64,000 nt of DNA from contig NC_087083.1 of assembly GCF_026151205.1 (NCBI RefSeq), positions 8,923,460 to 8,987,459 on the forward strand. Direction: 5' to 3'. Positions 1-64,000 of this stretch are shown in pieces; positions within the stretch are counted from its first letter, which is position 1, and every line of letters begins with the position of its first letter. The DNA is from Bolinopsis microptera (Eukaryota; Ctenophora; Tentaculata; Lobata; Bolinopsidae). A model generated the notes under the pieces. The model was not told where the DNA came from. It made no database searches and worked only from the letters and a program-made list of their open reading frames with translations. The translations under genes were made by a program, and so were the position numbers.

Positions 1-214
1 AGGTTTTCAGTACTACACAGTATCCCGTTTATTGCTGGAGACGATGCTTCGTGCTTTGAGAAAAGTTCAGCGGGTAGCATAACATTTTGGGCAGATAGGA
101 TTCATATCAGTTTGTTCACAAAAAATGTGGATGTGCAGTTAGAATTGCTCTTGTGTAGGCAGCAAGGTTACCAGGTTAAGGTTTTTTCTATCAATACCAT
201 GCTTTTAAATTAAA

Positions 215-961
215 TCACATTTCATCATGAGACTTATCCGGAAGGGCGAGATGAGGATACTGCTCGATGTAGCCATGAATTGCTCGTTGTTGCAAAAACT
301 TGAAGAAAATATCTTGATCATCGGTTGTCAGTTTTCGAGGCTCGTAGGTGGTGTGATGTCTGGTTCCCCATGGGATAAATCCCAGCAAGGTTTGTTGCTC
401 AGAATGGCGAAAGACTCTGTCCGCTATTTTGAAATTCAAGCTATAAATTGCCATTGCAAAATTGATTTTATTTTCTCCATTTTTTGCTGTAGCAACGATG
501 CAGTATTTCACTGTGCTGTCCTTTTCAATGCCAAAAAGAAACTCTTTTCGGTTAGACTGATTTAAATTGGAACTTTTGCCTAAAGTGACTTCAAGTATGA
601 ATTTCTCAGGAAGACCATGAGCAAATGCTATAGCACGAAAATATTCATCAAATTCCTTAATCGGCATGCCCTCTTTTAAAATATTGTTGGTCTCTTCATC
701 AAATTTGTCGAATTCAAACCCTCTGATTCTATCGTTTATTGATGTCAAATCAGTTGTTTTAACTGTCGAAGCAACAAGAGCTCTGCCCACATCAACTGCT
801 TCGTCATAGGAGTTTAGAGAAGCCAGGAGCTTATCATAAAAATAAGTTGCCAATTTTGAAAACCAGCCAAAATCTTCTTTTTGATTGTTTGGATCTGATG
901 TAGAGACAACCAAAGGAGAAACTGTCAGGATGAGCAATATCGAAATACATAAACGAACCAT
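215..961 (-). CDS. Predicted secreted protein, 248 aa, unknown family
   Basis: Uninterrupted frame of 248 codons from an ATG at 961 to a stop at 215. The first 20 or so residues are a clear signal peptide (MVRLCISILLILTVSPLVVS), so the product is probably secreted or enters the ER. The rest is soluble, mixed charge and nearly Cys-free, with no repeat or transmembrane segment that I can see. I do not recognise the family. It looks like a genuine single-exon gene, or a large exon, because the signal peptide sits exactly at the first ATG and composition is protein-like throughout. The antisense 112-aa frame at 227-565 is treated as a shadow. No neighbour suggests a function. Confidence 0.6.
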   Translation of the reverse strand: MVRLCISILLILTVSPLVVSTSDPNNQKEDFGWFSKLATYFYDKLLASLNSYDEAVDVGRALVASTVKTTDLTSINDRIRGFEFDKFDEETNNILKEGMPIKEFDEYFRAIAFAHGLPEKFILEVTLGKSSNLNQSNRKEFLFGIEKDSTVKYCIVATAKNGENKINFAMAIYSLNFKIADRVFRHSEQQTLLGFIPWGTRHHTTYEPRKLTTDDQDIFFKFLQQRAIHGYIEQYPHLALPDKSHDEM

Positions 962-1436
962 CTGAAAAATTGAACGGAAATTATTTTCTTGAGAAGAGAT
1001 TCAATCTTAAGCAATTTTTAAAACATTAAGCTTTAAGTTTTTTAAATACAAAATAACAGCCAATAACTTGACAATATTTTAGGTATATAAATGGTAGAAA
1101 ATAACATGTTCGTCATCTTTAAACTTCAAAGTGATATTAAATGTATTTTCAGCTGATCCAGCACAGTATGCAAATAAGAAATACAACAAATTTGAACACA
1201 ATAAAAGTCGGTGATAGGATGAAATGTAAGGAAAAAATTACAATTAATCATGAGTAATAAATTATGAATAGCAACAAAGAAAATTAAGTACACATATACT
1301 AGAATTTTTCATACATTTAAACTAACTTTAAATATAGCTTTGAAATAACCAAAGCAACCGTACACAATCCAAAGTGGCTTAACAATCAGTCACAATATTT
1401 CTAGCAATAGATCTGGAACTGGAGGGATGGTCTAAC
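962..1436. other. AT-rich non-coding stretch
   Basis: No convincing frame, splice pair or repeat seen. It lies upstream of the secreted-protein gene (minus strand), so its promoter should be here, but I could not pick out a specific element. Confidence 0.4.
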
Positions 1437-1545
1437 TATATCACTTTTGACACGTGACTATATCACGTTTGACACGTGACCATATCACTTTTGACACGTG
1501 ACCATATGAGATTTGACACGTGACTAGTCACGTGGCAGTGAAAAT
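1437..1545. repeat. CACGTG minisatellite, about 4 units
   Basis: Imperfect units of the form TTTGACACGTGACYATATCAC, about 22 bp. The same unit occurs in the opposite orientation at 5534-5616 inside an intron of the lipase gene. Confidence 0.85.
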
Positions 1546-1880
1546 ATAGTTCACCTCCACACCAGTATCCAGACCAATAAAAGCGTAGGACGTAGGTACC
1601 TATTATGCTAAACACATAAATTCTACAAATAATAAATTTCAGGTAAAAATGGTTACTTATAAAATAAATTACTTATTTACCTGTCTAGAGCTCTATATTA
1701 TAATTTAACAAAATTCACGTGAAAATCAAAATATTATCGCCTAAAGATAAATTTCTATTTAATTTGACTAAGCTCAACATCTGCGAGCAATTACAGCTGC
1801 TCTAATCTCCTAATGGAAATTATTTGCTAGCTGGAGTATGAATGAGGCAGCAGAGATGCTGCAAGGGCGGTCGAACTATT

Positions 1881-1957
1881 TGATGACGTCACGTGATGTA
1901 TGATGACGTCACGTGATGTATGATGACGTCACGTGGTGTGAGATGACGTCACGATGT
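1881..1957. repeat. TGACGTCACGTG tandem repeat overlapping the lipase stop codon
   Basis: Four units of about 20 bp built on GATGACGTCACGTGRTGT. The stop codon of the lipase gene (minus strand, 1949-1951) is the TGA of the first TGACGTCA, so the array begins inside the end of the coding sequence. Confidence 0.85.
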
Positions 1958-4900
1958 AGGTGAAGACTCTGCCTCTAGGAATAACTTCAGCGTTTTTTGA
2001 TACTCATGAGGCCAATGATCAGCGATTAGTCTATGTCCAATATGTGTTCTTTGCCACTCAAAAGGCTCCTCTTGCAATACAACAGGTCTAGCCACTGAAG
2101 GTGATTTCTCACTGTTATCATCTGATGAATCTGTGGGTGAATTTGGGGATGTTTTCTCCGAGGGAGCTTGGTGGAAATCATCATCAGCATGACCAGGGTT
2201 ACCATTGCAAACCAAGCCGTTAGGTATCTGGTCTAATATTGAACATGATGGCTCATCTTCTAAGATGGTTTTATCGGACACTGTGACCTTGTCAACCCAG
2301 AGGACTTTTCCCACGTGGAAAAGGGGGCGGAATACCTGAAAATGAGAAAAACAATGAGAAAAACAATGAGAAAAACAATGAGAAAAACAATGAGAAAAAA
2401 CAATGAGAAAAACAATGAGAAAGTGAACTGTGGTGTCTAATCAAAGTCATAGGACGAATAAATTAAATCTAAAATTGATTCCGATGCATCCTGTTTTCTA
2501 TGCTATCTCTAAGAAAGATAATGAGATACTGCTATCTCTAACTATACTAACTTCTTCACTATTTTCTATGCTATCTCTAAGAAAGATAATGAGATACTGC
2601 TATCTCTAACTATACTAACTTCTTCACTATTTTCTATGCTATCTCTAAGAAAGATAATGAGATACTGCTATCTCTAACTATACTAACTTCTTCACTATTT
2701 TCTATGCTATCTCTAAGAAAGTCCTCCATTCCCACCATGAGTTTCTCCAAATGCTCAGTTTTCTTGTCTATAATCAGACTGCATCGTTCCCAGAATGATA
2801 GAGGTAACATCTCTATGTATTGTAACTGCGAGGTAACTAAATTAATTATGTAAATAAATAAAGTTAAATTTTAAACTGCAAATGTTACAGTAACGGTAAC
2901 TGTGAGAGTGTATTATATTGTGTAAATTTATATTGTTACTAAATATTCACAAAGTTCTTTCTAGTACATAATGTCATGGCATTTTCTCTTACCATAACTC
3001 TTGTCATGTTGCATATTTTAGTACTTTAATAGTACTCATGTGCCATAATAAGTATATTGTAATTTTAAGAAAGGATTATAGATGTCAGAAGCCGTACAGT
3101 TCGCTCGTAGTATGGCCCAATACACCACCGTTAATACTAATCATGTGAAACATGAGATGGTATTCTAATTACCTAAAATCACGAACTACTTAGTAAAACC
3201 TAATTCAATAAACAATTTAACAACGATAACATGTGTGTTTACACCCAATAATGATAAAAGTATGATAATAATTATGTATAATGTAATAATAATTTCACCT
3301 GCATAACAAGACAGAACATATTTGCTAGTGAAGCTCTTGGTATAATATCCATCCCGTTAATCACTGTCACCACGTGGTCGCTCCATTTATTATCGCGTTC
3401 TGAACCTAAGTTATGAGTGTTATTAGGATTAGCAGGCACGTGGTGTGACGTCATGACACGTGGTGTGACGTCACACCACGTGGTCGCTCCATTTATTATC
3501 ACGTTCTGAACCTAAGTTATGAGTGTTATTAGGATTAGCAGGCACGTGGTGTGACGTCATGGCACGTGGTGTGACGTCACACCACGTGGTCGCTCCATTT
3601 ATTATCACGTTCTGAGCCTAAGTTATGAGTGTTATTAGGATTAGCAGGCACGTGGTGTGACGTCATGGCACGTGGTGTGACGTCACACCACGTGGTCGCT
3701 CCATTTATTATCACGTTCTGAACCTAAGTTATGAGTGTTATTAGGATTAGCAGGCACGTGGTGTGACGTCATGACACGTGGTGTGACGTCACACCACGTG
3801 GTCGCTCCATTTATTATCGCGTTCTGAACCTAAGTTATGAGTGTTATTAGGATTAGCAGGCACGTGGTGTGACGTCATGGCACGTGGTGTGACGTCACAC
3901 CACGTGGTCGCTCCATTTATTATCACGTTCTGAACCTAAGTTATGAGTGTTATTAGGATTAGCAGGCACGTGGTGTGACGTCATGACACGTGGTGTGACG
4001 TCACACCACGTGGTCGCTTCATTTATTATCGCGTTCTGAACCTAAGTTATGAGTGTTATTAGGATTAGGATAAAATTTACACAGCAATGCGATACGAATA
4101 AAAAATAATTCAAAGAAGCTTCAATCTGCTGTACAGGACATTCAAATCAGTCAAAAACTGCATGTGTGGTGTTATGTGTGGTGTGTTATGTGTGTTATGT
4201 GTGTTATGTGTGTTATGTGTGTTATGTGTGTTATGTGTGTTATGTGTGTTATGTGTGTTATGTGTGTTATGTGTGGTATGTGTGTTATGTGTGTTATGTG
4301 TGGTGTGTTATGTGTGTTATGTGTGTTATGTGTGGTATGTGTGTTATGTGTGTTATGTGTGTTATGTGTGTTATGTGTGGTGTGTTATGTGTGTTATGTG
4401 TGTTATGTGTGGTGTGTTATGTGTGTTATGTGTGTTATGTGTGTTATGTGTGGTGTGTTATGTGTGTTATGTGTGTTATGTGTGTTATGTGTGTTATGTG
4501 TGTTATGTGTGGTGTGTTATGTGTGTTATGTGTGTTATGTGTGGTGTGTTATGTGTGTTATCTGTGTTATGTGTGTGGTGTTATGTGTGTTATGTGTGTT
4601 ATAATTACTGGAAATCTGGTGGTCACAATACAAGAATCTATCGCAAAACCTGATTTTCAGTTATTACCACTGATTAATTTGCTGGAAAGATCGGTATTGA
4701 TTAGAAAATGGACAATTTCTGTTGTCTCTGCCCAATGATGTGTAAACTGAACAACAACAATACCAATCAATATATGTTATATATATTATATATATATTCT
4801 GTTAGATTACAAACCGTAATAGTTGAAGACGGGCGGTGGAGCATAAGCGTAACAAGTAACCTTGCACTTTGATAGGGGGGACTCGCCCAATGTCTCTTTC

Positions 4901-7900
4901 TTAGATAGTATGTGTAATGTTAACAACACAGCAGTTCCTGAGAATTAACAATTTACAATATAATAATACATTTTAGATAATATACAATAATATAATACAT
5001 AATATATACAATAATATAATGAATAATTAGATAATAGATATGACTGATATGTCATCACTGTTCTCACAAATATCAATAAATATTGTTATAATCCCATGAT
5101 CAATGTTACAGTAGCTACAGTAGTTACATTAGTTACAGTAGTTACATTAGTTACATTAGTTACATTAGTTACATTAGTTACAGTAGTTACAGTAGTTACA
5201 GTAGTTACAGTAGTTACAGTAGTAATAGTTACAGTAGTTACAGTAGTTACAGTAGTAACAATAGTTACAGTAGTTACAGTAGTTACAATAGTTACATTAG
5301 TTACAGTAGTTACAATAGTTACATTAGTTACAGTAGTTACAATAGTTACAGTAGTTACAGTAGTTACATTAGTTACAGTAGTTACAGTAGTTACAGTAGT
5401 TACAGTATATAGACCTTCTTACCTGCGCCCAGGCTGTGTCCACAGAGCACCAGATCATATCCTGTCTGTCTGAGCATGCTCTCCAGCAGACCTTTAGTTT
5501 CGTTAAATATAGACTCCGCACCTACACTAAAGTAGTGACTAGTCACGTGTCAAACCTCATATAGTCACGTGTCAAAAGTGATATGGTCACGTGTCAAAAG
5601 TGATATGGTCACGTGTTAAATATAGACTCCGCACCTACACTAAAGGAACTGACTTAAAACAATTTCCCTCTTATTAACAGCTTACAGTGCAGAGTAAAAT
5701 AAACCTTGAGAAAATTTGGCCAAAAACGAAAATAAATAACCCCATACTTCCAACAAACACAATAGTGTAATCGTGTAAATCATGTAGTTCCTTTTCAATA
5801 TGACAGCTAAACATTATCTAACCTGATGCCATGGTGAGCCCACCCACCAGCAAACTCCTTACTCAGACACGCAATATCAGTAAACGCATCTGACAGAGTC
5901 AGAGTACCTCGTATCACCAGAACAACTGATCTTGTCTCGTCGTCTATACAGATGTAGTAGCCTGGCTTTAGAGGACTTTCTCCTATTAACTGTGTCTGGA
6001 GGGTAGAGAGGTTTTAAGATGGTTGTGTATATTAACTGTGTCTGGAGAGTAGAGAAGTTTTAAGATGGTTGTGTATATTAACTGTGTCTGGAGAGTAGAG
6101 AAGTTTTAAGATGGTTGTGTATATTAACTGTGTCTGGAGGGTAGAGAGGTTTTAAGATGGTTGTGTATATTAACTGTGTCTGGAGGGTAGAGAGGTTTTA
6201 AGATGGTTGTGTATATTAACTGCGTGTGGAGGGTAGAGAAGTTTTAAGATGGTTGTGTATATTAACTGTGTCTGGAGGGTAAAGAGGTTTTAAGATGGTT
6301 GTGAATATTAACTGTGTCTGGAGGGTAGGGAGGTTTTAAGATGGTTATGTATATTAACTGTGTCTGGAGGGTAGAGAGGTTTTAAGATGGTTGTGTATAT
6401 TAACTGCGTGTGGAGGGTAGAGAAGTTTTAAGATGGTTGTGTATATTAACTGTGTCTGGAGGGTAAAGAGGTTTTAAGATGGTTGTGTATATTAACTGTG
6501 TCTGGAGGGTAGAGAGGTTTTAAGATGGTTGTGTATATTAACTGTGTCTGGAGGGTAAAGAGGTTTTAAGATGGTTGTGTATATTAACTGTGTCTGGAGG
6601 GTAGAGAGGTTTTAAGATGGTTGTGTATATTGTTGAAGTAAAATAAAGTAAGTAAACTCCTTGTTTACAATCATAAGCTAGAAATAAGATTTGAAAAAAA
6701 GGATTTTCTCTGGTATGATTATTTGTATTATTAAGAGGCTGATTTTATGTATATTTTTAGAAATAATTATACTTTGCAGTGGGCAATGCTGAGTGGTAGG
6801 AATGAGGGACCAAAACACTTTGGGCTAACAATGGCCTATTTACAAACCACTTCAGGCAATGGAAATAATAGTATCTATAATTGGTTACTTTGTCTGACCC
6901 TACAAAGATACAACGTTAAATATGAAGCCCCTCCCGGTTGAGTGCTAGAAAGAGTACAAATAAAGTAAATTCCTGTGGTCAACTAAATGCTTCAGAAAGT
7001 TCCCTTAACACAATTAAACTTACCACTACAATACTTTCAGGAGAAACTCCCGTCATTTGGGAGATAACATTGACGGATACTTTGTTGGTTAGTGCTCCAA
7101 TACTGTAGGACTCGATGCTGTCAGAGTTGAAGAAACTTTTGAAGGAAGACTTGGCATGGCTTGGATAAAATAATACTCCTGAAACAAGGAATGGTAGAGC
7201 GGAAGGCTAGAAGGTTGCTTTCATCTTGATAATTTGATACTAAAGCAGTAGATTGTTTAGAACCAGATTATCTGATTATATATGGTTTATTGGCGGTTAG
7301 TTGGTTTGTTCTTGATGTTTTGAAACACAGTATACATCATCATTACCATAAGATGCAGCAGCAAAGTCCATGTATCTCGATAGCTTTTCAGCTAATTTTC
7401 TGTCAATAACTTTCTCAGTCACTTGGTGGAAACTGCGAGTCATGGTGAATCTGGTCAGTAGTCCTGAAAGGTGAAATTCTAAGTTAGGGAATTATCTTTA
7501 CACATCGATGTAGAATAAGAAAAGGGACACCCTGTATATGTTTTAAACCGACTAGCAGGAACCCGTATAACCCTAAAATGGTGTCAAGACTCAAGAGACT
7601 AAAATACTTATTACCTATTTAATTCGCGCTTTTGACACCACTTGGGGTACCAAATTTTGGGCTCTAAAACTCCTATTTCTTGGCCAATCTTTTATTTTTT
7701 CATGCTGATTTGAAGGCCATTAAAGCATTTGACCCAGTCAAAAAAGTTTCAGTTGTATATCTTTTACGGTTTTTGCGGAAGTTCGCGTTAAAGTTGATGC
7801 CGTGGTGTCAGTAGAATGGCACGGATAAATATATATATCGTCTCGCTTTATATTATATAGTAAGATTACAACACAAATCTGTTATTTATTGAGGAAGCAA

Positions 7901-8441
7901 TGTAACAGAGTTTTAATGTTGCCATTCATTGCAGTTCAATTGTTTAACTGCTTCTCAACATATGTCAATAATAAGGAGACAAATAAAAATTATATGTAAT
8001 GTTTATAATCAGTATAGAAAATTATAATTAGTATAGAAATTTACAAAGAATTGAATATCTTAACTGAATAAGTAGGCGACCCACCAAGGTTAACAATAAG
8101 GGGATATCTGTGACCATACTTTTTGATAAGTTTAGAGTTTATTCTATGAAGGAGCACACGCACTACTGACAGGCACTCTTTGAATGGGGGAGATAATAAC
8201 GTTGGGACTCTGCCAAGAATGAAATATCTTGTTGTCAGCCAGATCACTCCACATGCAACTGAAGTTGTTCTGATTAGCAAAACATCAATAAAAATATATT
8301 TTGATACTGAATGTACAGTTCTATACAAGAAGAGACCGACGTTTACTTCTACTTCAGGGAGGAAAATATGTAGCAAAAACTCTAAATTAACGTATTTAAA
8401 TCTGATCATCCACATCAAACTCGAAACTTACTTGAAGACAT
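1949..8441 (-). CDS. Lipase class 3 / sn1-specific diacylglycerol-lipase-like enzyme, nine exons
   Basis: Hand-built exons on the minus strand: 8441-8432 (tentative first exon), 7463-7347, 7178-7024, 5995-5823, 5526-5423, 4937-4815, 3405-3299, 2825-2688, 2335-1949. All joins keep frame; total 1,314 nt, 437 aa. Lipase-3 hallmarks in order: VVLVIRGTLTLSDAFTD on the exon at 5995-5823; the nucleophile elbow GHSLGAG (Ser183) across 5526-5423/4937-4815; CYAYAPPP; VVTVINGMDIIPR (Asp247); and ADHWPH near the C-terminus, where diacylglycerol lipases keep the catalytic His (His416 here). The predicted reaction is hydrolysis of an acyl ester of a lipid, probably diacylglycerol. The four N-terminal membrane helices of animal DAGLs are not seen, so the enzyme may be soluble, or 5' exons are missed. 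The 5' end is least certain. Nearly every intron carries a tandem array at a splice junction. Confidence 0.8.
2338..2421. repeat. 12-bp repeat beside a splice acceptor
   Basis: About six copies of ACAATGAGAAAA. Read on the minus strand they form a repeated pyrimidine tract ending at the acceptor of the last lipase exon (exon starts at 2335). Confidence 0.85.
2510..2720. repeat. 68-bp tandem repeat containing the exon-8 donor
   Basis: Three to four copies of a 68-bp unit. Each unit carries the last ~25 nt of the lipase exon 2825-2688 plus its GTTAGT donor. The period is not a multiple of three. Confidence 0.85.
3379..4066. repeat. 106-bp tandem repeat containing the exon-7 acceptor
   Basis: Seven copies of the exon edge (CGCTCCATTTATTATC and the acceptor TTAG) separated by six blocks of CACGTGGTGTGACGTCA motifs. 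Unit starts are spaced exactly 106 bp (3379, 3485, 3591, 3697, 3803, 3909, 4015). The first copy is the real exon 3405-3299 of the lipase gene. Confidence 0.9.
4164..4602. repeat. TGTGTTATG-type microsatellite/minisatellite
   Basis: Long run of GTGTTATGT units with GGTGT variants, within the lipase intron between exons 4937-4815 and 3405-3299. It opens long frames of Cys/Val/Met that are not genes. Confidence 0.95.
5099..5407. repeat. 9-bp repeat (ACAGTAGTT) starting next to a splice donor
   Basis: About 34 units of ACAGTAGTT/ACATTAGTT. On the minus strand the array starts about 15 nt after the GTAAGA donor of the lipase exon carrying the catalytic serine (exon ends at 5423). Confidence 0.95.
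5503..5645. repeat. CACGTG array flanked by copies of an exon edge
   Basis: A block of four GTCACGTGTCAAAAGTGATATG-like units (5534-5616) is flanked on both sides by the sequence AATATAGACTCCGCACCTAC...: once at the true edge of the lipase exon 5526-5423 and again at about 5621-5645. Confidence 0.85.
5990..6632. repeat. 46-bp tandem repeat containing a splice acceptor
   Basis: About 14 copies of a 46-bp unit beginning with the acceptor region (CCCTCCAG) and first bases (ACACAGTTAATA) of the lipase exon 5995-5823, read on the minus strand. Point differences mark individual units. Confidence 0.9.
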
Positions 8442-8459
8442 GACAGAGCAAAATGGAGA

Positions 8460-9850
8460 CTTTGTTTGTTTGTACACAGTGATGCTACTTAAAGCGCATA
8501 GCGCTGGAACAACTACTACCCACATGCTTTCTAACACCCATAGTGCCCTGAATTAGAATTATCTGAATTAGAATTATGTTAATGACACCAAATCGGGCAG
8601 AATGGCCAAAAGATGTGATATAATTAAAAGAGTCAAAACATTAATATGCAGTACTGAGTACATACCTGAAAAGACAGTTTATCGGTTTAGTAAGGGAAGC
8701 TCCTAAAAATGAGGACTGAGAGTGAGAAAGTTTGTATGGAAGATCACTCATTAACCAGAGAAACTTCTAGAATAAAGACTGAGAAAACTTGTACAGAAAA
8801 CCACTTATTAACACAGCATTTTTCCAATATTTTATGGAAGTTTCGTCAGAAATTTCCAATTACATTCCTTGTAAAAGTATATGGTTAATCTTTGAAGCAT
8901 TAAAAGGTACAACATTTGAAATCTACAAAAAAAGTCCAGATAAACAACGTTCTAACTCACTCACGAATTTCAATTAAAATCCATCTTATGGTTCCTTACG
9001 CAAGAAACAGCACTACCACTTTTCGGTCCTATTTCCCCTCTGAGATTCAAATCAAATCAAATCTAAGGGCAATGACCATTGTTCTCAATAAGTCAAATCT
9101 TACTCTCTTTCGGATAAATTTCATTGCCAGTTGTCTCACTATGTCTCTGACCAGACACAGATTTGACCAGACTTTCTGAACAACTTTTCCTATTACACCT
9201 GTTGATAATAGAACAATTGGTGTAAAGTTTTTGTGTTCAATTTCAACAATCATTGATCTTTGATGAACAAAGGCTAGCATTTAAATGTTGTTTCACTTTT
9301 GTATTTTTCTGCCTCTTATCTGGATAGTGTGCATACTCATTGGAGAAAGCTTTATTGAAGGAGCTTGCGGATACTTCTATATTTAAAATCCACATCGGCC
9401 TCTCCAATGGGTTCCATATACTACTTCCATATACTGGCACTAATACCTAACCTTGTTTTGTCCTATTGGCAGAAAGAAAAAAAAGTAGTTTAGTTGTAAC
9501 ATTTTGGCATCCATCAGTTTGAAAAATCTTCGCTAACACATGTTTCAAAGAATTCATGTGCAAGTTTGGTATAAATCACACTTTCCATCACGATCTATTA
9601 TTATTTTAACTTAGCGAATACTTGGGGACCTCGTAGAAGCTTTTAAAGTAACATGTGGTTATACTGATTAAGGATCGGGGATGTTTAGAACTGGCAGATT
9701 CTTGTAATGGAATGTTTCTAACGAAGTTTTAGTAAGAATTGATGGAGCCACTTATGTCAGTAATAAAGAGAAACATCCTTATGTGGCAAAGAAGCGTTTT
9801 ATAAATCTTTATTACACTTGGAAGTTTTTAAAAATAGGATAATGCTTTTG
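8460..9850. other. Non-coding stretch upstream of the lipase gene
   Basis: Only short frames of 60-90 codons with no family signal. The lipase promoter is expected near 8450-8600 but no strong core element stands out. Confidence 0.35.
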
Positions 9851-9860
9851 ATTTTTTTTA

Positions 9861-10035
9861 ATATATTTAAAAATATATTTAAAAATATATTTAAAAATAT
9901 ATTTAAAAATATATTTAAAAATATATTTAAAAATATATTTAAAAATATATTTAAAAATATATTTAAAAATATATTTAAAAATATATTTAAAAATATATTT
10001 AAAAATATATTTAAAAATATATTTAAAAATATATT
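9861..10035. repeat. 12-bp AT repeat (ATATTTAAAAAT)
   Basis: About 14 perfect units; the unit is self-complementary in large part, so both strands open long Phe/Lys/Asn/Ile frames. Confidence 0.95.
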
Positions 10036-10795
10036 GTATTCGATAAATAATTAATGTTGGTGGAAAATATTTATAATATATTTTTTCACATAGTGCGATG
10101 ATATTTTGTAGACATGTGTGATGATTTGATGTCATAAATTTTTGTCATACGTTGTATGACCCGCCGCGCACGAGTGCGCGGCTCCCCCTGTATCGTAGAA
10201 ACTCTACTACTGTAGTGAAGCGACAGTGGGGGTCACCGCGTGATACAAATAAATTTTACTTTACTTAACTTTACATTGACTAGTATTTACTCAACTTGAT
10301 GCAATTTGTGGTTTGCTTCAAAAAAGTGGAACGTGCGGGAAAATGACGTGTTAAGTAAAATCAATGGACCCTCACCCAACAAGTACATGTCATGTGACTT
10401 GGTGCGTTATTTATTCCTTAATTTTTATTTTTATTTCAAAATTCAAATAAACTTTACATCAATGTATTACAGTTATATTCAATAAAAAAGACCACAATAT
10501 CTCCTGTGAAGCAAAAACATAGAAAAAGAGAGCTAGAAAAATATTCATGATACTCAACACTACCAGACTCAGCTGGAGTGAGAAACAATATGTAAAAACA
10601 TCAAAGTAAAATTTATTTCGGCTGAACCAAAACACGGTGGTAAGACCATAATTACATTGGTGCCGACCCTACATGAAATCATTAGTAAATAATCAAGAGA
10701 ACAAATTTAAATGTATACGATACCTTCTTGCTACTACTCCACAAACTTACACGACATAAGAACAAAATAACATAATTAAATAATATTATAATAAA
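10036..10795. other. AT-rich intergenic sequence with one GC-rich patch
   Basis: Around 10160-10240 there is a GC-rich patch with the inverted core CCGCGCACGAGTGCGCGG. Otherwise nothing recognised. Confidence 0.35.
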
Positions 10796-13700
10796 ACAAT
10801 CTTCCGCAATGACCGCACGAGAAAGACTCATCCTCAAGATCCTAATAACCCTAAAAAGTTTAGGGAAAATGGAGGTGGTGTTCTTTTGGCTGTTCGGTCT
10901 GATCTCGATGCCACTACAACCCGACTACCAGTTAGCCTAGGTGCAGAAATGCTTGCCGTTAAAATTGCTTTTCCTAACAAAGAGAGTATTGTAATCTGTA
11001 CTTGTTATAGAGTAGGAACTCTTGGGTTACCTAATCATGATGTCATAGTTAGTTATATTCGCAAGCTAGTTTCCAAAAAGAATCCCCCTAAAATCTATGT
11101 TATTGGTGATTTTAATCTCCCCCATACAGACTGGCTATCTTCATCCAGTACCGTACCTATTGAGCAATCCTTCATAGATTCTTTCAGTGATCTTTCTCTC
11201 TCCCAGTTGATCACATCACCCACCCATAAAAGTGGTAATACATTAGACATTCTTCTCAGTAATTATGATAACACAATCGATAACTTGAATGTCTGTGATC
11301 CTCATTCCGTGTGCAAATCTGATCATTTTCCTGTCACTTTTTCAATTAAAAGCTCTTTTTCCCGCAAGAAAACTCCTAAACGTAAAATCTATAATTATAA
11401 GAAAGCAAACTGGGACATGATTAATCGTGAATTATGCTCGTTTAATTGGCAAGTCCTAGAATGCCTAGATCCTGATTCGTCTTGGAAGTTAGTTAAAGAC
11501 TGCATTATGAATTTAGTTGATATACATATATTCCTAAAGTAACTATTAAATCAGAGTTTCAACCCCCGTGGTTCGATAGTGAACTTTTTTCTTCATGCCG
11601 TAAAAAAGATAGACTCAGAGCTAAATTTAAAATTTCTGGTTCTATTTCTGATGAGATAAAGTTTGTTACTAGCCGTAAAGATTTTAAGAGGCTTTCATCA
11701 GCCAAAATAAGAGACAATCTTTTCAATAGTGATGATCCAGCGCTTATAACTAAGAAGTTTTGGTCACATATTAAGTATAAATCTAACTCCTGCCGTATTC
11801 CTAATTGTGTTAGTTATTCTGGACAGCTTCGGTTCAAACCCAAAGCTCAAGCTGAACTTTTCAATTCTTTCTTTTATAACCAGTTTTCGGATCCTTCACT
11901 TTATGACACTGACATCTCCTATGTCAATGATGTTGATTTTGATATTGACTTCGATCATCGGGATGTTCGTAAGCTTCTTTCAAATATTAATTCAAATAAA
12001 GCCCAGGGACCAGATGGCATACACGGTAAAATTCTCAAAAATTGTTCCGTAGGTTTAGCTTACCCTCTAACATGCATTTTTCGTGGATCTTACAACAGCG
12101 GCTACATTCCACAAGAATGGAAACTTGCAAATGTTGTCCCAATATTTAAGAAAGGTAAGAAAAGTGAGGTTGAAAACTATAGACCAATATCCCTTACTTG
12201 TTTAGTCATGAAAGTTTTTGAGCGCATTGTTAAACGTAAACTGCTTTCTTTGACAAGTACCCTTCTTGATCCCAGGCAGCATGGTTTTCTAGAGCACAAG
12301 TCATGCACAACCAATATGGTTGACTTTTGTGATAGCCTGGCATTGTCTCTTAACGAAAACATGATCAATCATTGCATGTTGTGTATTTTGATTTTGCTAA
12401 GGCATTTGATTCTGTAAATCATGATATCCTTCTTCATAAGCTAAAGACCTTATATAACATTGATGGTACACTTCTCAAATTTCTTACCAATTACCTTCAA
12501 GGCCGTTACCAAAGAGTGGTTATTGGTAATGAGATGTCATCTACCCTCTCAGTTAATTCTGGTGTCCCCAGGGCTCTATTCTTGGTCCCTTACTTTTTGT
12601 ATTGTTTATCAATGATATTCCTCTTGGCCTTTCGGATAATACTGATATTGTTTTGTATGCCGATGATACAAAAATCTGGCGTAAAATACATTCATCTTCT
12701 GATAATACTAATTTACAAATGGATATAGACTATCTCTCTGACTGGGCACTAAGAAACAAAATGCGATTCCATCCAGCAAAATGTAAAGTGCTTATTGTTT
12801 CAGGAAAACCATCTTTATCTCCTCCATTCGCATATAATCTTGATGGCTCTCCTCTTGTGTATGTAGAGTTAGAAAAAGATCTTGGAGTCGATGTTACTCC
12901 TAAGCTAAGTTGGAATAGTCAGTGCGACAGAATTTATACTAAGGCCTGCCAACAACTTGGTTTGGTCAGAAGAAATGGCCATATTGTCATTGATCAGAAA
13001 CGTCGCCGGGCGCTTTACCTCTCCCTGGTTCGTAGCCAATTCGAAAATTGTTCCATAATCTGGCGCCCTTGTAATAAATCACTTAGTGATAAATTAGAAA
13101 GTCTCCAAAAGAGAGCTATTAAATGGATTCTGTCTGAAGAGGGCCGCAGTTATCCACCTGAGCAATATGTCAAAAAGTGCAAGCTTGTCGACATTCTCCC
13201 TTTGTCTCAAAAGTTTGACTTGAATGATCTTATTTTTTTCCACAAAGTTCTTAATTATTTAATTCCTGTATCGCTGCCTTACTATCTCTCTTTATATCAG
13301 GGCACTTCTCGACTAAGACGTTGCCACCTCGACAGTCTGTCTATTGTGTCATCAATTTTACCTAAGTTAAGTCAGAATTCACACACCACATGTACCTCAA
13401 ATAGCCCACTGGCAAAATCATTTTTCTACAGAACCCATATACTGTGGAATGGACTCCCTTTACAGGTAAGACAGATTGTGTCTACTAGTCTTTTCAAAGC
13501 TGAGGTCACTAAGCATCTATGGAAATGTTTATTGGATAGTGAAACAACAGTCTAGCCTAGTCTCTTTGCTCCCCATATTATTATTATTTTTGTTTTATTA
13601 ATTTTTTTATCTACCTTCCTATACTTTCAACATCATATCACACTTCACCTGCACACCTTCTCACACATTAATGACCATTTCAGACCTGTATCTAATGTAT

Positions 13701-13975
13701 CTGGAATTTGACGTATTGAAATACCAATTTTGACTCTATATATCCACAGTTATTCACCATGGATTTGTTTGTTATTAAATAGTTTTTCATAAATTTTTGG
13801 ATTTAGATTAATTCGATGTAATGGGTCCAAGTTACTGCGGACATAGTTCACTATGTGTTTACCGTGTTTGGGTGCCCATCATATTTTACAGATGGGGGCG
13901 ATATTTTGAACGATTCTATTTTATATTCATCTATTGCTGTACTCTGTAAAATTTGAAAAGTATTTAATAAAAAAA
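10796..13975 (+). mobile_element. Non-LTR retrotransposon (CR1/jockey-like LINE), 5'-truncated, frameshifted
   Basis: The frame starts inside an apurinic-type endonuclease (NGGGVLLAVRSD..., GDFN near 11114, KSDHFPV near 11318) and then runs into a reverse transcriptase: QGPDGIHGKI near 12002, PIFKKGKKSEVENYRPISL near 12142-12195, VYFDFAKAFDSVNHDIL near 12376-12430, and the catalytic YADDTKIW near 12655-12680. The frame breaks near 11540, 12370 and 12570; the last break removes one C from the GVPQGS motif, so the copy is inactive. The readable C-terminal part ends at 13555. The 3' end near 13970 has an A-rich tail, and its last ~90 bp recur at about 32600-32705, which marks the LINE 3' end. 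The 5' truncation is typical of target-primed reverse transcription. Confidence 0.85.
12602..13555 (+). pseudogene. Reverse transcriptase C-terminal part of the LINE
   Basis: Open for 317 codons, starting at FINDIPLGL just after the broken GVPQGS motif and containing the YADD active site and the conserved thumb/C-terminal region (KAIKWILSEEG-type segment). It is the largest surviving piece of the LINE and has no natural start codon of its own. Confidence 0.8.
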
Positions 13976-14109
13976 ATCTATAATCTAGCCACTCACGTAC
14001 TGCGTGACGCGCTTGTTTTGGGTTGTTTCATAAAAGAAAAAACGGCGCGTTCTACTGCAGGTGCGAGGGGCAAATTATAGAGAGTATGACATTCATAAAG
14101 TAAAATATA

Positions 14110-15190
14110 TATATAATATTCCATGATGGGCCGTCTAATCAGGCCAGCATACGTCAGAAGACCAGAGAAATTCAGTTAGCTTTGTTTTGAAAATAGAAAT
14201 TTTCTCAGTCTGTCTAACATAGGCTGGCAGTGCATTCCACAGAAGCATTGTTCTATAAAAGAAGCTGTTTCTGAAACTATCGCAGTTTGGTACAATAGAG
14301 CAGGTATATGTGCTGGTGTCAAGTCCTTCAATGACTGATGCCGTGCTCCTTGTGTACCTCATTGTTCCAGCTTCAACAACAGTAATATATTCAGGTAGAG
14401 ATATACTTACCAAATCATTTACTATTTTATAGAAGAGCGTAATTGAATTATGGATGAACTTAGATCTAATGGGTAGAATTTTAAGCTCCTTCTGCTTCTC
14501 ATAGAATACAATATCACTATAATGATCAAACTGTTGTCCATTGATCCATTTGATCGCTCTTTTCTGGATTGCCTCAAACTTCGACATGTGTGTCGATCGC
14601 TGAGGACACCATATAACTGAGCAATGTTCAAAGATTGATCTTACAATGGTAAGGTAGAAAGCCCTCTTTTGGCGTTTATCCATGGTAAAATGACAGGTTC
14701 TCTTTAAGAGCCCAAGCTTCGAGCTTGCTTTAGATATCAATTGATCACAATGTGCACCCCACAGAAACCTGTTGTTCATTATTACACCAAGATCTGTATG
14801 GGATGCCACATAATCAAATATGACTTCATTAAGATTATACCAATAAATATTAAAAGGAAGATTGTCTAATACATTTCTTTGCAGAGTTACAGATAACACC
14901 TTACACTTTGAAGGGGGAAAAGTCATTTTGTTATCGATTGACCAGGCAAACAACCTGTCTATATCTCCTTGGAGAATATAGTGGTCTTCAAAGCATTCGA
15001 TGACCCTCCAAATTTTGGTGTCATCTGCATACAATGCTACATTTGTATCCTCCGAAACACACGAGAACATGTCGTTGATGAATAGAACAAACAGAAGTGG
15101 TCCCAGAATAGATCCCTGGGGCACTCCTGATTGCACGGGAAGCATGCTTGAGACAGCTCCGCCTACAACAACCTGCTGTCGTCTGTTTTG
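14110..15190 (-). mobile_element. Second LINE fragment, reverse transcriptase C-terminal half
   Basis: On the minus strand a 336-codon frame (15145-14135) begins at SGVPQGSILGPLLFVLFIND, followed by ALYADDTKIW and a C-terminal region matching the LINE at 12602-13555 in layout (QKRAIKW near the middle, SFFYRT...LWNALP near the end). It is clearly related to that LINE but diverged, and it is cut off at about 15190, so it is a separate 5'-truncated insertion in the opposite direction. Unlike the first copy, its remaining frame is intact. Confidence 0.85.
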
Positions 15191-15477
15191 TAAATACGAC
15201 TAGCTGCGAATAGCTACTTATAATACATTAAATACTTAATCTGTATTATATGACCAGCTGCGTGCGCGTACTTAAGATTTTTAGATCTACCGAGCACGCG
15301 CGGGCAAATGCAAAACCAGTTTATTGAATTTATCAACAATCAATGACAAATTGTTGAAAGCAGTATAATAAAGCATTTAAGTTATAAAAACTTACAATTA
15401 AAATTATAATTTGAAGCGAATAATTTACACCAATATAAGATTGAAATTTTTTTTAATTGTTTTAGAACGCAAATAAT

Positions 15478-15600
15478 AAATTAACGGGTGATACTCGTAA
15501 AATATCTGGTCCATATATTGGACCGTCGACCATCGACCGTCGACGCGACGAGTCCAACTCGGCGCGCGTCCTGGTAGGTTGTAAACCTACAAATAATAAA
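15478..15600. repeat. Repeat block shared with 16600, 27735 and 51035
   Basis: Contains TTAACGGGTGATACTCGTAA (also at about 16602 and 51034) and, 60 bp on, a 45-bp block with ACGAGTCCAACTCGGCGC and GGTAGGTTRTAAACCTACAA, which recurs at 27735-27780 just beyond the Penelope-like fragment. Probably the terminus of an interspersed element. Confidence 0.6.
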
Positions 15601-15904
15601 CATAAACAATTTATAATTTTATTATTTATACAATGTACAAACAATTTAATTTGCAATTTCAAATGTGCTATTTAAAAAAGGCGCGGTTTATATTTCCGCC
15701 AAAGGCAAATTTGTATGCACTCATGCGCATCGATTCAAATTTGGTATTTCAGTAATTTGGTATTTCAGTATTAATTGGTAATTCAGTAATTCAAATTACT
15801 GATTACGCGCATAAATGTTTAAATGTGTTTGCTTTTAGTGGAGACATAAACTCAAAACTGTGCCTTAAAGTTTGCTCTATCTTGACCATTGTCAATGATT
15901 TGGC

Positions 15905-16325
15905 CCGGCGTGCGCTACTTCGTAGCACGTGCCATCGAGAAGAAAGCGGCGCGCGCTACTTCGAAGAAATTTAGACGAGTACGTAACATCCGTCAAGCTT
16001 TATCTACAGCCCGGCCTTGCGGTTGCCTCCCGGCGGTAAAACTTGTGAAATAAGCGCGCGCCCGCAGTCAAGAAAACAACAATTTCAAGAAAAAATTGGC
16101 ACGAAAGCACGTACGTGGTTAGGTGAACCTTAAAGTAATTGTTATTTTGTTCTAAAATCTTTGTGGTATTTGTGTATTGTATGTACATGTAATTACAATT
16201 ATATATGATAGTTAATAGTCTACTAGACTAGTAGTAGTATTGACGGATGTTACTCGTCTAAATTTCTTCGAAGTAGCGCTCGCTGCTTTATTTTCAAAAT
16301 GGCAAGTAGCGCGCGTCGGGCTAGT
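15905..16325. repeat. Foldback/MITE-like element with long inverted arms
   Basis: Arms at about 15945-16000 and 16238-16290 are near-perfect reverse complements (GAAGAAATTTAGACGAGTA... against TACTCGTCTAAATTTCTTC). A partial relative is at 49757-49805. No coding capacity. Confidence 0.6.
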
Positions 16326-16914
16326 CCATTATAACAATGGATAAACCCTGGTGCTGAAGTTTTCATTTCTAATAATACTAATCCCATCTTTGCTTTTATT
16401 TGGTTCGATTATTATTATTATTTGGTTCGATTATATAAATTACCCTCCCACTCCGATCGCGATCCCAAATGTTTGGTGTATGCACCTGGGTAGTTTACTT
16501 TATTCTTATGCACTTCCCGAACTAAGTACATAAACTTGGAGGATGCTCAAAAAGCCTGCGTGGAAAACGACGCCTGCAAATTAGTAGGCGTATCACCCAG
16601 GTTAACGGGTGATACTCGTAAAATAGATCAAGAATCAATAGTTCCCACAGTCAGACAACGAATGAGTTTAAAAATTCCAACAAAATCTTTATAACATCAT
16701 TGGTAAAACATTTTCGGACATCTTCAGTACCTAATAAAGATAAGGGTTAATACTCCAATTATATCAGAAAATTTTAATTTGAACTAAAGGATGTTAGCTG
16801 TAAAAAGAAGCCAAACTCTCAAAAATGGAATGGGAAGCACTCGGGTATGGGGGGTTGTGAGGCCCCAACTAGTCGGAAAAAATATACTAGTCCCTGCATT
16901 AAGGGTGAAATAAT
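16326..16914. other. Non-coding sequence downstream of the Penelope-like element
   Basis: Contains the 16602 copy of TTAACGGGTGATACTCGTAA, preceded by its partial complement (GTATCACCC) so that a short hairpin can form. Nothing else recognised. Confidence 0.35.
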
Positions 16915-17813
16915 TTAAGGACCATTATCAAAAGTTTTATTTTCAAATAAAAGTGGCATACCAAAAGGATCACATGAATTAATACCATATGGTTTCAAAG
17001 TTCTGAGTTTTTGTATAAGTAGATGTTCGTTAACTTCTAAATTACTAGGACTAGAATTCTTTAGGATAAAAACATTATAAGAAGCATCAAAATCAGGTCT
17101 ATTGGAAAGGTTATGTGAGTCTATTAGGTGAGCTGCTAAACTGTAAGTGTCACTATCATCAGATAAAAAATCATCACTATGTTTTAAGGAAGGGTCTTTC
17201 AATAATTTATAATAGTTAGCTCTATGTTCGGTTACTCTTTCATGCAAAGTCCTAATGGTACGTCCAACATAGCAGAAAGGAGATGGACATAATTTACAAA
17301 TGAATATATAGACTATGTTGTAGCTAGAACAGGTCCCTGGAGCTTGTCTTATCTTGACTCCATTTACTGGGCCGCGCTCAGCCTGTCATTCCGCCAAATC
17401 TTTTATGTTAATGAACATAATAGCCTGGGGTCCTCAGGTAAGACTCCATTAATACAATAACACTTTTCACTTCCTATCATTGCACAACACTTACAATTTC
17501 TTTGATGGCAAGGTTCTGTTTTTGTTACAGTGTTATCCTCTGCGTGCAATTGTGGGTTGAGGAGTCTTCTCCGCAAAGATGCGCCTGATCTTTTAACATA
17601 ATTGAATAGTCTTTTGCCGGTGTTTCTATCCTGGTTGGAGGTCTCCGTTGTACTTGTCGTGTCGGTGTTAGAGGTAGACGACAAACTCGGAGAAGTCTCT
17701 ATGGTGGACTCAAACTTTTCAATTACGTCTATCAGTGCAGCGTCACCTCCGAAGGTGGAGATAACACGTATTGTGTTATCAGGGGACACAGGGAGCAATA
17801 TAGAACTGTTCGA
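16915..17813 (-). pseudogene. Penelope-like element, linker and GIY-YIG endonuclease part
   Basis: Minus strand. The stretch 17813-17442 gives VRVISTFGGD-type sequence expected just after a Penelope reverse transcriptase thumb, then a Ser/Thr-rich linker and a Cys motif (CHQRNCKCC). A 78-bp MITE interrupts at 17441-17364. Beyond it a GIY-YIG-like domain follows: IVYIFICKLC, FCYVGRT, LHERVTEHR, ending at a stop at 16915. In Penelope-like elements the GIY-YIG nuclease nicks DNA for target-primed integration. The reverse transcriptase half of the same copy is at 27203-27722, beyond the inserted LTR element. Confidence 0.85.
17364..17441 (+). mobile_element. 78-bp hAT-like MITE, copy 1
   Basis: Ends TTACTGGG...CAGGTAA with perfect 8-bp target duplications GACTCCAT (17356-17363 and 17442-17449). 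It disrupts the Penelope-like frame. Relatives: 31472-31560, 50542-50638, 60221-60303. Confidence 0.85.
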
Positions 17814-18325
17814 CGTGTTGGCCTCTCGGACCAACAAGACTCTTTAATTATAGGTGGTTCTTTGCTAAAGTTCCGTTCATTTGGCTGAATTTGTCGAATC
17901 CATTTCTCTTGAGAACTCAAAGTTTTAGTATACCTTCAAGTCAAATTTATTTTACGGATTGAAACAGTTAATTGAATTAACCCGTAAAACTCAGCTACAG
18001 TGACTTTGGTCATTAGTCCAGTGAAACTTTCAAAATATAAAACACCGATAACGGGTCTACTCAAATGATCCAGGGTGTTGGTCATTAGTCCGGAAAAACT
18101 TTCAAAATATACGGACCTTCAAATGAGCTAGGGTACATAGTTCCGTGTTGATTAGTTTCAATTGAGCATTAACGAGGCCACGCATCGGCGATCTAGAAGC
18201 CGTGTTTCGATGCGTCCTAAGGGGAACAACACTGCCCGACTATATCTGAATTTTAGTTGCGATAGCAACAAGTTACAATTCGACGTAGCTCTCTAATAAG
18301 TTACAAGTTCAATTCAAATCGGAAA

Positions 18326-18333
18326 TATAAAAA
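18326..18333 (+). promoter_or_regulatory. TATA box in the LTR
   Basis: TATAAAAA about 190 bp before the LTR end, a usual U3/R position. The 3' LTR has the same box at 27008-27015. Confidence 0.5.
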
Positions 18334-18493
18334 GACTCTCAATATATGAACCTTATCTCCGAAGGTATCTATTTAATGAATTAATGGAAGTATTATTATA
18401 TTTGAAGGCTTATTATACGACTCTATCAATTGTGTTCAAGTAACCATAAATTGAGACTGATTAAAAGCTCTAAAATCTAAAATATAAAATATA

Positions 18494-18499
18494 AATAAA
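18494..18499 (+). terminator. Polyadenylation signal in the LTR
   Basis: AATAAA close to the LTR end; in the 3' LTR it is at 27176-27181, where it would define the transcript 3' end. Confidence 0.45.
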
Positions 18500-18521
18500 C
18501 CACAACGGCAGTAGCCAAAAC

Positions 18522-18532
18522 TGGTGCCCTCC
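18522..18532 (+). other. Primer binding site candidate
   Basis: TGGTGCCCTCC begins one base after the 5' LTR, as expected for pairing with the CCA-ended acceptor of a tRNA. I cannot name the tRNA. Confidence 0.55.
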
Positions 18533-18616
18533 TGGTTCGAATTGACGATCTCTTCATATCAAGCTTCAATTACTGAAACATCAAACTTCAATCATTGAAA
18601 CATCAAGTTCAATAAA

Positions 18617-18898
18617 ATGGCTGAACTGGACAATGCAAAGAAGGAAATAGACAATTTGAAAAAGCAGCTACATGAAATAAATGATAAAAATGAGGATCTG
18701 AAGACATATGCCGACAAACTTAAAAATACAGTCAAAGACACTGCAAAGAAGAACGAAGATTTGAAGAAATATGCAGACGATTTATCGGACCGAAATAATA
18801 ATATGCTCGAGACTAATCAGAAGCTAGATAATGAATATAGAAGAATGCAACATGAATTGGACAAACGAACTCAGCTTAAAGAACAGGAAATGGATTAG
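18617..18898 (+). CDS. Coiled-coil protein, 93 aa, first frame of the LTR element
   Basis: ATG at 18617, stop TAG at 18896-18898. The whole product is a charged heptad-rich helix with an internal duplication (KNEDLKTYAD... then KNEDLKKYAD...). It sits where gag would be, but it has no zinc knuckle and no capsid feature I can see. The frame stays open after the single TAG all the way into the glycoprotein frame (18899-20500), so it could be made alone or, by readthrough, as the N-terminus of a ~627-residue product. Role unknown; oligomerisation is the obvious inference. Confidence 0.65.
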   Translation: MAELDNAKKEIDNLKKQLHEINDKNEDLKTYADKLKNTVKDTAKKNEDLKKYADDLSDRNNNMLETNQKLDNEYRRMQHELDKRTQLKEQEMD

Positions 18899-19066
18899 CC
18901 GAATCTGAAATTTCGGCTACTACTCTGCTCTGAAGAATATTGGGGAAAGCTATACAAACTATCAGAAAATTTAAAATGTAAAAATAAAAATTACGTCAAA
19001 TGGAATATTTCCATCTCGAAACGTAACATCGCGGAATACGAATCATCAGCCAATGCTCTGGTAATA

Positions 19067-20500
19067 ATGTCTCGAACCTGTGAATCATATATGAATTTTG
19101 TGGGAGAAGAAACAATCACGGGTCAAAGTAAAAGAGTAATCACCGTAAACCCAGAAAGGGCTAAATATTTGATTGAAAATCGAAAATGTATTAACGAAAA
19201 AGGCGAGTATCAGACGAAATTGGTTAATAATTTTAAATGTGACTTCAAGTGGCTGGAACACAGATCTAAGACTACGACATCTTGTTATTTCTCGGATGGA
19301 GTAGTAATAGCGAATCATGAGGATACATTTACGTCCTCTTTGTCAAATATGGAGGGTTGCGACTATAGTTCAGGGTACTGTCTAACGCATAACGGAAAAC
19401 ACGTCACTTGGAACGTGATTGAAAATGTAAAAAGGGCTTATTTGCCTGTGGGGCAGTTCAATGCAACACAAATAGAAAATAAGCTACTCGTACCCGAGTT
19501 GAGCATGTCATTTAATCTGCCGGAGAAAAATCCGGGTAACACTTGGATCGATAGGGATTTCCAAATAAAGGGAAGCCCAGCCCCGTATCAATTTAATCTT
19601 GAAAATGTAAATTCGAATAATGAAAATGCGATCGAAGCAATAAGAGAGGAACTCGTCAATAAATTTAATTATCTTTTGGAATTAATTAAAAGTCCGTTGG
19701 CGCAAACGGAGTATTTGTGTAACGTGTACAACGACATATATGGGACTGAGAGAATCCTAGCGAAAATCGATCCAACTGATTACGTACAATGGAAGTTAAA
19801 TAGGACGGATGTAAAGGCTAAATTGGTCGGAAAATTGTTAATGATTTATCCTTGTCTGCAAATTCAACATTATCGATTCATAAACGACACCAACAGGTGT
19901 TATAACGGGTTTAAAATAGAATATAATCTGCCGGAAAATGATGAATATATTGAGGGCTATGTAGATCCTAAGTATAACATGATAATGCCTACCGCAATAG
20001 AGATAGATTGCCACAACTCTACGACCCAATATATGATGGTGAATAATACGATTCTCGCTCAAAGTGCTCATGGGTTACACGAAATGAGGGTAAACCTTTC
20101 AAAGGTAGAAAGTATAGACAGAGTGAAACTTACTGGAATACCCATGTCTCAAGATTTTCAAAATTGGATATATAATACGTCTGAATTGAAGCACCATGAT
20201 ATTAGCGATTTAATCCTGAAGGAAATGGAAAATGAAATTAACCATTTGACGATTGATAAAACGGAAAAACGAAATGTAAAATCCAATTGGCGGGAATTAT
20301 TTGGAATATTCGGACAAAGTAAGTTTACGATTATATTTGCTATTATTAGCAACGTACAAAGCATCGCCGTATGGTATCTAATCTGGAGGTACATTATAGT
20401 AGAATTAATTATAAGTAAATGCGTCGATCGCACCAGAGGACGGATCCCAGTTAATGAGGGCCCAATTGACCGGGATGGTCAGGATGATACGGAAGTTTAA
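19067..20500 (+). CDS. Membrane glycoprotein-like protein 1, up to 477 aa from the first in-frame ATG
   Basis: The ectodomain-like part has about ten cysteines, a G-Y-C-x-T-x(4)-K-x-x-x-W-N type motif near residues 104-117, and seven N-x-S/T sequons. A hydrophobic membrane segment is at about residues 420-450, followed by a short basic/acidic tail of about 25 residues. This layout (glycosylated ectodomain, C-terminal anchor) is that of an envelope or attachment glycoprotein. No basic cleavage site and no evident signal peptide: the ATG at 19067 is only the first in-frame ATG, since the frame is open back to 18899. A leader could come by splicing, or by readthrough from the coiled-coil frame. 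I cannot assign the family; the Cys/Trp motif is only reminiscent of viral glycoproteins. Confidence 0.65.
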   Translation: MSRTCESYMNFVGEETITGQSKRVITVNPERAKYLIENRKCINEKGEYQTKLVNNFKCDFKWLEHRSKTTTSCYFSDGVVIANHEDTFTSSLSNMEGCDYSSGYCLTHNGKHVTWNVIENVKRAYLPVGQFNATQIENKLLVPELSMSFNLPEKNPGNTWIDRDFQIKGSPAPYQFNLENVNSNNENAIEAIREELVNKFNYLLELIKSPLAQTEYLCNVYNDIYGTERILAKIDPTDYVQWKLNRTDVKAKLVGKLLMIYPCLQIQHYRFINDTNRCYNGFKIEYNLPENDEYIEGYVDPKYNMIMPTAIEIDCHNSTTQYMMVNNTILAQSAHGLHEMRVNLSKVESIDRVKLTGIPMSQDFQNWIYNTSELKHHDISDLILKEMENEINHLTIDKTEKRNVKSNWRELFGIFGQSKFTIIFAIISNVQSIAVWYLIWRYIIVELIISKCVDRTRGRIPVNEGPIDRDGQDDTEV

Positions 20501-21450
20501 TTCCTAAATTGACACTGTCCTTTATATGTACTGTAGTAAATGTGTATATTTAGATATGCTCCTTAGATATTCCATCAACATAAAGAATTAATTAGCTGGA
20601 ATCTTAATTATGTTAGTAAATAAGGATAAGTAGTAACAAGGCTACTATGTATGATGAACATTATTTGAAGGAACTACTATAAATAAAGTATATATATATA
20701 TGAAGTATGAGTACTAGGACAGTATAACTATATTATGATTGACAATGAAACAATGATAATGAATAACAAGTGCACAATATGATATGTAATAAGAAATAAA
20801 TATGCGCAATATGACAGTATTTGTATGCAATGATATTAAAGTAAATGCACTATGTATGACAAAGATTATGTTATGAAAGATAATAAAGCGCAATCATATA
20901 AAATGAAAGTGCACAAGATAGCTAGATTATGAATGAAGTGTATGCGCAAAGATATGATCAAGATGAGTAACAAGTAATGCACAATATGGCATGATATTTA
21001 AATAAGTGATAAGCAAGCGCTATGAAAATATAAGATTAAAATAATGTGAGATATGAAACGCCATGAAACAAACCATATTTTAAATGCAGGCCGGCCAAAT
21101 GGAATGGGAACTAGATTAAATGACGTCACCCGGAAAATTTTATTTATTTATTTATTTATTTAGTTCTTAATTTATTTATTTATTTGCGTGCACGATTTGT
21201 GCCAAATCTGAGCTTAAATGTGCCAAAAGACTCTTTAGATCCAAGGCAAATTGAACGTGATTGTTGTCTGGAACCAAAATAATTACTTTAGCATGACCTG
21301 TTTTGTATACTTTTCTAATAAAACACAAAAACCAAATTAGGCACGTAGTAATTTAGAATCTTGTATCTTTGTAACTAAAGTTACAGTTATAAAAATATAT
21401 TATAATATGACCGGTTAATGGTGGTTAATCTAAATACTTAAATAGCAAGG
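20501..21450 (+). other. Non-coding spacer within the LTR element
   Basis: 950 bp, AT-rich, with loosely repeated GCRCAATATGAYA-like motifs (about 20770-21000) and a TATT repeat (21140-21185). It separates the two glycoprotein frames, so the second is likely expressed from its own spliced or subgenomic mRNA. Confidence 0.5.
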
Positions 21451-23556
21451 ATGCGGAAGAAAGGATATTATCAACAAGTTATCTTCTTTATCAGTTGCTG
21501 CATAGCACTTTCAAAAGGAATGATTGAAGAAATCAATTACCACCAGGAAAAGACTGGTCTCATCTTACAAGGAATCGGAATCGTCGCACCGGAGATTACC
21601 CCTGTGCTGATATCAACATTTATAAAGATAAGAAATCCAATGAAAAATGTAAATGAATGCGAAAACATATGCAACATTGACGAAAATGTAATTTGGGGAC
21701 TGCTAACCCACGTAAAATGTAACCATGTGCACAACAAAATCGGAGATCGCCAAAATGTAATAAAGGAAATCGAGAATTCGGTGGATAAAGACCTCGAAAA
21801 TGATTCTAGACAAATGGCGGAACGATGTTTCAGAGAATGTATCAAAATACCGAAATGTAAAGCTTTCGGTGTGGAATATAGATCTGACGTCGTGATCTGC
21901 ATTCTGAGAGAAACCATCCCTACGTATCATCAGGATTCTAAAGGTTCAAGCGAATTCGACATGCGATGCATGGTCGAAGATAAGAATAAATTCTGTGGAC
22001 AATATCAGTCCAGAATCAATATTCTGTTTGAAAAATCAAATGAAAATTTTGTCAATGAAACAATGACAAAAATAGAAAAACTTACTGAATTGACGAAAAA
22101 CAGGAAACAGAAAAGATTTGTTCAAGCAGCCCTTGGATTTTTTGCCGGTTCTATTCTTACTGGAGTGTTCAGTCTCTATGAACAATCGAAAATTTCAACT
22201 CAACTTAACGAGTTCTACGACCAATTTCAGGATTTCCGTAATGAAATGACGGACTATATTGAATCAGCAACGGAATTTCATGAAGGTATGTTGAAAATGT
22301 ACAAAACGTTGGAATTAAATTCTCAGGAGTCATTGGAAGAATTAAGCTGTGAAATGATGAGTATAATTCGGTATAACCTGAAAAGAAATCAGCTTCAAGA
22401 CTGGAAAGAGTATATATACACTCTCTCGAAAGATTTGATAGACGGCCAATTAAAAGGTCCCGTGAGTCCCACAATATTTAATGAAACGAATATACTGGAT
22501 TTGCTGAAACATAAAAGAATGGAGGACGCAATTTATGTTGACAACGTCCCTTTATTCTATCGTCTAGGCAGAATGTGGCTAGCTGATGTAAAGAAAGATG
22601 GAAAATTTTTCAATCTTCATGTGATTATATCGATACCTCAAATAAAAAGTGATGAAATGTACATCCTATATCAAGTGAACCAAGTAGGTTTGGTCAATGG
22701 TACTCAGTGCATGCGTCTGGATATACCGAATCACGTGTATCAAAAAGATGGCGAATTCTACGAATTGGAAAACGAAAATAATTGCGAGGTCCGAAGTGGG
22801 ATAAAATTATGTCTGGGGAATAAAGAAAACGAAGAATCTGCAAAGAAAGCAAGGTGTTTAAACGCCGACCCAAGAATATGTAAAACGAATTTGGAAAAAT
22901 GTCAAATGCGCAATATTCAGACTAGTTCTGGTGTCATGGTCAGAGCAATACATCATTTGAAAGCATCGACGCAAGAAAGTCCTACTGAATACGTGGATAT
23001 TTCAAATGGAAGTACGGTGAAATTTCTCAACTACGATAAATATTATCAAATAGTTGCCGACAACTACATCATTAGATCAATTAAAGAGCCAATGTTTACG
23101 AAAGAACTAGAGTTGACGAACCCCGAAAAATGGGACGAATATTTGATATCTGAAAATGAATTGCTGAAAAGAACGAATCTAAGTCAGCTCAGTGCTCATG
23201 TAGTTCAACAAAAAGAAATTGTTAAACATATCAAATCTGAAAGAATCGGACTAAATCTGACGAAGGATCTAACTCTTGTGAATTTTATAGGAATTTTAAC
23301 AGTAATGATTAGCATTATAGTGGGAATCTTCCTTCTATACAGCTATTGGAAAAAACGGTTCAGGACAAGGAAAGTAGAAAAGGACATAGAATTAGAAGAA
23401 CAAAATAAAGACGAACTTTTAGAAAGCGGAAAAGATGAAGAATCTGGAGTAGATGAAACTAATTTCAGTGGTGAATATAGCGAAGGACTGCGACAAAGAG
23501 CGCCTAGTACAACTAAGGTGTATTCAGTGGACGATGTGAAAAACAGAGTCTTATGA
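21451..23556 (+). CDS. Class I fusion-type envelope glycoprotein, 701 aa
   Basis: ATG at 21451, signal peptide within residues 1-22. A Cys-rich PAN/apple-like stretch lies at about residues 126-152 (C126, C131, C137, C152 spacing). A basic site KQKR ends at Arg222 and is followed directly by a hydrophobic, Gly/Ala/Phe-rich segment (about 223-243) and a helical heptad region, the arrangement of a proteolytically primed fusion peptide. Further Cys residues fill the membrane-proximal ectodomain. A single transmembrane segment at about 609-632 leads into a basic stop-transfer and an acidic tail of about 65 residues. The layout recalls errantivirus Env/baculovirus F proteins, but I cannot show homology. 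The stop is TGA followed by CTAG, and the frame continues into the F-box protein, suggesting readthrough. All parts are intact. Confidence 0.75.
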   Translation: MRKKGYYQQVIFFISCCIALSKGMIEEINYHQEKTGLILQGIGIVAPEITPVLISTFIKIRNPMKNVNECENICNIDENVIWGLLTHVKCNHVHNKIGDRQNVIKEIENSVDKDLENDSRQMAERCFRECIKIPKCKAFGVEYRSDVVICILRETIPTYHQDSKGSSEFDMRCMVEDKNKFCGQYQSRINILFEKSNENFVNETMTKIEKLTELTKNRKQKRFVQAALGFFAGSILTGVFSLYEQSKISTQLNEFYDQFQDFRNEMTDYIESATEFHEGMLKMYKTLELNSQESLEELSCEMMSIIRYNLKRNQLQDWKEYIYTLSKDLIDGQLKGPVSPTIFNETNILDLLKHKRMEDAIYVDNVPLFYRLGRMWLADVKKDGKFFNLHVIISIPQIKSDEMYILYQVNQVGLVNGTQCMRLDIPNHVYQKDGEFYELENENNCEVRSGIKLCLGNKENEESAKKARCLNADPRICKTNLEKCQMRNIQTSSGVMVRAIHHLKASTQESPTEYVDISNGSTVKFLNYDKYYQIVADNYIIRSIKEPMFTKELELTNPEKWDEYLISENELLKRTNLSQLSAHVVQQKEIVKHIKSERIGLNLTKDLTLVNFIGILTVMISIIVGIFLLYSYWKKRFRTRKVEKDIELEEQNKDELLESGKDEESGVDETNFSGEYSEGLRQRAPSTTKVYSVDDVKNRVL

Positions 23557-23684
23557 CTAGACGAAGTAGAAGAATCAAATTTAAACTTGAACTGGAACCT
23601 AAATTGCGAAAATATAAATTGTGGAAAGGTGTCAGAAAAAGAGGTAAAGAAAGCTGTAAATTTACATTACGAAAATGTAAATGA
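23553..23684 (+). CDS. Small, very basic 43-aa frame overlapping the envelope stop
   Basis: The ATG overlaps the envelope stop as ATGA (23553-23556). The frame runs 43 codons with about 20 Lys/Arg, in a different frame from the following F-box region, and ends within the AAATGTAAATGA motif. It could be reached by termination-reinitiation, or it could be chance. The competing reading, readthrough of the TGA, fits the downstream F-box frame better. Confidence 0.25.
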   Translation: MTRRSRRIKFKLELEPKLRKYKLWKGVRKRGKESCKFTLRKCK

Positions 23685-24504
23685 TAGTGTTCAAGATGTC
23701 AGCGACTGGGAAAGTGAATCAAAGAATACAATAGACTCAAATAGTGCTTCGGATATACACGAGGAACTGGAGGAATTGAACATCGAGCATGACGCTTCTA
23801 ACGATGATAATGTGGAACAACTACACAAAGAAGAGACGAAACGAGAAACAGAAATACCAATAGAAATATGGGTGATGATATTTAATTACCTCACCATCAA
23901 GCAATTACTGAAAGTACGAGAATTAAATAAACGATTCAGTAGTTTGGTGAAGGATTACTTGCGGAACCCTACCAATGTAATAATGGAAAATTTTAAATTT
24001 TATAGTTACGAAACGTTCTATTTAACGGAAATACTTATAGAAGATCAAATGTGTTGGACGAATATGAAAACTAAAATTGGAAAGTTTGCCATGAAATACA
24101 TGATCATGAAAGGGGTGTACTGCAGCGCCATCAATAAAGTGGAAAAACCATACTTGAGGTTTTTAAGAACACGGTGTCTACCATTGTATACTTTCAAGGA
24201 CCGGCTAAGAAGCTTCACTCCTAAAGCGTCTGACGACGAAGTGATCATAAGATGGAAGGAATATAAGAAGAATTCTTGGGCGGATATTTCCCCATTGGAA
24301 AAATCATGCATTAAAATGGAATGCAAGTTCCAAACTTTCTTAACGAAACTATATATGAATAAATATGGTACGTCTCTACCGATAACTACGAATCGGGAAA
24401 AGATCCAAAGAATAGGCAAAATGCTGAAAACCGAAGAGAATAAAAACTTCAATCTTCTTCAAGCTATAAAATATAGACCCCCGATTGAAGTTCTAATAGG
24501 GTAA
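23557..24504 (+). CDS. F-box protein 1, in frame with the envelope across one stop codon
   Basis: Open from the codon after the envelope TGA to a stop at 24504. No ATG precedes the F-box (the earliest non-ATG candidate is TTG at 23587), so it probably lacks independent initiation by AUG. An acidic linker of about 100 residues leads into an F-box (IPIEIWVMIFNYLTIKQLLK, then VRELNKRFSSLV), followed by a ~190-residue C-terminal domain shared with F-box protein 2 (W-x-K-x-K-x-x-S-W and EKSCIKMECKF-type motifs). F-box proteins bind Skp1 and bring targets to SCF ubiquitin ligases. If translated by readthrough, the F-box would hang on the cytoplasmic tail of the fusion glycoprotein. The C-terminal domain is unrecognised. 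Confidence 0.7.
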   Translation, partial: LDEVEESNLNLNWNLNCENINCGKVSEKEVKKAVNLHYENVNDSVQDVSDWESESKNTIDSNSASDIHEELEELNIEHDASNDDNVEQLHKEETKRETEIPIEIWVMIFNYLTIKQLLKVRELNKRFSSLVKDYLRNPTNVIMENFKFYSYETFYLTEILIEDQMCWTNMKTKIGKFAMKYMIMKGVYCSAINKVEKPYLRFLRTRCLPLYTFKDRLRSFTPKASDDEVIIRWKEYKKNSWADISPLEKSCIKMECKFQTFLTKLYMNKYGTSLPITTNREKIQRIGKMLKTEENKNFNLLQAIKYRPPIEVLIG

Positions 24505-24675
24505 TCAAACCGTAAAAAGGAAAAATGAAAAATGTAAAATGTAAATCAAACGTAATATGTCAAACGTAATATCACAACTCACCAACGGGTTCAAAATTAT
24601 AGAAACAGGCTCTTTCGTCATTTCCATTATCACTTTAATTAAAGTTTTCTAACCACATATTGATCAGCAAAGCAA

Positions 24676-25356
24676 ATGGAAAATACATCAGAAGAGATAC
24701 CTTCAAAAACAGAAGAAATTCAAAGTCTATCCATTAAAGAAGTCGAATCAGTTTCCAACTGTAATCTACCTATTGAACTATGGCATATTATTTTGACAAG
24801 GCTGAATCTACGTGATTTACTCAAAGCCAGGTTAATTTGCAAAAGGATGGGGAAAATCGTCTCACAATATTTGCGAGACACAACAAGTGGATATCCAGAT
24901 CTCTTCAGCTTCTATAATTATGAAACATATTATCTCTTTGACATTCTAATGGAGAACGAGATGTATTGGACCAGGATACAAACGAATATTGGAAAATTCG
25001 CGATAAAACTCCTAACCATGAGAGGAGCGTATAATGCAGCAGTATTAGGACAAAAGAAATGTTATGCTCGTTTTGTCAGAACTAGATGTCTAACATTTGA
25101 AAAATACAAGTCATTATTCCCAAATGAATCGGACTGGGTTATCCTAGAACGTTGGGGAAAGTATAAACACGAGTCATGGACGAAATTGTCAAGAATCGAA
25201 AAATCAATTATTAAGATGGAATGCAAATTCGATTATTATTTAAAGTACCAATACTGTAAAGCTTATGGAACCTGGTTGTCTATTACAATGACAGAAGAGA
25301 AAATAAAAGAAATCAGTAAAATGATGAAATACGAAGATAAGCAATACGGTAAATGA
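24676..25356 (+). CDS. F-box protein 2, 226 aa
   Basis: Own ATG at 24676, about 170 bp after F-box protein 1. The F-box is at about residues 32-75 (LPIELWHIILTRLNLRDLLK, then ARLICKRMGKIV). The remainder is clearly a paralogue of the C-terminal domain of F-box protein 1 (shared FYNYETYYLFDIL-type, NIGKFA, RTRC, KYK-ESW and IEKS-IKMECKF motifs). This indicates tandem duplication inside the element, with one copy fused in frame behind the envelope and one free. Expected partner: Skp1/cullin machinery of the host. The target is unknown; viral F-box proteins commonly redirect host protein turnover, which is only an analogy here. Confidence 0.75.
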   Translation: MENTSEEIPSKTEEIQSLSIKEVESVSNCNLPIELWHIILTRLNLRDLLKARLICKRMGKIVSQYLRDTTSGYPDLFSFYNYETYYLFDILMENEMYWTRIQTNIGKFAIKLLTMRGAYNAAVLGQKKCYARFVRTRCLTFEKYKSLFPNESDWVILERWGKYKHESWTKLSRIEKSIIKMECKFDYYLKYQYCKAYGTWLSITMTEEKIKEISKMMKYEDKQYGK

Positions 25357-26483
25357 GTTCATCGCATAACTATGCGTGAATCTGCATTTAGATAAAGAAT
25401 GATGAAAAATGTAAATATTGAAAAATTTGAAACTTAAAATATAAAACTGAAAACGGGCAGGTTTAAAGATGAGGAAGTTAGATAAGTAAAGGATCGAACT
25501 CAGCCCAACTGAGATCCTAAATAATAAATATATGTATACAGTTTAAATTGTGAAAGTTATTATAAGACTTCAATAAGTTAAACATTTATTAAGTTAAGTA
25601 AGAAATTAATTATAAATAAGTAAGAATAAGTTAAAAGGCAAATAAGTTAAATATCCGATAAATTGAAAGTAGTTTGTCAAAGGACTATTAATTTAGTACC
25701 ATTTCAGAGCCTTTTAAGTTTATTGAAGTCTACTGACCAAAATAACCCATCCAGGGGTTATGATCAAGTTATTTCATAGGTTCTTAAATAGTTCTTGAAT
25801 AGAAAATTACAAGCTAGTAGATCTTCTCGTTTAGCCAATCTATTGAGATTCTGGATCGCAACCGTATCCCCTCTCTGCACAGGAACATTTCCTACGAAGA
25901 CCGTAGACGCATCGTTATCGGGACGTAACCCGAATCTGTTTCGTATCGGGACGTAACCCCCGTTGAGAAGAAGAAGAAAGAAGAAAGAAGAGGGAATGGA
26001 AAGAATTATAATTGTAGCAATTCGTTACCGGGACGTAACCCGACTTTAAAAGCATCGCAATCAGGGCGTAACCTGACCCCCGTTGTCGTCGAAGAAAGAA
26101 GACCAAAGAAAAGGAAAGGAAAGGAAGGAAAAGAAAAGAAAAGAAAGATACTACTTGTAATAGTGGTGAGCGGCCCTAATGGCGAATTAGGTATTAATAT
26201 ATGTTAACAGTTTTAAGAAATGTTGATCAGCCCTAATGGCTAAATTATAGTAAATATTCTCCTATTTGAAGGAGAGGAAAACTTTGGTGTTAGATGATGA
26301 TTATAATTAGGAGACTTAGGTTCTAAAATTCAGAGTCTTAAAATTTAAGGATGTCAAGGAAAATTTAATAAGAAGAAAAGAAGAAGACGAAGAAGAAGAA
26401 GAAATATTTCATTAGAATAGTACGAGTAAGCCCTCGGTTGGCGAATCGGCTAATCGGTGAAATGATCAAATTAAAAACTCTAT
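25357..26483 (+). promoter_or_regulatory. 3' non-coding region of the LTR element with hairpins and purine tracts
   Basis: No frame. Four stem-loops with RCGTAA loops lie at 25918-25933, 25946-25961 (weak), 26028-26043 and 26061-26076. Three later GCC-loop-GGC stems are near 26172, 26228 and 26427. Long purine runs (GAAGAAGAAGAAAG type) lie at about 25966-25995, 26088-26150 and 26370-26405. The density of small stems suggests an RNA signal such as packaging, export or stability. Confidence 0.5.
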
Positions 26484-26494
26484 GAAAAAGGGGA
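26484..26494 (+). other. Polypurine tract
   Basis: GAAAAAGGGGA immediately before the 3' LTR, the normal place for plus-strand priming. Confidence 0.65.
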
Positions 26495-26495
26495 T

Positions 26496-27202
26496 CGTGT
26501 TGGCCTCTCGGACCAACAAGACTCTTTAATTATAGGTGGTTCTTTGCTAAAGTTCCGTTCATTTGGCTGAATTTGTCGAATCCATTTCTCTTGAGAACTC
26601 AAAGTTTTAGTATACCTTCAAGTCAAATTTATTTTACGGATTGAAACAGTTAATTGAATTAACCCGTAAAACTCAGCTACAGTGACTTTGGTCATTAGTC
26701 CAGTGAAACTTTCAAAATATAAAACACCGATAACGGGTCTACTCAAATGATCCAGGGTGTTGGTCATTAGTCCGGAAAAACTTTCAAAATATACGGACCT
26801 TCAAATGAGCTAGGGTACATAGTTCCGTGTTGATTAGTTTCAATTGAGCATTAACGAGGCCACGCATCGGCGATCTAGAAGCCGTGTTTCGATGCGTCCT
26901 AAGGGGAACAACACTGCCCGACTATATCTGAATTTTAGTTGCGATAGCAACAAGTTACAATTCGACGTAGCTCTCTAATAAGTTACAAGTTCAATTCAAA
27001 TCGGAAATATAAAAAGACTCTCAATATATGAACCTTATCTCCGAAGGTATCTATTTAATGAATTAATGGAAGTATTATTATATTTGAAGGCTTATTATAC
27101 GACTCTATCAATTGTGTTCAAGTAACCATAAATTGAGACTGATTAAAAGCTCTAAAATCTAAAATATAAAATATAAATAAACCACAACGGCAGTAGCCAA
27201 AA
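26496..27202 (+). repeat. 3' long terminal repeat
   Basis: Same length and same sequence by eye as 17814-18520, including TATA box and AATAAA. Confidence 0.9.
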
Positions 27203-27722
27203 GAGGTGTCCCTGCAGGTGGGGAGCCTGCGTTCGAATGTTTTCACCTTCGAAGAGATGTTGTTGATCATCTTTTTCGGATAGTTTGAGTTCGAAAAGCA
27301 CTCTTTCAGCTCGTCGATTCTTAGGGCTAACCTATCATTGTCATTGATGATACGGCGGAGACGGAGACATTGGGAATAGATGATGCTGCTGTAGACATGG
27401 TTAGGGTGGGTGGATCCAAAGTATAGATAAGACCTAGAATCAGTTTCCTTTACATACAGGTCAGTCTGGAGGTTTCCATCGACGTCAAATGTAAATTGTA
27501 TGTCGAGGAAACAAGTAAATCCTCCAGGGTCTTCGATGCTGAACTCATCTATATTAAGACCTACACTATTGAGTCTCGAGTTGACATTAGAGATAAATTC
27601 TGAAAACTGTCTTTTTGTTCCATCAAAAAAACCCGCTCCATCGTCTATGTATCTCTTTACTGTTGACACGTTTTTCATCAAGTGTTCATCAGAATATACT
27701 ACTTTTCTCGTAAAATAATTGT
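27203..27722 (-). pseudogene. Penelope-like element, reverse transcriptase part
   Basis: Minus strand from about 27722: the palm with the catalytic KRYIDDGAGFFDG motif, then FLDIQFTF-type, SYLYFGSTHPNHVY and RLRRIINDND-type thumb sequence typical of Penelope-like reverse transcriptases, running to the LTR boundary at 27203. The N-terminal fingers are missing (5'-truncated). The frame would continue at 17813 if the LTR element were absent, with the junction reading acc-tcg-aac in frame. Confidence 0.85.
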
Positions 27723-28860
27723 TTCAAATACCGTCGACGAGTCCAACTCGGCGCACATTTTGGTAGGTTATAAACCTACAACACCCAGGTAACAGAGGAA
27801 TTCATCAATTAATTAATTAATTGATTAATTATCACCCAAGTAAACTAACTTTTTAAAATTAGGACATATTCACTAGATTCGAGATTTACATGATTCAAAA
27901 CTGAAAACATTGCTTGCGTTTCACATTTGTTGGTGTTTAATGTTTATTGAAGTAAAGTAACTGCATCGCTATTGCGTGAGACTTTTCTCTACTATAATAA
28001 TATATTGGTTTAAGAAAACACAAATTTAATTTAGGTCTTTATTAGTAAATCAAATTTCAGGAACCGTATTATAGCAGCAACAAATATACTTTAAGAAAAG
28101 GACCCGTCATCCACGATTGGAGTCCTACTAACGAAACATCGTGGACCCTTTGATAATTAACTGATCAGTCAGTTAATTATCCAGAACGAAATGTGAATAA
28201 TTTCTCGTTGATAGAACAATTACAGCGGAAAGAATCGTTTAGTTACCGCTAAGGAATTATCTATTCTTAGTGACTGACCGTTATTATATACACGTTGTGT
28301 GATTTGTGTGTTGTCATTGTGTACGTTTTCCAGTTCCTAGTTTAGTCGTTTTGTGAGGTGTTACTACTTGCCCTGTGAAATTGTGAAATTGTGAAATGTG
28401 CATGGCGGGGAGGTGAACCATATTTCTTTTGATAGCACGTGGCATCATGGCATGCGTGATTGACCAATCATAACCCAGAATAGCTGTCACGTGTGAAAAT
28501 TAACATTGTTCACTCACCCGTCTCTATGGTAACTGTTCATGTGCCCAGACTCCAACAGTATTTATATCTTAATTTAACAACAACATATGGTGAACCTAGC
28601 AAGCTAGGAACGAGGGGCCGATCTTTTTTTAGTGTGGACTGTGGCGGTACAGTCACGGTCCTCTCGGTACAGATTCCCAGCATAGTCGGAACGCAACCCC
28701 AGACATATGCATGCACTCGTGTTATTTTTTCAGCTCTAATGAGAGCCACTAACATTCACACCACGATTTGGCGAGTCACGGCTGCCCTTCAGTTTGGAGG
28801 CATGAAAACAACCAGAATCTTAAATTCTGTAGAAGGACGTGCCTCCCTTCTACAACATTC
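27723..28860. other. Repeat block and non-coding sequence
   Basis: 27735-27780 repeats the 45-bp block of 15541-15592. Beyond it I see an AATT tandem (27808-27830) and short unremarkable frames, including a 127-codon one at 28493-28876 with no family signal. Confidence 0.35.
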
Positions 28861-28862
28861 AT

Positions 28863-29129
28863 TTATCCAAGACTAAAATGTTCATGTGAAATGGGCTTAA
28901 TGTTGACTTGGCGCAGTTTAATCCTTCGTGAAATTTCCAGGAATTCGTGTGGAGCTACTATGTGCTGGCGACTTCTGTTGTCAGGTTCGGGACGGTTACT
29001 AAATACTAAACTTCTGGTCACGTCTGTCTTTGGTGTTTTGTGCTTCATTTGACAATCTGTAAAGAAACCTTCGAGTAGCTGAATTATGTCGTTGTAGGTG
29101 TCTGGTGTCACGTCACTGATTGTGTTCAT
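28863..29129 (-). CDS. Possible 88-aa protein or exon, unknown
   Basis: Frame from ATG at 29129 to a stop at 28863. Sequence is soluble and mixed (DIIQLLEGFFTDCQ..., VAPHEFLEISRR...) and looks more protein-like than neighbouring frames, but there is no signal peptide, family motif or neighbouring exon to support it. Confidence 0.2.
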   Translation of the reverse strand: MNTISDVTPDTYNDIIQLLEGFFTDCQMKHKTPKTDVTRSLVFSNRPEPDNRSRQHIVAPHEFLEISRRIKLRQVNIKPISHEHFSLG

Positions 29130-30165
29130 GTGGCTACTTTTAACCTTTGTCTGAAGTCTGTCTGAGTATTGGAAAGACTAGGCTTTTATAAATGTTGGTA
29201 ATTTACCGGCCCAGTTTACATACGTTTGAGCTTATAAAATAGCCAATTTCATGTTTGGGAAAGACACAATGGAACTATATACTAATCATTCGAGCCTTTG
29301 AGGGTTGTGTCGCCAAAATTCGATTGGTCAGACCACGCCCATTTTAGACCCCGCAGTATGTTTAAGTAATTAAAAACCAAATAATGTTCGAAATTGTTCC
29401 CTTAACAATAGGTTAACAGCTGTTAATTTCGTGGGAGCTGGATCGAATAAGATTGATTTAGATAAAGCAGATGCACCTATACGAGTTACTTACATCATTA
29501 TTAAAGCTGTAAGTAACTCGTGTAGAGGATAATATCGATTACAGAATTCCTTAATCTGTCCATGGTCCAATATGACACTGATCCACTTTTAATCTCATTT
29601 TCGTAATAGCTACTATAATTAAAGATCGTTCACCTATTATTTGAGCTATTGTGTAACATTCTCTCCAACAGACTGTTTACTCATACTATTTAGTGTATGG
29701 TCATTGCTATATTATGTGTATATTGTTTGAATAATGATAATATTCTATTTACTGTAGGTACGAGTCCTACACTGTAGAAAATTACTAAAATCTCGGCGGT
29801 TTATATATATTTTATTTTATTTTCAGACCTCACGTTCATGGGTGCGAATTACCTGTGCAAAATATCTAGCTCCAAAGTTGTATTTTATTGGAGCATATAG
29901 TTGGCGGTTAATAAGCGGGGCACCTTTAATCTTTTAATTTCACCCCGCTATCCTGGCACATTTAAGTTTAACATGTTTCTACCAGCAGTCAAATTTAAGC
30001 TGATCTAGGTTTTTACTCGACCTCTATCCTCTGACCTTTATCAGTAATAATAATCATCATGAAATATTGATATTTGAGACGTTTTTACTTTTTACAGTAA
30101 AAAATATTCGGGAATATTCGCTATACAACATCGTGTCAGTTAGTCGTCGTCATGCAAATCGTTTA
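29130..30165. other. Non-coding stretch
   Basis: One clear hairpin at about 29478-29524 (ACGAGTTACTTAC against GTAAGTAACTCGT). Nothing else recognised. Confidence 0.35.
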
Positions 30166-30167
30166 TA

Positions 30168-30235
30168 CAGTAAAACCCCGATTTACCGTGGCCATTTCCT
30201 TCCCCTAAACTCCGCGATAAATCGGGGTTTTACTG
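30168..30235. mobile_element. 68-bp pogo-like MITE
   Basis: Inverted ends CAGTAAAACCCCGATTTA, flanked by TA on both sides, as in pogo/Tigger elements. A related composite is at 59975-60163. Confidence 0.75.
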
Positions 30236-30838
30236 TACCTTGTTGTAACTCGACTGGAGCAGTCTGCGTATTTTCCAGATTGTCGCAGACAAACCCTTTG
30301 TATTTTGCTGTAATTCTGGAAATATGCTGGCAAAATGCTGGAAATATACAGGAAATCTGGAAATATGAAGGATTCCTGTGGATATGCAGTTTACTCAAAT
30401 TGCTTACTTCCGCGGAATTCCCTCTGAAGATCTCGAAGAATGATTTTTGTTGCTGTCTCTCTTTATATCAGCAAATTGTATTTGCTGATTGTTCCGGCTA
30501 CATATATATGAGATTTCTTTTGAAATACTGATACCAAAACCATCCCCTCTTTTACAAATAATAGGGAGGGAGTCACTGCCTTGCCCCCAGTAATCAGTGG
30601 AATTTTTCGACAGTTTTAGCAAATCTAAGTTTTGTAGTAGTTGTACAGCAATACTGAGGTAATGGGACTGCTGCGAACCCTCCACCGGCCAAGCCTTGTT
30701 AACAAGGCCGCAGTCAAGGTTCGGTGAACGGTAGTAGTTAAAAAGGACATTTTTAGTAATAGTTAAAAGGGACATAAGTCAAAGTGGTAGAGCAACATCA
30801 TGTAGTGGACATCTTGAGAAATGAGTAGTAGGTAGAAT

Positions 30839-31136
30839 CAGTGGCGTAACGTTGCCTGTTGGCGCCCCCCTGCCGAAAAAAGCGCCCCCCTGTTGGCGCC
30901 CCCTCCCCTTTTGGTGCCCCTCCCTAAAATTGAACAAATTAGGTTATTTTAAAGAAAACGCCGGTAAAATCTCTAAAAAAGTGTGTATCTAGAGCTCTAG
31001 AGCAAAACACGCAGTTTTGCTCGTACTTTAGTTAAGTTTTCGAAATTGTCCCACATTCAAACGACGATTTGGCGCCCCCCCTAAGACGGCGCCCCCCTGC
31101 ACAGCGGGGTCAGCAGGGCCTTTCGTTACGCCACTG
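30839..31136. mobile_element. 298-bp MITE with CAGTGGCGTAACG ends
   Basis: Terminal inverted repeat CAGTGGCGTAACG/CGTTACGCCACTG with perfect 8-bp target duplications GGTAGAAT (30831-30838 and 31137-31144). The interior holds repeated GGCGCCCCCCT motifs. The 8-bp duplication suggests a hAT-type source. Confidence 0.85.
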
Positions 31137-31471
31137 GGTAGAATGTAAGGTACTTGCTCCTTCATAAATCGTCTTTTTTTCAGATAATAAATTGACGTCA
31201 AGTCTTGAAAATTATTCGAGAAGAATTGTTGCAGCGTGCCACAGGCACATGGCTATCTAAACTGCGAACCTTACCCATTGCTGAGCAAGGCCTTTATCTT
31301 CTCCGACGAGTAAAGGAGTAAGGACAAGGTGTTGACACGTGCCAAACTCCGGGGGATTCACGTGTGAGAAACACCACGTGACATGAACTAACACCACGTG
31401 ACATGAACAAACACCACCTCGATCCACCATGTCTAAGCACTGATTCCGCTGAAAATAAAACAAAAGAATGA

Positions 31472-31560
31472 TTACCTGAGGACCCCAGGCTATTATGTTC
31501 ATTATATATATATATATAATAAAGATTTGGCGGAATGACAGGCTGAGCGCGGCCCAGTAA
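31472..31560 (-). mobile_element. hAT-like MITE, copy 2
   Basis: 89 bp, reverse orientation to copy 1, with an AT repeat in the middle. 8-bp target duplications AAGAATGA at 31464-31471 and 31561-31568. Confidence 0.85.
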
Positions 31561-31569
31561 AAGAATGAA

Positions 31570-32380
31570 AAAATGAATGTTTGAAGACTCATCTTGCAGC
31601 TTCCAGCAAATATCTCAGAGTCACTATGTCAACATTCTGGTTCCTAGTAAAAATTGATTCACTTAGGATTTTTGAGATTTTAGAATCACTTTTCCGCCAA
31701 TGTAGAGTCTTAATACACCGAATTAGATCACTTTCAAACCCTCACAACCCTTTCACAAAAGTTGGGGCGAGCAAATATGATAGGAATACCGCTCATATTT
31801 GGTGAAGTAGCATGGAAACAAAAGTGGATATTTTAGCCAGATATCCACCCAGACCACCGACCCTTCCCGCCTTGTAATAATATAAGAAATATATACACGG
31901 ACCATATCATGATACAGCTATATAATAAAACATCTCATAATCATATTGCATCAATAGGTATAGCTCATAAAATCAGTATTATATTCCAGTTAATTACTTT
32001 AACAATCTAATCTAATTTCTTCAGCTACTGCAAATTTGCAGGGCTTGAACCTCCATTACTATATGATACATTACTTTATCATATTTTATTTATCTAAGGT
32101 GTAGTATTGCCAGATCCCAGTTCAATTTGTAACGAAGTTTTATATTAACAGGAAACGATGTAACATAGTCGATATATTTTAATGTTGCCATGGGGTGGCA
32201 AGTCCTCATACGACATACATCCGCTACATCGTAGTCTGTTAGTTTCATTGCGTCTTAATATAGCTATTATTGCAACGTTTCATTAATCTGTGCTTCTTTT
32301 TATTCTGTAATATCCGGATCGGAATATTATTAATTGTTAGTCGCATTTTTGTAATGTTTCTGGGGCAAGATTTGTAGTTT
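31570..32380. other. Non-coding stretch
   Basis: AT-rich, no convincing frame or repeat. Confidence 0.35.
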
Positions 32381-32384
32381 GGAG

Positions 32385-32535
32385 TTCGGCGAGAGTGCCG
32401 CGAGAGTGCTGCGAGAGTGCTGCAGGAGTGCCGCGAGATTGCTGCGAAAGTGCCGCGAGAGTGCCGCGAGGGTGCCACGAGAGTGCCGCGAGAGTGCTGC
32501 GAGAGTGCCGCGAGAGTGCCGCGAGAGTGCCATCG
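32385..32535. repeat. GCGAGAGTGCC tandem repeat
   Basis: About 13 imperfect units of GCGAGAGTGCY/GCGAGAGTGCTG. It opens Ser/Arg/Ala frames on both strands that are not genes. Confidence 0.9.
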
Positions 32536-32599
32536 GGATCCGAATGTATGACCCACTTCTTTTTGATTTGAAGAAATCATATTTCACAGCTGGGGGCTT

Positions 32600-32705
32600 A
32601 GGAATCTAGGTAATCTGGGGGAAATATTTTCAAACGGTTCTATTTTAAGAATAAAATAATTTGTTGCTGAACTCTGTAAAATTTGAAAAGTATAAAATAA
32701 AACAT
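32600..32705 (+). mobile_element. LINE 3' tail fragment
   Basis: The last ~100 bp match the 3' end of the LINE at 13880-13975 (shared CTCTGTAAAATTTGAAAAGT and GGGG...GATATTTT...TTCTATTTTA). Strongly 5'-truncated insertion. Confidence 0.7.
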
Positions 32706-32904
32706 TGTGTGCCATACCGTTCATAAAAAATACAGCTTTTGATAGATACCAATTCAAAATTCATGCTAGATTGGAATGCTACCAATATGTATTGTGCTAT
32801 CGTAAATTCTGTATAAGCTTATCCAGTGCAGGAGGAGGATCAGGAACCACTGTTATCGGGCCGTTGATGACACCTCTTCTCCAAACCTCATGGTCAATTA
32901 CACT

Positions 32905-33086
32905 TTGCATGGTAGCAATGCCCCCCTCCCCCCCCCCCCCCCCCAATTGCACCTTGCAGGGTAGCAATGCCCCCCTACCCCTCCCCCCTCCCCCAATTGC
33001 ACTTTGCAGGGTAGCAATGCCCCCTCCCCCTCCCCCCAATTGCACTTTGGAGGGTAGCAATGCCCCCTCCCCCCCCCCCCCCCCTT
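32905..33086. repeat. Poly-C minisatellite
   Basis: Four units of roughly 50 bp, each CAATTGCACYTTGCAGGGTAGCAATG followed by a long C-rich run of variable length. Confidence 0.85.
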
Positions 33087-33586
33087 CTAATAGAGATCGT
33101 CGCGGTGTCGTACGCGTAACGAGGTAAAAATCTTCTGCACAATCTGAATTACATTGTTTCTGCAGCACAGCTTACCGCATAGCCTAATTGTAAATAAAAG
33201 TAATGTAATTACACTTTAAGTTTACACTTTAATGCGCTAGGCTATAAGTGTTACAACCTAATAATACAGTTTTACTGTTACACAGAGATCCGTTTAGTTT
33301 TACCGTGCTGTCCTCGGTCCTGGCCATTGTTTTAACGTTTAAATCCTGCTCTGTAACGTTATTGGCCCCCTAATTTTACCCGTTTTTGTCTTTTACCTTT
33401 TCATCATACAGTCTTTCATGAAAGACAATTTCAGATTTTTTTCTGAATAGACTCAGTTTTTGATGTTGTCTAATGTTCCTTTTAATTGTTATTTGTAGTT
33501 AACTAGAAAGATGTAATGACACGTGAAGATGGAATAGGATTTAACAGTGGACTGGATTAGAGAGATAAGGAAGTAACGAACTCCAG

Positions 33587-41799
<8,213 letters not shown>

Positions 41800-41829
<30 letters not shown>

Positions 41830-41945
41830 ATAGTGAATAGATAAGTAAAACTGAAACTGAAACTGAAACTGAAACTGAAACTGAAACTGAAACTGAAACT
41901 GAAATTAAATAAACTTCTCTATTGTGGGATGGTGTGTAGAAGCCA
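41800..41945. repeat. GAAACT array flanked by copies of the last exon end
   Basis: The exon-11 end (TTTCTCTATTGTTGGATGG, then TGTGTAGA) recurs at about 41912-41942 after nine GAAACT units, so the array is bracketed by a ~28-bp duplication. Confidence 0.8.
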
Positions 41946-42780
41946 CTGTAAATGAGGATTAAGAATAAATCATGGGTTCTTATTTCAGTAGATTAATTTT
42001 CCTAAAATGCTGGTTTATTTTTAGAATTATGGAATTTTTTCAGATATTACTGTTTTTATTATAATTTGGTACAATACATGTGCACAGTGCAACCTACATG
42101 TCTGATGTCCACTCATGCAACTTTTATAAGCTTTTTAAATCTTTCTTACGTCTTCAATATATTTTTAGCTTATGTTGCAACCTTAACGAGTTGAAAAACA
42201 GTTTCAGATCTTTTTAACAAGACGATGTTGTTAGTGTCTTTATCATAAAATATTTTATTCGTTGGTACATCAAATTTTCACAAATATTTTCTGATTTGAT
42301 CATAATTGCATGTCGGGAATTTATAAATCACCACAACTAGTTTCTAATGCATTCTCAGACTTGATATTTCTTAGTTTAATCTGGTCCCATTGAAACGACC
42401 ACCAGATTATTTTACATCCGTATCAAACTTATCTATTTGTGCAGATACTGTCAAACTAGATTCCGATGCAATTTCTGTTTTCATTGTCATTGGAATCTTT
42501 TAATTCATGTTAATAACCTGAATAAAGCCAGCTTTTAGAGTTAGATGCTACCTTATGTCTATTATCTCGTTACAACGTGGTATATTTTCAAGTAAAACTC
42601 GTGATGTTATAGATGCAAAAGAATAATGGCACATATGACATATTGATATATCACAACTTTACTTCAGCTGCGAAATGCTGACCTTTTATTGCTCGCAATC
42701 ACAATAGAATACATTACAATCTCGGAAATTGAAGGGAAAAATGTCGCGGCAGTGATATAATATGGACTAATCCATTTATA
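41946..42780. other. Non-coding sequence downstream of the metalloproteinase
   Basis: No frame or repeat recognised. Confidence 0.4.
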
Positions 42781-42782
42781 AA

Positions 42783-43510
42783 AAAGATGGACCTTTACTG
42801 ATAGTTGAAATTCGACATATGACGTCATCTAGCGTCATCTAGCGTCATCTAGCGTGAAATATCGCCAGATGATGATAGATGACGCTAGATGACGCTAGAT
42901 GACGCTAGATGACGCTAGATGACGCCAATTAGCGACATTGTCGCTAAGTGCACGGCACCTTTCGAATGTCGCTATCTAGCGCTATCTAGCGCTATCTAGC
43001 GCTATCTAGCGCTATATGACGCTATATGACGCTATATGACGCTAGATGACGCTAGATGACGCTAGATGACGCTAGATGACGCTAAGCACGCAGCACTGAC
43101 GCCAGGCGACAGATAGCGCTATTTTCATAAAAATTCTAGGGACGACATCTAGCGTCATCTAGCGTCATATGTTGCCGCGACATCTGACGCTATCTGACGC
43201 CATCTAGCGATATCTGACGTCATCTGACGACATCTGTCGCGACGACATCTGACGCAGGCGACATCAAGCGCTGGATAGCGGGATAAGTCAGTTTACGACA
43301 GTTCACGCTATCTAGCGCTATATAGCGCCAGATAGCGCTATATAGCGTCAGATGTCGATGCGACATATAGCGCTAGATAGCGTTAGATAGCGCTAAATAG
43401 CGTTAGATAGCGCTAAATAGCGAAGAATTTTGGGTCGTGACAGTCCAGGCTATTTAGCGCTAGATGTCGCTATCTAGCGCTATATGTCGCTGCGTCAGAT
43501 GTCGTCGCTA
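42783..43510. repeat. TAGCGCTA-rich palindromic element, copy A
   Basis: Begins near GGACCTTTACTGATAGTTGA and consists of short runs of TGACGCTAGA, ATCTAGCGCT and TATATGACGC. The reverse complement of the same element is at 51590-52310, including unique islands (TAGCGACATTGTCGCTAAGTG; ATCGCCAGATGATGATAGAT). Confidence 0.9.
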
Positions 43511-43556
43511 CATATAGCACAAGATATCATATCCTATCACAGTAACAGTAATCCTA

Positions 43557-43832
<276 letters not shown>

Positions 43833-44057
43833 ACTGGGACCGTAAGCGCAGCCTGTCTTTTCCCACCCAATATTTTTTGTTATTTTTATTTTATATGAAA
43901 ATTAATTTTTACTGTGTATGAAAATCACAGTGCTGGCAAGCACGAGCGGTGTCTTTATTGGGGGTATACTATGTACCCCCTTTACTATTGTACCCCCTTT
44001 ACTATTATACCCCCTTTACTATTATAACCCCTTTGGTACTCGTCGGAAGCCTCTTTC

Positions 44058-44115
44058 GTGCACGCGAAGCGTGCACTCCGGCCGGAGGCGGCGGCCGAAG
44101 GCCGCCGCCTCCGGC
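44058..44115. other. Two adjacent perfect hairpins with GAA loops
   Basis: GTGCACGC-GAA-GCGTGCAC (44058-44076) and a 16-bp stem (44081-44096 with 44100-44115), again around GAA. A C-rich TTTACTATT repeat precedes them (43975-44035). Confidence 0.7.
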
Positions 44116-44482
44116 AGGAGTTTTTCAGGCATTAAGACTCATCGAAAGTCGTTCAGCAGATTTATTTTTAGTTCAAAACATTCTAATTTGATGTCAAAGA
44201 TGACAGGAATAAAAAATAGTTATGTTGAGATTTTTAAGAAATTTGCATAAAATACTCGCCAGCACTGTTATACGAAATTCGGTAAAAAACCCAAAATCGC
44301 CATATTCAGGTGCCTTAAAAACCATGTTAAAATTGAGTTAGAGATCAGAAATTTTTCAGGGCGTCTAGACGTTGACCAAATCGACTGCAAAAAAAGTTTC
44401 AGGTTTCAGGAGCATCGGGAAATGGGTTTTCTAGAACCCCTGTTTTACGATAGATTGTCGTGATATATACATACATATATAT

Positions 44483-47400
44483 ATAATTCGAACAATTGAA
44501 ACAAATCAAATTGGCGGGCAAACGATCCGTTTCATGATATGTATAAAAACAATACCAATCATCAGTGCTAAATAGAATAATGAATTGTAGCGCTATGACA
44601 TGTTGCTCCTTTATAAAATGATTTTTATCGATCATGAAACATTTTCAAAATTATCAAAATTTACAAAATTTCCAAAAAAACAGTTTATTGTGTCCGTCCC
44701 AATTTTAAAATTGTCTATGAAGTAAGGTAGTAAGATATCTTTGGCTTTTAAAGTTGTACTTGTAAACTGCATTGGCCTTCGTGTAGTGGTAGAGGAAAAT
44801 TCTTTACTGAGTTCCGTGAAGCTGGTAGAATTAGGATCCGTATTTGAGAGTTAATTGTTGATTCTGGTTATCAAACGAGAGTGCTCAACAACGACGAGTC
44901 GAAGGAGCATAATTAATAAATAGTTGTTGTTTGGTTTCCCAAAGAGAGTGCTCGACTGCAGTTAAGCAGGAGCATTATAATTCGAACAATTGAAACAAAT
45001 CAAATTGGCGGGCAAACGATCCGTTTCATGATATGTATAAAAACAATACCAATCATCAGTGCTAAATAGAATAATGAATTGTAGCGCTATGACATGTTGC
45101 TCCTTTATAAAATAATTTTTATCGATCATGAAACATTTTCAAAATTATCAAAATTTACAAAATTTCCAAAAAAACAGTTTATTGTGTCCGTCCCAATTTT
45201 AAAATTGTCTATGAAGTAAGGTAGTAAGATATCTTTGGCTTTTAAAGTTGTACTTGTAAACTGCATTGGCCTTCGTGTAGTGGTAGAGGAAAATTCTTTA
45301 CTGAGTTCCGTGAAGCTGGTAGAATTAGGATCCGTATTTGAGAGTTAATTGTTGATTCTGGTTATCAAACGAGAGTGCTCAACAACGACGAGTCGAAGGA
45401 GCATAACTAATAAATAGTTGTTGTTTGGTTTCCCAAAGAGAGTGCTCGACTGCAGTTAAGCAGGAGCATTATAATTCGAACAATTGAAACAAATCAAATT
45501 GGCGGGCAAACGATCCGTTTCATGATATGTATAAAAACAATACCAATCATCAGTGCTAAATAGAATAATGAATTGTAGCGCTATGACATGTTGCTCCTTT
45601 ATAAAATAATTTTTATCGATCATGAAACATTTTCAAAATTATCAAAATTTACAAAATTTCCAAAAAAACAGTTTATTGTGTCCGTCCCAATTTTAAAATT
45701 GTCTATGAAGTAAGGTAGTAAGATATCTTTGGCTTTTAAAGTTGTACTTGTAAACTGCATTGGCCTTCGTGTAGTGGTAGAGGAAAATTCTTTACTGAGT
45801 TCCGTGAAGCTGGTAGAATTAGGATCCGTATTTGAGAGTTAATTGTTGATTCTGGTTATCAAACGAGAGTGCTCAACAACGACGGAACTCAGTAAAGAAT
45901 TTTCCTCTACCACTACACGAAGGCCAATGCAGTTTACAAGTACAACTTTAAAAGCCAAAGATATCTTACTACCTTACTTCATAGACAATTTTAAAATTGG
46001 GACGGACACAATAAACTGTTTTTTTGGAAATTTTGTAAATTTTGATAATTTTGAAAATGTTTCATGATCGATAAAAATTATTTTATAAAGGAGCAACATG
46101 TCATAGCGCTACAATTCATTATTCTATTTAGCACTGATGATTGGTATTGTTTTTATACATATCATGAAACGGATCGTTTGCCCGCCAATTTGATTTGTTT
46201 CAATTGTTCGAATTATAATGCTCCTGCTTAACTGCAGTCGAGCACTCTCTTTGGGAAACCAAACAACAACTATTTATTAGTTATGCTCCTTCGACTCGTC
46301 GTTGTTGAGCACTCTCGTTTGATAACCAGAATCAACAATTAACTCTCAAATACGGATCCTAATTCTACCAGCTTCACGGAACTCAGTAAAGAATTTTCCT
46401 CTACCACTACACGAAGGCCAATGCAGTTTACAAGTACAACTTTAAAAGCCAAAGATATCTTACTACCTTACTTCATAGACAATTTTAAAATTGGGACGGA
46501 CACAATAAACTGTTTTTTTGGAAATTTTGTAAATTTTGATAATTTTGAAAATGTTTCATGATCGATAAAAATCATTTTATAAAGGAGCAACATGTCATAG
46601 CGCTACAATTCATTATTCTATTTAGCACTGATGATTGGTATTGTTTTTATACATATCATGAAACGGATCGTTTGCCCGCCAATTTGATTTGTTTCAATTG
46701 TTCGAATTATAATGCTCCTGCTTAACTGCAGTCGAGCACTCTCTTTGGGAAACCAAACAACAACTATTTATTAGTTATGCTCCTTCGACTCGTCGTTGTT
46801 GAGCACTCTCGTTTGATAACCAGAATCAACAATTAACTCTCAAATACGGATCCTAATTCTACCAGCTTCACGGAACTCAGTAAAGAATTTTCCTCTACCA
46901 CTACACGAAGGCCAATGCAGTTTACAAGTACAACTTTAAAAGCCAAAGATATCTTACTACCTTACTTCATAGACAATTTTAAAATTGGGACGGACACAAT
47001 AAACTGTTTTTTTGGAAATTTTGTAAATTTTGATAATTTTGAAAATGTTTCATGATCGATAAAAATTATTTTATAAAGGAGCAACATGTCATAGCGCTAC
47101 AATTCATTATTCTATTTAGCACTGATGATTGGTATTGTTTTTATACATATCATGAAACGGATCGTTTGCCCGCCAATTTGATTTGTTTCAATTGTTCGAA
47201 TTATAATGCTCCTGCTTAACTGCAGTCGAGCACTCTCTTTGGGAAACCAAACAACAACTATTTATTAGTTATGCTCCTTCGACTCGTCGTTGTTGAGCAC
47301 TCTCGTTTGATAACCAGAATCAACAATTAACTCTCAAATACGGATCCTAATTCTACCAGCTTCACGGAACTCAGTAAAGAATTTTCCTCTACCACTACAC

Positions 47401-47760
47401 GAAGGCCAATGCAGTTTACAAGTACAACTTTAAAAGCCAAAGATATCTTACTACCTTACTTCATAGACAATTTTAAAATTGGGACGGACACAATAAACTG
47501 TTTTTTTGGAAATTTTGTAAATTTTGATAATTTTGAAAATGTTTCATGATCGATAAAAATTATTTTATAAAGGAGCAACATGTCATAGCGCTACAATTCA
47601 TTATTCTATTTAGCACTGATGATTGGTATTGTTTTTATACATATCATGAAACGGATCGTTTGCCCGCCAATTTGATTTGTTTCAATTGTTCGAATTATAA
47701 TGCTCCTGCTTAACTGCAGTCGAGCACTCTCTTTGGGAAACCAAACAACAACTATTTATT
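44483..47760. repeat. 494-bp unit in two head-to-head arrays (large palindrome)
   Basis: Forward units start at 44483, 44977 and 45471 (the third is cut at about 45884). From there the same unit runs inverted for about 3.8 copies to 47760, with starts again 494 bp apart. Copies are nearly identical. Arms of about 1.33 kb could pair around a ~72-nt loop (about 45812-45885). AT-rich microsatellites bound both ends. Confidence 0.9.
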
Positions 47761-48810
47761 ACATAATATATATATATATATATTCAGGGATAGACGCTTT
47801 GCCAGTCAATTGTAGCCTGTATTTAAGTGTCCATAGATTCAAAAGTATAAAAGATACAGCCATTTCCGACCACAGGTCTTGCAAATCATTGTTTATACTT
47901 TAGTTTATATTGTGTAAAAAAATTATTTGACGTCATAAACACCCCTTGATGACGTCATCAAGTTAACCGTTTTTAAAACTTGATTTTTGACAAAGTATTA
48001 ACTTTTAAAATTAATTTTAAACCATTAAGGAGTAATTTTATTCAAAATCTGAGGAAATTTTTATCTTAGATAATTGTTTAAGCATTCTGAAAATCTACCG
48101 GAAAGTTTTTCTAGCTTGCTCCTTCATAAAGATATTCGTCATTGAAGTTTGTGCTTTTTTGAAAAATTATTTTATAAAAACGTCAATTTTGCGATTTAGT
48201 ATTCTCTGGTGTTGGGCCATGCCTTGGGTTGTGGAGCTCAGTTCTGCTTCCTATAGGTATAAATTGTGTATTAGGCTAGTTTTAAAGTTGAAAATCGAAA
48301 AGTTGCACACGTGGGGACACGCCCAAATTGATAGAAAATCGCTAAAATCACTGAAAATTGCTGTTTTCGTCATTTTCTGTCAACTTTAGAGTGCCGTTGT
48401 GATTACAGTTCTTCTTGAAATACTTTTAAACTTTGCATGCTTATCAAGCTATATATAAAACAATTACATGCAAAAATTTACGGCGATTCAATATTGGATG
48501 CGCACGCAACGTCCGCTCAAAGTTTGCACGTGCGAAAGGTGAGAATTTTGCTCATTCGTGATTTCCAACAAATTCTGCTTTGCCACGACAGTTTAATGTC
48601 ATTATATATGAATTTAATGCCAACTTGAATGAGCATTAAGTGGCATATTCAGTCAGTGATCGACCGATATGCTTCCCTAAACACAAGGAAATGTTTTTAA
48701 AGGAAAAATTTCGAAATCGTTGAAACTTCCTCCTTATTAATGAAGATATCAGTTTATATTTCGACTTTATAAAGTACCCTGACATTATAATCAAAAAGAG
48801 ATGATATTTT
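47761..48810. other. Non-coding stretch
   Basis: An AT microsatellite at 47766-47783, then AT-rich sequence with TGACGTCAT motifs near 47930-47960. No supported gene. Confidence 0.35.
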
Positions 48811-49316
48811 ACCAAAACCCATAATCATGGGTAGAGTGGACCGCTGTCAGTGTCTCTCTTTCCCAAACAAAAGGAAATGATATTAATTTGATTGACCGTT
48901 CTCAAATGCAAAATGATACCGAGAATGAAATCGGTCGCTCGCTTTTCCCATTCATTCACAATTGTAATAGATTAAGAAGAACTATCCAAAGGCAGCTGTA
49001 CTCGGCAATGAAGATTCAATAAACTTCAGCTTGTTCAATTAGTAATAACTACCACCCTTGGCCCTTACCCCGAAATACTAGGTATCCACCCGAACGCAAC
49101 CCAAAGAGATTTTTACAGCATCTGATTGATGTAATCAATCGAAACTTAATTATACAATTCGTAAGCCGTGAATGAATGGGAAAAGCGAGCGACCGATTTC
49201 ATTCTCGGTATCATTTTGCATTTGAGAACGGTCAATCAAATTAATATCATTTCCTTTTGTTTGGGAAAGAGAGACACTGACAGCGGTCCACTCTACCCAT
49301 GATTATGGGTTTTGGT
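48811..49316. repeat. Foldback element with ~190-bp inverted arms
   Basis: Starts ACCAAAACCCATAATCATGG and ends with its reverse complement; arms at about 48811-48985 and 49145-49316 are nearly perfect. The centre differs (AAAGGCAGCTGTACTCGG...). A decayed copy is in the metalloproteinase gene at 35205-35520. Confidence 0.9.
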
Positions 49317-49452
49317 AAATTAATTATAATTTAAGTGAGAATGCAAATGATATAACTATAAGCTTGCGCGGCTCGTCGAAGTCACCCAACTATTACACTC
49401 GATTTATCAAATATTCGGCTGAGTGGAACAAAATATTAAATATCACTTAATC

Positions 49453-49742
49453 AAGGGGTCGTTTACATATTATAATTATATAAAGGGCCTGATGCCGCCG
49501 GCCGGGGTTTTCCAAATTATTACGCTCGCTAGTGTGATTGTGACATAATACTAATAGCTTAATAGCTATGTATGGAACTGATTACTAACAATGAGGGGTC
49601 GTTCACATACCCCGTAATCAGTTTCACCATAGCTATTATATTTATGTCAATATTACACAAGCGTAATCAATAATCATTTGAAAACCCCAACCTCCTCAGC
49701 TGATTACGTAATACTAATAAGTAAACGACCGTCGACCCTTAA
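49453..49742. mobile_element. MITE with inverted GGGTCGTTTAC ends
   Basis: Outer ends AAGGGGTCGTTTAC / GTAAACGAC...CCCTT, and a long inner inverted repeat from GGGGTTTTCCAAAT (49506) to the matching ...TTGAAAACCCC (49690). No coding capacity; target duplication unclear. Confidence 0.6.
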
Positions 49743-50533
49743 CATTTCGGGATCGGAAGAAAGCGGCACGTACTATTTCGACGAAATTTATACAAGTTAC
49801 TAACATCGTTGATTCATGATGCGGGATGCCAATCTTTCACAGCTCAGTGGTGCATTTCGCCGAAAAGCATTATTGGATACCGAGAAGCATTTTTGGATGC
49901 TCGGCGCGACACACTCACAGTAATGCATCGCGTTGATTCACGATGTCAATCCTTCACTGTTCATGTTCACAGCTCGGCGAGGCCCAGTCATGGTGCATAT
50001 CGCCAATTTAGTAACATAGTTGGTCAGTTCGTACAAAAGTCGTAAAAAATTCGTACAGTTCGGCACGTTTTTTCAGTTCGGGTGTCGGGATTAGTTTGGG
50101 AAAAATTCGCTCATAAATTTTCGAAATATATAATAAAAAGCTAATTGCAAAAATTTGTGTTAAAATGGCGGGAAACGATGACGTGCGGATGCATGTTAAT
50201 ATTTTAAATCTGAAATGTAACCTCCCGGACAAAAATAACAAATTTTTCGGACTGAAGTGATTACTGATTAAAAAACAAAAATTTTTTTAAAAATTCGGTA
50301 AAAATTCCTCGACAGCTTTTTAAAATTTGTACAGTTCGACACCTTTTAAAAGTTCGTACATACAGTAACGTACTGACCAAGTATGTTTAGTAAAGCACTA
50401 GTGGTTGCAAGAAGCATTATATTATTGGCTGCGCGGCGCGGCCCAGTAGTGCATCGCGCTACAACAAACATCGTCAAATAGATTACTCGAAGCTCAAAGC
50501 TGTAAAGTATTTATCCAAAATAATTCCGATCCC
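49743..50533. other. Non-coding stretch with MITE remnants
   Basis: 49757-49805 resembles the arm of the foldback element at 15905-16325. Direct short repeats of GATTCA(T/C)GATG and AGCTCGG(C) follow. Confidence 0.4.
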
Positions 50534-50541
50534 GAGGATTG

Positions 50542-50638
50542 TTACTGGGCCGCGCTCAGCCTGTCATTCCGCCAAATCTTTATTCGCCAAATCTTAATGT
50601 TTATGAACATGTACATAATAGCCTGGGTCCCCAGGTAA
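50542..50638 (+). mobile_element. hAT-like MITE, copy 3
   Basis: 97 bp, 8-bp target duplications GAGGATTG at 50534-50541 and 50639-50646. Contains a short internal duplication (CGCCAAATCTT). Confidence 0.85.
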
Positions 50639-51114
50639 GAGGATTGACATAACTTATAAATTTATAATATATTAATTCTAAATACTGAATGCATCGCATT
50701 TTATTATTTTAAGGGTTTTGGTATTTTCGTAGCTAAATTGTACTAAAGCTTTCGCGCTTGCACTTCACAGTTCACACTTGCGCGTAGTTCGTAAACTGAA
50801 AACTCGTGGGTACGATATATGTGATTACTGAACAATAAATTCGGCTCGACTCTCATTACATTCTTTTAATAACTTGCTGTGCGAGATTTCAATACTATTA
50901 ATTTGTAAATGCTAATTTAACATTTAGATCTTTACATCATCTTCTTTCACATAGCCATGTGTCTAAGCGTACTACTAGCGAGAGGGCTATGGTTAGAGCA
51001 TAAACAGGTTATACTGGACGAATATTATTCGTTAACGGGTGATACTCGTAATTTACTATCACGCGCCGCTTTTCTCAAAATATTAGTCTAAGCCTATACC
51101 AGCCGGCAAAGTTT

Positions 51115-51590
51115 TTATATGTGACCTACATAAAACGTTAAAATTTAGTTGAGTTTTGAACGTTGCTTATAGTTGATAAGGTAACATTGATCTAACGTAA
51201 AATAATAAACGTTTTGCAACGTTAAAAATAAAACCTATAACCAACGTTAGATATTTAACGTTTAACAACGTTTTATATGTAACCTACATACAACTTTAAA
51301 ATGTAGTTGAATTTTAAACCCTGCTTATAGTTAATAAGGTAACCTTGATCTGACGTCAAATAATAAACGTTTTGCAACGTTAAAAATAAAACCTATAACC
51401 AACGTTAGATATTTAACGTTTAACAACGTTTTATATGTAACCTACATACAACTTTAAAATGTAGTTGAATTTTAAACTCTGCTTATAGTTAATAAGGTAA
51501 CCTTGATCTGACGTCAAATAATAAACGTTTTGCAACGTTAAAAATAAAACTTATAACCAACGTTAGATATTTAACGTTTAACAACTATAG
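51115..51590. repeat. 159-bp tandem repeat, three units
   Basis: Units start at about 51116, 51275 and 51434 (ATGTRACCTACATAMA...). Each carries AACGTT palindromes. Confidence 0.85.
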
Positions 51591-52310
51591 CCATAGCTAT
51601 AGCTGTCGCCGCGATATCTAGCGCTAGATAGCGCTATCTAGCGCTATCTAGCGTTAACTGTCACAAACCGATATTCTCCGCTAGATAGCGCTATCTAGCG
51701 CTAACAAGCGTTATCTAGCGGAGAATGTCGGTTTGTGACAGTTTACGCTAGATAGCGCTATCTAGCGCTAGCTGTCGCCGCGATATCTAGCGCTAGATAG
51801 CGCTATCTAGCGCTATCTAGCGTAAACTGTCACAAACCGACATTCTCCGCTAGATAGCGCCAGATAGCGCTAGATAGCGCTAGATAGCGCTGCGTCAGAT
51901 GTCGTTGCGACATATAGCGTTAGATAGCGCTAGATACCGCTAGATGTCGCAAAAAAAAGGGCGGAAATTTTATGAAAATAGCGCTATCTGTCGCCTGGCG
52001 TCAGTGCTGCGTGCTTAGCGTCATCTAGCGTCATCTAGCGTCATCTAGCGTCATCTAGCGTCATATAGCGTCATATAGCGTCATATAGCGCTAGATAGCG
52101 CTAGATAGCGCTAGATAGCGCTAGATAGCGACATTCGAAAGGTGCCGTGCACTTAGCGACAATGTCGCTAATTGGCGTCATCTAGCGTCATCTAGCGTCA
52201 TCTAGCGTCATCTAGCGTCATCTATCATCATCTGGCGATATTTCACGCTAGATGACGCTAGATGACGCTAGATGACGTCATATGTCGAATTTCAACTATC
52301 AGTAAAGGTC
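51590..52310. repeat. TAGCGCTA-rich palindromic element, copy B
   Basis: Reverse complement of copy A at 42783-43510, ending CAACTATCAGTAAAGGTCC. Confidence 0.9.
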
Positions 52311-52417
52311 CAAAAAGATACCAAATATAAAGGTAATCAATCAGTTCGGCACTTCCGAAAACGTTCCATCGGCCATTCTTCCACTATCCTTTGAGTTGTC
52401 ACATGTTGGCAGCAACA

Positions 52418-52535
52418 ATTCATTTTGGGGGCCAAATATTGGCAGCCACAATTCATTTTGGCAGCCAAATATTGGCAGCAACAATTCATTTTGGCAGCCA
52501 AATATTGGCAGCCACAATTCCTTTTGGCAGCCAAA
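52418..52535. repeat. 30-bp tandem repeat
   Basis: Four units of ATTCATTTTGGCAGCCAAAT plus ATTGGCAGCM; it opens frames on both strands that are not genes. Confidence 0.9.
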
Positions 52536-52841
52536 GGATCGTCCATTTCTCGATCCAACGAGTGTTAAGTTTTCCCTGGAGCAACTCTGCAACCGTCACG
52601 TTGTGTCTCCCCCGCGCCCGCTCGCGTATTGGTCGAACTAGTTGAATAGAAGGAATAATATTAATATTAGACTTTTCAAAACTGTAGATAACGATTTGTA
52701 TTTAACCTTTTATTTCCTAACATATAACTAGCAACGTTTAAAACTCTTTGCAAGTATAAATTGACGAGTTTGTCAGCTAATGTTTCTACATTCTAAGTAT
52801 ATGTCATGCCGACTGTGGACTGGTATCCCTACACATTTTCA

Positions 52842-53647
52842 TCACAATTCAAACACAAGGAAATATTTTGTATCCAAGTTTACCCCGAACATTGGAAATT
52901 GTTCCTCTTCGCTCTCGGTAACCACAACATCCACAACATCCACTACCACTAACTGAACATCTCTACGAATTTTAGCTGCACTTTCAACTCTACAGGGCCC
53001 TATCGTCATTATGGCACTGAAATATTACGAGTTATCGAAATTATTAACAGTTTACATTGAAATACTACTATTTTTATCATCGCCAGAATAAATCCAGATA
53101 TTTGAAAGCTAACTGTACTTTACTCAGACACCTTACCCAAAAGCTTAAGTTAACTATTAAACCTAATGTAAAACTAATGAGAACCTAATGAAAACCTAAT
53201 GTAAACTGTACACTATGATCTACTTTTAGATATCTTACCCAAAAAGTATGGTACATAATACAAACTAACCATTGATATTCTCAGATTATGTGACTGATTA
53301 AATGCTGAAGATAAAAGAAATATATTCATTTTGCTAAGATTATGTTTGCGTTTCATTGCTCAACAGCTGTTCGAAGGATCAAATTTAAGAGTACATAATA
53401 CATCATACATTATTCCGGGATTTAACCTCAAAACTAAATTAATTGTAACGGCCTGTCCAAACATTTTGTTTTTCATGTTAAAGTAACTGTAGGCAAGTAT
53501 TGTACCCAAAAACTATAAAATTCGTAATAAAAATCTATAAATTGTTTATAAAATTAAACATAAACTTTAAAAAATATAACTCACTACTCACTCATAACTC
53601 GCTTACCCCAAAAGTAACGAAGATAGAATCCTGACAAGCATCGTCAT
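52842..53647 (-). CDS. Possible two-exon gene for a 71-aa secreted protein
   Basis: Exon 1 53647-53607 (ATG, donor GG|GTAAGC) and exon 2 53016-52842 (acceptor TTTCAG) join in frame to 71 codons and a stop. The start is hydrophobic across the junction (MTMLVRILSSLLLG then AIMTIG), a good signal peptide, followed by a Val/Asp/Glu-rich mature part. Small secreted effector or peptide precursor would fit, but only the in-phase join and signal peptide support it. Confidence 0.35.
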
Positions 53648-55060
53648 GATTTCAAGCCCAACTTCTAATCGTTCGAATTGCACAGCGGGGCAACTAGCTT
53701 ATCCGAGTAGACCAACACGCTGTTTGAGAAAAGGAAACACAGTTTTTATACTGAGTGGGGCTTTGTCTTAAAATAAGTATGTGCTACGTTTCTAATTCTT
53801 TTGTAAGCTGACAAAGATATTATCTCCATGTTATTGCTTGGAAAGCTTTGCGTCAGTAAATCCGGCGTTTTTATTGGATCTGGTGAAAGAGAAAGACAAG
53901 GGATTAGAATCCTGCTCGAGAGCTTTTGTGTGATTCGTTTGCTCAAAAATTAAGTTTTTGCGATAGATTACTATCTAAATGGCTGCTGATAGGTCAACAC
54001 GTTATTTTGTAGGAGCGCATCCTTTTTAGAGGTGCAATCTTATTTTTCATTCGACCAAATATTTGTTGCAATACCTCTCTTTGTATTAATATTTCTTATC
54101 TGTCCTATAAGAGCAAATGCTGATATATCATGATTGCATCGAGATATTAAATTGATATTTTTTATTGCATCGACGAAACGAATGGAAAAATATAATTAGT
54201 CTTAATGTAACAAGTAATACGTATATAATAATCAAGAAGAATGTTTAACCTTAATTACATCAGATAATTACACAAAATACAATCTTTATTCGTAAAACAT
54301 CATTTGTTGAACGCTTAAATAAAATATTAATGTTATATGTCAACATGCAGTTAAGAAAAGTGCAAACCATTACATTTATGTTGGAAGAGATTCGAGACAT
54401 GACAACGATTTACTTTTGAATTTAGTATTTCAAAGTAAATCATCCGCTAAATGCTTATATAAATACAATCGATTTATTTATTTCATTTACGCGTACGGCT
54501 CAGTGCATATGAGGCATAATGATAAAACTGTAAATTGATTCTTCAGAAGACCAAAACACAAAAATAGCAAATATTCACTTTTGATAAGATAATCATTCTG
54601 AGTTATTTTATTTTTAATTTAAGACGGATTCTGGCACTATTAAGTATTATAACATTTTGATAAAGCATCAGTCACAATCACATTAATAACATGATATTAA
54701 TGTTAATTGTGATCAACTAAACAGATAATTCATTATTAATTGATGGAAATAAATCATATTAGCCACTTAAATAGTTATTATGTTATTAATGTCATATCGC
54801 CCTGCACTAAGATTCTCAATAACATGAACAAAATGGTTTAATGAAGATTGCAATTCTTTCAACACAAGAGTTAAAGTTACTGTATGTTAATTTAAACAAA
54901 GAAACATAACACAAACAAGGAAGAAAGATTTAAACTTGAATCACTGATCAAACTGATCGTCGGATGAAATTGGCGTCTTTCACGAGATCAAAGGAGAATA
55001 TTCGTTTTTGAGATCGACGAAGATAAAATAACACGAAAGTTATTTCTCTGACACCAATTC
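53648..55060. other. Non-coding stretch
   Basis: AT-rich, no repeat or frame supported. Candidate last exons of the next gene lie near 55070-55120 (see that entry). Confidence 0.35.
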
Positions 55061-55144
55061 CATCTGAAAGACCTTTAGTAGTGTGTATCACTAAGCATTA
55101 ATCAGTCACTGAATAGTTCTGAACTCTGAGTACAGCTCCGTCCA

Positions 55145-55235
55145 CGCTTTACCACGTGATCACGAGGTTACCATGACACCACGTGGTTACCATGACTACC
55201 ACGTGGTTACCATTACTACGTATCACGTGACTCTT
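55145..55235. repeat. CACGTG-containing short repeat
   Basis: ACCACGTGGTTACCATGACT repeated about three times between CACGTGATCACG and TATCACGTGAC. Confidence 0.75.
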
Positions 55236-56173
55236 GGCAGCTTCTAGCTCAGTGTTAGTTCCACGCGGAGTTCAAACTCAGTTTATACTCGTGTTGTGAG
55301 CTTAGTGTTTCACTTATCAGCGCGCTTAGTTCTCGGGTCTATTCTGATTCTCAGAACTGAAAAAAGGTATGGAGATGAGCAAATGAGAGTTCAGAGTAAA
55401 TGAGATTAACCATATCTGTGAGAGATAAGAGTCCTGAAAGATATATTTGTGTCTGATCTTTTCCTTAATAATTAACTGGGAAAAATATTAATTAAGGTAA
55501 TTGATTGAATTTAAAATGTTGTGGACAGAATCTTTGTCCACTTTGATGATTGATTCAAGGCTTGGCCATTTTAGGATCGGCGTCATAAAAATTCGATTAA
55601 TGTTTTATGCTCATCATAGATTTGTAATTATACAGATCATGCGCTGGTAATATGGTAATTTTGGTAATTATGGATAATATTTTATTACTTATACTGTATA
55701 CACACAGCTATATCATATCTCAGCTAACTCGATAAATAACCTTGCAGCTCAAAAGCCTTATTGTTATCCATTAATTAAATGAATAAGCAGAACTTTAATG
55801 ATTATTTAATTGATTAGAGCAAGCTTTTTAAATGAAATTCAGCTGGTAATTAGATTAGTTAATCAATTAATTAGTTATCATTATCATCACAGAATAGCAT
55901 CCAACTCCCGACCAAAAAATTTCCTAAATTTCATTTTTGAAATCATAACAGTAAGACTAAGAAGTAAAAATATGATTCCATAAATCTAAATTTAGCTTCT
56001 GTTATTGAATTTAACATCTAGAATATCTAGGCCATTCTATTTCGAGAAAGTTATGGAACTAAACTGATACAGTACAAATTTTAAATGCTTTTTTAAGTCG
56101 TTCTGTTTAGAAATTTCACCTCAGCAGCACAGCAGACTATCAGCTCAAATCATTTGCATTTGCCAGGGCTTAC

Positions 56174-59100
56174 GTTCAGGTTACTGAGGACGTCAATCTG
56201 GGAGTAGTTCTCGTTGTATGCTCTGCGGAGAGTGAAAGTGAAATAATGCCTGTTTAACGAAAGAGAAAGTAAAAATGACCTGTATTTATCGAAAGAGAAA
56301 GTAAAAATAACCTGCGTTTATCAAAAGAGAAAGTAAAAATAACCTGCGCTTATAAAAGATAAAGTAAAACTAACCTGCTTAGCGCTTATCGAAAGAAAGA
56401 AAGTAAACATAACTTACGTTTATCGAAATAGAAAGTAAAAATAACCTTTGTTCATCGAAAGAGAAACCGAAACTAACCTGCGCTTATCGAAAGTAGACCC
56501 AGTACCGAGTACTCTCTCCATATCCTCGACCTCCTTGTGGTGCATTCTATGAAACTCTATTCGGTGAAGCTGTCTCTCCACTTCATTTCTCGACATTCCT
56601 GAGGGTGAATTACTTGTACTCGAGGGTGAATGTGAAAGTGAAAGTGAAACTGTCCACCCACCCTATTTTCAACACAACTGTATAGAGTTGTCACAAGACG
56701 TACCTTTAAGAACACGTGCTGTCGCGCATAATACTTTAAATCAACCCAGTTCTTTAACTACAAATTCTTTAAAAGTTAAAAACCTTATAAGTATAACTTT
56801 AATCCAATAGCAACCCCTACGGTTCCTTTCACCTTACAATTTATTTTAATAAGTCTGGAAACAACACTTTCGGTGATACGCAGTGGAGTATCCGTGTCAG
56901 TCAATGTTTATTATTCAGTCTACTATAAGGTTATCACTGTCGAGAGAGATTAACTACAGCGATTGTTCATTCAGAGTTCATGTGTCATAATATGTTAAGT
57001 AAATTGTAAACTCGACTGCAGTGCCAACAGATTTATAGTGCGCTGAATTAAACAAATGCAGAAGTAATATATCGCAACTAGAATAACAACTAAGATAATG
57101 ATGATGCAATTAAGTTAATACGGAGTTATACGAACAGTTACCCTCGTACCGTTTTTATTGACCAGGACCAGGACCAGGACCAGGACCAGGACCAGGACCA
57201 GGACCAGGACCAGGACCAGGACCAGGACCAGGACCAGGACCAGGACCAGGACCAGGACCAGGACCAGGACCAGGACCAGGACCAGGACCAGGACCAGGAC
57301 CAGGACCAGGACCAGGACCAGGACCAGGACCAGGACCAGGACCAGGACCAGGACCAGGACCAGGACCAGGACCAGGACCAGGACCAGGACCAGGACCAGG
57401 ACCAGGACCAGGACCAGGACCAGGACCAGGACCAGGACCAGGACCAGGACCAGGACCAGGACCAGGACCAGGACCAGGACCAGGACCAGGACCAGGACCA
57501 GGACCAGGACCAGGACCAGGACCAGGACCAGGACCAGGACCAGGACCAGGACCAGGACCAGGACCAGGACCAGGACCAGGACCAGGACCAGGACCAGGAC
57601 CAGGACCAGGACCAGGACCAGGACCAGGACCAGGACCAGGACCAGGACCAGGACCTAATTAATCAATTATAATCCAGGACTAATTAATCAATTATAATCC
57701 AACTCACCCTCTTCGTAAGCGTGGTCAGCGACTGTCCTTTTGTGAATTTTCCTCCTACGAGGAGCTTTAGATGCTATTAGTTTCTTCGCTCCAGAGGGTG
57801 TCTCTGATGAAATAAGTTACTTAACTTTTTGCAGCTTCTTTAAACACAAGGAAATGTTCTGCAAGGATAGTAGAGAAATCCGTATATTATTATTACATCA
57901 TGTAGTCTACAAGAGTGTTTCGTGTTGTTTAAAATGTTATGCAGGCGGTAAATGTTCGCCACTTTTCAGCTCCAGCCAGAAGCTCCACTACATCCAACGT
58001 TAAAAATATCGGAGTAAATTATGGCTGCAGCCTTGATCACAGTGAAGTAATACTAATATGTAAGACTAAAGGTCTAACACCCGTATGTACTAGTATAGGC
58101 TATATTGGTAAATGGCTTGTGGTCAATACTCGAGGTTTTAAAGTTTGATAAGAGATATGAGATGAATGTAACGTCAGTTAGTGTGGTATATCGTTTCCAA
58201 ATTTTTGAATTCGGGAAAACAAATGTGGAATTTTTAATAAGTGATACTGTTGTGTGATCTTTTGAATATTAACATTTTACATCAGACATGAGAAATTTCG
58301 AGTTGAAATAATATGTCCTAAAAATGGATAAAAGTGACCATCTGCTTACCGTGCGAAGTGTGGTTGATCGTTCCGGTGAACTGGAGGGCCAGGGGGTCAT
58401 AAAACGGATCTGCAAGAAACAGCTTTAGAATAAACAACTTTTATCATCGGTGATCAGGAAAGATTGGACCGAACGATTTAATAAATAAAAGACAAAATCT
58501 GATTTTATATTATACGAGAAATGGTGTTTGCAATCGTAACATCTTCAATAACTTAAATAAATTGTATAATGTATATCTTGAATAACTTGAATAACTTGAA
58601 TAACTTGAATAACTTGAATAACTTGAATAACTTGAATAACTTGAATAACTTGAATAACTTGAATAACTTGAATAACTTGAATAACTTGAATAACTTGAAT
58701 AACTTGAATAACTTGAATAACTTGAATAACTTGAATAACTTGAATAACTTGAATAACTTGAATAACTTGAATAACTTGAATAACTTGAATAACTTGAATA
58801 ACTTGAATAACTTGAATAACTTGAATAACTTGAATAACTTGAATAACTTGAATAACTTGAATAACTTGAATAACTTGAATAACTTGAATAACTTGAATAA
58901 CTTGAATAACTTGAATAACTTGAATAACTTGAATAACTTGAATAACTTGAATAACTTGAATAACTTGAATAACTTGAATAACTTGAATAACTTGAATAAC
59001 TTGAATAACTTGAATAACTTGAATAACTTGAATAACTTGAATAACTTGAATAACTTGAATAACTTGAATAACTTGAATAACTTGAATAACTTGAATAACT

Positions 59101-59287
59101 TGAATAACTTGAATAACTTGAATAACTTGAATAACTTGAATAACTTGAATAACTTGAATAACTTGAATAACTTGAATAACTTGAATAACTTGAATAACTT
59201 GAATAACTTGAATAACTTGAATAACTTGAATAACTTGAATGACTTACTAGGTGGAACTATGACTCTCATAAAAGTTTGGGCTGCCAT
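56174..59287 (-). CDS. Unidentified gene, at least five coding exons
   Basis: Exons on the minus strand: 59287-59248 (ATG; MAAQTFMRVIVPP), 58409-58350 (PFYDPLALQFTGTINHTSH), 57803-57708 (basic, KAPRRRKIHKRTVADHAYEE), 56598-56478 (helical, charged, EVERQLHRIEFHRMHHKEVE) and 56222-56174 (AYNENYSQIDVLSNLN). All five have GT/AG borders and every junction is in phase, about 122 residues in total; the 3' end is not settled (short candidate last exons near 55070-55120). I do not recognise the protein. The third exon looks nuclear-localisation-like and the fourth coiled-coil-like. Three of its four mapped introns carry arrays at the donor. Confidence 0.6.
56228..56490. repeat. ~42-bp repeat carrying copies of a splice donor
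   Basis: Six to seven imperfect units. On the minus strand each has CTTTCGATAARCGCAGGTTA, which is the end of exon 56598-56478 plus its GTTAGT donor. Confidence 0.85.
57163..57656. repeat. 6-bp repeat (CCAGGA)
   Basis: About 82 perfect units, in the intron just after exon 57803-57708. Two copies of a 25-bp unit (TAATTAATCAATTATAATCC) lie between array and donor. Confidence 0.98.
57810..58340. other. Intron of the unidentified gene
   Basis: Plain AT-rich intron. A 69-codon plus-strand frame at 57939-58148 has no support. Confidence 0.4.
58574..59247. repeat. 9-bp repeat (TTGAATAAC), starting at a splice donor
   Basis: About 74 nearly perfect units. On the minus strand GTAAGTC of the exon-1 donor (59247) is followed directly by ATTCAAGTT units. 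Confidence 0.98.
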
Positions 59288-59974
59288 TTTCTGAAATAAA
59301 AGTAGAGTCGTTAGGAATATAGGTGAAGAAAGAAGTAGAACGTTGTAAATATGGGATTAGGCAACTATCGAAAGGGAACGGTAAAAACTTTGAACATTTG
59401 CTACAAAACCTTATCATCGTTTGATTTGATTTGAAACTTTTACCAAAATTATGTTGTTCACAATACAATAAAATCGGGTCACCAACAATCTCTATCGATA
59501 TTTAATTTGTCCAATCGAAACAATGAACATTTCATGAAGGCAGCTCGTGGCCTGTGCCTTACATGAGTTATAACTTTCATCAAAATATTATGTCTTTTAG
59601 TTTTATCATTGCGACTGTTTAGTTTTATTGGAATGGTGCCAACTGAAAGCAAATGATCTGATCACTAGTTGATTACTTATTCACCATCCGGTGGTTATAG
59701 AAAATATGTATAGACTCGACGATGATTCGTCTGATTTTTTTGAAATATACAGTTTCGAGGGCACTACTCGAAAAATAACTATGGTGCATCGTATATAAAA
59801 GCTTAAAGAGTTAAAGCTACGGTCTTATAATGTTTTGTGCATAAAGGGATACCGATAATGTTTAATTCTGTTCGTGTTTATAAATAATTGGAAAAAGTTT
59901 GGCACGTTTTCAATGTGTCACACTTGCAAAGCAGATGGCATACAAATGGCAGCTTCAATATGTATGATATAATA

Positions 59975-60163
59975 ATACCCCTATTTACCGCGGAGTTTGG
60001 GAGAAAGGAAAAAGCCGCGGTAAATTGGGGTTCGCGGTAAATCGGGGTTTTGATTGTTTTCCCTGTGTATATTAAGTCCAATTTGGGGAAACTGAAAGAA
60101 AATGGCTGCGGTAAATCGGGGCTTGTGGCCAATCTGGGCGCGGTAAATCGGGGTTTTACTGTA
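59975..60163. mobile_element. Composite pogo-like MITE
   Basis: Several copies of GCGGTAAATCGGGG, ending GGGGTTTTACTG next to TA, the same terminus as the MITE at 30168-30235. Confidence 0.6.
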
Positions 60164-60220
60164 CCTATAAAAATTACTGTAACACTGAAAAACACCGCCC
60201 AGTGACGTTAGCAACAAGTC

Positions 60221-60303
60221 TTACTTGGGGTCCCCAGGCTATTAATATTATGTTCATAAACATAGGAATTCAGTGGAATAACAGGCTGAGCACCGGCCAG
60301 TAA
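60221..60303 (-). mobile_element. hAT-like MITE, copy 4
   Basis: 83 bp, diverged; imperfect target duplications CAACAAGT/CAGCAAGT. Confidence 0.7.
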
Positions 60304-61400
60304 CAGCAAGTCCTAACAAGGGGACCCAGCCAATAATTACTAGCCAAATAATAAGGACGGAGCGGAGAGAGCTGTAATAACTATAGTAAGTAATTAACAC
60401 AAAATCCAGGACGAAGGTCCTATACATGGTGTCTCTCTCACCGACTTATAACGCTATAGACATATGACAGTGGAATATTATAATCATTGAACAGTAAAGC
60501 ATTAAATATATTGTATTTGGAGCGAGTAAAGTATTAGATAATGAATGAGGAGCAGTGCACAGTGTGGTAGCTTCGTGTAAAACAGTAAAAGTGTTGAGGT
60601 AGCGTCCCAGCTTCCAGAGCCTCATAAATCATGGACGACCAAAAATATCAGGCTGTATAATACTGTGGAAATGTCTATCAGAAGAGAGTGAGGCAGAGAA
60701 GTCTAAACAGCTTGTGAGTAAGTATGATTATTTAACATTAAGTAAAGTGATGTGATTATTAAACTGTTCTACACTCTTAGTCCTTAGAGCTTGAAAAAGC
60801 ACGGACGTGATCTCAAACTACGACGTGTAAAGAAACCAACAAACTCTGACAATATAGAGATGTGAGAAGACAATGAGGCAGATTAAGATAAAAGTAAACA
60901 GTAAAACTGAATAACCAGTACAGAGAGGCTCATGGAACTCAGTCAGGAGGCGCTAAATCTCAGTTTGAACATTCAGATTGGAGTTACTAATCCTCATTAG
61001 GTATTACTCATTGTCACGTGGTCATTCATTATTTCGCATCTGGCAGAGCAGAACTAATTGACTGACTCGCGTCTATTTTCTCCTCATGTCACTATAAGTA
61101 TTATTGTTCTGGACTATTAGTATTATTGCTCTGGACTAGCTGAAAAACTGAAATTCTAAAATGACGATATGTAATTATAAAGAGAAGATTCTGGAGCGGA
61201 TTTCAGTAAATTTCAGTAGTCACGTGACCAGACAATTATCACGTGACGAGACAATTATCACGTGACGAGAGAATTATCACGTGACGAGACAAGAGACAGC
61301 ATGCTGTATTTAAGAGGGACAACAACAGGTGGTCCAAGTACAGGTGTACAACAGAGCAGCCCCCTATATGGTAAAATGAGGGCCACTATTGGTACCTCTA
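60304..61400. other. Non-coding stretch upstream of the unidentified gene
   Basis: No supported gene. A CACGTGACGAGACAATTAT repeat (about three units) lies at 61213-61290. Confidence 0.4.
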
Positions 61401-62245
61401 ATTAGCGGGTCAGTGTGTCCAAGTCAGCTCTCAAATACGTCACGTGATTAGAATCTCCCTCAAATACGTCACGTGATTAGAATCTCACCCAAATACGTCA
61501 CGTGATTAGAATCTCCCTCAAATACGTCACGTGATTAGAATCTCCCTCAAATACGTCACGTGATTAGAATCTCACTCAAATACGTCACGTGATTAGAATG
61601 TCACTCAAATACGTCACGTGATTAGAATATCACCCAAATACGTCACGTGATTAGAATCTCACTCAAATACGTCACGTGATTAGAATCTCACTCAAATACG
61701 TCACGTGAATAGAATGTCACTCAAATACGTCACGTGATTAGAATCTCCCTCAAATACGTCACGTGATTAAGATCTAATTCAAATACGTCACGTGGTTAGA
61801 ATGTCACTCAAATACATCACGTGATTAGAATTAGCGGGTCAGTGTGTCCAAGTCAGCTCTCAAGTACGTCACGTGATTAGAATCTCCCTCAAATACGTCA
61901 CGTGATTAGAATCTCACCCAAATACGTCACGTGATTAGAATCTCTCTCAAATACGTCACGTGATTAGAATCTCCCTCAAATACGTCACGTGATTAGAATC
62001 TCCCTCAAATACGTCACGTGATTAGAATCTCCCTCAAATACGTCACGTGATTAGAATCTCCCTCAAATACGTCACGTGATTAGAATCTCACCCAAATACG
62101 TCACGTGATTAGAATCTCACCCAAATACGTCACGTGATTAGAATCTCACCCAAATATGTCACGTGATTAGAATCTCACCCAAATACGTCACGTGATTAGA
62201 ATCTCCCTCAAATACGTCACGTGAATAGAATCTCCCTCAAATGAC
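61400..62245. repeat. 29-bp CACGTG minisatellite
   Basis: About 28 units of AAATACGTCACGTGATTAGA plus ATCTCCCTC, differing at a few positions. A block starting AGCGGGTCAGTGTGTCCAAG occurs at about 61403 and 61834, so part of the array was copied as a ~431-bp segment. Confidence 0.95.
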
Positions 62246-63225
62246 CAAATGAATTAACAAATGTTGAGACTTGAGGAGATTATTCACTCCTTTAATTAAG
62301 TACAAAGGACTCTACATTAATTAGTACGGGCCTGCTTGTATTATCATGGGTCAGTCTCCTCACTTCAAAATACGGGATTGTTATTACATTACCACGAGAT
62401 CAAATCAAATAAAGCTGAACAACTTGAGGATACACTGCTGTTTTTAGATCTCCAACGTGCACATGTAAATTCATAAGTACCTAAAACTCGGTAAATAACA
62501 AAGAATTTGAGCTAAGAGTAACAAATGTGTTGTTCGGTCTCAGGGCGCGTATAAAAGCTGGCATGAATATGTTTCAGTTGTTATAAAAAGGAGCTGAAAC
62601 ATAAAAGAAGTTCTTTCAGTTCCTTTTTATTACATTTGCCGACACATCTCTAACACACCTCTGTAGTTATAATTGCCTATTAGTCCTTAAATTTCAATTA
62701 AATACTTATAACTGAAGCGTTGTTATTGAAAACATTTATTCTGGGAATCAAAGTAATGAGTATTTAAGGAAATAGAAACTCTGACTAGTGATACTTTTGT
62801 GAAATAGAAAAAGATAAAAGAAAACATTCTTCTCGATAAGTGGAGCTATCCTAATACACAAAAAGGTAATGGATCTCTTAATAACACCCTAAGACCATCA
62901 TTCCAGATACAAGGACAATGGAAACACTATTAACAGTAACATTTGGTACCATAGACCAGTATTGAACACCACGTGACTATAACATCTACGGTTCTGTTAT
63001 ACCTTTTAAAGTATAACTATAAATCTGATGGGTAGACGGATTATAGTTGTGTAATTAAGTAAATGTACCATGTTTTCAATCCACTTATCAACGAGCAAGG
63101 TCGACTCCCTTAAAGGGTGTATGCACTGTAAAATCGGTTCGATTTCTTGTGGGTAGGGATGTAATTGTCTCAACGTGTACATTGTACAAGCTATACTTAC
63201 TGGTTTATAGTGCATACAACACAGC
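62246..63225. other. Non-coding stretch with a TATA-like site
   Basis: GCGCGTATAAAAGCTGG at about 62546-62562 looks like a core promoter (plus strand), followed by an inverted repeat (GTTATAAAAAGGAGCTGAAA with TTTCAGTTCCTTTTTATTAC). No frame follows that I can support. Confidence 0.3.
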
Positions 63226-63852
63226 AATACAAGGTGTTTACTGGACTACAGTCTATACAGCACAGCAATACAAGGTGTTTACTGGACTACAGTCTATACA
63301 GCACAGCAATACAAGGTGTTTATTGGACTACAGTCTATACAGCACAGCAATACAAGGTGTTTACTGGACTACAGTCTATACAACACAGCAATACAAGGTG
63401 TTTACTGGACTACAGTCTATACAACACAGCAATACAAGGTGTTTACTCGACTACAGTCTATACAACACAGCAATACAAGGTGTTTACTGGACTACAGTCT
63501 ATACAGCACAGCAATACAAGGTGTTTACTCGACTACAGTCTATACAACACAGTAATACAAGGTGTTTACTGGACTACAGTCTATACAACACAGCAATACA
63601 AGGTGTTTACTGGACTACAGTCTATACAACACAGCAATACAAGGTGTTTACTGGACTACAGTCTATACAACACAGTAATACAAGGTGTTTACTGGACTAC
63701 AGTCTATACAACACAGCAATACAAGGTGTTTACTGGACTACAGTCTATACAATACAGTAATACAAGGTGTTTACTGGACTACAGTCTATACAGCAAAGCA
63801 ATACAAGGTGTTTACTGGACTACAGTCTATACAGCACAGCAATACTTAAGGT
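63226..63852. repeat. 41-bp tandem repeat
   Basis: About 15 units of GTTTACTGGACTACAGTCTA plus TACAACACAGCAATACAAGGT. The unit lacks stops in all three plus-strand frames, which produces long artefactual frames. Confidence 0.95.
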
Positions 63853-64000
63853 GTTTTCTACAGCGATACAAGGTGTTTTCGCAGCTTATAACTATCATAG
63901 TCGTATTTCTGAAGTTGCCATCTAACAAATTCTATTTTAGGAGACTTCCCACACATATTCTAAAACATCCACCTATCTTAACAGTCGGTCACTAAATTGC

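Follow-up and report, generated by a model that had tools for sequence, protein, structure and literature searches.

The window, by which we mean the whole stretch of 64,000 nucleotides analysed here, contains a very young LTR retroelement insertion. Five frames are open on the plus strand of the element, two of them with F-box domains, and the gene that it interrupts runs on the minus strand. The features are as follows.

16918..17811, minus strand: downstream part of the interrupted gene, with a GIY-YIG-like stretch recognised by eye
17812..17815, strand not applicable: candidate target-site duplication, left copy, GACG
17816..18520, plus strand: 5' LTR (identical run from 17814; TG start at 17816; ends CCAAAA)
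18522..18532, plus strand: PBS-like TGGTGCCCTCC, starting TGG, 1 nt past the 5' LTR, read from the sequence
18617..18898, plus strand: ORF1, 93 aa, a coiled coil at the gag position, ending in TAG
18899..20500, plus strand: ORF2 open frame, 533 codons; ATG at 19067 giving 477 aa; one C-terminal TM
21451..23556, plus strand: ORF3, 701 aa; signal peptide-like start, TM at about 612-640, 60-aa tail
23554..23560, plus strand: UGA-CUAG, the ORF3 stop codon in a published readthrough context
23557..24504, plus strand: 315-codon F-box1 frame, continuous with that of ORF3; F-box at about 23851-23955
24676..25356, plus strand: F-box2, 226 aa, with its own AUG; F-box at 24760-24864
25357..26483, plus strand: 3' non-coding stretch holding three GGGACGTAACC repeats along with purine-rich runs
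26484..26494, plus strand: polypurine-tract-like GAAAAAGGGGA, a purine tract preceding the 3' LTR, read from the sequence
26498..27202, plus strand: 3' LTR (identical run from 26496)
27203..27206, strand not applicable: candidate target-site duplication, right copy, GAGG, matching the left copy at 3/4 positions
27207..27723, minus strand: upstream part of the interrupted gene, containing YIDD

The 707-bp terminal repeats reported by the initial annotation were borne out: 17814-18520 and 26496-27202 are identical at 707/707 bases, with no leftward extension. Because the termini, TGTTGG...CCAAAA, are near-inverted, the LTR itself probably measures 705 bp and begins at 17816, with a TG start and a 3' end of CCAAAA instead of CA. 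The 95% upper bound on LTR divergence is 0.4%. The PBS-like and polypurine sequences noted earlier are likewise present. The PBS-like site presumably resembles the 3' end of elongator tRNA-Met, and no tRNA to match against it was found in the window. Other matches to element sequence within the window (BLAST, E <=1e-5) were limited to the opposite LTR and a 34-bp sub-repeat inside the LTR. The AT skew of the element interior is 0.189 (A-rich plus strand), compared with -0.038 to 0.113 outside it (78 overlapping eight-kb windows). When the element plus 4 bp is removed in silico, the interrupted gene regains a frame of 309 codons. From its GIY-YIG-like stretch we take this gene to be Penelope-like; it had no Pfam match. 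At 4 bp the candidate duplication is within the 4-6 bp looked for in an Ortervirales-type LTR retroelement, but it differs at 1/4 positions despite the identical LTRs, an observation that counts against the favoured reading discussed below.

Pfam cut-offs were 20.5 bits for PF00646, 27 bits for PF24664 and 29.8 bits for PF00523. On the two strands of the three inter-ORF stretches, 28 stop-free pieces, ORF1 among them, reach 34 aa or more. The polymerase scan covered the 5 ORFs, each in its own frame, and 10 more of these 28 pieces, the remaining 17 being at most 65 aa long. No gag, protease, RT, RNase H or integrase profile matched in the 5 ORFs or 10 further pieces, in agreement with the initial annotation, and ORF1 had no match to gag families. 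The picture of a polymerase-less LTR insertion carrying glycoprotein and F-box genes is supported, and replication functions would be needed in trans. The five frames described as intact are indeed open; however, F-box1 has no AUG of its own, ORF2 appears N-terminally incomplete, and ORF1 offers nothing beyond a coiled coil at the gag position.

ORF2 looks like a class III viral fusogen. Its 477-aa frame matched Monjiviricetes_fusion (PF24664) at E 1.7e-7 and 30.0 bits, over the cut-off, with residues 215-323 aligned to profile positions 335-435 of 653. Fragments of ORF2 scored 26.9 and 27.6 bits, and the match was not reported for the 533-codon version. On overlapping residues, the gB profile (E 1.5e-5 to 4.4e-5) and the BDV_G profile (E 0.025) each fell under its own cut-off. 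Since residue 215 aligns to profile position 335, the N-terminus appears to be missing, by roughly 65-120 positions. ORF2 thus looks truncated, lacking its N-terminus and signal peptide and having an incomplete ectodomain. ORF2 showed no signal peptide or signal-peptide-like start. A strongly hydrophobic stretch was found in 0/8 peptides that begin with an ATG in 18300-19067 and reach 15 aa or more (that of ORF2 left out), the best 12-residue hydropathy mean among them being 1.02, for a 19-aa peptide within the LTR. The frame is open for 56 codons upstream of the ORF2 ATG, reaching the ORF1 stop (chance 0.009). By analogy with insect env genes, an exon further upstream could supply the N-terminus through splicing.

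ORF3 looks like a full-length type-I glycoprotein whose C-terminal half resembles paramyxovirus F, with a match near the cut-off. Its signal peptide, fusion peptide and TM were judged from sequence, hydropathy and heptad counts rather than with a dedicated signal-peptide program. The N-terminal part is Cys-rich and weakly PAN-like; a furin-like RKQKR is followed by a fusion-peptide-like hydrophobic stretch and then a heptad region. PF00523 (Fusion_gly) matched 4/4 C-terminal fragments (29.9, 31.1, 30.9 and 29.1 bits; E about 1e-7) and exceeded its cut-off in 3/4, with no match for the full-length 701-aa or a 661-aa ORF3. None of the paramyxovirus F chains in PDB was matched by ORF3. Heptad patterning was equalled by 4/2000 shuffles for residues 241-300 and by 40/2000 for 251-310; there was no heptad signal before the TM, where 1290/2000 shuffles were as good. 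Both of the glycoprotein-type genes recognised earlier appear fusogen-like, and they would belong to different fusogen classes, a distinction that the initial annotation did not see.

The two F-box genes proposed earlier scored 25.3 (F-box1) and 30.8 bits (F-box2) against PF00646, over its cut-off. As judged from its reading frame, F-box2 stands alone as a gene. In the F-box1 open frame, AUG is absent before residue 107, and the match to the F-box starts near residue 99. Because the F-box match precedes the first AUG, F-box1 does not appear to be an independent AUG-started gene. No Pfam family was above cut-off in its C-terminal domain. The two are 44% identical over 216 aligned residues; pS is 0.82 (synonymous sites saturated) but pN is 0.37, and therefore both copies appear to have been long constrained.

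How F-box1 is expressed bears on what the envelope would be. Its frame runs on from ORF3 across UGA-CUAG, which suggests an Env–F-box fusion made by readthrough of the ORF3 stop. Between that stop and the F-box lie 98 stop-free codons without an AUG (chance 2.5e-4). The chance of CTAG following a given stop is about 0.003. By itself, however, the motif is weak evidence: the window has 8 copies of TGACTAG, counting both strands. The UGA-CUAG motif supports readthrough in human cells, but in the part of that study available only 4/23 human genes with it had positive coding scores past the stop (PMC4132726). ORF3/F-box1 shares with those genes the stop, the four next bases and the open downstream frame; there readthrough is experimental, whereas here it is predicted from sequence alone (PMC4132726). 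Codon use across 23557-23850 gives a weak signal of 0.088 bit per codon, with one reverse frame at 0.073 and a control, itself part of the training set, at 0.129. RNA past the ORF3 stop had no unusual folding in 2/3 stretches.

It is also quite possible, if short of probable, that F-box1 is expressed by splicing, for example from a donor in the ORF3 tail or from a 5' leader, without a fusion across the stop; this would be compatible with the other readings of the element. A donor-like AAGGTGTAT lies at 23518, although 24 sites in the element score at least 7/9, and a plausible acceptor is seen by eye right upstream of the F-box2 AUG. Insect env genes are routinely spliced, according to the portion of the source seen (PMC12992720). 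Against splicing, the frame is open exactly to the ORF3 stop, which is UGA-CUAG; a donor within ORF3 could nevertheless yield an Env-F-box fusion.

At the ORF1/ORF2 junction, a coiled-coil ORF at the gag position is followed by a stop and then, in the same frame, by an N-terminally incomplete glycoprotein. Such an arrangement resembles the remnant of a gag-pol-env5' deletion. We consider it somewhat probable that the element derives, by internal deletion, from a larger, envelope-bearing LTR element and is copied in trans, with readthrough from ORF3 into F-box1 and a role for the F-box products. On this view the whole of pol would have been deleted, together with most of gag and the N-terminal portion of a first, class III envelope; ORF1 would then be the coiled-coil start of gag, and ORF2 what is left of the class III protein. 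The element would have retained the LTRs, the PBS-like site, the PPT-like tract, a seemingly complete class I envelope (ORF3) and two F-box genes. To replicate, it would borrow Gag-Pol in trans from relatives that are intact. ORF3 would probably be translated alone, a minor fraction being extended through UGA-CUAG into F-box1. The extended product would be a membrane-anchored envelope whose cytoplasmic tail could recruit an SCF ubiquitin ligase, and F-box2 would be a free adaptor. Within the producing cell, the likely task of the F-box products would be to clear the receptor or restriction proteins of the host.

A specialised satellite, that is, a stable gag-pol-less lineage whose envelope and F-box genes are under selection and which parasitises or assists a helper through its Env and ubiquitin-ligase adaptors, seems to us somewhat unlikely. 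ORF3 (701 aa), F-box1 (315 codons) and F-box2 (226 aa) are free of lesions and the ORF2 frame is open. The probability that these four frames (1719 codons) stay stop-free after neutral drift is 0.08 at 1% and 0.007 at 2%; this leaves two options, a young deletion or frames that have been kept. Intactness says little, however, because the LTR identity (divergence at most 0.4%) makes this copy very young. The long constraint on both F-box copies also fits a satellite, but it may date from an autonomous parent or from before capture. ORF2 appears truncated, and a single copy cannot establish a lineage. Of the interpretation in the initial annotation, a polymerase-less element relying on functions in trans is thus supported, but the evidence does not favour a specialised satellite over a deletion derivative.

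Alternatively, an autonomous provirus might have lost gag-pol after inserting here, the shortened form never having been mobile. The ORF1/ORF2 structure would fit this, and defective envelope-bearing copies are common, for example among mosquito Pao elements with chuvirus glycoproteins, in the part of the report available (PMC7642597). We regard it as rather unlikely, since identical LTRs leave little time for a post-insertion deletion and other lesions were not seen. Finally, despite the perfect identity of the repeats and the one mismatch in the 4-bp duplication, an assembly artefact that created the repeats or the element-flank joins, a possibility raised by the initial annotation, is highly improbable because the insertion splits a foreign frame that is restored on removal, and PBS-like and PPT-like sites sit where expected and the strand-composition bias is restricted to the element interior.

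Envelope capture is a route by which retrotransposons can become infectious retroviruses. A broader proposal, which we hold to be unlikely as it stands, is that a lineage joins two fusogen classes with a private F-box pair, makes by programmed readthrough an envelope with an F-box tail, and in its polymerase-less form serves a helper as a module. If so, producer cells with an F-box-tailed envelope would ubiquitinate membrane proteins that are receptor-bound or co-clustered, and the polymerase-less form would be a mobile module giving the helper both entry and host-protein degradation. Two unrelated fusogen classes with linked ubiquitin-ligase adaptors would be an invertebrate-type parallel to complex retroviruses with accessory genes. 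Such an element would make interference with host proteins, or between elements, directly testable.

A 2024 preprint by Chary and Hayashi reportedly deals with envelope-carrying retroelements across metazoans and may describe related envelopes. A literature search of incomplete coverage found no published element with the same gene set. In Troyka, as far as the source was available, termini are CG...CG with 3-bp duplications (PMC12440569). The identical repeat run here also begins with CG, but membership was rejected: the 3' end is CCAAAA, and neither option for a 3-bp duplication, GAC/GAG or CGA/GAG, matches. 'F-box' occurs 0 times in the Troyka text, and the portion seen has no envelope gene (PMC12440569).

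In errantiviruses and insect ERVs the third ORF, expressed from spliced RNA, codes for an Env of class I (F-type) that furin cleaves, a type that ORF3 seems to resemble; unlike the present element, they have gag-pol and an Env related to baculovirus F, in the sections available (PMC12992720). 'F-box' occurs 0 times in that text. Anakin elements, which are Pao elements of mosquitoes with many defective copies, similarly combine an LTR element with a captured chuvirus-type glycoprotein; in the part of the report available they carry one glycoprotein only, with BEL/Pao gag-pol in complete copies, and no F-box gene is mentioned there (PMC7642597).

TelKA and TelKA2n of the bdelloid rotifer Adineta vaga are LTR elements whose class I envelope is akin to paramyxovirus F (pfam00523), as that of the present element seems to be; it has about 600 aa compared with 701 aa for ORF3 (PMC5408684, seen in part). 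'F-box' is absent from that text, and the part seen names no class III second glycoprotein. TelKA2n is a non-autonomous LTR family that keeps its F-like env and is missing the C-terminal part of gag and most of pol, an architecture that fits the present element when compared by description rather than by sequence (PMC5408684). Because TelKA2n is already described, env without pol is not unprecedented. Should the polymerase-less form prove to be a lineage, the precedent of TelKA2n would be widened to a satellite that provides functions besides borrowing them.

The initial annotation described matching 707-bp terminal repeats, and these proved identical across their whole length. They and the features relevant to their interpretation are as follows.

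17814-18520 and 26496-27202: direct repeats (LTRs), without leftward extension
17816-18520: 5' LTR proper, placed by the near-inverted termini TGTTGG and CCAAAA
18522-18532: PBS-like site starting with TGG, one base past the 5' LTR
18617-18898, plus strand: ORF1, 93 aa, a coiled coil at the usual gag position
19067 (ATG; frame open from 18899), plus strand: ORF2, with a Monjiviricetes_fusion match
21451-23556, plus strand: ORF3, 701 aa, with a signal-peptide-like start and a TM at about residues 612-640
26484-26494: polypurine-tract-like sequence, immediately ahead of the 3' LTR

The LTR termini rule out membership of Troyka, whose termini are CG...CG. On the plus strand, the element interior is A-rich, with an AT skew of 0.189. 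Beyond the element, 78 overlapping eight-kb windows have skews between -0.038 and 0.113, and the LTR itself lacks the A-richness of the interior (0.051). The A-rich interior fits the expectation for one unit with one coding strand. Each LTR also contains a 34-bp sub-repeat, 91% identical (18006-18039 and 18078-18111 in the 5' copy). Within the interior, an AT-rich non-coding spacer of 950 bp (20501-21450), with a TTTA-repeat run at 21139-21185, separates the two glycoprotein genes, and the 3' non-coding region holds three GGGACGTAACC repeats (25918-26040), possible structural or packaging signals. An Rfam search of the whole window at the gathering threshold gave no match.

The element interrupts a minus-strand gene, with a YIDD stretch upstream and a GIY-YIG-like stretch downstream, both seen by eye. 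By these motifs the gene looks Penelope-like; Pfam searches of it gave nothing above chance. When the element and one 4-bp duplicate were taken out, a 309-codon frame spanned the empty site. Nine boundary options were tried, and three of them gave this frame: starts at 17814, 17815 and 17816 combined with duplicates of 2, 3 and 4 bp, respectively. Starting at 17814 with 5 bp also left the frame open (308 codons), but with mismatched duplicates; in the remaining five, no frame crossing the join exceeded 199 codons. Because excision restores a foreign frame, these results speak against the repeats being an assembly duplication, a concern raised in the initial annotation. The candidate target duplication, GACG on the left and GAGG on the right, is equal at three of four positions, an imperfect duplication beside perfect LTRs.

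The heptad score of ORF1 was reached by none of 2000 shuffles, and no gag profile matched it; its many matches to coiled-coil profiles were put down to chance or composition. ORF2, which resembles class III viral fusogens, matched Monjiviricetes_fusion at 30.0 bits (cut-off 27), and shorter fragments scored 26.9 and 27.6 bits. Overlapping residues scored 23.5 bits against the herpesvirus gB profile (cut-off 43) and 13.5 bits against bornavirus G (cut-off 27). With the 533-codon frame as query, gB and a weak BDV_G match were reported and nothing else, while phmmer against the PDB returned a single chain, a gammaherpesvirus gB (E 0.027). Residue 215 of ORF2 aligns to profile position 335 of 653, and no signal-peptide-like start was found, so the N-terminus is either missing or comes from elsewhere. 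AlphaFold2 models made without relatives reached a pLDDT of 31.9 for ORF2 and 33.9 for ORF3.

ORF3 carries RKQKR followed by a hydrophobic stretch containing glycine. Of its eight N-glycosylation sequons, one lies in the tail. Its heptad region was equalled by 4 of 2000 shuffles for residues 241-300 and by 40 of 2000 for residues 251-310; there was no heptad signal ahead of the TM (1290 of 2000 shuffles as good). Residues 388-626 align to positions 253-484 of the 487 in the paramyxovirus F profile, which four fragments matched at 29.1-31.1 bits (cut-off 29.8). Since the full-length and 661-aa queries left this profile unmatched and a PDB search returned no F chain, we consider ORF3 likely, not certain, to be paramyxovirus-F-like. 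A weak PAN-like Cys-rich part fell under the cut-off (E 0.13-0.15), and a prefoldin match was attributed to chance or composition.

Both downstream genes, F-box1 and F-box2, contain F-box domains above the cut-off; their common C-terminal domain matched no Pfam family above its cut-off. The two are 44% identical (96 of 216 aligned residues), with a pS of 0.82, at which synonymous sites are saturated. The overall pN is 0.37, and that of the C-terminal domain is 0.33. These values indicate that both genes have long been under purifying selection, either inside the element or before capture. A Pfam 'Syd' match on F-box1 was ascribed to chance or composition. F-box2 also matched one viral locus (L001) over 21 residues; one translated frame from 300 bases of that locus contained nothing F-box-like, and we likewise regard this match as chance.

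The F-box1 frame is contiguous with ORF3, and its first AUG occurs only at residue 107, inside the F-box. Ahead of the F-box lie 98 stop-free codons (23557-23850; chance 2.5e-4 under a base-composition model), with weakly coding-like codon use: 0.088 bit per codon, compared with 0.073 in one reverse frame and 0.129 in a control that was, however, drawn from the training set. The intervening stop is UGA-CUAG. CTAG behind a given stop has an expectation of ~0.003, or ~0.015 for any of the five ORFs; the 7-mer occurs eight times in the window (both strands) and once on the plus strand of the element interior. According to PMC4132726, this context is present at four efficiently read-through mammalian genes, UGA-CUA by itself gives 1.5% readthrough, and UGA-CUA(G) also occurs in some alphaviruses; against this, coding scores are positive in only 4 of 23 human genes with UGA-CUAG. 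A readthrough-stimulating RNA structure right behind the ORF3 stop was unsupported (z 0.15 for 80 nt, -0.06 for 100 nt); the z of -2.67 for 140 nt is due to a hairpin ~100 nt downstream. Splicing, instead of readthrough of the ORF3 stop, is the main alternative for F-box1 expression.

F-box proteins deliver substrates to SKP1-CUL1 ubiquitin ligases. With readthrough, a fraction of ORF3 would bear an F-box on its cytoplasmic tail and could remove a receptor or restriction factor in the producing cell; alternatively, the fusion could bring about superinfection exclusion. F-box2 could act in the cytosol. We infer these roles.

Elsewhere in the window, two RT-like ORFs that carry YADD motifs and look LINE-like to the eye lie at 12602-13555 (plus) and 14135-15145 (minus). 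A 732-aa ORF (35691-37889, plus) is probably part of a host gene; a weak peptidoglycan-binding match (E 8.8e-4, under the cut-off) is followed by matrix metalloproteinase propeptide-like sequence, by eye. A 494-bp satellite forms two head-to-head arrays (44482-47761; 99% between copies), a long near-perfect palindrome. The arrays are enclosed by 349-bp inverted repeats (42788-43136 and 51964-52312; 99.7-100% complementary, 8.8 kb apart), which may be either the termini of a large TIR element or a palindromic duplication. By its gene and repeat types alone, the host would be an animal.

The initial annotation also saw no resemblance to gag, protease, RT, RNase H or integrase in the five frames. 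Profile searches agreed within the five ORFs and 10 further stop-free pieces; the stretches between the ORFs have 28 such pieces of at least 34 aa over the two strands (ORF1 being one), and the other 17 (34-65 aa) and further frames beneath the ORFs lay outside the scan. The ORF1/ORF2 region can most simply be read as a deletion scar, the deletion having begun early in gag and reached into the 5' part of a first envelope gene. The second envelope, F-box genes and cis-acting ends would have been retained, and the element would be carried by Gag-Pol of intact relatives. It is possible that the element is instead a selected satellite. Four frames (1719 codons) would stay stop-free at 2% neutral divergence with a probability of 0.007, which leaves a young deletion or maintenance of the frames. 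Since the two LTRs do not differ (divergence below a 95% upper bound of 0.4%), a young deletion suffices.

Scans of a viral contig collection (with ORF3, ORF2, F-box2, F-box1 and an LTR 34-mer) and of bacterial and archaeal genome contigs (with ORF3 and F-box2), which may omit the window's own genome, found no relatives, and the analysis covers a single copy of the element; PHROGs and NCBIfam profiles gave nothing usable. In the literature searched, whose coverage is incomplete (most subscription journals and all preprints lie outside), we came across no account of a single element with fusogens of both classes. Nor did we find one of an F-box gene in an animal LTR element, judging by titles and abstract openings, which is weak evidence of absence. 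According to the cited papers, env capture by LTR elements, of class III and class I separately, and non-autonomous env-bearing elements are already known. As described in PMC5408684, the TelKA2n family of bdelloid rotifers is non-autonomous, without C-terminal gag and most of pol, and keeps a paramyxovirus-F-like env. It provides a direct precedent for an env-bearing element that lacks pol.
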